From Cochliopodium minus (taxonomy: Eukaryota > Discosea > Himatismenida > Cochliopodiidae), in the NCBI GenBank assembly GCA_024220525.1, contig JAMYWO010000053.1, positions 46,910-110,909 of the forward strand: DNA of 64,000 nucleotides, written 5' to 3'. A program made the position numbers and the translations under genes. Below the pieces are notes generated by a model, which saw only the letters and a list, made by a program, of their open reading frames with translations, was not told the origin of the DNA and did no database searches. Positions 1 to 64,000 of the stretch are shown here, one piece after another. How positions within the stretch are numbered: position 1 is the stretch's first letter; each line of letters begins with the position of its first letter.

Positions 1-90
1 CCTGCTTTTTGTACTTTTGGAGGTTCTGTTGAGATTATTAACAGTTCTCCTAAGTCTCTTCCTTCAGAACTAGATTTTTTAGACTTTTAA
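1..90 (+). CDS. 3' end of an upstream gene (unrecognised)
   Basis: Frame 1 is open from the window edge to a TAA at 88-90 and gives a 29-residue tail, PAFCTFGG... ending SELDFLDF. Its base composition is coding-like (GC-richer than the flanks) and the AT content rises sharply after the stop. Too little is present to name the protein. It could be the last exon of a gene that begins left of the window. Confidence 0.55.
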   Translation, partial: PAFCTFGGSVEIINSSPKSLPSELDFLDF

Positions 91-189
91 TTGAAAAATA
101 AACAAAACTTTTCTTTTTAAAGTAATTTTGTTTTTCTTTAAAAATACTTTTTCAGAGAAAAAGAATTCAAAATTAAAAAATAAAAAAAA

Positions 190-3172
190 ATGAAGATTAT
201 AACAAATAAATTTCCTCTGTTGATAAACAAGAATCATTTATTCTCATCCAATATTATCATTAAATCAAGCAATTTCTTTATCAAATATAATCATACCCAC
301 TATATCCTCCCTATAAAGAATTATTCCACTACCAAATCGAAACTTGCTAAAAATTTCAGAAAGAAAAGAGATGCACCTCAATCTTCTGAACTAGATGGAA
401 CTGATGATGATTTCAACGAAAATCATTTGAACGATGAAATGCGCAGATATTTCGAAGAGGACACTTTCATTGAGGAGAAGAAGCAGGAGAAGATAGAAGA
501 GAAAGAAAGAAGAAAAAATATCCCATCATTCTTAATTAATTTTAAAATTAGAATACACAAATACTTTAAAATTCATTTTTATATTTATTTATTAATTTTA
601 TTAATATTTTATATTATTTTTTTAAATATTACTAATTCCAAAAACAAAAACTAATTTTCTTAATTGAAAATACACTTTATTTATTTGATGAAGAGCTCCA
701 GGGAGACGACAAAGGGAACTCAGTAAAGTACAGAGAAAAAGTTTGTAAGGGATGCGGTACTGAATTCCAGAAAACGGATCCGACATTGCCAGGATACATG
801 CCCGACATTGATCCAAGAAACCACGTCATATGTCAAAGGTAAAATAGTTTTAGAATTTTTTCATTAATTCTAAGACTATTTAAAAAATAAAAAAAAATTA
901 ATTAAATTAAAAATTTTAAATTAATTTTTTTTATAATCATAAAAATAAAAATTTTCTTTGTTCTTTTTAGGTGCCATGATTTAAGGTACTATTCTAAGGG
1001 AACTCCTATTCCACAAAAGTACATTTCAGAGCAAGTTCTAAACTTGAAGAAGAAGAAATGTGTCATTTTGAAACTCGTGGATGTTATTGATTTCAACTCG
1101 ACTTTCATGGATGAATTTAACAAGAAAGTTGCAGGAGAAAATCCCGTAATATTAGTGGGTAAAAAATAAAAATTTAAAATAAATTCAATTTTAAATAAAA
1201 AATAAGACATAATTAATAATTTATTATAAAAAAATATTTTAAAATTAAATAAATTAATAATAAATTAAAATACATTCTCATTTTTTTAGGTACCAAAATA
1301 GATCTGTTGCCATATGATTGGCAACCTGCCAGATTGGAGAGGTGGTTGAGAGAACAAGCCTCAAAATGTGGATTAAAACCTTCCAGGGTCATGCTGATCT
1401 CCTCCAAAAATGGAAAAGGTATTCGTGAGTTAGTAGAATATGTAGATGGCATTCAAAATGGGCGTGATCTTTACGTTGTGGGTGTGGCAAATGCAGGTTA
1501 AAAATATAAAAATTTTATAATAAAATTTAATTTCTTTTTTATTTATTAAATTTATTTTTTATTTTTTATTTTTATTTTATTTTTTTATTATTTGAAATTT
1601 TTTTTTAATATTTATTTTTATTTTTATTTTTGTTTTTAAATTTTTATTTTATTTAATTATTTTAAATACTTTTTTAAATTAAATTTTAAATAATTTTTCT
1701 TTCATATTGTTTTTTGACAGGAAAATCTTCTTTCGTTAATAAACTGATTGACATGTACCAAGGACCAAAAGATCGTAAACTAACCACTTCCTTTTTGCCA
1801 GGAACAACAGTTGATAACGTGATCATCCCTTTGAAAAATGGAACAAAATTACACGACACACCTGGTATCATTTTGCCCGAATTTTCTGTCACTCCTAGGT
1901 TAACTCCTGACGAACTCAAATTTGTTTCTCCCAAGAAAAGAATAACCCCTCAAATATACCGAATGATTAGTGGTAAAGACTTTTTAATTATATTTTTTTA
2001 TTTCATTATTAGTTTTTAATTTCTAAATATTAATTTCTTCATATATTTTTATTTCATTTTTATTTCTTAATTTCGAAATTTTATATTTTTAATTATTTTT
2101 TGTTTTTAATTTTTTTCATAATCCATTTTTATTTTTATTTTATTTTTATTTTATTTTATTTATTATGAATATGATTTGTTTTTGATTATTTTCAATTATT
2201 TTTATTTTTATTTTTACTTATTTATTCTAATTTTTTTTTTCATTATTTAATTTTTTTTTTAAAAGGTAAAACATTGTTTTTGGGGGGATTTGCAAGAATA
2301 GATTATCTCTCGGGAGATGGATACCTCAATTTCGTTGTTTTCTGCTCTCACATGCTACCTATCCATGCCACCAACATTGAAAGAGCAGACGAATTCGACT
2401 CTAAATCAAGAGGAAGCTTCAAAAAACTTTCTCCTCCTTTCACCAACGAAAGAGCCGTTAAAGATTTTCCTATGAGCTATGTTGACATTACCTTAGACAG
2501 TACCCATTTTACATGGCACAAAGCTTCTATTGATATTTCTTTTCCAGGTAATAATAACTTAAACTTTAAAATTAAATTTATATTTCTTTTGATATTTTCA
2601 TTTAATTTTATTATTTTTGAGGTGTGGGATGGATTTCTATTGTTGGTAAAGAATATTCTGGAACTCTTAAGATTAGGGCTCATTATTGTAATGATGCAAA
2701 ACCTATTGTGAGAAATCCCCTTATGCCTTTCGAGAATGATCAAAGAGATCAATATCCTGTTTACAGGCACGGAAAGAAAAAGTACATCAAAGATCAAAGA
2801 GAAAATAAACAAGAATCCAATGATGACAACGACGAACGAATGAATAAAAATGAATTTGTTGATGAAGAAAAGAATGAGGAAAGCTTTGATTCAAACGATA
2901 ATTTTAAAATTGAAAACTTTGGAGAGGAAAAAAGAGAAAAAAATGAATACCTTGAACAAAAAATAATAGACAAAGAGTTTTCCTACAAAAAGAAAAGTTT
3001 TGGTGCTAAAAAACCTTTCAAAAAAGTGGATACCAACTCTTTTCCTAATAAAGATTCCAATAAACACCCTGTTCAAAGAAAAAGCCTTTATGATATTGAT
3101 CCTCAACGTGGTGATTTTGATCTTCTTTCTCCTAGAGATAAAACTTTTTACAAGCCAGAAAAGGATAATTGA
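190..3172 (+). CDS. NOA1: NOA1/YqeH-type circularly permuted GTPase, probably mitochondrial
   Basis: Seven exons: 190-517, 676-838, 971-1158, 1290-1496, 1721-1972, 2266-2547, 2622-3172 (656 aa). The order of GTPase motifs is permuted: G4 TKID (residues 228-231) precedes the P-loop GVANAGKSS (292-299) and G3 DTPG (341-344), the mark of the YqeH/NOA1/RIF1 family. A zinc finger (Cys133, 136, 162, 165) lies in front, as in YqeH. Family members help assemble the small mitochondrial or plastid ribosomal subunit. The N-terminus is basic and rich in Ser/Asn with no acidic residue for about 60 residues, which fits a mitochondrial presequence. The C-terminal ~130 residues are a charged Lys/Glu/Asp tail not typical of the family. 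Intron 1 (518-675) has no GT donor and reads as a U12 AT-AC intron; the other introns are GT-AG. The start follows an A-rich leader. Confidence 0.92.
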
Positions 3173-3262
3173 TTCTTCTCAACTTTTTAATACTTTATTT
3201 ATAAAATTTAAAATTTCTCTGATTTTTTTTTTTCATTTTCTTGTAATAATTTAAAATCAAAA

Positions 3263-4014
3263 NNNNNNNNNNNNNNNNNNNNNNNNNNNNNNNNNNNNNN
3301 NNNNNNNNNNNNNNNNNNNNNNNNNNNNNNNNNNNNNNNNNNNNNNNNNNNNNNNNNNNNNNNNNNNNNNNNNNNNNNNNNNNNNNNNNNNNNNNNNNNN
3401 NNNNNNNNNNNNNNNNNNNNNNNNNNNNNNNNNNNNNNNNNNNNNNNNNNNNNNNNNNNNNNNNNNNNNNNNNNNNNNNNNNNNNNNNNNNNNNNNNNNN
3501 NNNNNNNNNNNNNNNNNNNNNNNNNNNNNNNNNNNNNNNNNNNNNNNNNNNNNNNNNNNNNNNNNNNNNNNNNNNNNNNNNNNNNNNNNNNNNNNNNNNN
3601 NNNNNNNNNNNNNNNNNNNNNNNNNNNNNNNNNNNNNNNNNNNNNNNNNNNNNNNNNNNNNNNNNNNNNNNNNNNNNNNNNNNNNNNNNNNNNNNNNNNN
3701 NNNNNNNNNNNNNNNNNNNNNNNNNNNNNNNNNNNNNNNNNNNNNNNNNNNNNNNNNNNNNNNNNNNNNNNNNNNNNNNNNNNNNNNNNNNNNNNNNNNN
3801 NNNNNNNNNNNNNNNNNNNNNNNNNNNNNNNNNNNNNNNNNNNNNNNNNNNNNNNNNNNNNNNNNNNNNNNNNNNNNNNNNNNNNNNNNNNNNNNNNNNN
3901 NNNNNNNNNNNNNNNNNNNNNNNNNNNNNNNNNNNNNNNNNNNNNNNNNNNNNNNNNNNNNNNNNNNNNNNNNNNNNNNNNNNNNNNNNNNNNNNNNNNN
4001 NNNNNNNNNNNNNN
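3263..4014. other. assembly gap (752 N)
   Basis: A run of N. The sequence to its right is the 3' end of an actin gene, and nearly identical actin sequence occurs twice more in this window. The gap probably marks a repeat-induced assembly break and hides the 5' part of that actin. Confidence 0.99.
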
Positions 4015-4091
4015 CCTTTCAACAAATGTGGATCTCAAAGGAAGAGTATGATGAATCTGGACCTGCTATTGTTCACAGAAAATGCTTTTAA
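4015..4091 (+). CDS. actin, 3' fragment (5' part lost in gap)
   Basis: Immediately after the N run the frame encodes the last 25 residues of actin ([14 protein letters not shown]... ending HRKCF) and stops at 4089-4091. The protein segment is identical to the end of the intact actin on the minus strand at 35010-36137. The first bases after the stop also match that copy, including an AATAAA poly(A) signal at 4097-4102. The rest of the gene should lie in the gap. Whether it is a full working gene cannot be seen. Confidence 0.93.
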
Positions 4092-5662
4092 GTTTCAATA
4101 AAAGAAAAATTTAAAAAAATTTTGTTTTTTCTTCTCATAAATATAAGTTCATTCAATCCTGAATAGATTTTTATCAAAGATCCATAATTAATGTTACAAG
4201 TTATAAAAATCTTTAATTAATTATTAATGGTTAAAAAAAATTATAAGCTTGGAAAAAATGGTTCAAAATAGTTTGTGAATATCAACATCAACTTATTTCT
4301 AAATGATAAAAAAGAATGTAACATATAGATTGGGAAAAAAGAAGATTGAATATTAGTTTAACTTTTCAATTCACATTTCCTAAATCAAATTTCTACATTT
4401 TTGCTTGTACATGGTCTGAAACTGATGTAAGATCTTATATTAAAATTGAAAAATTAATTTCTTTGCTCACTAAAAAGTCTTCTCCCAAATTGTGATAGAT
4501 TGATCATTTAAATAATTGTTATCATTATCACTCATGCTTTTAGAATTGATTGATGTATCGAGTGGAGTTATTTTGATTTCACTTATAAAATTTGATAAAA
4601 AAAATGATCAAATATATTAATTCACATTAAACAATTATAAATTTGGATATAATTGAAATACAATTCGTTGCTCTTTGAAAAGTAGATTTTTTATTGAAAA
4701 AGATTTACAATTACCAAATTAATTAGAAGTTGAATTGTCGAATCAAAAAAGTTTTGTGTGAGACTTTAATACCTTTAATTTCAAACCATCATTATTCTAA
4801 AACCAAAGTTACTCAAAAATATTCACCAAATTCATGACTTCTTGAACTCATGGTTTAAGAGGAAAAGCAAGGGTAAGAAATAATTAAATTTTACTTTAAA
4901 ACTTTAAAATTATGGAAATCTGAAAGGAAGAAAATTTTTTTATTTTGTTGAGGAGAAACTTTAGAAAAAACTAGTTATTATGTTAGTTCTTCATAGAAAC
5001 AAAGTCTCCTATTATACGTTCTTTAAATCAAAATATGTTTCAACTGAATCCTAAAATTTCTTTTGATTTATAATTATTTTATAAAAAGATAATAAAATAA
5101 TCTTTGGGGATTGAATTTCATTGTAATTTTCAATTTAAATTCAAGAAACATAATAATTAGTTCCAAATTCTTTGGATCCTCAAAAATGGTATTTGAGCGT
5201 TGACAAAAGATTAAAATTTTAGGAATTATCTTCTTTAATGTGAATTTGAAATATTGGTTTTAAAAAATTTTTAAAAAACCTTTTTTTTATAGTGGCAGTT
5301 TATCTTTTGGAATATAAACAACAGGGCCGATAATGAGGGATTATTCAATTTCATTTACGTTTTGTCGGGACAAAATGGTACCATTTTAATTAAAGTTTAA
5401 TTTAAATTTTTGTTACATTTCCTTAGGGAAATTAAAAATCAATTAAAATTCAATTTCAAATCTCAAACATATTTATTTTTATTTTTTTTAAATAACTTTT
5501 TTGTCAAAACTGGATTTATTTTGAAAGATAAATTAAATAATTTTCCTAATTTAGCAAAAGAAATTTTTTTGTATTTTTCACAATGTTGAGATGTGAATAA
5601 TTAATAAAAAAAAAAAAAATAAAAAAAAATAGAAATCGAAAAAATAAATAACCGCTGAAAAA
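4092..5662. other. intergenic, part of an inverted duplication
   Basis: No credible coding sequence. It separates actin from the SAM-like gene, as in the reverse copy at 33515-35009. Short blocks near its right end match that copy in reverse complement, for example around 5430-5460 and 5502-5530. The two spacers have otherwise diverged. Confidence 0.6.
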
Positions 5663-6070
5663 ATGAATAAACAAATCTCAAAGAGAATCAAAGCCAAAAG
5701 CTCATCTCAAAGAAAAAAAATTGATGAAGGAAAAGGATTAAACTATAAATTGTTGAAGACAAATTTCATTAGAGAAAACATGATGATCTTCCATCTAAGA
5801 TCATTGGACATGTTTCAACTTTATAATCTCCTCAAATCAAAAGGTTTTAAAACTGAAGCCAAAAGATTTAAAGAAGATGAAGTAGATGGGATGTCCTTCA
5901 TTCTCATCTTTTCTGAAGAAGAGGGTTTCGACATTCTTCAAGATGATTTTGAATTCGAACAATCCCAAATCGAAAAGCTTTTGGAACTCTATCTTTTCTT
6001 CTACAGGCTTAGATCTAAAGGATGTGAAAATTTCAGAAAAGATGAAACTCCATTCTTCTTGTGCAAGTGA
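5663..6070 (+). CDS. small SAM-like protein, copy 1
   Basis: Single-exon 135-aa protein with a basic N-terminus (MNKQISKRIKAK). Residues ~48-105 (SLDMFQLYNLLKSKGF, then EDEVDGMSFILIFSEEE) have the spacing of a sterile alpha motif: helix, F/Y-rich turn, E-x-E/D-V-D-G, then L-x-x-x-E-E. SAM domains mediate protein-protein association; no other domain is present. A near-identical inverted copy lies at 33113-33514, also downstream of actin, so the pair arose by duplication of an actin-plus-this-gene block. This copy ends ...FLCK, two residues longer than its partner because TGC here is TGA there. The SAM assignment is from pattern only. Confidence 0.75.
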   Translation: MNKQISKRIKAKSSSQRKKIDEGKGLNYKLLKTNFIRENMMIFHLRSLDMFQLYNLLKSKGFKTEAKRFKEDEVDGMSFILIFSEEEGFDILQDDFEFEQSQIEKLLELYLFFYRLRSKGCENFRKDETPFFLCK

Positions 6071-6551
6071 AATAGGAAAAAAAAATCCCTATCTTTAATT
6101 TATAATATTGTATAAAAAAATAAAAAAAATTTTGTTGATAAAATAAAAAAGACTTTTAAACCCAAAACAACCACGATTTCTTTATTATCATTCTTTACTT
6201 GAAGTATTATTCATATTAACAATATTTTAATGTTTCATTTTCGCTTAATCAACCTTCAACATTGTGAAAATGAAATCTCATTTAATTTAATATTATTCTC
6301 CTTTAGGAAATCTCAAAAAAAAAAAAAAAATTGTTATATTTTTGTTCAAATAATCAGAGAATTCAATAAGTGATTTGAATTCGCCAAAATAATTAGGATG
6401 ATTAAAATTTTAATCATTTCAATATTTTATTTGAATGATGAGAATTGTGAAGATCAAAAAAAACATTACATTGTTATGAATGATTCTAAAAAATAAAGGA
6501 GTTAAACTGATTCCTCAATTCTTAATGCAAAAAAATATATAAAAAAAAAAA
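6071..6551. other. intergenic
   Basis: No gene seen. Around 6255-6300 it still matches, in reverse complement, the sequence around 32890-32950, so the duplicated block extends to about 6310. The rest is AT-rich spacer and the A-rich leader of the next gene. Confidence 0.6.
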
Positions 6552-9500
6552 ATGAAAAATATTTTTAACAATAAGAAGGAAATAGAAAAGCAAGATCCAA
6601 AATTGTTAAGAAATGTAAAAATTGGTTTTTTTTTTTAAATAATATATATTTGAGATGATAGAGAATTAAAGGAAATTTAATTTAATTCCATTTCATTTCA
6701 ATTCAATTTTAAAAGTTTCCAAGTTTGGTTGAAGTGATGAAAGGATCTGTAAAAGTAAAAGATAGGACATGGAGATCGAAATTGTATCCATGTTGTTTCG
6801 TAGGAAAATTTGCGGTGAAATGGTTTTGTACAGCATTCTCGCTCACAAAAGAAGAAGCAATAAAAATTGGAAAAGAATTGCAAAAAGCAGGATTTTTTGT
6901 AAGTATATTTCAAAAGGTACTTCTTGTTCGAAATATAAATTTACAACATAAATATGTGCACAATAAAGGTACCTTTGATTGAATATTAAAAATAATAATT
7001 TTATTTCTTCTTCCATATATAATTTATAATAAATCTTAATAATTCCTTCAATCCTCTTTTAATTCAAAATATACTCTTTATTGATTTGAAATAAATAAAG
7101 GATCATGTGATGAAAGAACACGAATTCAAAAATCAATATCTGTATTATAGATTCAAAGAAGACCAAGAAATACTAGATAAAGAATTGGACAACCTTGGTA
7201 CCAAAAGAAAAACAGTAGTGCTCTTCAAGGAAGAATCAGAGGATCTCCACAAACTCTTTGAAAACTTTAAGAAGGCACTAGCCTCAATAGACGAATTGGA
7301 TCTCTTCAATCCCTTAATATTCCATCCTTTTGTAGAAAGTTGTAAAAATTTAATCAAAAGAGCATCAGAGGATGGAAATTTCAAAGTAGATTTCGATTTG
7401 AGTATGAAACCAATGAAGGACAGCGACAGTTTCATCGACAGTTCTTATGATTTGAACGAATCCGATGATTTTTTTTCTCCGCTTACTCGGAACAGTAACC
7501 GCACGCAGTCTCCCTTTGATAAGAACAAGTCTTTGCACAAGGAATTGAAGAAATTTCATTCTCAAGCAACTATGAATTTGTTGCAAGAAGAAAATCTAGA
7601 GCTCAAAAGAAAAGTTGAAAACATTGAAGACAGATCTCTTGTATTTTTTTTTTCAAATTTTTAAATTTTGTTTAAAATTAGTTTTTCTAATTTACTTATT
7701 TCTAATTTTTATTTATTTTTTAATTTTTTTAATCCTTTAAATATTTTCATTCAAAAATAAAATATTTTTTAAAAAGTTTTTTGTTTGAGTGACTCCTAAT
7801 TTAGTTTTTTTTTTCTATTTAGGCAATAGATTTGTTGTCCACCCTTTCATCAAACAAATCACTAATCAAACTGCAAGACGAACTCAACGAAAAGAACGAG
7901 AAAATAAAAGCACTAGAACAGAAAATTGAAGAGCTAAAAGAAGCAGAGGAACTTTTGAACGTCTACAAAGAAAAAAATGAAGTACTCACCAAAGTTGTCG
8001 AAGATTTTTCTCAGAAAATGGAAACCACACATATTGTGTCCCATTCCAAAGAAATCATCTATGACAAAGAAAATATCGAGTACATTTCTTTGAGCTCCTT
8101 GATCAACTTGTTGGTTGATAATCCTAACTCGGAGTACTCTGATATTTGGTTCAACACTTACTGTTTGTTTAACTTGACTCCCAAGAATTTGTTGAACATT
8201 TTTGTTAAGAATTTTTGTGAGACAAGAGAAGAAAAGAAATGGAATGGGTAAAAAAAAAAAAAATATTTGTTAGTTTTTAATTCTTTAAATAATTTTAATA
8301 ATTTTCATTTTTAATTGTTTTTTTTTAGATTTTTTAAATTTTAATTATGTTTTTTATAAATTCTTTTCATTTTAAAAATGATTTTTTTTTTTTCGAAGAA
8401 TTGCAAATTTGGTGAAAAATTGGATTGAAATTTATTTGGAAGAAGATATTAAAAAAGACTCTGAATTTAAAGAAGTTTTGTTCGAGTTTGCAGAAAAAGT
8501 GATCTCTCCAGCACTAGGGAACAAAGAGTTTCTTTTCTTCTTCAAATTTTTTTTCCAACAAAAAGAGGAGGTGTCAGGTACGATTGTAAGAAGAGTAACC
8601 ATTGCTCCAAAGTAAAATATTTTTTAAAAAAATTAAATTTTTTCAAACATTAAACAAGAAATTTTATTCAAATATTTTCTTACAATTTTTTTTTCATAAT
8701 CTTTTTTCAATTTTTTTTTTATTTTTTTTTTAAATAGATTAAACGTTTTAACTGTTTCTGCACCTATGATCCCTCCCAAAACTGACAAAAACAGCTTTGG
8801 ATCACTGAGAGTAGCAAGGGCAATGTCCCTCTTCAAAAAATCGAAAAGTTCCGACAACATGAACGTGTACATCGAAAAGCCGAAAATAAAAGAGTCATTA
8901 CTCTCCATCTTATCACTCAACCCCAACCAATTCTGCGAAAATTTAATTTTATTTCAATTTAACATTTTTAAAAATATAAAACCAACCGAGTTTCATCACT
9001 TGAATTGGACGCGCAAAGATAAGTTGAAGCTCGCTCCTAACATTTGCAAGTCTACCAGCTATTTCAATCGTATTGCTGATTGGATGTTGAGTCAGGTTTT
9101 GTTGGAGAAAGAGACTGAAAATAAAATTAAATTGATGGAAATTTTAATTGACATGGGAAAATCTTGCATTGAAAAAGGTAAACCAAAAAGATTTTTTTAT
9201 TTTTTATTTTTTATTTTTTAAATTTGGTTTTTTTTATTTTTTTTTATTTTTTTTATTTTTTTATTTTTTCATTTTAAATATTTTTAAAAGGTGCCTTTCA
9301 TTGTGGTGTTCAAATATTTATGGTTATTTCAAATTTCAACCTTACAAAAATGAAATCAGTTTGGTCGCAACTCAGCGTCAACACCGAAAAAAACAAGGAG
9401 TTCCTCGAAGACGTTGCTTCATATCACAATAATTACTCTACCCTTCGAAGGGTCACCGCAATATCTAATCCATGTTTTCCTTATCTAGCATTACTATTAA

Positions 9501-9796
9501 GGTTAAAAAAAAAAATTTTGAATTTTTTTTAATTTTTTTTAATTTTTTTTTAATTTTTTTTAATTTTTTTATTTTTTAGTGATTATTTGTACATTGATGA
9601 ATTAAAACCTAAATACAGAAAAGGATTGATCAATTTCTCTAAAATAACTCAACTTTCTCAAATTCTAGTTTTCTTGAAAGAAGCTCAAGTTAGTTCTTTT
9701 AATTACAAATCAGATCCTTTCCTGACCAACTTGTTCACTCATTGTTCTGGTTTGAAAGATGAACAAGTAACCTCCTTAGCAAAAGATCTCATTTGA
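6552..9796 (+). CDS. DEP-domain Ras guanine-nucleotide exchange factor, copy 1
   Basis: Eight exons: 6552-6614, 6716-6898, 7101-7640, 7823-8247, 8399-8611, 8738-9177, 9291-9501, 9580-9796 (763 aa). Domains in order: a DEP domain at ~30-105 (VKVKDRTW, CCFVGKFAVKWF, YYRF); Glu/Lys-rich coiled coil at ~230-320; RasGEF N-terminal (REM) domain at ~345-460 (SLSSLINLL, LLNIFVKNFCE, WIEIYLEED); and a CDC25-type catalytic domain from ~490 to the end (FHHLNWTRKD, FNRIADWM, SCIEKGAFHCG, YIDEL). It should load GTP onto a Ras-like GTPase at the membrane, with the DEP domain as membrane or receptor anchor. A tandem paralogue starts 252 bp downstream with the same exon layout. Confidence 0.9.
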
Positions 9797-10047
9797 TTGA
9801 AACACGGGATATTTCTATCAAAAAAAAAAACTTCATTTTTTCTGAAAAACCTCTTTTTTTAAATTAAACTTGTTTTATTATTAATTTTATAGAAATTTAA
9901 TTTTTAATTTTTTTTTTTATTTTTTATTATTTATTCTAATTCCAATATTGATTAAATTTCATCAAATTTGATACTGAAACTATCTATCTTCTTTGGTATT
10001 TCTTTTAACAAAGTTAAGGTTTGGAATATTTATAAAATAAAAAAAAA

Positions 10048-12079
10048 ATGAAAAAATTTTTTACAGACAAAGATGATAAAATTCAAAAACAGGATACCAA
10101 ATTGCTAAGAAATGTAAATTCCAAAATTGATATTTTTCCATTTTTAGAAATATGACCATCTTTAATAAAATATTTTCAAAAGTTTCCAAAATTGGTCGAA
10201 GTGATGAAAATATGCGTAAAAGTAAAAGATAGATCATGGAGGAGTAAAGTATATCCATGTTGTTTTGTTGGGAAATATGCAGTTAAATGGTTTTGCAAGG
10301 CATTTTCGCTCACAAAAGAAGAAGCGATCAAAATAGGAAGAGAATTGCAAAAAGCAGGATTCTTTGTAAGTTTAGGGAGAAAAGAAATTAGTGTTTTATT
10401 TCATAATTCAGTTCCAAATATAAAAATTTTAAAATCTTTGTGATCTAAATATATTATTTCAATTTTTTCTAATCTTATGTTATCAAAGAGATTCAATATG
10501 AATATTCAATATTATATTATAACTTTATATACAATAATGAAAGAAAATATAAAAAAATATATTGGGGGCTTTTGATAATATTTTATAAATGAAAGATCAA
10601 ATAAAGAATTATCAACTTTAATAGGATCATGTAGTGAAGGAACATGAATTCAAAAATCAAAATTTGTTCTTCAGATTCAAAGAAGATCAAGAGAGAATGG
10701 ATAAAGAGATGGAGAACCTAGGCAAAGAAAAAATGAAGACAGTGATGTTGTTCAAAGAAGAGCTGGAAAACCTAGAGGAGCTGTTCAACAACTACAAAAA
10801 GGCGATCAACTCATTAGAAGAGAAAGATCTGACAAACCCAACGATATACTATCCTCTCCTAGAATCAAGCAAAACGTTATTAAACAAAATAGCAGTGGAA
10901 GGAAATTTCAAAGTGGAAGATGAATATGAACAATTGAAAAGCAGCAGTATTAATACAGATGAACTTTCAGAAAAAAATGAGTTGAAAAGAGAGGCTACCT
11001 CGGAAGATTTTTTCATTCATAATTGGAGCGTTTCTCCCAATTTGAAACCCTCTGTCATTCCCTTTGAGAAGAAGGACGATTCTTTCCACAAAAAACTCAA
11101 AAAGTTTCACACCAAAGCTAAAATACGTATGTTGGAAGAAGAAAACTTGCAACTCAAAAGGAAAGTAGAAAATTCTGAAGAAAGGAATCAAGGTAAAAAA
11201 AAAAAATAACAAAAATTTTTTTTTTGTTTTATCAATTAAAAATGTGTTAAAAAAAAAATTTAAAAATTTCTTTTTAAAAGCAATCGAGATATTGTCTCAA
11301 TTAACTTCGAGTAAAACTCTAACAGATCTCCAAGACGATCTCTCCGAGAAAAACAACAGAATAAAAGAGCTGGAAAAACAAGTGGAAGAGCTCAAAGAAA
11401 ACGAAAAGATGTTGGAGGCCTACAAAGAAAAAACCGAGGCACTATCACGTATCGTTGATGAATTCTCACATAAAATCGACACGACACAAAATTTGATCCA
11501 TTCAAACCAAGTTTTCTACGATGAAAAGAATCCTGGCATCATCAAGTTCATTTCTTTGAATTCCATTGTTAATATGATGATAGAACAGCCGGGCTCGGAG
11601 TTTTGTGACGTTTGGTTCAACACTTATTCTCTTTACAACTTTACTCGCATGAACTTGTTGAACATTTTCATCAGAAATTTTTGTGAGACCAGAGATGAAA
11701 AGAAGTGGATAAGGTAAAAAAAAATAAAATTTTTTTTAATAATTTTTATTTTATTTGTTCAAATAATTTTTAAATTTAATTATATATTTTTTGGATATTT
11801 TTTATTTTCAAAATTTTTTTTATTTTTAATTTATTTTTTTATTATTTTATTATTTTGCAAACAATTTTTTTTTCCAAGTATTGCAACTCTTCTTAGAAAT
11901 TGGCTTGAGGCTTATTTTGATAAAGATATTAGGAAGGATGATGAGTTCAAGGAGATTCTTCTCGAGTTCGCCGAAAAGATATTAACACCTGCCATCAACA
12001 ACGAAGAGTACTTGTTTTTTTTCAATGATATTTTCCAAAATGGTCCTAATAACATCAAAAAGGTTACCATTGCTCCGAG
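10048..12079 (+). CDS. DEP-domain RasGEF, copy 2, truncated by assembly break
   Basis: Exons 10048-10113, 10183-10365, 10625-11192, 11281-11713, 11879-12079 match copy 1 exon for exon through the DEP domain, coiled coil and REM domain (~483 residues). The last exon ends at a GT donor (12080) matching copy 1's donor before its CDC25 exons. The catalytic domain never appears: the next intron runs into AAAAAT repeats, a single N at 12181, and then an unrelated CCA enzyme. The intact exon phases and lack of stops suggest the rest was lost in assembly rather than by mutation, but a real truncation cannot be excluded. Confidence 0.85.
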
Positions 12080-12126
12080 GTTAGAAAAAAATGAAAAAAA
12101 AAATTTTTATATTTTAAATTTATATA

Positions 12127-12260
12127 ATATAAAAAATAAAAAATAAAAAATAAAAAATAAAAAATAAAAAATAAAAAATANTTATTTTTATTTTTATTTT
12201 TATTTTTATTTTTATTTTTATTTTTATTTTTATTTTTATTTTTATTTTTATTTTTCATAT
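12127..12260. repeat. microsatellite meeting head-to-head at a one-base N
   Basis: About nine AAAAAT/AAAAAAT units up to 12180 are followed by N at 12181 and then about 15 ATTTTT units. The repeat changes strand exactly at the N, and the genes on either side are both incomplete. This is best read as a forced contig join of unknown true length. Confidence 0.8.
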
Positions 12261-12418
12261 TCATTTTTTTTTCCATTTTTTTTTTTACTTTTCTTTTTCC
12301 ATTTTATTTTTTATTTTTATTTTGTTTTTATTTTTATTTTTTATTTTATTTTTCATTTTTATTTTATTTTTATTTTTAAATTTTTATTTTATTATTTATT
12401 TTTTATTTTATTTATTAG

Positions 12419-13091
12419 GGGTCCAAATATTTGTTGTTGGAGGATTTGTCAGAGATTTGATTCTTGGACATGCAAATGATGACATAGATTTTGTTGTAGA
12501 GGGAGACGGAATAAGTTTCGCAGAGAGTTTAGCACAAAAACTGAAGGGAACTTGTAAAGTCCATCCTCAGTTCCACACTGCTGCCATCACTACTAAATCA
12601 GGTTTCAAATTGGATGTTGCAGCTGCAAGACTAGAGTTTTATCCTAAACCAGTATCTTTGCCTAGTAAAATTTTTTATTTTTTACATTTTTTCTTAAATT
12701 TTTTTATTTTTTTTTACATTTTTTATTTTTTTTTTTGTAAGTTTATTTTTTAATAAAATTATTTAAAGTTAATTTTTTTTTTATTGAAGTATTTTTAATT
12801 TTTTTAATTTTTTATTTTTATTTTTATTTTAAAGTATTTTTGATTTTTTTAATTTTTTAGTTGTCCAACTTTCTAATCTCAAGATGGATTTATTTAGAAG
12901 AGATTTTTCTATCAACGCACTAGCTCTTTCTCTCAACAAGAAGACGTGGGGAGACATTGTCGATTTCTTCAACTCTGTGAGGGACATAAACAACAAAAGG
13001 GTATCTGTTTTGCATTCTCTCTCATTCATTGAAGATCCAACACGTCTCTTTAGATGTATTAGATTTGCAGCAAGATATAACTTTAAAATAT
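12419..13091 (+). CDS. CCA-adding enzyme/poly(A) polymerase family, internal fragment
   Basis: Exons 12419-12664 and 12861-13091 give ~158 residues with the class II tRNA nucleotidyltransferase head domain: VVGGFVRDLILG, the catalytic DDIDFVV carboxylates, LDVAAAR, LFRRDFSINALAL, and the neck motif EDPTRLFRCIRFAAR. The enzyme adds CCA to tRNA 3' ends. The exon starts at an acceptor (AG 12417-12418), so upstream exons are missing, probably at the N at 12181. The last exon ends in phase 1 at a GT (13092) and no phase-compatible acceptor continues the family's C-terminal body and tail domains. The gene is therefore broken on both sides in this assembly. The motifs look intact. Confidence 0.85.
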
Positions 13092-13138
13092 GTAAAAAAA
13101 AAATGATTTTTGGTTTTTTTTAATTTTTACCTTAATTT

Positions 13139-13238
13139 TTATTTTTTATTTTTTTATTTTTTATTTTTTATTTTTTATTTTATTTTTTATTTTATTTTTT
13201 ATTTTTTATTTTTTATTTTTTATTTTTTATTTTTTTTT
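13139..13238. repeat. ATTTTTT microsatellite
   Basis: Near-perfect tandem ATTTTTT units between the CCA fragment and the zinc-ribbon/BRCT gene. Because neither flanking gene is complete here, this low-complexity block may hide a collapsed or misjoined stretch. Confidence 0.7.
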
Positions 13239-13264
13239 GATTTATTTCATTGTTCTTTATTTAG

Positions 13265-14841
13265 CTCGTTCATGATAGTGCATTGTATAAAAAAATCGTG
13301 AGGTTCGGATGCTCAGAGTTTCAAAACTTCAAAGCCTCCAACTTTCAATCCAAAATCCCCATTTCAAGATCAAGATCCCCCACCAAACCCAAACCCACCT
13401 CAACAGCCAAGAGAACTTTTGGCACCAAGAGATCTTCCAGATCTGAGAACAAGATCGATGACAAAATCATAGAGTTGAAAGAGTCTCAAGATATAAAAGA
13501 AAAAATCAGCTATTTCAATCAACTCGATTCTTTTTCTCTTGTTACTGAGGAAGAAGGTATATTATATTTTTTTTTAAAATTTTTTATTCTAATTTTTGTT
13601 TTATTTTTCCAATTTTATTTAATTTTTTCATTATATTTCTTGTTTTTTTTTTTTTTTCTCTTATTAATTTTCTTGTTTTTTTTTCTCTTATTAATTTTTT
13701 TGTATATTGTATTTATTCATTTTTTTTTGTATTTTTCAAATCAAATTTTTTTACATTATTTAGGTAGAACTCCTTACACTCCGAAAATGAAATCTTTGAA
13801 GGATGCACTCAACCCCAAGAAGAAATCTCCAACTCCCAGAAGCTCCCAAAGCCAGAAGAAATTTTGCAAAGCCTGCAACATGTTTTTCCCCGAAGGTTTC
13901 AACTTCTGTGGTAAATGTGGTGGAAAAACAGAAGAAAAAGGTAAAAAAAAAATAATAATTTTTTTAAATTTTAATTTTAATTTATTTATTTTTAATTTTT
14001 TAATTTTTGATTTTTTTTGTTTTTTAGCCACTCAAGAATCTAGCACTCAAAAAAAGAAGTCAGTTTCCAATTCTCAGAGATCGGAGAAGAAAGAGTTTGC
14101 GGAGCCATTGCCTATCGACAAAACTCCTCCCAAAAAACAGAAGACCGCCCACAAAAAGGACTCTAACAAAGAGGAAGACAAAGACAAAGGAAAAAAAACT
14201 TTTTTGTTTTCAGGAATTACCGATGGAAAGAAACGTGTATTACTAGCAAAACAATCGACCAAACTAAAAGCAACTGTTTTAGGTAAGAAAATAATTAATT
14301 TTTTATTTATTAGTTTAATTTTTTTTTTAATTTTTTTTATTTTTATTTTTATTTTTTATTTTATTTTGATTTTTTGTTTATTATTTTATTTTTATTTTTT
14401 ATTATTTTTTATTTTTTGTTTATTTTATAAGAGCAAAATGGTTTTGATCCACATATTACTCATGTCATTTCTCCCCCTAATAATCGCACACTCAAAACTC
14501 TTTGTGCCGCTCTTACTTCCAAGTGGATTGTCAGCCCCGAATGGGTGGAAGACAGCTCCCAAAAGAACAAATGGTTGCCGGAGAAGAATTACGGCACAAG
14601 AACAAGGAACCGTCCTTTCAAATCTAAAAAAGTTTTTATCACTGAAAGTTTTTTAAGCGAAAATAAGAACACAATTCTTTCAGAGAATAGTTTAAATATT
14701 TTGATTGTTAAAATAGGCAAAGGTGAAATTGTAAAATCAAAAAAGGGCGCCAATATCATTTTGACTGCTAGGGATCAGGCTGATAATCTCAAAAATTTAA
14801 ATTATGATCAGCTTTTGCAGCTCATACAACCCATTGATTGA
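13265..14841 (+). CDS. zinc-ribbon and tandem-BRCT protein (5' end uncertain)
   Basis: Exons 13265-13556, 13764-13940, 14028-14282, 14432-14841 (377 residues readable, beginning at an acceptor, no start codon seen). Order: a basic Ser/Pro/Lys-rich stretch; a zinc ribbon CKAC-x11-CGKC; a Lys-rich linker; then BRCT1 (TFLFSGITD... THVISPP... WIVSPEWVEDS) and a second BRCT-like unit (KKVFITESF... ending LLQLIQPID). BRCT pairs of this MDC1/PTIP-like type bind phosphoproteins in DNA-damage signalling; that role is inferred from family only. The first readable residues (LVHDSALYKKIVRFG) need an upstream phase-0 exon that I cannot find. Frame and phases are consistent from there to the stop. Confidence 0.75.
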
Positions 14842-14983
14842 AAAAAAAATAAAATAAGTGTAAGAAAAAGAAGGATAGAAATAAAAGGAATTTTTCATTT
14901 ATTTTTTTTTAATATTTTTAATTAATTAATTTTAAAACAATAATTTTTTTAAACAGATTTTTTTTTTTGGTTTTTTTTTTCTT

Positions 14984-17116
14984 TTAATCGATGGATTCCA
15001 TGTTGGATTGTCCTTCTTCTCCTTCTTCTCCCTTTTCTTCTTCAAGAGGAGGAAGGTCTTCTTTCTCTTCTTGTTCATCATCAACATCAATGCTAAGACC
15101 CAACTTTACCATACGATGGATTCTTTGAGAGAATGAAGAAGGATCTTCAAGAGAAAATCCAGATGAAAGAAGAGCAGTGTCGAACAACAAGCATACGAGA
15201 TCCTTCAAGGTTTTATCGTTCTTATCTTGTTCTGCTTTCTTTTTAAGTTCAATGATGATAGCATGTTCTGGGTTGATTTCCAAAGTCTTCTTGGATACCA
15301 TGAAAGTACTCATAGAGTTATCTCTGAGAGCTTGAGCTTTCATGATTCTTTCCATGTTTGCGGACCATCCGAATTCTCCAGTTACGAGACAGCAAGGAGA
15401 TTTGACGAGTCTATCAGAACATACGACTTTCTCTACTTTGTCTCCAAGAATATCCTTGATTACTTTGGTGAGTTCTTCGTTTTGTTTCTTGACTTCATCC
15501 CATTTCTTTTGTTCCTCTTCATTCTTTGGGAGTTCAATTCCCTCTTTGGTGACAGGAACAAGTTTCTTCTCATCGAATTCTTTGAATTTGGAAACAACGT
15601 ATTCATCAATAGCATCAGTCATGAAGATGACTTCAATTCCTTTTTTCTTGAATCCTTCCAAGAAAGGTGCATTTTGGATTGCTTTTCTTGATTCACCAGT
15701 AATGTAGTAGATATCCTTTTGATCTTTGTGCATGTTGTTGATGTATTCTTGGAATGAAACGTTTGCTTCTTCTCCAGATTTGGTAGAGTGATAACGGAGC
15801 AAAGATGCCAATTTCTTGGAGTTGGTACTGTCTTCATGAACTCCAAATTTAAGATTTCTTCCGAAAGCTTCGTAGAATTTCTTGAAATCTTCCTTGTTTT
15901 CTGCGATCTCTTCGAACATTTCGATGGATTTCTTGATGATGTTCTTTTTGATGATTTTAAGAATTCTGTTTTGTTGAAGGGTTTCTCTGGAGATGTTAAG
16001 AGGAAGATCTTCAGAATCCACAACTCCCTTGACGAATCCCAACCATTCTGGAATCAAGTCTTCACAGTTGTCCATAATGAAAACTCTACGAACATACAAT
16101 TTAATGTTGTTCAATTTCTTTCTGGTTTCGAACATATCAAAAGGAGCACGTTTAGGTACAAACAAGATAGCTTTGAACTCAAGTTGTCCTTCAACTGAAA
16201 AGTGTTTTACTGCCAAGTGATCTTCCCAATCGTTAGAAAGAGATTTGTAGAATGAAGAGTATTCTTCTTTGGTGATTTCCTTTGGATTTCTGGTCCAGAT
16301 AGGTTTTTGTTTATTAAGTTGTTCCCATTCATTGGTAATAGTTTTAACTTTCTTGGTTTTAACTTCCTTCTTTTCTTCTTCCTTATCTTCTTTCTCATCA
16401 ACTTCTTCAATCTTTGGTTGTTCTTCCTCTTTCTTTTCTTCAGTGGTTTCTTCAGGAACTTCCTCTTCAGTTTCTTTGGTGATGTAAAGTTGGATAGGAT
16501 ATTGGATGAATTCAGAGTGTTTCTTGATCACTTCTTTGATACGTTTCTCTTCAAGATATTCTTGTTGATCATCCTTCAAAACCAAAGAGATCTTGGTTCC
16601 TCTTCCCAATTTTTCTCCTTCAGTATCAAGACGAATGGTAAAGGATCCACCAGCATCAGATTCCCAAACGTATTGTTCATCATCATTGTGTTTGGTGGTT
16701 ACAATAACTTTATCTGCAACAAGATATGCACTGTAGAATCCAACACCAAATTGACCGATCATGGAGATATCAGCTTGTTCCTTGGACAATGCTTCCATGA
16801 AGGATTTTGTTCCAGATCTTGCGATGGTTCCCAAGTTGTTAATCAAATCAGTTTTGGTCATACCAATACCAGAATCGATGATATCCAATGTTTTCTTCTC
16901 TTTATCTCCTCTTATCTTGATGAATAATTCTTTTTGTCCTTCCAATACTTGTGGTCCTTCTTGAAGGGATGTATATCTGATTTTATCGATTGCATCAGAT
17001 GCATTTGAGACCAATTCTCTGAGAAATACTTCTTTGTTGGAGTAAAATGTATTGACGATCAATGACATCAATTGAGCAATTTCTGCTTGGAATGCAAATG
17101 TTTCTGGTTCAGACAT
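14984..17116 (-). CDS. HSP90: cytosolic HSP90 chaperone
   Basis: Intronless 710-aa protein, full length for cytosolic HSP90. N-terminal ATPase motifs are intact ([33 protein letters not shown]), followed by an acidic charged linker at ~215-255 and the middle and C-terminal domains ([27 protein letters not shown]). It folds kinases, receptors and other clients in the cytosol. The C-terminus reads ...SNMESID, not the canonical MEEVD bound by TPR co-chaperones, so TPR docking may be weakened. No ER-retention signal. It is convergent with the BRCT gene (142 bp apart). I saw no clear heat-shock elements upstream. Confidence 0.98.
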
Positions 17117-17662
17117 AATATTTTAAAGAATAAAGAGTTTGTTTGAGTTTTAGTTTTAGTTTTTTTTTTTTTTTTTGATCTTTTTTGATAGTTGATTTTT
17201 CTTATTTAAAAATAAATTTTTAATTAATATTCAGTGAAAAAAAATATTTAATTTTCTTACAAAGAGAGATTTGATTAAACAAGTTAGCTGAATTTTAAAT
17301 TTAAAAGCATAACATTAAATATAAAAACTCAACTCAAATCAATATTTAAATCAACATTCCTCTAAAATGTATCTTGATTACTAAATTTTTATTGATCTAT
17401 TTTTTCAGTTTGACAAAACTGTTGTTGAACCTTTTTTTCCACACAATTTACAAACAAATTAAGGAAATTAGACAAAACTCATACATTTTAAAAGTATACA
17501 ATTTATCTTATTTTTGAAAGCTCAAAATCAAAATAGTAAAAGATCAGAAAACAAAATTTTGAAACATACAACGATCGTAAAATATCACATTTCATAAACA
17601 TTCAAAAGATTTTAAATATCAAGCAAAGAAATTAGAATAAATAAATAATAAAAAAAAAAAAA
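17117..17662. promoter_or_regulatory. divergent intergenic region, HSP90 and next gene
   Basis: 546 bp between two divergent start codons, so it must hold both promoters. Long T tract next to the HSP90 start and an A-rich leader next to the other gene. I looked for nGAAn/nTTCn arrays (heat-shock elements) and found no convincing one. Confidence 0.5.
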
Positions 17663-19400
17663 ATGATTATTGATGAAAATGAAATAAAGAATAGCAATAT
17701 AGATGAAAAAGAATTATTGATAGAAATAGAAAATTTGATAGATAAACACTTAAGAGAAGATGATTGTAAATAAATACCTAAAATAAAACAAATTTTAGGC
17801 GCAATAAATAAACCTTAACGATATTTTTTTTTTCATTTTCAATTTTCTTTGTTTTATATTGATTATAAATCATATAGTGGAAGGAAAATTATTGTTGGAA
17901 TCATCAGTAGATTCACATTATATAGTATCAGGAAATCTAATGAACACGATAATAGAAAAATTACTGAAAAGCAAAAATTTGGAGAACACATTAGAGTTGT
18001 ATGGGATGTTGAACCACATCTTATCGAGGAATCCCAAATCTATATATCCTACATCATGCGATATCGTCTATCAACAACAAACCAACACCAAGAAGAACAA
18101 CAAATCGATCTACACGAGGATATACAACGTGATCTCAGTATTGAGCAAAGAGAAGAGAGCATCTACCATCATAAATGATCTCAATGAAGGAGATATGAAA
18201 AATAAGAAGAGAAAGATTCAAGATGATGATATTGATGAAGATGTAAAAAAAAAAACAAACGAAATTTTTTTTTTTTTTTCACTGAATCAATTATTTTTTT
18301 TTCATAAATTTTTTTTTTAAAAAAAAATGTAGATATTGAGGTTGAACCTTCGTTATTTCTTCAAGTTCATTCTTTCAGTATTAACAAGTGAATTGGAAAT
18401 AACCAACGAAAATCTCAAAATAAAAAAACAATGTAAAATAACAAAACAAAACAAAAAATATTCAACTAAAATCATTCCATTTATTCTTAATAAATTTTTA
18501 AATTTTTTCATTTAATTTTATTTTTTATTTAATTTTTATTTATTATTTTTTTCTAATAAATTTAAAAAAAAAAAAAAGGTGCAAATATTGACAAAAAAGA
18601 TAAGAGAATTCCCGAAGAATTGGACTTTAAGAAATCCCTTTTGTACGAAATTTACAAAGAAAAGGCAGAAAATTTAATAGGTGATACATTCATGGGTAAA
18701 AATAAAAAAAATCAGAAATAACAATTAAAAATAAAAAATAAATAATCTTTTAAAATATAAAATAAAAATAATTTTTAAAAGGAATCAAAGCATTTGAGAA
18801 AAGGGATGATGAGGAGAGTGAAGAGTTGTTCGATATGTTCGTACACTTTGTTTATTTGTTGTGGAGTGTTGGAGAGTTGATAGATTCTTCCTATCTCCAC
18901 TTTTTTACTTCCAAATTCGACATTCTTGATCCATCTACCCAAATATTATTGTTGGAAGTAAAGAAATTATTTTTTTTTTTTAATTTTTTACTTTTTTTTT
19001 TAAAAATTTTTTTAATTTTTTAATTTTTTTTACTATTTAAAAGACACTCCCTTCCTCAGAAATGAAAAAGAACTTTTGTTTCAGAGTGATCAAAGAATAC
19101 TACAGCCCACCAGGACTGGGAAAACAGAAAATCAAATCAGACTACAACCTCAACAACCTCTTCAAGTTCAAAGCTACCAAAAACAAGAACTACTCTTTCG
19201 AGCTTCTCTTTTACCTAGTAACTCATTTGTGGCTCTCCATTGAAAAGATTGGTTTGTTTGAAGAGTTGTCAGGTGGTTTTGAAAAAAAAGATCTCAAAAA
19301 TTTCGTGCTTAATTTTGGGGTGGAGGAGTGTGATAGTGAAATCAAAAAAGAGTTTTATATCAATGGTCTTGAAAGAATTTTTATGAAGAAAACAAAATAA
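17663..19400 (+). CDS. unrecognised 405-aa protein
   Basis: Six exons: 17663-17765, 17878-18242, 18333-18432, 18579-18695, 18782-18957, 19044-19400. Phases close and each donor and acceptor is GT-AG. The N-terminus is acidic and helical (IDEKELLIEIENLIDKHL), a basic-acidic patch KKRKIQDDDIDED lies near residue 150, and the C-terminal third is mixed alpha with aromatics (FVHFVYLLWSVGELID, LLFYLVTHLWLSIEKI). No signal peptide or clear transmembrane segment. I do not recognise a family. The KKRK patch could be a nuclear signal. The exon model is better supported than any function. Confidence 0.7.
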
Positions 19401-19450
19401 ATTCTTTTTTTTTTTTTATACACAATTTTTTATTGTTAATAAATATTTTT

Positions 19451-20862
19451 TTATTCTTCTCCTGTTCTTTTGAAATGTTCTATGTAATCATGAAATATTT
19501 TATCTTTTTTCAAGTATCGATATGTTTTTTGTTCATTTATCAAAGAGGATGTTTCTCCATAATTGCTCCTTGCTATTACTAATGTATCCATTTTTGTTAA
19601 AATGAACCAGTCAAGAAAAGTTTTAGTATGCAAAAAAAGTTTATCCCCTTCCATGTCACCTTGATCTGAAATATGCAAAGGATTTCCATCTGTGACAATG
19701 ATCTCGTAAAGATTTTCATTCTTGTTGAATTTCTTATCAATTATTTCTCTAATTAAATTTATAGCTTTAACAGAATCAGAAGTAACAAAAATGACACATT
19801 TTTTGTTTTTATTTTCAACACAAACTTCAATTGCTTTTTGAGCGAAAATACCAGGTGTTTCCCAATCATATCTAACATCATAAGATTGAAAAAAGCTTGA
19901 ATCACCCATTCTCAATTGAATTCCAACAGTAAAAAATTTTTCTCGATTCTTTTCATTTAAATAATTTTGAAAATATTTTTTGTATTCTTTCAAAAGAAAA
20001 GGAGTGGGTTTCGATAAAAACAAATTCAAAACAATTTTCATCATTTCATATTTTGATAATTTTTTGAGGTAAAAAAATAGGGAGTTGATTCGTGATTGTA
20101 AATGTTCATTTTTCAGGAAACCGTCCCATTTGTCCACTGCAGGATTAACTTCAATCACATCATAATCTTTCCAATCTGAAATAAAATTATCTCCTTTATA
20201 AATATCGTCAGAATCAGGCAAACCTAACCAAAAATTAAAAAATTTAAAAAAAATAAAAAAATAAAAAAATAAAAAAATAAAAAAATAAAAAAATAAAAAA
20301 ATAAAAAAATAAAAAAATAAAAAAATATTAGATAACCTAATTCTAATACTTGCAAATCTTTTCTGGTTTCAGTATCAGATACATCATAAGTAAAAGGAGA
20401 TTCGGGAATAAAATAAAGGCCAATGTTGACAGGATAATCCAAAACAAACTTGAGATCAACCCCAGTGAACAAAGACCAATAAAACGCAATCACCAAATTT
20501 CTCACTCTGGATCCGTACCCCTGACATCCTTTCCTACATTTCAAAACTAAGGTTTTAGGTTTACATGGAGGATGTTTTTGAACGTAATCTTTGAAGATTT
20601 TCATGTGATTTAATATTTCCGCTCCGATTATCTTGAGATTTGATTTTCTTTGAAGGAGTTTTTTTGTTGATTGGAGATTTGGATAGAGCTCCTCTATTTT
20701 TTTAAATCCCTCTTTCTTCATCACACATTTTTCGAATTCATTAGGGAAATATTCATCTATCTCTGTTGTAATTTGATTGGATATGGGTTCATTTGAATTG
20801 TAAAGAAAATAAATGGTAAGAATGCAAGCAAATGAAATCAAATAAAGTCTTGACTTGTTCAT
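19451..20862 (-). CDS. fucosyltransferase-like type II membrane protein, copy 1
   Basis: Two exons on the minus strand: 20862-20337 and 20223-19451 (432 aa). Residues ~5-22 form a single hydrophobic anchor after a short basic N-terminus, the type II topology of Golgi glycosyltransferases. The core has a CRKGCQGYGSRVRNL segment followed by an aromatic helix and LDYP, then VGIQLRMGD and FVTSDSVKA. GYGNR and vGIQiR blocks occur in GT37/GT11/GT23-type fucosyltransferases, so a GDP-fucose-using enzyme is likely, though the acceptor is unknown. A diverged tandem copy follows (20984-22398). The intron is almost pure (A7T) repeat and is absent from copy 2. Confidence 0.75.
20224..20336 (-). repeat. 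intron made of an 8-bp (ATTTTTTT) tandem repeat
   Basis: On the coding strand it starts GTTATC, contains about nine ATTTTTTT units and ends TTGGTTAG. It interrupts the glycosyltransferase copy 1 reading frame between ...LEL and GLPDSD, where copy 2 reads straight through (LLGFPDSE). Confidence 0.8.
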
Positions 20863-20983
20863 GATTTGAATTGGGGTGTATTATATAAATTTACTTTTTG
20901 AGAAATTTCTTTATTTTGTTGGTATCAAAACGATATAAATTGTATTCTCGATTTTTTTTTTTTTTTTTCAGTGAAATGGGAAA

Positions 20984-22398
20984 TCAATACTGATAAGGAA
21001 GTTCCCCACCAGTCTTCTTGAAAAAATCCATGTAATTAATGAATGTCTTGGTAGATCGATCCCATCTCAAAGAATCAACAGCCAATCTCCATGAAGAAGT
21101 TTCTTTTAAACAAATATAAAATAAAAAAAAAAGAATAAACAGCAACAAATAATTTTTTTAAACACCAAACAATTTTTTTTTTAAAAAAAAAGAATAAGTT
21201 TACCTCCATAAACACTTCTTCCAAATATAAGAAAGTCCATCTCCGAAAGGATGTGCCAGTCAAGAAAAGTCTTCAGGTGGATGGTTTTGGCATCACCTTT
21301 GACTTTAATTGAAATGTGGCGAGGGTCACCATCGGTGGAAAAAATGACAGAATGCTTTGTTTTGGCTTGTATTTTCTTTCTGATAATGTCAATTGCTTTA
21401 ACAGAGTCAGAAGTGACAAAAAAGACGCATTTTTTTGAACTTTTAAGAAGGCAAATTTCGATGGCTTTGTCCGCAAAAATCTCAGGAGCTTCCCAACTGT
21501 GTCTGTTGTCTGTGTTTTCATTGAAGACAGCATCTCCCATTCTCATTTGAATTCCTATTTTGAAAGAGTTCTTCGCACTAAAATACTTTTCACTATATCT
21601 TTCGTACTCTCGTTTTAGAAAAGGAGAGGGAACAAAGAAAAGATCCAACACTATTTTAGCTAACTCATACTTGCTCTGTTTCTTCAAATAAGGAAATATT
21701 GCATTTATTCTTTCCTCGAAATAAGGATTCTCAAAGAAATATTGCCAATTATCCACTCCTGGATTAGCAAAGACAACATCGTTATGGTAGTAACTATCTA
21801 CATATTCTTTTGTCTTGTATTCTTGTTCAGAGTCAGGAAATCCAAGTAAAGTGCTTGTTAAGTTTTTGTTGTTTTCTGTTTGAGATAATTCATAAGTGAA
21901 GGGTTTTGTAGCAGCGAAATATTCATTGATGTTTATTGGGAAATCTAGAAGAAATTCCAGATCCATCCCTGAACTCAATGCCCAGTAGAATGATACTATC
22001 AATTGTCTCACCCTTCCTCCAAATCCTTGGCAACCTTCTCTACATTTGAACACTAATGTCTTTGGCTTACATTCTTTGTAATCTCTCGTGTATTTTTTGA
22101 AGAAGGTGAAATATTCTATCAATTTTGTTTGTATCGTTTTGATATCACTTCCTCTCTTTTTATTTATTGGATATAATTCTTCCATTGTCTTATAATTCAA
22201 TTTCTTCATCACACATCTTTCAAATTCATTTGGAAAATGTTCATTTGCCTCATATTTTTTTTCATATTCATATTCTTCGTCTGATAATGTCAAGATGAAC
22301 AAAAAATATAGGAATAATGCCAATATGATTAGATTTTTTAACTTATTCCTTTTTATTATGTTATTCAAACTATATAAACTATTTTTGGCTCTTCTCAT
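20984..22398 (-). CDS. fucosyltransferase-like type II membrane protein, copy 2
   Basis: Minus-strand exons 22398-21204 and 21102-20984 (437 aa). Same architecture as copy 1: basic N-terminus, hydrophobic anchor at ~23-38 (LIILALFLYFLFIL), CREGCQGFGGRVRQL, LDFPININ, VGIQ-type motif (here IGIQMRMGD), FFVTSDSVKA and FGRSVYGGE. The paralogues are clearly related but well diverged, and are about 120 bp apart head-to-tail. The intron splits the ...YGG/ETSSWR junction; copy 1 has no intron at the equivalent NYGETSS. The last exon ends ...GGELPYQY. Golgi residence is inferred from topology. Confidence 0.78.
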
Positions 22399-22562
22399 TA
22401 ATCTATTGCTTTATATCATGATTCAATTTTTTATATTTTTTGATTTAAAAAATGATTTGCCATTACTTTTAAAAATTTGAAGAGAAGTAATGAATGGAGA
22501 TCATTTGATTAAACTAAATCAATCACTTTTCAAAAATATGTTAAATTTTTAATTAAAAAAAA

Positions 22563-23644
22563 ATGAAATTGAAAAAGGGTAACAAGAAAATCAATTATTC
22601 TTCATATATCATCAACTCAATGAATCTTTAAAGTTAAATTCTTCTATGATACCGTTTCACCTTGTAAATCAAATTTTTCTTTTAATAATATATAAAGGGT
22701 AATCATAAAATCCCAAATAAAACATAGATTCCTATTTCGCATTTGAAGTAATGACAAGATATAGATCTATTTTAAAGCATACTGAATTAGAATTATGCGT
22801 AAGAAACCAAATTTTTACGAAAAAAATTTAAATTTTCTTCTAATAGCCATTCTTTCTTGGTGGAATAATGAAATTATCAGAGAACAATCCACCTGCTTTG
22901 AATAAAACAAAGGGTTTTATTTTTTTTTTCTCTGAAAATATTGAATCAATTAATAATTTGTTTGATGATAGCTTTATATATGTTGAATGATTTGGATTTA
23001 CAATCAAAATTCTTCCAACTAAAGTATGTTCAGCCACGTAATAAATCAAATCAATCCTAAATTTCTTTTAAAAATAAATTTATTTTTAAAAAAGCAACTT
23101 TTCCAATAAATACATTGAGAGTACAAAGAATATTGGTTGCCATCAAAGTAAATGAAAGTGTTGAAATGTTAGAAAAAGCAACAAGGGCATTCTACAGATC
23201 CAATTTCCAAGAATTTAAACCTATAAACGAAGAACCTGTAATTAGGTCCGTCCTAGAAGAAGTTTCTGGTCAAAAAGAATTTACAGATAAATACATGTCT
23301 CTTTCTGAAACTCAAGAAATAAAGAATAAACTAACAGAACTAACCAACTTTGCTTTCCAAAATAGATGTTATGGTAAATTTTAATTTTTTTTAAAAATTT
23401 TTAATTATTTTATTGTTTTATTGTTTTTACTCAATTATTCTTTAAAAAAGGTGCCCCATTTTTTCTTATTGAAGATTCTGAAACTAAAGAGAATTTAAGT
23501 TTTTTTGGTTCTGACAGAATTGAGTCTTTGTTCTATTTTTTGGGTGAGAAATATTCAGGTAAAACAATTTTTCTACCCTTTTTTTGAAATTTTAGCTTTT
23601 AACTTTTCTTAACAGGACCAAACCCAGGAAAATCAAACTTATAA
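22563..23644 (+). CDS. GSTK1: glutathione S-transferase kappa / DsbA-like oxidoreductase
   Basis: Eight short exons: 22563-22578, 22634-22663, 22728-22798, 22847-22913, 22972-23037, 23095-23373, 23451-23558, 23616-23644 (221 aa, matching the ~226 aa of the kappa family). Diagnostic blocks in order: VKFFYDTVSPYSYFAFEV (thioredoxin-fold start with SPYS active site), PFFLGGIMK, NNPPALNKTKA, LYMLNDL, PTFPINTLRVQR, the inserted helical domain, GAPFFLIED, FFGSDRIESL and LGEKYSGPNP. Kappa GSTs sit in mitochondria or peroxisomes; the C-terminus ...KSNL is not a clean PTS1. Exon 1 is only 16 nt. All phases agree, and the family alignment runs unbroken across the joins. Confidence 0.9.
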
Positions 23645-23853
23645 CTCTAAATAAACTTTTAAAATCAAATTTTAATAGAACCTTTCTTTTTTTATCAGAT
23701 TGAAAAGAATAGAATTGTGAAAAGAATACAATTGTTATATCATAAATAATTCTTCATGATTTGAAAATTCACAAGTTGATAAGAAAATATTTAAATAAAA
23801 TTTGAATATTTCACTTTCAAAAAAAATAAAAAAAAAGGAGATAGGAAAACAAA

Positions 23854-26800
23854 ATGAAAGGACCCTTCAAAATTCAATATCACTTTAAAAACAAGTTCAA
23901 TATCTTCTCCACAAAAAAGATCCTAAACAAAATAAATTATTCTTCATCCAATATAATTGGATTAGGAAGGAAATATTTTGGACTATACTCCTATAATAGC
24001 TTTAATATGTCACAAAATAAAAGATTTTATTGCAATTATGATAATTTTGAACAATTCGAGCGAAGTATGGAGATAGAAGAACAAACATCAAATAATCATG
24101 TCAATAATTACGAGGAGCAATATAATCCATTGCCAGAACATGAAGATATGTTCGGGAAAGATCAAAAAGATTCCTTATATGGCTATGTGGAGAAGATTTT
24201 GTTTCATAATAAAGAAACTGGCTTTGTGATATTGAGTATGAATGTAAATACAAAAGGAAGGAACAAGAAAATGAAAGTATTAGGAAAAATGCCTTCAAAT
24301 TTTGTTGAGGGACAATATATTCACGTTGAAGGCAAATGGGAGACAGCCAAAGATTATGGAGTTCAATTGAGGGCGATCTCTATCAAGCCAGTGATGCCCA
24401 ATTCGAATGAAACAGCATTCAATTACTTAAAATCATTCAAGGGGATAGGAAAATCATTCGCAAAGAAATTGATAGATCAATTTGGGGTGGAAATATTTGA
24501 TATAATCGAAAAACAACCTTCCAGATTATATTTGGTAAATAAAAAAAAATGAACATAATTTTTAATATTTCTTTGCTTCAAAACTTTCATAAAATAATAT
24601 CTTATCAAATTTTAATTTAATAGAATTATACTTGTCATGAAAAGAAAATCCTTTCATAACATTTCTTCAAATTTTTTTTTTTTTTACTTTTTGTAATAGG
24701 TGAAAGGAATAGGAAGAGCAAAGATAGAAGCGATGATAAAAAGTTGGAACGAAAGAAAAGAGTGCTTCGAAACAACTTCATTTCTTTACGATTGCGGAAT
24801 AGGATCCGCTCACTCTGAAAGACTCTACCAGAAATACGGCAAACAAGTCGAAGAAATGCTTCAAAACAATCCGTACAGCTTAGTAAAGCTCTCTTCTAAT
24901 GATGGTTCTTTATTAAAGGATGATGGAATCAATTTTGAGCTTGCTGACAAAATAGCAGAAAAGTTGGGTTCTCCTGGGAAATTCTTCAAGGAAAGATTGG
25001 AATGTGCCATCATTTATAATTTATTAACCATAAATCAAAAATCTGGACACAGGTATTTTTAAAAAATATTTTATTTTATTTTTATAAAAATATTTCTTAT
25101 AAATTTTTGATAATTTATTAAATTTATAAAAATATTTCTTATTTATATTTTAAACTGTTTTAGATTTTTTAAAAAAAATTTTTATTGATTTAATTTTTAC
25201 AAAATATTTCTTATAAATTTTTTTAAAATTTTTTTGGAGATTTTTTTAATTTTTTTAGATTTTTTAAATTTCATTAACTTGTTTTGTAAAAATTAATCTT
25301 TTTTGAATTTATAAAATGATTTTTTTTTAAAAAAGTTGTTTGCCAAAACATATGTTGATTAAATCAACAGCTAAAATGCTTTCTAACGAAGAGGAATCAT
25401 ATCTTAAATTTATTTCTGACACAATCGATGAACAATGCAACAATGAAACATTAGTTAAACACTTTTCTGATCAGGTTGAATGGATCTACGAGCCTGTAAT
25501 GTTCAAACATGTAAAAAAATAAATAAATAAAAATAAAAAATAATTAAAAATAATTTAAAATAATAAAATAAAAAAATAAAAAAATAAAAATAAAAATGAA
25601 AATGATAAATAAATAAATAAAAATATATAAAAATAATGAAAAAATAAATGAAAAAATAAATAAAAATAAAAATAAATAAAATAAAATTTTTGAAAAGGAA
25701 CAAGAATTAGCAGATGAAATCAAAAGAATAAAGAATGGGAGATTTCCTTACCCTTATGTCAACACTGATAGTATGACAGAGATCATAGAAAAGGAAATGT
25801 CCATTGAATTTTCTCCACAGCAAAAAGAAGCAATCCATCTTTCCATGAAAAATAATTTGCTTATTATTACTGGGGGGTAAAAAAATAAAAAAAAAAAATT
25901 ATTTTTTATTTTTTTTATTTTTTTTATTTTTTTTATTTTTTAAATTTTTTTTTATTATTTTTTATGAATTTTAATGAACAACAAAAAAAATTATTTTTTT
26001 TTTGATTAGACCTGGTGTAGGAAAGAGTCATACTATCTCTGCCATTCTTAGAATATACAATAAACTTATGCTTCAACCTGTTTTAGCTGCGCCTACTGGT
26101 ACCAAATATAAATAATTTTTAAAGAAATAAATAAAAATAAAAATCCAAAAAATTTTAAAAAAATAAAAAATAAAATAAACAAAAAATTTAAAAATAATGA
26201 TAAAAATAAAATAAATAAAAATAAAATAAAATAAAATAAAATAAAATAAAATAAAATAAAATAAAAAATTTTTTAGGAAGAGCATCTTCTAGATTAACGG
26301 AAATTACAGGCAAAAAAGCTACAACTATCCATAGATTGTTGGATTATCATCCTCAATCCAACTCTTTCCTCAAAAACGAACACAACAAACTGGAAAACAC
26401 TTTGTTTTTGATAGATGAAGTTTCCATGATAGATCTTGCTTTGGCCAATGCATTATTCAAAGCAATACCAGACAACGCAATTGTTATATTAGTTGGGTAA
26501 ATTTATATTTTATTTATTTTATTATTTATTAATTGATTTTTTTTTTAATAAAATTTTTTTAATTTATTTGAATTTTTTTTAATTTTTTTGAATTTTTTGA
26601 ATTTTTTTAGTTTTTTTTTAATTTTTTTTAATTTTTTTTTAATTTATTTGAACTTTTTTTTTTTTAGAGATATTAATCAGTTACCTTCTGTTGCTGCTGG
26701 ATCAGTTTTAATAGATTTGATATCCTCAAAGTACATTCCAAACGTGGAGTTAATCAGTGTATTTAGACAAAAGAAACATAGTAAAAAATAATAAAAAAAA

Positions 26801-28509
26801 TTTTTAATTTTTTTTAAATTTTTTGTTTAAAATAATTTTTTGTTTATTTTTTAAAAATATTTTTTTTAATCATTTTATTTTTTAAATTTATTTATTTTTA
26901 AAAAAATAATATTTTTTAAAATTTTTTTTTCGTTGAAATAGGTAAAATTATTGATGCAGCTTACCAGATATTGCAAGGGAAATTACCCTCATTGCCTTCT
27001 TTTTTTCTTCCTTTTCAAAACACAGACACAGACTATTTTGACCATTCCAATGTGGAGAACAGTTATCTCAGCAGTGCTCCTCTCCAAATCACTGACAATT
27101 CCAATGTGGTTGATATTTTCAAAAAATTGAAAGATCCTAATCAAAAGATCAGTTGGGACAAATTTATTGAAGAAGGAGGAGATTTCAGGTAAAATAAATT
27201 TTATATTAATTTACTTTTTATTATTTCATTTTATTTCTTCATTTATTTCATTTATTTCATTTATTTCATTTATTTCATTTATTTCATTTATTTAATTTGT
27301 TTCATTTTATTTCATTAATTTCATTTTTATTTCATTATTCCTAAAATTTTAATTTGACTTTTTTTTATTTATTTTAGTTTAATTTCATTTTTAAACATTT
27401 AAATTTAATACCAAGATATTTTAATTTTTGAATGGAACTTCTGGTTTTATCTTTTTAATATTTTATTTCATTTCAAATTTTAATTTCATTAAATATTCAT
27501 TTTTCAAAAAAAAAAAAAAAGATTCATCGAGTGTTATAATGAAAAAAAAGCTCTCGACTGTATTTTAGAACTGATCAAATACCTCCCCAACTTCTCCTTT
27601 GATCCAATCAAAGATATACAAATCCTCACACCCATGAGAAAGGGAAACTTGGGAAGCAGAAACATTAATCATCTCATCCAAAACATGTTTCATCCCAACT
27701 CTAACCAAAAAAACACTTTTTTGAGAAACTCTAGTGAAAAATTCATTTTGGGTGACAAAGTCATGCAAATCGTCAACAATTATGATAAAGATGTATTTAA
27801 TGGAGAAATAGGTAATCTATTTTTAACATTTTTATTTTTTTATTTTTTAATCATTTTTCATATTTATTTTTTATTCTTTTATTTTCCATTTTTTTATTTT
27901 TATTTTTTATACATTTTTTTTTTTGATTATTTTTTATTTATTTTGTATTTTTATTATTTTTTGTTATCATTTTTTTCAAAAAAAAAATTTATTTCGATTT
28001 TTTATTTTATTTTTTTATTTTTATTATTTATTTATTTTTTTTGTTTTTATTTTTAAAAAAATTATTATTATTTATCAAAAATTGAACATTTTCATTTTTT
28101 ACAAGGAATTATCACGGATATTGATTTCAACGAAAAAAAAGTTACAGTAGAATACAAAACGTACGATGTGGTCACAAACGAAGAAAACAAAGAAGAAAAC
28201 AACACCTCCCAAAACTTGCAAGAAATCTCCAAGTTTGTCGTCTACGAAAACGATGACCTACAAGAAATAACAACCGCCTATTCCATGACCGTCCACAAAT
28301 CTCAAGGATGTGAGTTTCCCGTTGTGATCATCGTTGCTCATCCTCAACATCTCGTCATGTTGGAAAAAAATTTGCTTTATACTGGAATCACCCGCTCTAA
28401 AACTTTGACTATTGTTGTTGGTACTACTGATGCTTTTAATGCTGCTATTAAGAAGTCCAAAGGTAATAAGAGATTCAGTTTTTTGAAGGATAGAATCCAT
28501 TCCAATTGA
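23854..28509 (+). CDS. RecD2-like ATP-dependent DNA helicase (SF1B), likely mitochondrial
   Basis: Ten exons: 23854-24534, 24700-25052, 25336-25510, 25698-25876, 26010-26098, 26277-26496, 26668-26780, 26942-27188, 27522-27811, 28106-28509 (916 aa). The N-terminal ~80 residues are basic and Ser/Asn-rich, like a mitochondrial presequence. They are followed by the RecD2 layout: an OB-like domain (GYVEKILFHNKETGF), two helix-hairpin-helix units (FKGIGKSFAKKL, VKGIGRAKIEAM), then the helicase core: Walker A GGPGVGKS (462-469), AAPTGRAS, TTIHRLL, Walker B LIDE (537-540), VGDINQLPSV, VHKSQGCEF (845-853) and YTGITRSK. RecD2 unwinds DNA 5'-3'. The family is mainly bacterial, so transfer or endosymbiont origin is likely. 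PIF1 is more distant and lacks the OB-HhH front half. Confidence 0.92.
26214..26265. repeat. ATAAA tandem repeat in intron
   Basis: About ten ATAAA units inside the fifth intron of the helicase gene. No other feature. Confidence 0.7.
27236..27330. repeat. TTTATTTCA tandem repeat in intron
   Basis: Nine-base TTTATTTCA units repeat about six times and then decay, within the eighth intron (27189-27521) of the helicase gene. The intron is otherwise empty. Confidence 0.7.
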
Positions 28510-28622
28510 AGAATGTTTGTTTTTTTTTTTTTTGATCATTCGAAGGATCTTGTTCTCATTTGAGGAAAAAAAAAAGAGTTTTTGAATAAATTAATAAATT
28601 AAATTTAAAAAAATAAAAAAAA

Positions 28623-31168
28623 ATGAAATTTTCTTCTTTGTTCATTTTCTTAATATTTTGCATCTTTAAAATATATTCTATACCAGTATCAGGTATATAA
28701 TAAAGAACATTTTCATTATTTCCTTTGGCATTTTTAATCAAAAAAAAAAATTTATATTCACAGTGATGGTCAGCTCATAAAAGAAAAAATTTATCAACAA
28801 TTCTCATATTTTGACGAATTAATTGTATTCTCCTCCATCTATTTAGCTCCCATTAGATACCGTGACTAATGACGGACAATTGAATAATCAAGCTGCATTA
28901 TTATCTCAAATGCAAACATTGAAATCAGGAGGAGTGGATGGGATAATGGCAAGAAAGAACATTCCTCTTTTAAAAAACATTTGTTTTAAAAAAAAGAAAA
29001 TTCTTCTGAAAATTCTTTTTTTTATTTTTTTATTTTTAACAATTAAATTTAAAAAATAAAGACTGATGTTTGGTGGGGTATTGTTGAGAGAAATGGCCCT
29101 AAGCAGTATGATTGGAAAGCATATTTGTTGTTGGCAGAAATGGCAAGAAACACAAGCTTGAAGATGCAAGTTGTAAATGATTAACTCTCCTTCCTTCTTT
29201 TCCAAATTAAAAGCTATTCATCATAAAAATTATATTCTTAAAAAAAAAAAATCAGGTAATGTCTTTTCATAAATGTGGAACAAATGTTGGAGATGAATGT
29301 AAAAAAAAAACTTTTTTGAAAAACTAATAATCCCATTAGGTTACGTAATAAATTTTTAATTTTTTTAATTTTTTAAATTTTTTTAAATTTTTTTTTTTAA
29401 AGTTTAAATTATTTTGAATAAATCTTTTTGTTTTAGATCACATTACCACAGTATGTTTTAGAAGTGGGAAAGAGGAATAGTGACATTTTTTACAAGGACT
29501 ATGGTTATAATGCAGACGAAGAATATCTTAGTTTGGGAGTAGACAATGAAACTTTGTTCGAGGGAAGAAGTCCTCTTCAAATTTATGCTGATTTCATGCA
29601 AAGTTTTTCTGATAATTTCAAATCTTTTTTTCCGAACACCATCGACCAAATCCAAGTAAAAAAAAGAAATTAAAATAAAATAAAATAAAATAAAATAAAT
29701 TTTGTAAAATAAAAAAATAAAAATAAAAAATATTTGTAAAATCAATAGGTTGGATTAGGACCTGCAGGAGAGATGAGATATCCTTCTTATCAGTTACAAG
29801 ATAATAAATGGTGAGATAATAAATTTTTTTTAATTTTTTTTAAAATTCATCTTTTAATTTAGGCAATATTGGTAACAAAAATAACTTATTTTTTTTCATT
29901 TTTGAAATTTAATTTTAATTTTTAAAAAAAAGTGGAATAGGAGAATTTCAATGCAACGATAAATACATGCTTCAAAAGCTGAAGAATCATTCAATTCAAA
30001 ATGGTTTTTCTTTTTACATTATTTATTTTTATGATTTTTTCAAATTATTTTTTTTTTTAAATAGGACATCCTGAATGGGGAAAAGGAGCTCCTAGTAGTG
30101 CGGGAAATTATAATTCGCAACCTCCTTCGAGCGTACCTTTTTTCTCATCAAGTGGATTTGACAATTATTCCTCTTCTTAGTAAATATATAAATTTAAAAA
30201 ATCATTATAACAAAAAAAATTTATAACAAAAAAATATTAAAAATAAAAATTAATCAATCTTTTCAAAGCGGAAAATTCTTTTTGGAATGGTAAAATTTTT
30301 TTAAAAAAATTTAAACTTTATTACTTGACTCTTCATCTCAGGTACTCCAACATGTTGAACAAACACGGAGAATTGATATTATGCGCTGCGAATAACATTT
30401 TTTCTCCTCATCACATCCATGTTGCTGCCAAAATTTCTGGTAAATCAAAAATATTAATAATAAAACAATAAATAATTTTAAAATATTTAAAAATGAAAAG
30501 GAATTCATTGGTGGTATGCTGACAATTCTCATGCAGCGGAAGTAAAATTTAAATTTTTACAAGTAAAAAATTTTTTTGTTGAAAAAAATTTAAAAAGTTG
30601 ACAGCAGGATATTACAACACAAACAATGTTAATGCTTGTAAATTTTTTTTTTTATTCAAGAAATTAGGAAAATATGAATCAAATGATTAATTTAAATAAA
30701 AAAGATTACAATATTGCTCAAACTCTTAAAAAATGTAATGCTGCATTCGATTTCACTTGCTTGGAAATGAAAGATGCAAGCGATTGTGGCTCTAGACCCC
30801 AACAACTCGTCAAACAAGCCATACAAGCATCCAATCAAGTTGGAGTACCATTTGGTGGTGAAAACGCTTTAAATTTTTGTTCAAATGGTAAAAAAAAATA
30901 AAAAAATAAAAAATTTTAACTGAAAAATAAAAAAATAAAATAATTTTTTTTAATTAGGATGTTACCAAGATGGTTTTGATGAGATTTATAAACAATCAAC
31001 TCAATATGGAAACATTGAACTTTTCACTTTTTTAAGACTCTTTCCAGGTCTTTTGACAGGCAATAATTGGTACCAAATTTAATCATTTTTTTTTATTAAA
31101 ATTTTTCTTCTTTCAAAATACAAAGGAACATGTTCAGATCGTTTGTATCAAGAATGCATAATGCATAG
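28623..31168 (+). CDS. secreted beta-amylase (GH14)
   Basis: Eighteen exons, 458 aa: 28623-28692, 28764-28768, 28847-28948, 29062-29172, 29256-29298, 29340-29344, 29437-29655, 29749-29810, 29863-29871, 29933-30003, 30065-30179, 30269-30289, 30342-30439, 30501-30541, 30598-30627, 30668-30887, 30958-31069, 31126-31168. A signal peptide (MKFSSLFIFLIFCIF) precedes the GH14 blocks: VMLPLDTV, GVDGIMTDVWWG, VVMSFHKCGTNVGD, VGLGPAGEMRYPSY (acid Glu193), GIGEFQCNDKY, GKFFLEWYSN, ISGIHWWY, AGYYN, FDFTCLEMKD and GGENALNF (base Glu399). It should release maltose from the non-reducing ends of starch or glycogen, outside the cell or in digestive vacuoles. Exons of 5, 5 and 9 nt are needed to keep frame and family alignment. 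The donor at 28949 is GC; the donor at 28769 (GTCAGC) is weak. Confidence 0.9.
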
Positions 31169-31444
31169 TTCGTCAAATAAAATGGTTTTTCAAATTTTTT
31201 CAATTGTACGAATAAAAAGTTTTGATTGATTATTTATATTTATTTTTATATTTTATTATTTAATTTGGTCCACTTCTTGGATAACAATATAAACTTCACA
31301 ATTAATCGTTATTTTAAAATATATACCATATCACTTTGAACCACTAAAGATATTTATTTGCCTCAGATAAAAAGAAGAAATATTATAAATAAAAAAAAAA
31401 AAAAGAAAGTTTTGATATAATCGTATACTTTCAAAAAAAAAAAA

Positions 31445-32341
31445 ATGAATAAAGAAGTACCATCTATGAATTTATGGATCAAACTAAATATTGGTGGAAT
31501 AAAGTAATTTGAAAGAAAAAATAAATTTTAAATTTTTACATTTATTTCTCTTCCTTTATAAACAACCAATAAAAGATATGAAACCTCTGCTGGTACCTTG
31601 ATGAATGATCATGCTGGATCCAATTGCATCTTCCACAGATTATTGTCGTATAAATATCCCAAAGATGATGAGGGTTACTTGTGTATAGGTAATAAAAAAT
31701 ATATATATATATATTTGTGAGGAAATAAAGAAATATAACTGAGGAATTTTTAAAAGGAGAAAATATAATCAAGATACATGAGATATAGTTTAAAATATCT
31801 TTAAATTATAAAAATTAAAAAATTTATTTCATTTTTCAACAAAATATAATAAATTCTCAAATTTCAAAATACTAATAAAAAAATTAAATTTCTTCAAATT
31901 GTTTAAAAATAAATAAGATAGAAATGGAAAATATTTCGAGCCAATACTAGATTTTTTGAGAACTGGAGAGTTTGTTGTGCCAAACGAAATGAGTCACGCA
32001 ATGATTGTAAGATAAAAAAAATTAAAAAAAAATATATTCATTCAAAATCAAAAAAAAAGAAAAGGGAAGCAAAATATTTTAAAATAGAACTTCCTGATCC
32101 AAAAAAGAAAGTAGACAATCTTTTACTTGTACAATCTTTTTTTGTATGTTTAAAGTCGGAAATTTCCGAACATCCTAAATGGGAGATCACTGGATCTCAA
32201 TGGCCCTCTCACGAAAAACAACCTAAAATTGAATCTCCTGAACAGTTGTTGGATGCAATCAAGGATATTGGTTACACTGTTGTCACTTGTACTTCTTCTA
32301 CTTCTAAATATTTCGAGAAATTTTATGTTGTATTTCAATAA
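31445..32341 (+). CDS. KCTD-type BTB/POZ (T1) domain protein
   Basis: Exons 31445-31503, 31576-31688, 31918-32006, 32060-32341 (180 aa). Residues ~11-98 are a potassium-channel-tetramerisation BTB fold: WIKLNIGGIKYETSAGTL, LLSYKYPKDDEGYLCIDRNGKYFEPILDFLRTGEFVVP, EREAKYF-like KREAKYF. There are no channel transmembrane helices, so this is a soluble KCTD adaptor, a class that often recruits substrates to cullin-3. The remaining ~80 residues (IGYTVVTCTSSTSKYFEKFY) resemble a KCTD C-terminal domain. The stop at 32339-32341 is the simplest reading. A GT at 32327 followed by an acceptor at 32415-32416 would keep frame and replace the last residues with a longer tail. Confidence 0.82.
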
Positions 32342-32416
32342 TTAAAATGTTGCGAAATAAAAAATAAGAAAAAATAAGAGAAAATAAAATAATTTTTTTG
32401 GTTCACAAGTATTTCA

Positions 32417-32617
32417 GAAATTTTCTAAAGGTTTTGAAAAGGAAGTGATTTCTTGTAATAAAATTTCTAGTATTGGTCCCTGCATTTGCAAAAGAAGAAT
32501 GAAATACTCCCCTTTGCTTCCATATTCATCAGATCTTCCGAAAATGTTTCTATTTGCTACTCTTGATGAGAACCTTTCTGTTGTTTCTTCTATTCTCAAA
32601 GTTAATCCAATCATGTA
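32417..32617 (+). CDS. possible extra 3' exon (KCTD alternative tail) or orphan exon
   Basis: Follows a good acceptor (TATTTCAG) and is open to a TAA at 32615-32617: KFSKGFEKEVISCNKI... SVVSSILKVNPIM. It is markedly GC-richer than the spacer around it. Phase 0 fits a donor at 32327 within the last KCTD exon. No start codon is available to make it a gene of its own. Only a transcript would settle it. Confidence 0.4.
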
Positions 32618-33112
32618 AACTGTTTAGTTCTTATCGTAGTTAATATTTTTTTATTCAAGCCAAGTCCTTGTTTTTCTTAATTTGAAGTCTCCAATTTCTT
32701 TAAAAAGATTTAAAAAATTTTTACCATTAATAAGTTTTGAAAAAGTTAAATGAAGTAATTGAAATTCAATCTTCTTTTTTCTCTACCAAAGATTTTCTAT
32801 TCTTATTCTGCACATTAGTTCTCGAATCAAGCAACTGATTGAAGTTAACAAAAATATTTTGCTTCTAAACTTCATTTAATATCTTCCCCAATTTTAGGAG
32901 AATATCATTAATTCAATTGAGATTTCATTTTCACAATATTAGAGGTTTTTGAGAAAAAGAAAAATTAAAAAAATGGTGAAAAGAATAAAAAAGGATGAAG
33001 GAAAAGGAAAATGTTTTTGGTTTCAAAATCTTTTATTTTAAACATCAAAATTATTTTTATATTACATTTTAAAAGTTAAAGATAGGGTTTTTTTTTTTTT
33101 CCTATTTCACTT
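32618..33112. other. intergenic, edge of the inverted duplication
   Basis: No gene. From about 32880 rightwards it matches the reverse complement of the sequence right of the SAM-like copy 1 (shared block GTGAAAATGAAATCTCA), so the right arm of the duplication starts near here. Confidence 0.55.
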
Positions 33113-33514
33113 TCACAAAAAGAATGGGGTTTCATAATTTCTGAAATTTTCACATCTTTTAGATCTAAGCCTGTAAAAGAAAAGATAGAGTTCAACAAGC
33201 TTTTCGATTTGAAATTGTTCAAATTTAAAATCATTTTGAAGGAGTTCTAAACCCTCTTCTTCAGAAAAGATGAGAATGAAGGACATCCCATCTACTTCAT
33301 CTTCTTTAAATCTTTTGGCTTCAGTTTTAAAACCTTTTGATTTGAGGAGATTATAAAGTTGAAACATGTCCAATGATCTTAGATGGAAGATCATCTTGTT
33401 TTCTCTTATGAAATTTGTCTTCAACAATTGATAGTTCAATCCTTTTCCTTCATCAATTCTTTTTCTTTTAGATGAGCTTTTGGCTTTGATTCTCTTTGAG
33501 ATTTGTTTATTCAT
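33113..33514 (-). CDS. small SAM-like protein, copy 2
   Basis: 133-aa intronless protein, about 88% identical by eye to copy 1 (5663-6070), sharing the SAM-like core LYNLLKSKGFKTEAKRF and EDEVDGMSFILIFSEEE. Most differences are conservative (Q/K, D/E, F/L) and the frame is intact, so both copies look maintained. It ends two residues early because the TGC of copy 1 is TGA here; the bases beyond (AAG TGA) still match copy 1. It lies downstream of the intact actin on the same strand, repeating the order seen at 4015-6070 in reverse. Confidence 0.75.
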   Translation of the reverse strand: MNKQISKRIKAKSSSKRKRIDEGKGLNYQLLKTNFIRENKMIFHLRSLDMFQLYNLLKSKGFKTEAKRFKEDEVDGMSFILIFSEEEGLELLQNDFKFEQFQIEKLVELYLFFYRLRSKRCENFRNYETPFFL

Positions 33515-33956
33515 TTTTGTGGTTAATTTTTTTTTATTTAATTTTAATTAGATTTTTTTTTTATTAAAATTTTTTCTTAAATTTCTAAATTGAATTTTAA
33601 TTGATTTTTAATTTCCCTTTCGTAATACGCCAAATGTTCAAGTGAAAAATACATTTTGGGTAACTAAAAACGAAATTCCCCAAAAGAAGATAATTCACAA
33701 AAATTTTTTTTATTTTTTTTAACCTAAATAAATTTCTTTCAAATTTTTAGTCATTTTTTCTTAAACAGTTTAATTAAAATGACAAAAAGATCAGATAAAT
33801 CCGGTTTTGACAAAAATTTTTATTTTCTCAATAATTTGAATTATAATTGATTTTTAATTTCCCTTTAAAGAAGCAAATAATTTGAAACACATTAAATTTT
33901 CAAGTGTAAATTAGATTTTGGTCAATTTAGTCAGTAATTAGCTTTTAATTTTTTAG
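33515..33956. other. intergenic, duplicated spacer
   Basis: No gene. It contains two imperfect copies, about 250 bp apart, of a short block (TTGATTTTTAATTTCCCTTT ... TTCAAGTG), and a block around 33795-33825 that matches the reverse complement of 5500-5530 in the left arm. The short ATG frame at 33779 is within this matching non-coding sequence. Confidence 0.5.
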
Positions 33957-34493
33957 ATCGACGGAAACTTTGTAGTCACGGATCTGATTCTCTCCAAACA
34001 AAAAGGGACAAAGGACACCTGTCATACTTACGATGAGGACCAACTTCTTGAATTTCAAATCCAGAAAGAGACCTTCTCAGTCTTGGTTGGATCCACACAC
34101 ATCCCACTCAGAACTGTTTCTTTGGAAATATTAAAAGTAAAAAATAAAAAATAAAAATAAATTTTTAAAATACAAAATACAAAAATAAAAAAAAATAAAA
34201 AAAATAAAAAAATGAAAAAATAAAAAAAATAAACTTTAAAAAATAAAAAAAAACAAAAAAAATGAAAAGAAGAATTTGAATAATAACAAATAAAAATAAA
34301 ATAATAAAATAATAAAATAATTAAAGTGTGAAAAATACCAATGACAGAGCCACACTGTACGCAGTTCTTGATCAACGAGATTTTACCAAGAAGGGACGTT
34401 CAAAAAGTGGCAGACGGAACAAACCTTGCCAAGAATAGGATTGGGAAGCTGGCAAGAAGGGAAAAACCTTTCGTTGTTTGTGTTTTCCGTTGA
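33957..34493 (+). CDS. orphan exon pair (3' part of an unknown gene)
   Basis: Exon 33957-34136 (60 codons, phase 0 both ends, acceptor TTTTTTAG, donor GTAAAA) encodes IDGNFVVTDLILSKQKG... THIPLRTVSLEILK. Exon 34365-34493 joins in phase 0 at acceptor GTACGCAG and gives FLINEILPRRDVQ... ending VVCVFR before TGA. The composition is clearly coding. No upstream exon or start codon is visible and I do not recognise the protein. The piece sits inside the right arm of the inverted duplication between the SAM-like gene and actin, with nothing similar in the left arm. Confidence 0.5.
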
Positions 34494-35009
34494 TACTCAC
34501 TTATTTCAATAAGTATAACATAGGATATTAATTAATGTATTATAATAAAAGTATGAAGATTCAACAAAATTTTTTAACTAAAATTTCAACATTCTATTAA
34601 AGAAATGTTTTGATTATTTGAAATTTTTTTTATAAAACTTTATCGAGCAAACAGAAAAAACCAAGAATCGCATCGAAATTAAAACAAAAAATAAAATATT
34701 TTTCTTTCTAATTGAGATATGTCATTCTCGGGCATAATGAGCACCCACAAAATTTTTTTTTTAAAAATCATTTGAATGCATTATAAAGATAAAGTGATTT
34801 CAATTGTAATCACCATGATTTAAAGCATTATTAAGAAATTTCGAATAATTCAAGATTTTTGCAATTTTTATAAAAAATATCACATTTGTATTGTTATCTT
34901 TTTTCTCACTACTTTTCTCTTCAAAAAGAAAAACACTTCAGTGGATTTCTTTATGAGATTAACAAAAGATATTTTTTTCAATTTTTTTTAATTTTTCTTT
35001 TATTGAAAC
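34494..35009. other. intergenic, 3' of actin
   Basis: No gene. The actin poly(A) signal AATAAA (minus strand, 35004-34999) lies just after the actin stop and matches the signal after the fragment at 4097-4102. Otherwise AT-rich spacer. Confidence 0.6.
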
Positions 35010-36137
<1,128 letters not shown>

Positions 36138-36686
36138 TTAAATTATTATTTGATTTTTAAAAAAGAAAAATTTTTTTTTTATATATTTTTTGATTAATAA
36201 ATTTTTTTTTCTCTTTGTTATTTTTTTATTTCAAAGCATCCTATTAAAATATACAATCCTTTTTTTAAATTTGTGGTTTTTTCAATTTTAAAAAAAAAAA
36301 ATATTTTATAAATTAAATTTATATTACTCACCTTTTTCAAACAACTAAAAACAACTTTAAAACAAATCTATCCTTCACCTCATTGTTTTTCTTTTCTTTT
36401 TCAATTTCTTTTTTTTTTTTTAAAGGGATATAAAATAAAAAAAAAAAAAAATGTTTAATAGAAATTTCTTTTTGTATGCTCTTCTATGATATTCCTTCAA
36501 TTCATCTTTCAAATTCCATTCCAAAAAGCTCACATTTTATTCTATTTAAACAAATTATATTCAAATTGATTTTATTCAAATTAATACTTTCAACCCAACC
36601 AAACTTATTCCCAAAATATTGGATACAGTTTTTTATTCTAGGGATCTAAGAAAATTTAAAATCAGACATTCCTATAAAACACATTT
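36138..36686 (-). promoter_or_regulatory. actin upstream region with probable 5'UTR intron
   Basis: On the minus strand a strong donor AAAG/GTGAGT (intron from 36331) and acceptor TTTTAATAG (to 36241) define a 91-nt intron in the leader. The reverse-complement sequence from about 36140 to 36600 matches 52130-52611 upstream of the third actin fragment, including both splice sites (intron there 52422-52508). Conservation beyond the coding region marks a duplicated promoter and leader. No clear TATA box was singled out in this AT-rich DNA. Confidence 0.6.
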
Positions 36687-37239
36687 TTATTTTGAATTAA
36701 AATTGGGAGCAGATGGAAAGAAATTTGGATTAAATGGAGGAGTATATCTATTATTATTATTATTTTGATTTATACATTGTTCTCCATTATATTCTTGTTT
36801 TAATTCACATGCAATTCTTTCCAAACTATCCAATGCTTTTTTTGCTTTATCCCTTAATGATATTTTATATTCATCGAAATTACTCAATGAATATTGTCTA
36901 TGTCTTGGCAGATAGTTCAATACAAAATTTGTAAATCTCATCAATAGAACGTATTTCTTTTCATTTTGATCATTTGGAGTATTGATGGCCTTTTATGATG
37001 GGATTGAGTTTTATAATGAATATAATTTGATTTTAATTTTATCTTACTTGATCATATACTTGTTTATTTACAATTGTTTTAGTTTTTAATTATATTTTAT
37101 GTTTTTCTTCTCCATTTTTACATTGTTCTGCTTGTCTTGCATATCCTGCAAGAGGGGATGTATTTAATATTTTGGGATCAAATTCATTTGCCAAATCATT
37201 CAATTCAGAAATAATGTCTTTCTCTTCTTTGTTTTTCAT
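36687..37239 (-). CDS. USP8/AMSH-type dimerisation (MIT-like) domain protein
   Basis: Minus-strand exons 37239-37122, 37058-37048 and 36989-36687 (143 aa). The joined sequence reads SPLAGYARQAEQLYDQAI... YVLLMRFTNFVLNYLPRHRQY, the helical N-terminal domain of AMSH/STAMBP and USP8 (tSL..Y.r.A...y.qA, then YiL.mRf.nLvl..lp.H..Y). In those proteins it mediates dimerisation and ESCRT binding next to a deubiquitinase domain, which is absent here: the protein ends in an Asn/Pro/Phe-rich tail (NNNNNRYTPPFNPNFFPSAP). The middle exon is only 11 nt and is required for frame and for the family match. Function as an ESCRT adaptor is inference. Confidence 0.68.
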
Positions 37240-37538
37240 TTTTTTTTATTTTATGTTTCATTTTTTAAACAAAGCATTTCTTGATGAAAATCAAGGGTTA
37301 AAAGTTTGGTTGAATGATCTTCAAATTGTAATTGAATTTTTCATATTTTAGATAAATTTGTGATTCTAATTTGATTTCTTTTATCTTTTCGCCAAAAAAT
37401 ATTTTGGATGTCAATTCAAATCGAAGTATTAGCTTCTTTCTTTTAAAATATTTGTGGATCTTTCAAAAATGTTCTTTTTTGTTTCTTTTTTTTTTTGTTT
37501 AATATTGAAAATAAAATAAAATTGAAAAATTGACAGAA
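37240..37538. promoter_or_regulatory. divergent spacer before the sphingosine-kinase array
   Basis: About 300 bp between divergent starts. No coding sequence and no recognisable site beyond T-rich tracts. Confidence 0.45.
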
Positions 37539-39703
37539 ATGAACAGAAACACAAATTATTACTTTAATAGAAATACAAAAGATGCTGAGATCATCCAAAA
37601 GAAAGGTGTGGTGATATATAAAGATAATGCTTGTGATATAGTGATAAAATCAGATAAAATAATCATTAAGCAAATAAATCCATCTATCTTTGCAAGTAAA
37701 ATAGCCAAATATAATTATTTTAACCTTATCAAAAAAAATACATTTAACAAAATTTCATTTCAAGATTTTGCTAAAGTAGAAACAGTGATTCCAATGGATA
37801 TAATTTTGGGTGTTGAACAAAATAAATTTTTTAATAGAAGATTTGGGATACATGCCTATCCAAAAAATCCAACTTCATTGAAAAGATATCAAGAAATCTA
37901 CGAAATAGAATGCAAAGATAAAGATGAATGTTTAGAATGGTCGAGAGCAATTGAAAATTGTGCAAGAGAAGGAGATGTTGATATAGATGCGAGAATACCT
38001 AATTTATTATTCATTGTGAATCCTTTTTCTGGAACCAAGAAAGCATTGACCATTTTTGAAACAAAAGTGAGACCTTTATTGGAGATTTCAAAGGTGAGAT
38101 ATGAAAAATTCGAAACTCAATATGCAGGTAAATTTCTTTGATATGAATATATTTAAGATTATGCTTAATAATTAGAATATTGAGCAATTTTAACTTTATC
38201 ATTTCTATTATATTAAAAATATTCACCAATCATTATCATTTTTCTTTATAAATTTCTTTAATAATAAAGGACATGCCGCAAAACATGCTTCAACATTAGA
38301 ATTGGATAAATTCGATGCATTAATAACAATAAGCGGAGATGGACTCTTTTACGAAATGTTAAATGGGCTTTTAAGCCGTAAAGATTGGGAAATAGCAATA
38401 AAGATACCGATTGCCGTAATTCCGGGAGGGAGTGGAAATGCATTAGCAACAGCAATGGTAGGAGTCTTGGATCCATTAACATCCGCGTTCAATGTGATCA
38501 AGGGAATGGCAAAAGCATTCGACATAGGGAGCATTTTGCAAAGGGACAGAAGGACGTTTTTCTTCCTTTCTTTCTCTTGGGGTATAGTTGCTGATGTCGA
38601 TTTCGATAGTGAAAAGTTGAGGTGGATGGGTTCTCCAAGGTTTACTGTAAAAAAAACTTTTTCAATCATCTTTCAAATTTAAAACTTCATTTAAAATTTT
38701 GAATTCTTTTATCACCAAAATATTTCTTAAATAAATTGTTCTTATTTTTTCTTTATTCAAAATGTTTTAATTAGGTTACGGCAATACAAAAAATAGCAAA
38801 TTTAAAACTTTATAAAGGAAAGTTAGAATACATTCCAGTACAAGACTGGAAGCCTGAAAAAGAAAATTTGTGTGACGTAAATTGCAACATCTGCCTTGAA
38901 AGTCCCCAACAAGTCCTTTCTCTTTACCAAAACAGCATTAATGAGGAAAGCGAAGATGAAGAAGAAAAAAGTGATAACAACAATAATTTTAAAAGTAAAA
39001 TAAATGAAGAAATCAGAGAGGAAATAAAACAAGAAGGTATTTTTTCTATTTTTTTAATATCATTTTTTTTCAAATATTTTTTTTTTTTTTTTTCTTTTTT
39101 CTTTCAAATAATTTTTAAAAATTTGTTCATTTATTTTTTTAAATTTTTTTGATCAAAAAGAAAAGAATGGAGATTCTCCGATAGATTATAGTGTTGATTA
39201 TGATCACGGTCCTGAGTTTAATTATATTGGAAACAACCCTTTAGAAAAAGATGAGGAATGGGTATCGATGGAGAATGATGATTTCATTTCTGTTTCTGTC
39301 GGCAACGTAACCCACATTGCTCACGACATGAAGAGTACTCCTTATTCTCATTGGAGTGATGGTTTGCTTGATTTGACCATCGCTAGAAATATGAAAAGAA
39401 CACAAGCTGTATACATTATTTTTATTTATTTTTTATTATTTTATTTTTTTTTTGTTGATTTTTTTTTTTATCTTTTTTTAAAATTTTTTTTTTTAGATTT
39501 CTATGTTTACAAAGATAGAGAAGGGTGAGCATGTGGGTCACGAAGGTGTTTTGTACACAAAAGTCAAAGCTATCAAATTGTATCCGGATCAAGATCAGTT
39601 CGGCTATTTGGATGTTGATGGCGAGAAACTTCCATTCTACGAGCCTTTGTCCATTGAGTTGCACAGAGGTTTGGCAAATCTAATTTTGCCTATTTCTAAA
39701 TGA
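37539..39703 (+). CDS. sphingosine kinase-like lipid kinase, array copy 1
   Basis: Five exons: 37539-38127, 38270-38646, 38775-39036, 39161-39408, 39497-39703 (560 aa). A PH-like N-terminal region (KDAEIIQKKG... IPMDIILGV... WSRAIENCAREGD) precedes the DAG-kinase/sphingosine-kinase fold: LLFIVNPFSGTKKA, TISGDGLFYEMLNGLL, IPGGSGNALA, SWGIVADVDFDSE.LRWMG. The C-terminal half has VGNVTHIAHDMKSTP and YLDVDGEKLPFYEPL. It should phosphorylate sphingosine to sphingosine-1-phosphate. An acidic Asn/Glu-rich insert (~residues 370-410) is variable between copies. Exon 1 lacks the intron that splits the PH-like region in copies 2 and 3. The start chosen is the first ATG. Confidence 0.9.
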
Positions 39704-39887
39704 GTATTTTTTATTTTATTTTATTTGAATCAAACAATTTCAAATAAATTCTAAATTATTTTTTCAAAACAAAACAAATTGTGGGAGACTTTTCTTTTCG
39801 CTTGAGGAATAAATATCTCTTTAAATTCCTCTTTGTGATTATTTCAATTTAAAAATAACCTCTTTTTTAAATCTCAAAATAAAAAAA

Positions 39888-41834
39888 ATGGATTCAAATA
39901 AGAAATCATATTACTTTGTCAGAACTCCTAAGGATGAGTCAATTATCCAAAAATCTGGAAATTTTGTATATTTTAACTTTTTCCGTAAAGAATGCCAGAT
40001 AACCATCACTTCCAAAAAGTTAATTATACAAGATAACAATTCTGAAAGTAATGATTCATTCTTTTGTCAATATTTAAAGTTTTGAGGAACTATAATTAAA
40101 TTGTTTCCTCTTTTTCATTTTTAAAAACATCTTTAATTATTGAAGAGGAAGTTTTTATACCGATGGATATTATTATTGGGGTTGTAAATAAAGAGGAGAA
40201 CAATTTTTGGGTGATCTCTTATCCAAAGAATACATACACAAAGAAGAGAAAGCAAGTGATCCATAAATTTCAAGCAAAAAATCTCTCAGAAAAGAAAGAA
40301 TGGATAAAAGCTATCGAAAATTGTGCAAGAGAAGGAGATGTAGAAATAGAAGCCAGATCCCCAAATCTATTATTCATTATAAATCCTTATTCTGGGACAA
40401 AAAAAGCATTGACCATTTTTGAAAGAATTGTAAGGCCATTTATGAATATAGCACAGGTGAAATATGAGAAATTTGAAACCCAATATGCAGGTATAAATTT
40501 ATTATAATCAATTTCCTAAAAAAATCCAAATTTTTAAATTCAAATTCATTTTTAAATGTAAAAAAAGGACATGCATATCAATATGCTTCCACATTGGATT
40601 TAGATAAATTTGATGCAATAATAACAATTAGTGGAGATGGGTTATTTTATGAATTGTTGAACGGACTTTTAAGTCGTAAAGACTGGGAAAAAGCAATTAA
40701 AATTCCTTTGGCTCCAATACCGGGAGGGAGTGGAAATGCTTTAGCAGTAGCTTCAATAGGTGTTTTGGATCCTTTATCATCATCTTTCAATATTGTAAAG
40801 GGGATGGCCAAACCATTTGATATAGGAAGCATTATTCAAAGGAATAGAAAATCTTTTTTTGCCCTAAATTTTTTTTGGGGAGTTTTTGCTGATGTAGATT
40901 TTGAAAGTGAGCCATTAAGGTGGATGGGTTCTGCCAGATTCACTGTAAAAAAAAAATTTTCTATGTCCAAAGTTTTTAAACAAAATAATACTTTTTTTAA
41001 TTTAAAAACTTTAATAGATTACAGCCATTAAAAAAATTATTAGTCCAAAATTGTACAAAGGAAAATTGGAGTATATTCCTTTTAAGGATTGGAAATTGGA
41101 AGATAAAGTTACTTGTGACTTTAAATGCGAACATTGTCTCGAAATCCCTCAATTAAATGAAAATAATGAAAGAGACGTTAACGAAAATAATGAGAATACT
41201 CAAGAAATTAGTCTTGTAATAGAAGAGAAACCAAAAGGCAAGAATATTAAACTGGCATATCTAACAAAAAAAAGAAATAAAAATTTTCTATTTCATCGAT
41301 TTAATTATTTTCTTTTAAAAGACAATAGAAATTCTCCAATGGATTACAGTGTTGATTTAGACCATGGTCCTCCTTCTAATTATATTGGAAATAGCCCTTT
41401 AAAAAAAGATGAAGAGTGGGTTACAATGGATCACGATGATTTTATGTCTGTTGCAGTTGGTAACATTTCACACATTTCCCACGACATGAGGAGCTCTCCT
41501 TTTACACATTGGAGTGATGGATGTCTTGATTTATCTGTTTCAAGAAATTTGAAAAGATCTCAAGCTGTAATTTATAACAAATTTTCATATTGCTTTTTAT
41601 AAAATTTTTATTTCCAAGCTTTCAATTTTCTTGAAAATAGAAAAGGGAGATCATGTTATTGGGAATGAGGAGGCCTTATTTTACACTAAAATAAAAGCAA
41701 TGAAACTTTATCCTGACCAAAATCAGACAGGATATTTAGATGTTGATGGTGAGAAGCTTCCTTATTATGAACCCTTATCCATTGAAATGCATAGAGGTTT
41801 GTCTAACCTTATTTTACCTGTCTCTGATCTTTAA
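39888..41834 (+). CDS. sphingosine kinase-like lipid kinase, array copy 2
   Basis: Six exons: 39888-40047, 40146-40490, 40568-40944, 41018-41237, 41322-41566, 41619-41834 (520 aa). It keeps the catalytic motifs NPYSGTKKA, TISGDGLFYELLNGLL and IPGGSGNALA, plus FFWGVFADVDFESEPLRWMG. Compared with copy 1 it has an added intron in the PH-like part and a shorter linker. The intron 41238-41321 would use a GC donor (AAAAG/GCAAGA). It lies at the position and phase of a GT-AG intron in copy 1, is 84 nt long and has no in-frame stop, so it could also be retained as 28 residues. It starts 184 bp after copy 1, same strand. Confidence 0.88.
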
Positions 41835-42150
41835 TAAATTATTTGAAAAATTTTATCTATTTTTTAAAACTAGTCAAAGAAACTTTTTCTGAATCATATC
41901 CATCTTTTAAAAAATTAATTATGTAAATGAGCAGGTTATTCAGGAACTCTGGAAATTTTGGTAAACTTGAACCATGAAAATTTTGATGTTTCTTAAAGTT
42001 TAGATTTCATTGTTTTTTTTTCTCATTATTAACTTTCAAATGAAGCTTTTTTTTGTTGAAAAAAAGGTTAAATTCAAGTGGTGAATAACATAGATTACTT
42101 TTCCTTCTGGTTTTTTTAAATTCAAAAAAAAGATAAATTGAAAAAAAAAA
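41835..42150. other. intergenic between kinase copies 2 and 3
   Basis: 316 bp, no coding sequence. Ends in an A-rich leader resembling that of copy 2. Confidence 0.5.
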
Positions 42151-44843
42151 ATGAATAAAGAGAAACCATATTACTTTGTAAGAACACCCAAAGATGAATC
42201 GATTATCCAAAAAATTGGAAATTTATTCTATAAGAAGAAAGAATGTGAACTTTCAATTTCTTCCAAATCACTCAAAATAAAAATAGTCAAAGCAGAAAGT
42301 AAAAAATGAAAGATATGTTTAAATAATTCACCATGTTAAAATCAATGCATATTAATATAATCAAATAAGAGTGAGAATTGATTATATTTGTTAACCCAAA
42401 ATTTATATGAAAGGGGAAATCATAATACCAATGGATATAATCATAGGGGCGATAGAAAAAGAGGAGAACAATATATGGGTGATCACCTATCCCAAAAATC
42501 CATCCACAAAGAAAAGAAAACAGGTGATACATAAATTCATTGCGATGAATGAAACAGATATGAAAGAATGGGCAACTGCCATCCACAATTGTGCAAGAGA
42601 AGGAGATATAGAAATAGATGCGAGAACACCCAATCTATTATTTATCGTGAATCCCTTCTCGGGAACAAAGAAAGCATTGTCCATATTCGAAACGAAAGTG
42701 AGACCATTATTGGAATTTTCAAAAGTGAAATATGAAAAGCTTGAAACGCAATATGCAGGTAAATTGAAAAAATATAAATAATCAAATAATTATTTTCTTT
42801 TTCAAACCCACTCTATAAATTTTTGATAAAATAAAATAAAAATAAAATAAGATGAAGAGTATATAAGGTTTGGTGGATTTATAGGAACAAGATGTTACAA
42901 TTTAGAGCAATACATATCTTTATGATATGATTTAAATCAATCATATTATTATTTTTTTCAAAATTAAAATCTTGAGAGATCAAATTAATATTTCTTTCAA
43001 TTTCTATTCCAATCTATATCCATATATGAAAAGATATATCTGGTTGATTTTACAATGGCATTAAAAGTTAAGATTGATATGATAAAGGAGATCAATATAA
43101 AAGTTAAATTATATTATCTATTATTAATTTCAATGACATTAAAATAACGATTATTCAAACATTTAATAATCAAATCGAATGAATTAAAGGACATGCCGCA
43201 AAATATGCTTCAACATTGGAATTGGATAAATTCGATGCACTGATAACAATAAGTGGAGATGGACTCTTTTACGAAATGTTGAATGGACTCCTCAGCAGAA
43301 AAGACTGGGAAAAAGCAATAAAACTTCCCATCTCAGTAATTCCGGGAGGAAGTGGGAATGCATTAGCAACAGCAATAGTGGGAGTTTTGCACCCCTTAAC
43401 ATGTGCTTTCAATGTGATCAAGGGAATCGCCAAACCTTTTGACATAGGAAGCATCCTCCAGAAAGACAGAAGAACTTTTTTCTTTTTGGCTTTCTCTTGG
43501 GGTATCATCGCTGACGTCGATTTCGATAGTGAAACATTAAGGTGGATGGGTTCTGCCAGATTCACTGTAAGAAATTCCAACAAAAAAAAAATATTAATTT
43601 TAAAAAAAACATTAATTTAAAAAATTATTAATTTAATTAAAAAATAATAATTTTAAAAAAACATTTATTAATTTAAAAAGAATAAAGATAAAAAGATTTT
43701 ATTTTAATGTTTATTTTTAATAATTTTTTTTGAATAGGTTACAGCAATAAAAAAAATAATCAGTTTGAAAAAATACAAAGGTAAAGTGGAGTATATACCT
43801 GTTCAAGATTGGAAGCCAGAGAAAGAAAGGTTGTGCCACTCTAGTTGCGACATATGCCATTCTCATTCAAAAGAAGAAAAAAGTAAAAATAAAAGTGAAA
43901 TTGTTGAAAACGAAAAAACAAACAAAAACATTGAAAATAATGATAATAATGGTGAAAACAGTGATAAAGGTTGTGAAAGTAGTGAAAGTGAGAATAATGA
44001 AAAAAAAGATAAAAGAGGTATGTTGAAAACCGTTAGCTCTTTTTCTGTCGTAGAAAAAGATGACAAGCAAGAAATTAAAGAAGATAAAGTCGACTTTGAA
44101 GAAAAAAGAGATGTAGAAGATAAAGAAGGACCAACTGAACAGAAGAAAGTAAATAACATCGTAGATTACAGTGTAGATTTAAACCACGGACCTGTTTTTA
44201 AGTAAAAAAACAAAAACAAAAAAGATTCAGAAATAAAATAGTTACAAAACGATTTAAAAATAATAATCCCAAATTTATTTTAGATACATAGGAGAAAATC
44301 CCATTGTAACAAACGAGGAGTGGATAACCATTGAGTCTGATGACTTTATTTCTATCTCTGTCGGAAACGTATCTTTAATTCTTTTTATTCTCAAAAAAGT
44401 TTCAATTTCAATTTTTTTATGTTAATAGGTAACTCATCTCTCACATGACATGATCGCAACACCTCATGCTCATTGGAGTGATGGATATTTAGATATGGGG
44501 ATTATTCACAAGCTGGGAAAAGCAAAAATGGTAAAAAAAAAAAAAAAAACTTTTTTTATGGTCAAATTTTAAATATTTCTTTTTCATTAAAAAAAAAACT
44601 TTTTTTTTTGAATTTTTTTTTTATTCTATTCAGATTTCTTTATTTGGTAAACTTGAAAAAGGAGAACATGTTGGCGACGACAAAATCAACTATTACAAAG
44701 TAAAGGCTATTCGTTTGTTCCCCGATCCCAACCAGACTGGTTATTTGGATGTTGATGGAGAGAAACTTCCTTATTATGAACCTTTATCTCTTGAATTGCA
44801 TAGAGGTTTGGCAAATTTAATCCTCCCTGTATCCGAACTATAA
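42151..44843 (+). CDS. sphingosine kinase-like lipid kinase, array copy 3
   Basis: Seven exons: 42151-42298, 42414-42758, 43190-43566, 43738-44201, 44284-44368, 44429-44530, 44634-44843 (576 aa). Catalytic motifs NPFSGTKKA, TISGDGLFYEMLNGLL, IPGGSGNALA and SWGIIADVDFDSETLRWMG are intact. The acidic linker is the longest of the three (about 100 residues of Lys/Glu/Asn/Ser). It has a private intron between ...ISVGN and VTHLSHDM that copies 1 and 2 lack, and no intron where copies 1 and 2 split the acidic linker from DYSVD. The 431-nt intron after ...QYAG is unusually long for this locus. Confidence 0.9.
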
Positions 44844-45312
44844 AAAAGTCTTTTCATTAAAATAAATTATCTTTTTTTCACTAAAATTAAATTCTCTTCT
44901 TTTTTTTTTAATCAGGATTCATTGTCAAAATTAATTTTTTCTTTTTAGTGCAATTATTTTAAAGAGATTTACTTGAACTTTTACTTCATTCTTTAATTTT
45001 AAAGGTTTAAGAATATTAACTTTAATAAAGCCAATTTTAATTATTTTTTATTTATTTTTTATTTATTTTATTTATCAACGTCTAAAAATCTCAACGTTGA
45101 CAAAAAATAAAAAAAAATAAATAAAAAAAACTGAAGGGGGAAAAAAAATTTTCAAAGAGAAAATTAAATAAAGTGAAATATAATCAAAATTTTGAAGATT
45201 TCCCACGAAACAAATACAAAAATATTTAGTTTTTCACCCTTATTTATTTTTTAAAGAATAAAAAAATAAAAAAAAATTGAAAGATAACCAAAATCTTTTT
45301 ATAAAGAAAAAA
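44844..45312. other. intergenic upstream of the bZIP gene
   Basis: 469 bp. A GAAA/TTTT-rich spacer with no reading frame of note. A short near-palindromic stretch (AACGTCTAAAAATCTCAACGTTGAC) lies around 45077-45101 and contains ACGT-type cores that could bind bZIP proteins; this is suggestive only. Confidence 0.4.
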
Positions 45313-46971
45313 ATGTCTTTGTCAGATTCACAGACATTCAGAATACAAATTGATAATACAAATTTTATGGATATAGAAACGGATTTGTTTAAAGAAGAGA
45401 TGAATTCTCCCTTTGTAACAAATGAAACAAATAAAAATAATACTTCGAATGATACATTGGATTTTTGGGAATTCGAATCAAATTCATTGGCATCGACTCC
45501 TAAATCATTCGAGGAATCTTCATCCTCGCCTAAATTCGATCCCTTCAACGAAAATGGAAATTATTTTCTTGAAGAGAAACTAACATCACCATTCATGTCA
45601 TCTGAAGAATCTACAATAGGATCACCCTTTGATAGTTTTTTGGATAAGGATGTTAATTTTGACGATATAAAAAATTTTGAGGATAAAACGTTTGCCAATC
45701 CCTTTATCACAACCAACAAAAATAATATGATACCCAAATTGGAAGGAGATTTCCAAAATAATGCAAATTTTCAACAAAATAATTCACAAACTCAAATCTC
45801 TCCCAAATTGATCCCCAAATTAACTCCAAATACCAGTCCAACTAAACCAACAAGGATGATTCCACAACAAGCACCTATGAATAATTTTAATAACACCATT
45901 CATAACCCCATCAATCAAAATAACAACATCAATTTAAATTTCAACAATAACTTAAAAATAACAAACAATAACATCAACAACAGCATAAATAATAACAACT
46001 ATAACAATAATTTCAACAATCACATCAAAATACAACCAAATTCAATCCCAAAATTGAATAATCCATCAAATAACAACATTAACAATAAAACTTCAAATAA
46101 TAATAATAATAGCACAGATAAAACAGATAAGAATAATCCCACCAAAAAGAGAAAAAGAGCACTGATACCACCCACCAATCCACAACCCAACGAGAAGGGC
46201 CACAAATATTTATTGAGCGAAGAAAAAGTGATGACGACCACCTCAGAAGAGATCGAAATGTACATCACCCACCTCACCAAAAACAAGCTCATCTCCAACG
46301 AGGAGCTCAAGGAACTCAAGAAACAGAGAAGGAGAATCAAAAACAGAGAGTACGCCAAAAACAAGAGGGTAGTTAACAAGGGGAAGGTGGGCGATCTCAG
46401 TGTGAGAGTACAAGAGCTCGAAGAAGAGAACGAAAAGCTGAAGGATCATCTTCGTTACGTCATTCATCAGTTTGAAATTTTCAAACAACAAGTCTCTTCC
46501 ACTAATTCCGGGAACAACACCAAGATCCCTTACACCCCTCCTAATTTGCCTACTTACTCCAACCCAACCAAAAACTCCAAATCCAACACTTTATTCGTTT
46601 TTGTCATTCTTTTTTCCCTGGGTTTTTACTTTAACATTTTTTCTGGTCTTTCTCTTTCTTTTCACAACAGTGGCTCTGCTTCTTCTCGATCGATGTTGAC
46701 CTGGGCCGAGAAGTATTATCCTTACCTCGAAACTTTGTACGATCAAGTTTCTCCTTATCTGAGATCTTCTTACAACTCTTCTTCTCTTTCCAATCGATAC
46801 TCCCTTCACCATGACTGGAAACCCCCCAAGAACCATTTCAACCAGTTCCTCCTCCCCTCCGCCGGCTACACCATTAACAACCAGAGCCACATCATCACCT
46901 TCCTCGCCATAGAAGATACTACCAGATGTTTTTACCAGAACAAATACACTTGGATAAAAAGAATTTTTTAA
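45313..46971 (+). CDS. membrane-anchored bZIP transcription factor (ATF6/CREB3-like)
   Basis: Intronless, 552 aa from the first ATG. Acidic N-terminal region with repeated F/W-D/E motifs (likely activation domain), then ~130 residues of Asn-rich low complexity with Pro/Lys interruptions. A basic region follows (KKRKR near 285; NREYAKNKR at 344-352) with a leucine zipper (LSVRVQELEEENEKL). After the zipper comes one hydrophobic segment at ~426-446 (TLFVFVILFSLGFYFNIFSGL) and a ~105-residue C-terminal domain. This order matches ER-tethered bZIP factors released by regulated proteolysis. RSML at 459-462, 13 residues past the membrane span, fits the site-1-protease consensus RxxL. The basic region has Asn where Ser/Cys/Arg is usual. 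Confidence 0.88.
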   Translation: MSLSDSQTFRIQIDNTNFMDIETDLFKEEMNSPFVTNETNKNNTSNDTLDFWEFESNSLASTPKSFEESSSSPKFDPFNENGNYFLEEKLTSPFMSSEESTIGSPFDSFLDKDVNFDDIKNFEDKTFANPFITTNKNNMIPKLEGDFQNNANFQQNNSQTQISPKLIPKLTPNTSPTKPTRMIPQQAPMNNFNNTIHNPINQNNNINLNFNNNLKITNNNINNSINNNNYNNNFNNHIKIQPNSIPKLNNPSNNNINNKTSNNNNNSTDKTDKNNPTKKRKRALIPPTNPQPNEKGHKYLLSEEKVMTTTSEEIEMYITHLTKNKLISNEELKELKKQRRRIKNREYAKNKRVVNKGKVGDLSVRVQELEEENEKLKDHLRYVIHQFEIFKQQVSSTNSGNNTKIPYTPPNLPTYSNPTKNSKSNTLFVFVILFSLGFYFNIFSGLSLSFHNSGSASSRSMLTWAEKYYPYLETLYDQVSPYLRSSYNSSSLSNRYSLHHDWKPPKNHFNQFLLPSAGYTINNQSHIITFLAIEDTTRCFYQNKYTWIKRIF

Positions 46972-47334
46972 AATAAACAAAAAACTCCTTGTACATTCCC
47001 AAAATTTTTTTTTTTTGATTCTTTCCCTTTTATTAATAAAATTGCTTTATACATTTTCTTTTAAAATCAAATGTTTTTATTTATTTGTGTGCTTGTTGAT
47101 AGCATTCAAATACTTTTTTACCAATGTGTCAGACCAGCAATGGAGGATCAATTTAACCTCTTTAACACTTGATTTTTAATAATCGAGGATCATAAATGTA
47201 ACTTTGAATCCGTTCAAGCAAAGTTCTTTTTTTATATATAGAATTTTAAAGATTGGAAGATTGGTGTTTACAAGTAAATAATTCAATTTTCCCATTAAAT
47301 TTGATATCGAGAATTTATTTCAAAAAAAAAAAAA
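46972..47334. other. intergenic
   Basis: 363 bp between same-strand genes. No coding sequence or RNA gene seen. Confidence 0.5.
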
Positions 47335-48356
47335 ATGAGCACTCCTGTTTCTTATAAGATATTGAATACAAAGAATACCACTTTGGTTTGTTTTGGTGCA
47401 AGTTTGATTGGAAATGTTACCATTTCTGAGGGTTGTATTGTACATCCCAGAAGTATTATCAATGCTGCCAAAGGTCCCATTTTCATTGGAGAAAATACCA
47501 TTATCGAAGAGAATTCTGTAATTATAAATAATGGGTAAAAACTTTATTTCAAATATTCCTATGAGGCATAAATTTATTCATTAGAAGAATATAAAAATTT
47601 AATCACAGAAAATTAATTATTGATCACTCAATGATATTTTCATTTGAGGATAATTGGAAGATGAAAGAATATCTACTTTATTGATATCCTTAAAAGAAAA
47701 ATCGAAAGGGAATCAAACATATTGATAAAATAATCAAATAAAAATCTAAAGAGATTGTTAAAAAATTTGTTGAAAAAGAATTCAATCTTTGAGAATCAAT
47801 TCTTTCTTTAAATTTTTTGTTCAATATTTTAAAAATTAATCTTTTTATGAATTATAGAACTTCTGAAATGAAAATTGGAGCGTTTAACACCTTTGAAATA
47901 GGATCAAGTAATTCCATTTTTGAAAATAAAATAAAAATAAAAAATTTAATTAAAAATTAAAAAAATTAAAATTACAAAGAAAAATTAAAAATACAAAGAA
48001 AAATTTTTTAAAAACAAATAAACAAGAAAAATTTTTGTGGAAACAAAAATAAAATTGAAAAAAAAGTTTAAAAATTTTTTTTTAAAGAAATTGATACATG
48101 TAATGTCGGAGATTTTAACATTTTTGAAGCACAATCAAAAATCACAAATTCTAGTGTTGGAAGTGGATGTGATTTAGGACAGAAAGTGGAAATAATACCC
48201 AACACCAAGGTGGAGGATCATTCTTGTTTTTTCATGTTAGGAAATACTTTGAACCTTGAAAGGAGAACTCATTTGCAAGAAGAGAATAAAATCAAACAGA
48301 TCAAGTTGTTGGAAATTTTGAGAAAGATTTTGTTATCTCACAAATTATTAAAATAA
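47335..48356 (+). CDS. DCTN6: dynactin subunit 6 (p27)
   Basis: Exons 47335-47534, 47858-47907, 48088-48356 (172 aa). The sequence has the left-handed beta-helix hexapeptide pattern of p27/DCTN6: GASLIGNVTISEGCIVHPRS, AAKGPIFIGENTIIEENSVIIN, MKIGAFNTFEIGS, CNVGDFNIFEAQSKI, and a C-terminal helix. DCTN6 pairs with p25 at the pointed end of dynactin and helps attach cargo to dynein. Length is close to the human protein (190 aa); the loop after VIINN is shorter. Acceptor and phase fit for all introns. Confidence 0.88.
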
Positions 48357-48397
48357 ATTATTAAAAAAATATTATTCTTTTTCAACGAATAAAAAAA

Positions 48398-49585
48398 ATG
48401 AAAGAGAATTATGAAAAGAATTTGAAAAAGAGAAAAAAAAATAGACTCAATTACCTCAGAAAGAAAATCAAAAAACAATCAATCATTGAAGAATTTGATA
48501 ATGATATAGAAGATGAAAAGGAGATGTGTTTCATTAATTTGAATAAGAAAGAAGATCTTTATTTTTTGGAAAGGAAAAAGATTAGGAGGGAGTTGGGTTT
48601 GGAATTGGCTGATTTAGGAAATTTGATTGGATTGGGATCCAAATATGAATATGGATGGGATTGCGAATGTGATAATAAAAGGGCATTTAATTGTTTTTGG
48701 GAATATTTCAAAAGGAATGAACATAAGAAGAAGAAAAAGGAGATAATTTCTTTTTGTTGCTTCAAAATTTATCAATTATATGCACATGGAAAATCGATCC
48801 ACAAAGAAGAAACCAATCAAGGAGATTATTTGTTGAAAGCAGCAGAATTGGGGAACATTACTGCTCTTCAAGTTTTGGCTATAAATTACCAGTTTGGAGT
48901 AGAAGGATTTGAATTTAATATAGACAGGACAATTGAGTGTTATGAAAAAGCAATTCATTTAGGATGTAAAACTAGTGCTTATTCTTTAGTTGAAATTTAT
49001 AATAATGGAAGGTACAATAGAAAAAATTTGAAAAAAGCATTTTATTTTGCTAATAAAGGATATGAGTTGAAAAATATTTTTTGTTTGCGTATCATAGCAA
49101 AATCTCATTTCAAAGGGAAAAACATTGAAAAAAATGTAGAAAAAGCAATTCAAGTATACTCAGAAGGAGCAGATTTGGAAAATTGGAAATCTATCAAAAA
49201 TTGTGTTTGCATTGATAAATTAATTGATATTTATTCAGACTTAGATGACCTCCAAAATCAAGTAAACTATCTTGTAAAAGGATATTACTTCTGGGAGAAC
49301 AGTCAAAGAAAAAAACAATATCAATACAAAATTAGACAAATTTTAAATGGAGGGAAAGTAGAATGGGAACCCAAAACTCACATTTTTTGGAAAGCATGCA
49401 AAAACAGTAACAACATTATTGTCACTCTCCTTTTAATTTCAAAACACAGAAATATATCTAACAAAAAAGAGTGTTTCTTCATTGTGAAAGGGATCATTAT
49501 CAAGATCATCAAGTATTTCGTTACTTTTCACCAATTTTCAGAAAATGATAATGATGAAAGTGATTGGGAGAGTGACTACTTTTAA
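48398..49585 (+). CDS. Sel1-like repeat protein
   Basis: Single-exon 395-aa protein. After a Lys/Arg-rich N-terminus (~35 residues) come helical pairs of the Sel1 type: GDYLLKAAELGNITALQVLAINYQFG, DRTIECYEKAIHLGCKTSAYSLVEIYNNG, LKKAFYFANKGYELKNIFCLRIIAKSHFKG, VEKAIQVYSEGADLENWKSI. Sel1 repeats are protein-interaction solenoids, found for example in ERAD adaptors and in many protist scaffold proteins. No signal peptide or membrane span, so likely cytosolic. The start is 42 bp after the dynactin stop. Specific function unknown. Confidence 0.82.
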   Translation: MKENYEKNLKKRKKNRLNYLRKKIKKQSIIEEFDNDIEDEKEMCFINLNKKEDLYFLERKKIRRELGLELADLGNLIGLGSKYEYGWDCECDNKRAFNCFWEYFKRNEHKKKKKEIISFCCFKIYQLYAHGKSIHKEETNQGDYLLKAAELGNITALQVLAINYQFGVEGFEFNIDRTIECYEKAIHLGCKTSAYSLVEIYNNGRYNRKNLKKAFYFANKGYELKNIFCLRIIAKSHFKGKNIEKNVEKAIQVYSEGADLENWKSIKNCVCIDKLIDIYSDLDDLQNQVNYLVKGYYFWENSQRKKQYQYKIRQILNGGKVEWEPKTHIFWKACKNSNNIIVTLLLISKHRNISNKKECFFIVKGIIIKIIKYFVTFHQFSENDNDESDWESDYF

Positions 49586-49632
49586 AAACAAAATAACTTT
49601 AATTTTAACATTTTTTTTTTTTGTTTAATAAA

Positions 49633-50530
49633 TCAATTTAAACTTTCTATTTCCCTTTTGATGTTCACTCTAGACATTTCCTCGAAATTCTCTTTCCCAA
49701 TCTTTGAAAAATAAAGGGAAGGAGTATTCAAAAACTTCTCCAATACCTAAAAATGATAAAAATTAAAAAGAGAAAATTAAATGATAATCTTAATTTTAAA
49801 TTAATTTCAAATTTATTTTTTTTTTTTTACTTTTTTTCTTCCTTCATTGAAAGATTTTGTATCAAAATGGGAATACTCTTCCCTTATTCCATCTTTATAT
49901 TTATCATAATCTTCTGGATGAGATCCTAGAATGGATAAATCGAAATCCAGAAACAAAGAGAGATCGTTGGGTGTATCTTTGTTTTCCATGTGCTTTTCTG
50001 TCGCCATTATGTTTTTATAAACCTTCTCAATCAATTCCTCGTTCATATTCAATTCTTTAGAAAATTCTTTAAATTCTAATGCACTTTTTAATTCATTATC
50101 CTTTTTTTGTGGATCATATATCAAGCTATATCAAGAATGATAAACTTTAAAAATTAAAAATATAACATACTCCTTCAATTAAAATTCTTGGAATCATTTA
50201 TATTAATATGAATCTATAATGCAACTATCCATAACATAAAGAATATAAATATTCAACAATTGATATAAACCAAAAAAAAAAATAAAAAGATTTTTGTTAC
50301 TCATGAAACCAAATTGACAATTGAAATGCAAATTTATCTTCTATTTCATTCTCATATCTTTTGTATAAATTCAATAGGTTCTCGATATGTGTGAGATTAT
50401 GGTATTTTCTATTTTCTAAAGAATAGTTATCTTCTATAATCTTCCACCATCTCTCTTTTATTTCTTCAGATGGATATTCTTCAAGAATAAGAAAAAAATT
50501 TCCTTTCAAAGCTTTGTTCATCTCCATCAT
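49633..50530 (-). CDS. HD-superfamily metal-dependent phosphohydrolase
   Basis: Minus-strand exons 50530-50301, 50125-49831, 49746-49633 (212 aa). It matches the small HD hydrolase family (bacterial COG4339-type): RKYHNLTHIENLL (His44, His48), SIWFHDLIYDP (His76, Asp77), NELKSA, ATEKH, LFLDFDLSILG, IREEYSHF, EGRKKVLEKFL. The H...HD...D residues form the metal site expected of the HD fold. The splice at FH/D rebuilds the key Asp from two exons (GA+C), supporting the model. Substrate unknown; probably nucleotide-type. The gene is convergent with the Sel1 gene. Confidence 0.88.
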
Positions 50531-50831
50531 TTTTTTTATTTTGCATCAAAATATTTAAAATATAAAAAAAAATAGAATATAGAGGATGTTTGAAGCTTAT
50601 TTACTCTTTATATGTAAATATTCTATAAGAAGCCTCTTACATTAAATCCTAAGAAAATATCTTTGCTGAGGAATTTCTCCCCATAAATTCTTCATATTGA
50701 TTTCTTCTAAATTACTCAACAAAATAATATTAAAGAGTTTTATCTCAAATATCATTTTTATTCGTGAGAATTAATAAAGAAAATAAAGAATTTCTGAAGA
50801 ATCATCCTTATAAAATTATTTTATTTGATCT
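50531..50831. other. intergenic
   Basis: 301 bp between same-strand genes, holding the promoter of the HD hydrolase. Nothing else seen. Confidence 0.45.
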
Positions 50832-52078
50832 TTATCCACTATAAGTACAATTATATTCGCTTGGAACAATACAATTAAGATTTTTTTGATTTTCAACGTA
50901 ATATCTGTAGTAACAATACCTATTAAAGAAATTATAAGACTAAAGAAAATTTTTAAAAAAAAATAAAATACCATTGGAATTCATTAACGGAAGCACTATT
51001 TTAAAAAAGAATTTTAAAACAAAGGAAAAAATTAAGAACTTTGAAATTTTACCAATGGATGTCTCTATTTTCAATGTGTTCATCAATGTCAAGAGCCTTT
51101 TGAAAAGAGTAGTTCAACCCTTTTTAAAAAGTAAATGTCAAACTGATTAAAAAAGAAATTAAATTTTTTAAAGTTACATTTAATGTAATAAGCTCCTGAA
51201 ATTTCCCCTAACAAAAAGTAAAAAAAAAAAATTAGCATAAATAAAGAAATGATTGTCCTACCAGTTCTGTCTTCTCCTGTTTTTCATTTTTTTGGAAATA
51301 TAATTTAAAGAACATTTTTTTTGATAAATGAATATACCTGCAGAACAATGAAAATATAATATAGCTGGTTTTGAAAAATTCTGAAACAGTAATTCTCTAA
51401 TTTCTGTCATTTTAAGTGGCTATAAAATCAATACTTTTTAAAAGCAAATTATTTCATTGTTTTTTATTTACCAAGTCATCATGTGACCAATCGTTCAAAG
51501 TCCTAGCCATCTCCTCTTTAAACGGATCTGGAATTTTGGAAGGGTTGATCAATGTTCCAAACAATGGCCAGTGAACAAATCTTCCATAACTAGGATTAGA
51601 TTTGAAAAAGTGTTCTTCTATTTCGATTGATTTTAATTCAATACTCAAAAGGCTATTTCGTAATTACGAATTTCTTAAATTCAAAAATAATTTTGTTAAT
51701 CTTACTTTATATCAAGGAAATAATAATCGGATGGCAATGTAATATTGTTTTGTTTGGCAACTATATTCAGATATTCCCTTGATTTTTTTGTTTATTATTG
51801 ATTCAAATTGATTTTTATGATTTTTTTTTTTACTTCATTGTGTCCCATGCAAATACAGTTTTATTATTGATATCGATTGTTGGTTCATCTCCTCTGAAAA
51901 GATAATTTTGTACAGATGAATTTGTGAATATTGAGGAATCTTTTAAATAAGTTGATATAACAAGTGATTATTCTAAAGATTGAGATGATTTACCTATGAA
52001 TCTCATTCTATCCAATGATAATGAATGGACATTTGAAATATAAAAGAATACAATCAATAAAACCAATAAAAATTTCAT
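50832..52078 (-). CDS. secreted tyrosine/dual-specificity phosphatase-like protein
   Basis: Ten minus-strand exons: 52078-51994, 51891-51834, 51777-51706, 51652-51472, 51419-51338, 51276-51262, 51207-51178, 51119-51053, 50995-50972, 50919-50832 (233 aa). A clean signal peptide (MKFLLVLLIVFFYISNVHS) leads into a PTP-like domain: HWPLFGTLINPSKIPDPF, then the P-loop HCSAGEDRTGE with the C-x5-R signature (Cys157, Arg163), and GAYYIK. Several C-terminal cysteines suggest an extracellular or lysosomal location. The P-loop is split over three exons; a 15-nt exon encodes E-D-R-T. Substrate unknown: phosphotyrosine, phosphoinositide or phytate-like. All ten phases close. Confidence 0.83.
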
Positions 52079-52089
52079 TTTTTTTTATT

Positions 52090-52611
52090 TTATTCTGATT
52101 CCTTAAATTCAATATTGAAGAGAAAAATTTGTATATTTTTGATTTGGTTGTTGAAAGTATTAATTTGAATAAAATCAATTAAATTTGAAGAAATTTTGAA
52201 TATAATTTGTTTAAATAGAATAAAATGTGAGCTTTTTGGAATGGAATTTGAAAGATGAATTGAAAGGAATATCATAAGAGCATACAAAAAGAAATTTCTA
52301 TTAACATTTTTTTTTATTTATTTTAAATCCCTTTAAAAAAAGAAATTAAAAAAGAAAAGAAAAACAATGAGGAATGTGAAGGATAGATTTGTTTAAAGTT
52401 GTTTTTAGTTGTTTGAAAAAGGTGAGTAATATAAATTTATATTTATTTTTTTTTTTTTTAAAATTGAAAAAACCACAAATTTAAAAAAAGGATTGTATAT
52501 TTCAATAGGATGCTTTGAAATAAAAAAATAACAAAGAGAAAAAAAAATTTATAATTCAAAAATATATAAAAAAAAAAATTTTTCTTTTTTAAAAATCAAA
52601 TAATAATTTAA
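52090..52611 (+). promoter_or_regulatory. actin upstream region, third copy
   Basis: Reverse-complement match to the region upstream of the intact actin (about 36138-36600), including the leader intron 52422-52508 (AAAG/GTGAGT ... CAATAG). Divergence begins near 52165-52175. It shares its far end with the start region of the phosphatase gene on the minus strand. Confidence 0.7.
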
Positions 52612-52686
52612 ATGGAAGGTGAAGTATCTGCATTGGTAATTGATAACGGTTCTGGTATGGTTAAAGCTGGATTTGCTGGAGATGAT
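52612..52686 (+). CDS. actin, 5' fragment ending at a one-base N
   Basis: Encodes the first 25 residues of actin ([20 protein letters not shown]...), identical in protein to the intact copy; I noticed one synonymous change (TTG for TTA). It stops at N (52687), after which the sequence is unrelated AT-rich DNA. The N is probably a contig join, so the rest of this actin has been dropped. A true truncated copy is the alternative. Confidence 0.85.
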
Positions 52687-53164
52687 NGTATATGGTTTAT
52701 AATTGAAGAATCCAATTGATATAGGTTCAAGAATCCAATCAAGTTTTTATTTTGAATGAAGAAGATAAGAAAATTACATAGAAAAATTTTATTTCAATGA
52801 TTTTTTTTCGTTTTAATTTTTTTTAATTTATTATTTTTTTTTTATTTTGAAAGCATGTTTTCCACTATCAATATAAAATTGGAAAATTAAGAAAATTTAG
52901 AAAGCATAAATGTAAAGAGAATCAATCAAATTATACAAAAAAGGGAGAAATAAATATTTAAATCAATTGAAATAAACAATTTTTCTTCATAAATTCATGA
53001 AAAAAAAAATAGAATTAGAAATTGGAAAGGGAGTTTAGTTTTTAAACTTTAATTTCCTTCTTTTAAAGTATTTATTCTGTTATTGGTTTATTTTGCAAAA
53101 GAAAAGATTCGATTTTTTAGAAAAACTAAAAAAATAAAAAAATAAAAAAAAAATCGAATAAATA
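52687..53164. other. intergenic after a probable contig join
   Basis: Starts with the single N. No reading frame, and no resemblance to actin coding sequence. Ends in the A-rich leader of the next gene. Confidence 0.55.
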
Positions 53165-54986
53165 ATGAAAAAAGAAATTGGTTCACCATCACTTTATCGT
53201 TCAAATTCAATAAATGTTGAATCAAACAATAACAATAAAAAGGGTATTTAAAAAAATTAACTCCCTTAAATCAAAAATTTTACTTATCTATTTTCCCTTC
53301 CCAATACAAATACATAGCCTTAGGACCAATACACAATATAAATCAACAAATAAAAAGAAATAAACAGATTATGGCAACACATAAAAGAAATAGATCTGAT
53401 GTATTTCAAAATAATGTAAGAAAAAAAGAAAATGAAAATGGAATAATTAATCAATATGAAAATAGATGCAATCAATTACAATTTTATAAACAAAACAAAA
53501 TATATTCTATTTCAACCGAAATATTCGAAAATTTTAGGATTATTATTTATACATCAAATACTTTCAATATATTTTTCATATCCAACTTAACATTTTTAAA
53601 TATTAGATTATAGCCAGCCCAAATCAAATTAGTTCCATGTTAGAATCACCAAGATCGAAAATACATACTATCTTCAATCCAAAGATGAGTGGACATAGAA
53701 GATCCTCTTCATTGAAAGTGAACATTACAAATATGACACATTCAAGCAATTTAAATAGCACCAACAATCATAACAATAATACAACATCTTCTCAAATGCA
53801 AACGCCAATCCTTCAATATTACCAATCTAATCCAAACAGCCAAGTAATTACAAATACAAGAAAGAAGACATCTCAAAATGATGTGATGCATCTCTCAAAG
53901 AACACGATGAATGCTCTATTCAATAAGAAAGAAACCAAAGAGGAGATTTATCAAAAGAAAAATTCACATAGAAGAGCTGCGTCCTTATCTGTCAATGCTT
54001 TGGACCCTCTTGACATGCATATTGCAAATCAAAAGAAAATACACATCGGAAAGGTGATTAATAACAAGAAGGGAAACGTGCATGTCGAGGATCACTTCAA
54101 TATCGATGAAATGATCGATAATAAGCATAAAAAGCTTCTTTCTGATGGAATCATCTCTCCTCCCATTGATCTCAGTTCCCCTCTATCTTCTCCTAATACT
54201 TCATCCTTCCTCTCTTTCAATCATAGAAACCCTTCCAGATTATCTCTCAATAATAGCTTGGAGATGCATCTCAATACAAATTCCTTCAATAATCAATTCA
54301 ACAATAAACCTCGAAAGAATGTTGTTCGCATCACCATCAATAATAATAATAATAATAATAACAAAGATCATTCTATTCCCAATGATATTTTATCAACTAT
54401 CAATGATGTGGAAGAGGAATTAGGTAATAATAAATTTGAAGATTTTTCCATCAAATATAAATTATTATTATTATTAATTTTAGCTTAATTTTCATTTCTC
54501 ACAAAAAAATAATAATATAATTTTATCTTTTAATTCCACCTTTCAAATATTAACAAATATAATTAGTTATTATTTACTCTATAAGAACAACATCTTCCCT
54601 ATATTTTTTGAAAATCTCCCCATTCATATTTTAACTCGAATCCACCATTCTAATTTTCTCCCTTTTTTCTTTTTCTTTTAGATTTCAGCTTTGATAGCGA
54701 GGATTCTTATCAAAACAGAAATAAAGGAAGATATGCTCCAAATCCTTTCAGAATGATTTCTGGAGGAAATTTTGATGATGATGATTCTTTCGAACAAGAA
54801 TCCAGATATGATCTTAATGGATGTATTAGTGCACCTCCTACCAGCACTTTTATCAATCCTATCCCTGAGGAGATCAACGAGGATTATTTCCAAAGAAGAA
54901 GATCTGCTTCTTTAAGTAAGAGCCAAGATTTAATTTTGTTGAATGAAACTTCTGCGTTTAAATCTTTCATGGAAAACGATCTTTAG
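53165..54986 (+). CDS. Asn/Ser-rich protein with repeated RR-x-S-x-S-L motifs
   Basis: Four exons: 53165-53243, 53318-53415, 53607-54423, 54682-54986 (432 aa). No recognised domain. Low complexity throughout (Asn, Ser, Ile). Four related basic-Ser motifs recur: RRSSSLKVN, HRRAASLSVN, NPSRLSLNN and RRRSASLSKS. These resemble basophilic-kinase (PKA/AKT/CaMK) sites and 14-3-3 binding sites. Acidic stretches (NFDDDDSFEQE) lie near the C-terminus. It may be a phosphorylated scaffold or regulator; that is inference. The exon 3 acceptor (TATTAG) was chosen because it alone keeps phase 0; a nearby AG does not. It is convergent with PRP3. Confidence 0.65.
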
Positions 54987-55107
54987 CTTTTTTGAATCTA
55001 ATTTTTAAAAAGATTGTTTTGTTTGTTTATTTAATAATTAAAAAAAAAAAATTTTTATATATAATCTTTTTTTTTTGATTTTAAAACATTTATTTTTATA
55101 TCCCAAA

Positions 55108-57846
55108 TCAAAAAACAGTTTTAATGTTAACTTCAGATTTGAAAGTCTTTGCTAACTCAAAATAATGCTCGACAGAATGTTCCTCCAAAAGTTTCTTGGC
55201 TTTGGATTCAGTTTGAAGATCATGTGTGGTGAAATCACTAAAGTTGGGTTTGGCAACATTACCTTCCCACAACAAAATACACTCATTGGTTATTTTATTG
55301 ACAGAAACGCTAGTATTGTTAGGATCCTTTTCATTCCAATCAATTCTCCTCAACATCAATTTTTTAAAGAAAGAAATCCCACTGGGGCCACCCTCAACAA
55401 CAACCAAGTTGATTCTGCCATACCTCATACAAATACCAGTAAGTTTCTTTTGAAGAGCATTAGATTCGACTTTAAACTTGTGACGACCACTAGACAAATC
55501 ATTGATACGAAAGACAGCAACGACAGTCTCCTTCTCTTTGTCTTTGTTTATCTTTTTCAGTTTTTTGGCTTTTTTGTCAAGAGGAGCGAGCTTGTTGAGC
55601 TGATTTCTTTTCTGATGTTCCATCAATCTTTCCTGCATTTGTCTTCTCACTTCTCCTTCTATTTCTGTGGGGTTTTCAATAGCCTCCGAACCCTTTGTTC
55701 TGATAAGATTCGACAATTTAAGTTTGGGTTTTGGAGGTTCAACAAGTCCCAAAATGATTTCTTGTCTAAAAAAAAATTAAAAAAAATGATTTAATAAAAT
55801 AAAAAAATTAAAAGATAATAAAAAATGTTCAAAAACAATTTTAAAAAAAACTTTTATTTTAAATAAAAAATAACATTAAATAAAAATAATCAAAAATAAA
55901 AAATAATATAAAATATAAAATAAAATTAAAAAATATTGAAAAATAAAAAATTATTTTTAAAAATAACTTTGAATAAAAAGAAAAAATATTCAAAAATAAA
56001 TTTGAATGAAAAATTTTAAGAAAAAAATGATTTTTAGTTGAATTATTATACCTCAGTTCTTCTTGTTCAGCAGCTCTTTTTTGTCTTCTGATTTTCTTTC
56101 TTTCTTTTTTTGTTAAAGCTAGGGGTAATGGGACGAACTCTCCCTCTTTGGCCAACCCTTTCAAAATCTTGGGATGTTCCAACAAAATTCCAAAATCATG
56201 TGTCTCCACCTTTTTCTCCCACTAAAAAAAAGAAATGGAAAATTGAGAGAACTTTACAATTATTTTTTTCATTTGAATTATTTTTTTAATATTTTTATTT
56301 GAATTACTTTTTTGAATTATTTTTTTATTTTAGTATTTCATCATTTTTTTTTGTTATATTTTTTTATATTTTTATTTGAATTTTTCCAGTTTATTTCTTT
56401 ATTTCCAATATTTATCTTACAGTTTTTAATTAATTTATTTATTTTGTTTAATTATTATTATTATTTTAATTATTTTAAATTAGTCTTTTAATATTTTTGT
56501 TTAAAATTAATTTTCTTGAATATTCGAATTATTATTTAACTTTATTTTTTTCAACAATTTTTTTTAAAAATATTTTATTACCCCATCGTAATTATCAGTA
56601 AAAAGAAAAGAGTCCCACCACTCAACAGAAGGAACCTCGTCCAAAACTTGCTTTTTTCCCATCAAAGCGATATACTCGGGCTTAACGAGCACATCGAAAC
56701 CATCCTCCATCTCTTTCTCAAAAAGCTGAGCTTGTATCTTGTCTTTGCTTTGTTGAGACTTTTTAGTGAGGGCTCCTGGTGTGAGGAAGTTCAAAGTTCT
56801 CTTTTTTCTTTCGAATGATGGAACGTTTACTCTTGGATCGAATGTCTTTGATCCTTTTGTTTTTTTTTTTAAAAAAAAATGAAAATTCAACAAATATTTG
56901 GTCAGTTAAAAAGATGACTATATTCAATGAACTAAAAAAACCAAACAAAAGAAAATTCAATGACCCTCATTTTTTATGTTCTTTTTTTTTATTCCATCAG
57001 AAATTTAAAAATTAAATCGAATTAATTTTTTGTATTTTATGATTATAATTAAAGTAGTCCAAATTATTAAATTTGTTAAAAGTGAATATATCCACCGAAT
57101 AATCAAATTTTGGACAAGTCTTATATAAAAATGTTTATGATCCTCGAGATATTTCTATCATGGTTATATATTCTTTAAAATTTTTTGAATAGGTTGGTTT
57201 ATAAATGGAGATAAGTGATTTCTTAATCCCATCTATCTATCTGTGAGATCATCTTTTGATTTGATATTTTTTATCCATCAAAAAAATTGATTGAAATACA
57301 TTTTATTGCAAGAGAATAATGATTGATTTCTACAAAGATGTTATAAAAATAATAAAGAGAGGGAGTGTAAGAATTGCTAAATTAATTTGTGTTGAAAAAA
57401 ATTTTTTTTTTTTTACCTTTGAGAGCCTGGATGTTCAATTTCTCGCTGACTAATGTCTTCTTGGTAGGCTTCTTCATGAATTTGGTGACATTCTTCTTCA
57501 AATTACGGATATCAATCAATGGTTTGCCCTCATCATCCAAGATGAGGGGTGGAGGTCTGATCTCTGCAGTTAATTCATCAACTTGATCCTTATTGTTGGA
57601 TACAATCCTCTTCTTTTCACTTGTCTTTTTTATATCCTCCATCACCTTGTTCTTTTGAAGCAATGCCTCCCTCTTTTGGGCCAATAGCTCCTTTTTCTTC
57701 ATCAATTCCTGTATATTCAATTTTGTGCTTGTAGGTGTTGATGTGCCTTCTCCATTATTAGTGGGATTCATTTTGATTTTTTTGGATGGATCATTTGGGC
57801 TATCATTTGGTTCGATGCTTCTTTTCTTCTCATTGTTATTGCTCAT
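55108..57846 (-). CDS. PRPF3: U4/U6 snRNP splicing factor PRP3
   Basis: Minus-strand exons 57846-57417, 56853-56582, 56221-56052, 55765-55108 (509 aa). Recognisable PRP3 blocks: LNIQELMKKKELLAQKREAL, FLTPGALTKKSQQSKDK, VPSVEWWDSFL, LTKKERKKIRRQKRAAE, LGLVEPPKPKLKLSNL and VRRQMQERLMEHQKRN. The C-terminal DUF1115 follows (VFRINDLSSGRHKFKVE, MRYGRINLVVVEGGPSGISFFKKLMLRRIDW, CILLWEGNV). PRP3 binds the U4/U6 duplex in the tri-snRNP. Shorter than the human protein (683 aa), mainly at the N-terminus, with no PWI domain seen. The first intron is long for this genome (563 nt). The start lies only 56 bp downstream of the ankyrin gene's stop. Confidence 0.93.
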
Positions 57847-57902
57847 TCTATAATTAGTCAGGATAAATTGGACAGAATAATTAACAATTTTTTTTTTTTT
57901 TT

Positions 57903-59957
57903 TTATTTTTTTGAATTGGAAGAAATGAAAGATACAATAAGAGTGATAATCACTTTTGGAGATCTCAAATAAAATTTCTCTTTTGAATAGAAGATGTTGT
58001 GTGAAAGAATGAAAGTTTTGATGCATTCCTTAAAAAATTTTGGAAAGAGAAAAAACCTCTTTTTGGAGAACAAAGTACCTTTTCTCTTGTATTCGCTTAA
58101 CATTCTTTGGAAAGTTACATCTTCGATATGAAAGAGATCAACAGAAACATCAATGCCATAAAAGAAAAACTCAAAGTATGCTTTTTCTTTGTTTACTTTC
58201 CATTTGTTGATGATGGGTAGACAATCATGAGAGGGGTCTGCTTTGTTTCGCAACAAAAAAGAAACTTGTTTTAGGGATTTGCCTTTGCAAGCATAATACA
58301 ATGGAGATTTGGAAATATTATTTTTGCCATTTACATCTACTCCCTTTTTAATCAAAAGATCTAGAATATCAACAGGAGGGATTCGTTTACTAAAAATTAG
58401 ATGCAATGCATTTTGGGAATTGCTGTCCGTATCATTTACTTTGCAACCTTCTTTGATGAGATATCTTAAAAGAGTTCCACTGCATATAATAGAACAAAGA
58501 AAAAGAAAAGGAGAAGTGAAAATTTTGTGATGGTAGTTTTCAGAGTATTTAAAGGTGACATTTTTAAGGGTCTGTAACTGTTGTACAATTTTAAAAGATT
58601 TAAATTCAATTTTGGATGTTTCAAGAAAAGATAGATGATGGGATGATTATGATTATGCAGTGGATCATCTACAGGATTATTTTGCAAAAAGAATCGTAAA
58701 ACATCCATTTCTAAATTTCCTTTTTTGAAACAATATTCTTGAAAAGGAGTTCTCATTTCATAGTTGATTCGATTCAAATCTGCTTTGTTTTCTACTAAAA
58801 ATCTCAAAATATTCACATTAACTTTAGGATTTTTGCAAATTGAATGTAGACAAGAGTGATCAAATTCAGATTCTTTTTCAAAGTTTGCTTTGTATTCAAT
58901 CAATAATCTTATAACATTTTCGTTTATGTTTTCATTTGTGCAAGCCAAATGTATGGGAGTTGTAAATCTTCCTGTTATTTTGTTAGGATCTGATTTGTTC
59001 TCCAGGAGAATTTCTTTAAGAGAAAAAAAATAAAATAATGAAATAATGAAATAGATAACAAAGTTTATTACCAACTATTTCTTCCAAATTATTTTTATAT
59101 TTTTGATTGTTAAAAAGAAAATTGTCTTTTTTAAGAATGCAGTGTAGGGAAGTGGTACTGTGTTAATAAAGAAAATTTTAAATTGAAATTATTTCATTAA
59201 TTTTATAGGAATACTTACTTTCCTTTAGATTGGATGTAAACTTTATTTTCAATAAACAAATCTATCTTATCAATATTCACGGTAATCATAAGTAAAAAAA
59301 ATAAAAAAAAATTAAAATATTTTACTAATCATTTCCTTCAAATTTGGAATGTTTTTTTCACATTTCAACATTGAAATAAAAACTGTGTTATTCTTAATGT
59401 CACAAGAATTGGGATCCTAACATTTAAATATAAGAGCGAAAACGAAATAAATATTTTTTCTTTCTTACGGCTTTATTTTCCAAAAATAATCTGACAACAC
59501 TCAATAATTCTTTATCACCTTCTAGATATTTGTCTATCTCTTTTTGCTCGAATAAGAGATGAAGTGGTGTTTTATCGTTAATATCTTTTATGTTCGGATC
59601 CTGAATTTAATCATTAGATTAATTGATTTAAATTTATTTTTGGCTCACAGCTTTTTTATCCAGCATGTATTTTATTGTCTTTACGACATCGATGTTATTT
59701 TTTCTTTTGGAAATTTTTTTATTCTCTAATAAAATATGGAAAGTAGATTGGCCAACGTTATTTTTGATGTTTATATCTGCATTATAATCTATCAATATCT
59801 TCAATGAATCAAGTTTGATGTTCTCTGCACAAACATGAATATAAAGTTTTTTTAATTTTGGAATTTTTGGATTCAAATCTATATTCTTCTCTTTCAATAT
59901 TTTGAGAATATCAAGAATTGATCCATTTTTGCATGCTTCATAAAGTTTATCATTCAT
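57903..59957 (-). CDS. ankyrin-repeat protein
   Basis: Seven minus-strand exons: 59957-59649, 59600-59469, 59416-59326, 59261-59219, 59157-59072, 59013-58560, 58479-57903 (563 aa). Ankyrin units run almost throughout: LYEACKNGSILDILKILKEKNIDLN, DINDKTPLHLLFEQ, TPIHLACTNEN, SCLHSICKNPKVNVNILRFLVENKADLN, NALHLIF, and PLYYACKGKSLKQVSFLLRNKADPS. The last ~90 residues look like the degenerate cap of protist ankyrin proteins. No enzymatic domain. Ankyrin repeats mediate protein binding; the partner is unknown. The donor of exon 6 (AT/GTCACC) is weak but is the only one keeping frame. Confidence 0.85.
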
Positions 59958-60366
59958 TTATTTGTAATTATTCTCTTTTTATAAACTCAATTTTTTTTTT
60001 TTTTTGAAATTGAATTTGATTTTCAACATTTTTTTTTAAAATTATAAAACAACTTATACAAAGCAAAGAACCAATTCGTTTGTTGAATTTGGAACTAAAA
60101 TTTTAATGAGTATTAATGTGACTGTTATTTTTTTGTTTTCTTAATTATTTTATTAAAACACTTTACATGGATTTGAATTTAAAATTTTCTTTCGATATTT
60201 AATTTTTTCCTTGTGATCTTCTTGTAAAAATTTGCCTTAATTATGAAATAAATATTTCAAAGAAAATAAAAAAAAAAAAATTGTCTCAGTTTATTTCAAA
60301 ATAGAATCAATTTCAGAAATATATCCAAAATACCAATATTATAGGTAGAATTAACGATAATTGATA
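59958..60366. promoter_or_regulatory. divergent spacer, ankyrin gene and condensin gene
   Basis: 409 bp between divergent starts, so it holds both promoters. No coding sequence; no motif stood out. Confidence 0.5.
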
Positions 60367-63300
60367 ATGCCAAAAAAGAAAATAAATAAAAAAAAAGAGA
60401 TAGAAGAGGAAGAACAAAATGAAGAAATTAATGAAGAAGCAAATGATGGGGAAGATGAAGAAAATGAAGTAGAAGTAGAGGAGGAAGGAGTCGAGGGTGA
60501 TGTAGAAGAGGAAGAAGTGAATGAAGAAGAAAATGAGGAGGAAGCAGTAAATGATGAAGAAGCAAATGAAGGAGAAGATGAGGAAAATGAGGTAGAAGAT
60601 TTGATAAATGAAGAAGTGGGAGAGGAAGTAGAAAAGGAGGAAGTGAAAAAAATTGTGCAGAAGAAAGATAAAGGGAAAATGACACAGAATGAACCATCCA
60701 CACAACATCTCCCAAGAAATAAAAAAGCAACTCAAAATAAGAAAAATGATAAATTAGCAAAAACAATATCCGAGATATTTCTTCAATGCCAAAAGACTAT
60801 TTCATGCCATTCCAAAAATGGGCTGAAAATCGAAAAAGAATTGAAAGAGGATTATAAATCTGCATCTGAACAATTATTTGGACATATAAATGGGATATTG
60901 GCATATCCCAAGAAAGATAATTGTGTTGAAAAATTGATAATCTTCCTATCCAAATTATGTTCCACATTGAATAAGAATTTGAAGGAAAATGATGAAGAAA
61001 ATTTCTCGTTGAATCTATTGGAGCATTTATTGAAGAATTGTGATGCTAATAATAAAACTGTGAGATATAGATGCACTGAAATGATCTCTAAAATTTTGCC
61101 AACATTCAAACCAGTTGATATACCGTAAAAATAAAAAAAAAAAATTTAAAGATATTGCATCATTAAACACCTATTTTCTATGTATCCATTTAATATTGGA
61201 ATATATATCAAGAAATTTAAAATATCAAGAAATTTGGAAATATGTAATCCATCTTTCTCAATAATATAACTTTATTAATGATATAGTGAAGATCTTCAAG
61301 ATTATGTTTTGGAGCAATTGACTAATCGAGCAAAAGATAAGTATGGAGGAACTAGAGCAAAGGCAATCAAATCGTTATCTTATTTCAAGAACAACACAGA
61401 AGTGAAGGACGAGATAAGGAACGAATACATCTTTTTGCTGCACAATGATCCTGAATCGGAGGTGAGGATGGCAGCGATAAAGTTGTTGGAGTTTGATGAT
61501 GTGAAAAACTTGGATCATTTCTTGCAAAGAACAAGAGATACAGATGCCAATGTCAGAAAACTCGCTTATTTCGCTTTGCAGAAACAAAAGTTTGAGAATC
61601 TCAACTCGGATCAAAAGATATCCATCCTCAAAGGAACCTTGGACCAATATCCTGATATCAATCAATCTTGCATCATTTTGACGAGGAGATGGTTGAACAA
61701 ACAATTTGGCGGAGATGTTGGGAAATTTCTTGATTTGTTTGATTTCAACAAGAATCAAGAGATAATAGAGAAATCCATCCCCAAAATTATTGAAGGACAA
61801 ACAAGCTCAAGAGATCCTAAATATTTCAAAAGAAATTTAGGAGAAATGACAACAAACATTGCTTTTTTCTGGAGAATTGTCGTGCAGAACATGTGGGAAT
61901 CTCAAAAGGAAGACAAAGAGTTGGAACTCATTTTGCCTCCTCTCATCGATTTCAGCGAAATCATAGGACACTATTTTGAACAAGATAAAGGAGTGCTGAG
62001 GCAACTTTTGTTGATGATACCTTGTTTCGACTACGGAGATGAGCAAGGCAGGAAAGTTTTGATGGATGTACTTGTTAATTTACTGCCTAAAGAAATGAGC
62101 GAAGAGACAAGAAAATTGGTGTTAAGGGGAATCAACGTAACTTGTATCGACGAAAGTGAGTTTCTCAAAATCACTGTGCAAACCATATCTTCTCTCACCC
62201 TCAACATCGGAGAAAATGAATTGCAAATCAACTCTTCACAAAACGTTAGCAGTGAAAACAGAATCATGTGTTTGTCTTTGACAGAGGAGCTTTTGTCTCT
62301 CACTCAGTTTGATTTGAATCATCAGGGTATTGCTGGTTTGTTGCATCCTATCATCCTTCCTTCCATTCAGAGCTCTTCTGCCGCCATTCGCTTGTCTGCC
62401 ATCAACTGTTTGGGAATCTACATTTTGATTTCCAGAGATATGGAGATTGCAAGAGAATACATCTTGTTATTTCTTACTGTCCTAAACAATGATACAACGG
62501 AAATCAAACAAGCAACCCTTAAAATATTGTAAAATTCTTTTTTTTTCTTAATTTTATTTCTTTTTTTTATATTTTTTATTTTTTTAATATTTTTTTTTAT
62601 TTTTAATTCATATTGTTCATTATTTTTTTAATAAGATTTGATATTTTGAATGTTTTTGGGTTCAGTGTTATGCAAGTACAAGATTCAAGCTGGATAGATC
62701 AAATGAAAAAGTGCACCAACATATCCCTTCTCGAACTGTTCGCTTCGGAAAAAGAAGAGGACTCCGACTTCATCGATCCTTTCGATCATCTCCATATCCT
62801 GCAGATGTTCTCCTCCTTGCTCTTTGGAAACAGAATCAACCAAAGCGAGAGACTAACTATAGTTGAAGGTTTTTTGAAACTCTTTTTGTCTTCTCGCTTG
62901 AAAAGTCCAAAGTGTATTGCCATTATCGTAAACGAGTTTTGGAAAGAACAAGAAAATACTAACATAAAAGTAAAAATTTTTTTAAATATTTTTTTGTTCT
63001 TTTGATATTATTTTAGATGATGTTCAAAATTTTACAACAGTTTAAAATTTTGTTATAAATTAATATCCGCTAACAAAATTGTAAATTTTTGGAAATGTCT
63101 GATATTGTTTTTTAAAACTTTTCAAAAATTTTGGATTCTTTCTTTATTGTTATTAACCAAAATTTCGAGATCTGTTTGTATCAAGAAGATTTCGATAATA
63201 TAGATTTCTTTTAAATTGAAATTTAAAAACTTTCAAAGAAATATTTTTTTTTTTTTTTTAATTTTCCATAAAATTTAAAAACTTATTTTACATTTATTTT

Positions 63301-63851
63301 TATTAACTTTTTTTTTTATGGAAGAGATGTATTCAAGCAATACTCCCTTATTTGGTTGATGTTGGTAAAACCATGAAGAAGAGCTTTGAGAGATGTTTAT
63401 TCCACTCCATCAAACTTTACGTCTACGAAAGGGCTAAGTACGTCGCCGCCATAGATCCCACCAACCAGTTCAAATACCTTTATTCCATCCTGGAAGGAAA
63501 AGCAACCTCATTCAATCTAAAAAGCATCAAACAAGAAAAGCAAGGTATATTAAAATTTAATTTTAAATTAATAATTTTTTTTTTTTATTTTTATTTTTAG
63601 ATGACAATAAAAGTAATACATCTTTAAACATTTCTTCAAGTAATTTAAACACTTCCATCAATGAAAATAATAATAATGCGGCGCCTTGCATTTACTTGAA
63701 CGTTCTCGCCTTTCAAATTTGCTCAATGATCCAAAAGGATCCACAAAGCATTTATTCTTGCATGTCCCACGTCTTACCCCTCATTAAATTGGACCCGTCT
63801 CAAACAGATCTTTGTGAAAAAATTAAAAATAAAGCTTTAACATTAACCGAG
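60367..63851 (+). CDS. NCAPG: condensin complex subunit 3 (CAP-G), 3' end outside window
   Basis: Exons 60367-61124, 61287-62528, 62636-62969, 63325-63544, 63601-63851 (935 residues so far). The first ~120 residues are extremely acidic (Glu/Asp/Asn blocks), then HEAT repeats follow: NKTVRYRCTEMISKIL, TRAKAIKSLSYF, DPESEVRMAAIKLL, DTDANVRKLAYFAL, a CAP-G-type block RRWLNKQFGGDVGKFLDLFDF, HPIILPSIQSSSAAIRLSAINCLG. CAP-G is the HEAT subunit that with CAP-H clamps DNA in condensin I for mitotic chromosome compaction. The long acidic head is unusual and could regulate DNA binding; this is inference. The last donor (63852) leads into a T-rich intron that runs off the window. Confidence 0.88.
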
Positions 63852-63924
63852 GTAAAATTAAAAAATAAAATCAAACAAAATATGTTTTTTTGATTTATCA
63901 ATATTTTTTTCATTATTTTTTATT

Positions 63925-64000
63925 TTTTTTTATTTTTATTTTTTATTTTTTATTTTTTATTTTTTATTTTTTATTTTTTATTTTTTATTTTTTATTTTTT
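63925..64000. repeat. ATTTTTT microsatellite at window edge
   Basis: Tandem ATTTTTT units inside the condensin intron, continuing past the end of the window. Confidence 0.7.

Follow-up and report, generated by a model that had tools for sequence, protein, structure and literature searches.

Coding exons of 1–15 nt, or microexons, form an established class that has been studied mostly in animals, where the work concerns neuronal and regulated exons, and in plants, where it concerns conserved motifs. A survey of ten plant species recorded 2,398 microexons of 1–15 nt, 337 of them in the unicellular Chlamydomonas, and placed them in 0.61–2.59% of expressed genes, figures that include non-coding exons (57–90% being coding); 9-nt exons of GH32 invertase, a sugar-cleaving enzyme, are among them (PMC8831610). 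Constitutive examples smaller still are the single-nucleotide exon of Arabidopsis APC11, tested with APC11-GFP fusions (PMC4674806), and the 4-bp exon of human MPC1, of which minigene versions of 2, 1, and 0 bp were still spliced (PMC9929638). One study looked, among other things, for microexons of 3–15 nt in the ichthyosporean Creolimax (PMC4739763). Among the papers listed in a limited search of open-licence PMC, those with microexon in the title or abstract dealt with plants, animals, or a fungus or were methods and reviews, and none was recognised as reporting a beta-amylase microexon or frequent microexons in a protist.

Here we describe a beta-amylase gene of Cochliopodium minus that belongs to this class, found in a stretch of 64,000 nucleotides (the window) forming part of contig C53. 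The genome is AT-rich (assembly of 44.65 Mb in 598 contigs), and the G+C content of the window ranges from 0.16 to 0.33 in 2-kb steps. Taken by itself, this gene is a modest finding; the new part may be the frequency of microexons in the lineage.

Results

Judged by its sequence, the locus is a full-length GH14 beta-amylase gene, running from ATG to TAG in an 18-exon model that was put together by hand (Table 1). Its 17 introns measure 41–113 nt and all have AG acceptors, with 16 GT donors and one GC donor; the GC-AG intron, starting at 28949, had been overlooked in the preliminary description, and exon 12 was absent from it. The 449-residue product matches Pfam PF01373 (GH14) with 354.8 bits, against a curated cut-off of 27, over profile positions 1–402 of 402, and it aligns to Arabidopsis BAM1 (8j5d) and soybean beta-amylase (1bfn) free of gaps at all three microexon places. 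The GPAGEMRYPSY and GENALNF blocks are both present and aligned to the soybean enzyme; we take GPAGE and GENAL to be the blocks carrying the catalytic glutamates of beta-amylase. The N-terminus appears hydrophobic by eye.

Table 1 Positions of the beta-amylase gene and of the short exons retained in this study (a slash within a codon marks an intron)
Feature	Position	Strand	Description
Beta-amylase (GH14) gene	28623..31168	+	18 exons, 17 introns, ATG to TAG, 449 aa
Exon 1	28623..28692	+	70 nt, phase 1 at end (..TCA G)
Exon 2 (M1)	28764..28768	+	5 nt, TGATG; V-M of VMLPLD, via G/TG ATG
Exon 3	28847..28948	+	LPLDTVT...GIM; then GC-AG intron (GCAAGA)
Exon 5	29256..29298	+	VMSFHKCGTNVGDE; phase-1 end, then 41-nt intron
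Exon 6 (M2)	29340..29344	+	5 nt, GTTAC; completes Cys and adds Tyr of DECYITLPQ (T/GT TAC)
Exon 7	29437..29655	+	ITLPQYVLEV...
Exon 8	29749..29810	+	GPAGEMRYPSY block; phase-2 end
Exon 9 (M3)	29863..29871	+	9 nt, GCAATATTG; W-Q-Y-C with split codons, TG/G CAA TAT TG/T
Exon 10	29933..30003	+	GIGEFQCNDKY...
Exon 12	30269..30289	+	Short, 21 nt; YGKFFLEW including split codons
Exon 16	30705..30887	+	GGENALNF block
C17 paralogue, kept exon			5 nt
L034 (C98:45500-48500), cathepsin-L-like	711-718, 947-965, 1036-1048, 1743-1768, 1860-1885		Internal exons of 8, 19, 13, 26, 26 nt; 8 and 13 nt kept
L027, kept exon			15 nt
L032, kept exon			9 nt
L065, kept exon (Ras-family)	1162-1172 (reverse-complement coordinates)	-	11 nt; switch/DTAGQE region
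L070, kept exon (Ras-family)	1110-1122		13 nt (GCCGGACAAGAAG); conserved switch/DTAGQE region

Elsewhere in the window, several features were noted, the gene families being judged by eye. The upstream neighbour (~23800-28509) is a multi-exon gene with motifs resembling a RecD/Pif1-like helicase, whose stop lies ~110 nt before the beta-amylase ATG. Three tandem gene copies at 37500-44850 resemble sphingosine/diacylglycerol kinases in their translations, and a tandem pair of similar frames (~6700-9800 and ~10150-12000) presumably carries a DEP-domain-like region. Two near-alike frames with MNKQISKRIKAKSS lie on opposite strands, at 5648-6067 (+) and 33116-33547 (-), as a dispersed duplicate.

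The three tiny exons of the beta-amylase gene (M1, M2, and M3) are all internal, fall within 1–15 nt, and have AG before and GT after; they lie exactly where the preliminary description had put them, and joined to the 15 other exons they yield an uninterrupted frame of 449 aa. Its central proposal, three microexons in one beta-amylase gene, draws further support from the alignment to plant enzymes of solved structure and from a diverged paralogue elsewhere in the genome. Two of its statements held in part. Each exon was said to fix a phase mismatch and to shift the frame if skipped, which is true of the two 5-nt exons: computed skipping of M1 brings a stop after residue 30, and that of M2 a stop after residue 124. 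The 9-nt exon lies between two phase-2 introns and corrects no mismatch, and computed skipping of M3 keeps the frame and the full length minus 3 aa. The further claim that 5 nt is close to the lower limit for a spliceosome fails, since constitutive exons of 1 nt (PMC4674806) and 4 bp (PMC9929638) have been published.

Placement was explored independently of the hand-built model, with a protein-to-genome spliced aligner of our own, the sole aligner used, which allows GT/GC-AG introns, sets no minimum exon length, and applies fixed penalties. Queried with BAM1 or the soybean enzyme alone, it recovered GTTAC and GCAATATTG without prompting; M1 was missing from these alignments because the local alignment begins downstream of it. 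With the paralogue as query, all three were placed. Forbidding the respective acceptor lowered the spliced score by 17 (M1), 39 (M2), and 17 (M3) with the paralogue, and with BAM1/soybean by 20/15 (M2) and 15/10 (M3).

Among the GH14 matches listed, for which the best candidates were scored, there were six, three on C53, belonging to this gene, and three on contig C17. The latter represent a paralogue of 13 exons, identical to the window copy at 300 of 445 aligned residues (67%). A 5-nt exon, TAATG, occupies the same position and phase there as TGATG in the window copy; this exon was spotted in the sequence, and the aligner then placed it when queried with the window protein, which means that its recognition was not blind. 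The V-M encoded at the M1 position is also the plant sequence. In the paralogue, C-Y and W-T-Y-C lie within ordinary exons and so show independently which residues to expect from M2 and M3: those of M2 are identical, and three of the four of M3 agree. Eight of the 17 window introns are common to the paralogue, among them the two flanking M1 and the one upstream of M3, while the two flanking M2 and the one downstream of M3 occur in the window copy only.

To gauge chance, we defined a candidate as a stop-free, frame-keeping AG-N(1-15)-GT/GC that leaves introns of ≥25 nt. Each of the three intron pairs holds one such candidate, the claimed microexon itself. We then counted how often dinucleotide shuffles of the intron interior contained a candidate that, scored without gaps, equalled or exceeded the observed one. 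Against the paralogue residues, 13 of 20,000 shuffles did as well as TGATG, 5 of 20,000 as well as GTTAC, and 1 of 20,000 as well as GCAATATTG; for the paralogue's own TAATG the count was 8 of 20,000. Against plant residues only, the counts were 4, 74, and 4 of 5,000, respectively. Plants have V-T or V-N where M2 gives C-Y, and C-Y is what the paralogue has, contiguously encoded. When the whole gene was realigned after shuffling, the observed score was reached in 1 (M1), 0 (M2), and 0 (M3) of 60 shuffles with the paralogue as reference, and with BAM1 in 8 of 60 for GTTAC and 1 of 60 for GCAATATTG, TGATG being outside that alignment. All three exons thus keep the frame and supply conserved residues beyond chance; with plant references alone M2 is weak, and it is therefore convincing only through the paralogue. 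The aligner itself invented exons of ≤15 nt in 15, 5, and 0 of 60 paralogue-reference shuffles (M1, M2, and M3); across 16 shuffled sets some such exon appeared in 0–20 of 60, usually at a lower total score, and a tiny exon alone therefore proves little.

Splice-site scores did not support stronger sites beside the microexons. The donors after M1 (GTCAGC) and M2 (GTAATA) scored 2.4 and 2.1 against a mean of 6.8 for 21 other introns, and the next acceptors 0.9 and 0.1 against a mean of 6.2; in the paralogue, one acceptor (-2.7) scored below all 21 and both donors (10.6) above all 21. Introns flanking exons of ≤15 nt were shorter than the others (median 70 nt, n = 23, vs 103 nt, n = 84; nominal p 0.018), in a set that included one dropped and one unproven exon. 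U12-type introns, whose donor consensus is RTATCC, were discarded as an option, the flanking donors being GTATAT, GTCAGC, GTAAAA, GTAATA, GTGAGA, and GTAACA. A search for branch-point motifs gave nothing convincing. Across 126 introns from 20 of the genes sampled below, the commonest donor was GTAAAA (46), position +5 was A in 82 and G in 16, and two introns were GC-AG, both with GCAAGA. A U1 candidate below threshold (36.7 bits against a gathering score of 69.5) begins with ATACTTACCTG, presumably the canonical U1 5' end; +5 is mostly A despite this canonical-looking end.

Tiny exons seem not to be peculiar to the beta-amylase gene, as several unrelated genes appear to carry similar ones. The sample comprised 22 genes, namely the two beta-amylases, four conserved-family genes (aconitase, a cathepsin-B-like protease, glycogen phosphorylase, and the first part of the RNA polymerase III largest subunit, with the reference taken to ~930 residues), seven papain-like genes, and nine Ras-family genes. 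The last two groups were picked mainly for partial or broken six-frame matches, which biases the sample towards genes with many introns. From at least 28 papain-like matches, eight genes were aligned, including the cathepsin-B-like one; the nine Ras genes were counted among at least 164 matches, eight of them coming from the first 40 stretches taken, and their references were paralogues from the same genome. Of 112 internal exons, the aligner put 14 at ≤15 nt and 11 at 16–30 nt, and the 134 introns had a median of 83 nt; none of the 30 internal exons in the four conserved-family genes was ≤15 nt. Ten of the 14 were kept, in 7 of the 22 genes, one was left as unproven, and three were dropped. 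Since genes without introns went uncounted, 7 of 22 is not a genome-wide rate: outside the count, as intronless in their conserved part, were HSP90-like and actin-like frames of the window (by eye), a 1653-codon PRP8 frame, and 28 of 30 Ras loci whose match ran from profile position ≤7 in one open frame. Locus L063, with 2 exons, also lay outside it.

For each kept exon 0 or 1 of 60 shuffles scored as well (the window exons being judged against the paralogue). The strongest case is the 8-nt exon GGTCAATG of L034, inside KNQGQCGSCW, whose removal costs 63–73 score units and which was placed by a codon-usage gene finder as well. Forbidding the kept 9-nt exon of L032, which completes VKDQGECGSCW, costs only 14 or 6 units. 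We take VKNQGQCGSCW to be a papain-like protease motif and DTAGQE a Ras motif. The unproven case is a second 13-nt exon of L070, GGAAAACTGCATT, at the P-loop GKTA motif, for which 8 of 60 shuffles scored as well and forbidding costs only 8 units. We dropped a 1-nt exon of L028 (8 of 60 shuffles as good) and a 7-nt exon of L030 (30 of 60, though forbidding it cost 24–29 units with three references), and did not keep a 6-nt exon of L027 with a score gain of only 6. A 13-nt exon of L027 was dropped as well: 0 of 60 shuffles were as good, yet a 31-nt exon scored nearly equally (17 or 4 lower), so the shuffle control does not rule out a longer exon.

Among side observations, several of the short exons of L034 lie at conserved motifs. 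The Ras-family matches (at least 164 genome-wide, counting places rather than genes) suggest a large expansion, in which copies open in one frame occur alongside intron-rich copies.

Discussion

The open frame, the homology to the plant enzymes, and the diverged paralogue make it very probable that M1, M2, and M3 are genuine coding exons of a functional beta-amylase and are as a rule retained in its mRNA. Each short, AT-rich intron (41–113 nt) would be recognised as a unit across the intron (intron definition), and an exon between two such introns would therefore need no minimum length. We read in this sense the splice sites, which are no stronger beside the microexons than elsewhere, together with the shorter introns next to tiny exons. 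The introns would probably be removed one by one, a first splice joining the microexon to a long exon and a second following. M1, common to both paralogues, would be the older; M2 and M3 would owe their existence to introns of the window copy that lie a few bases from a neighbouring intron and are absent in the other copy, having been gained in the one or lost from the other. The gene would in this respect illustrate a more general tendency of the genome.

Alternatively, each intron pair could be one longer intron using other GT and AG sites, with no microexons and a few residues missing. A codon-usage gene finder blind to homology indeed joins 29298 to 29465 and 29792 to 29933 and the frame stays open, but a microexon-free model loses VM, CYITLPQYVLEV, and QLQDNKWQYC, which are conserved in the paralogue and partly in plants, and the best such alternatives cost 17–39 units with the paralogue and 10–20 with plants (M2 and M3); we regard this as very unlikely. 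Least probable of all is that the microexons are accidental patches in a decaying copy or across assembly indels. The second, less fragmented copy on C17 would fit decay, against which stand 18 exons open in one frame with GT/GC-AG sites, intact GPAGE and GENAL blocks, and the agreement of M2 and of three of the four M3 residues with the paralogue; assembly error would hardly explain the M1 structure in two diverged copies.

We also considered that inclusion is regulated and sets amylase output, so that leaving out M1 or M2 would yield a truncated transcript that decays, and leaving out M3 a protein differing by 3 residues near the active site. The computed skip products (stops after residues 30 and 124, or loss of 3 aa) would fit such a switch. 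Moreover, M2 starts with GT right after AG, so that a product of recursive splicing lacking GTTAC is conceivable: the GT could regenerate a donor at the first splice and drop the exon. Set against this are the scatter of similar exons over unrelated genes and the structure of the paralogue, in which the M2 and M3 stretches lie within ordinary exons, and we hold such a switch to be unlikely, if somewhat less so than the two preceding explanations. Constitutive inclusion of three coding microexons is the reading we retain.

A more far-reaching proposal, for which we see even odds, is that ultra-short coding exons are routine in this lineage. Exons of ≤15 nt would then occur in genes by the hundreds to thousands; they would arise where new introns are gained a few bases away from older ones, and would be tolerated because the spliceosome sets no lower exon size. 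If true, paralogues cut differently within VKNQGQCGSCW or DTAGQE would be a natural experiment on microexon birth, and another microexon-rich lineage would offer a test case for intron definition and the origin of microexons. It would also carry a warning, as the ab initio model of the beta-amylase gene illustrates, that ordinary gene finding may deliver truncated or frame-patched proteins for many genes.

Compared with BAM1 (8j5d) and the soybean enzyme (1bfn), the sequence of the catalytic domain is alike, and the unusual part here is the exon structure. With the microexons of plants, as set out in the main text of Yu et al. 2022 (PMC8831610), those of the beta-amylase gene share being internal, encoding conserved motifs, often not being a multiple of 3, and often being missed by annotation. 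The plant exons belong to other gene families (the word "amylase" occurs 0 times in that main text), and the microexon-flanking introns of the window gene, 41–92 nt and very AT-rich, differ from those of plants as described there. Against the 0.61–2.59% of expressed genes reported from RNA-seq, our 7 of 22 comes from a biased sample and from genomic sequence alone. The APC11 exon (PMC4674806) is likewise tiny and set between two introns, at 1 nt against the 5 and 9 nt that we infer here. The MPC1 exon (PMC9929638) is, as the exons here would be, constitutive, not a multiple of 3, and placed between two separately removed introns; according to that report it relies on a strong exon-definition sequence in the bordering introns, whereas splice-site scores and 5-mers are what was looked at here.
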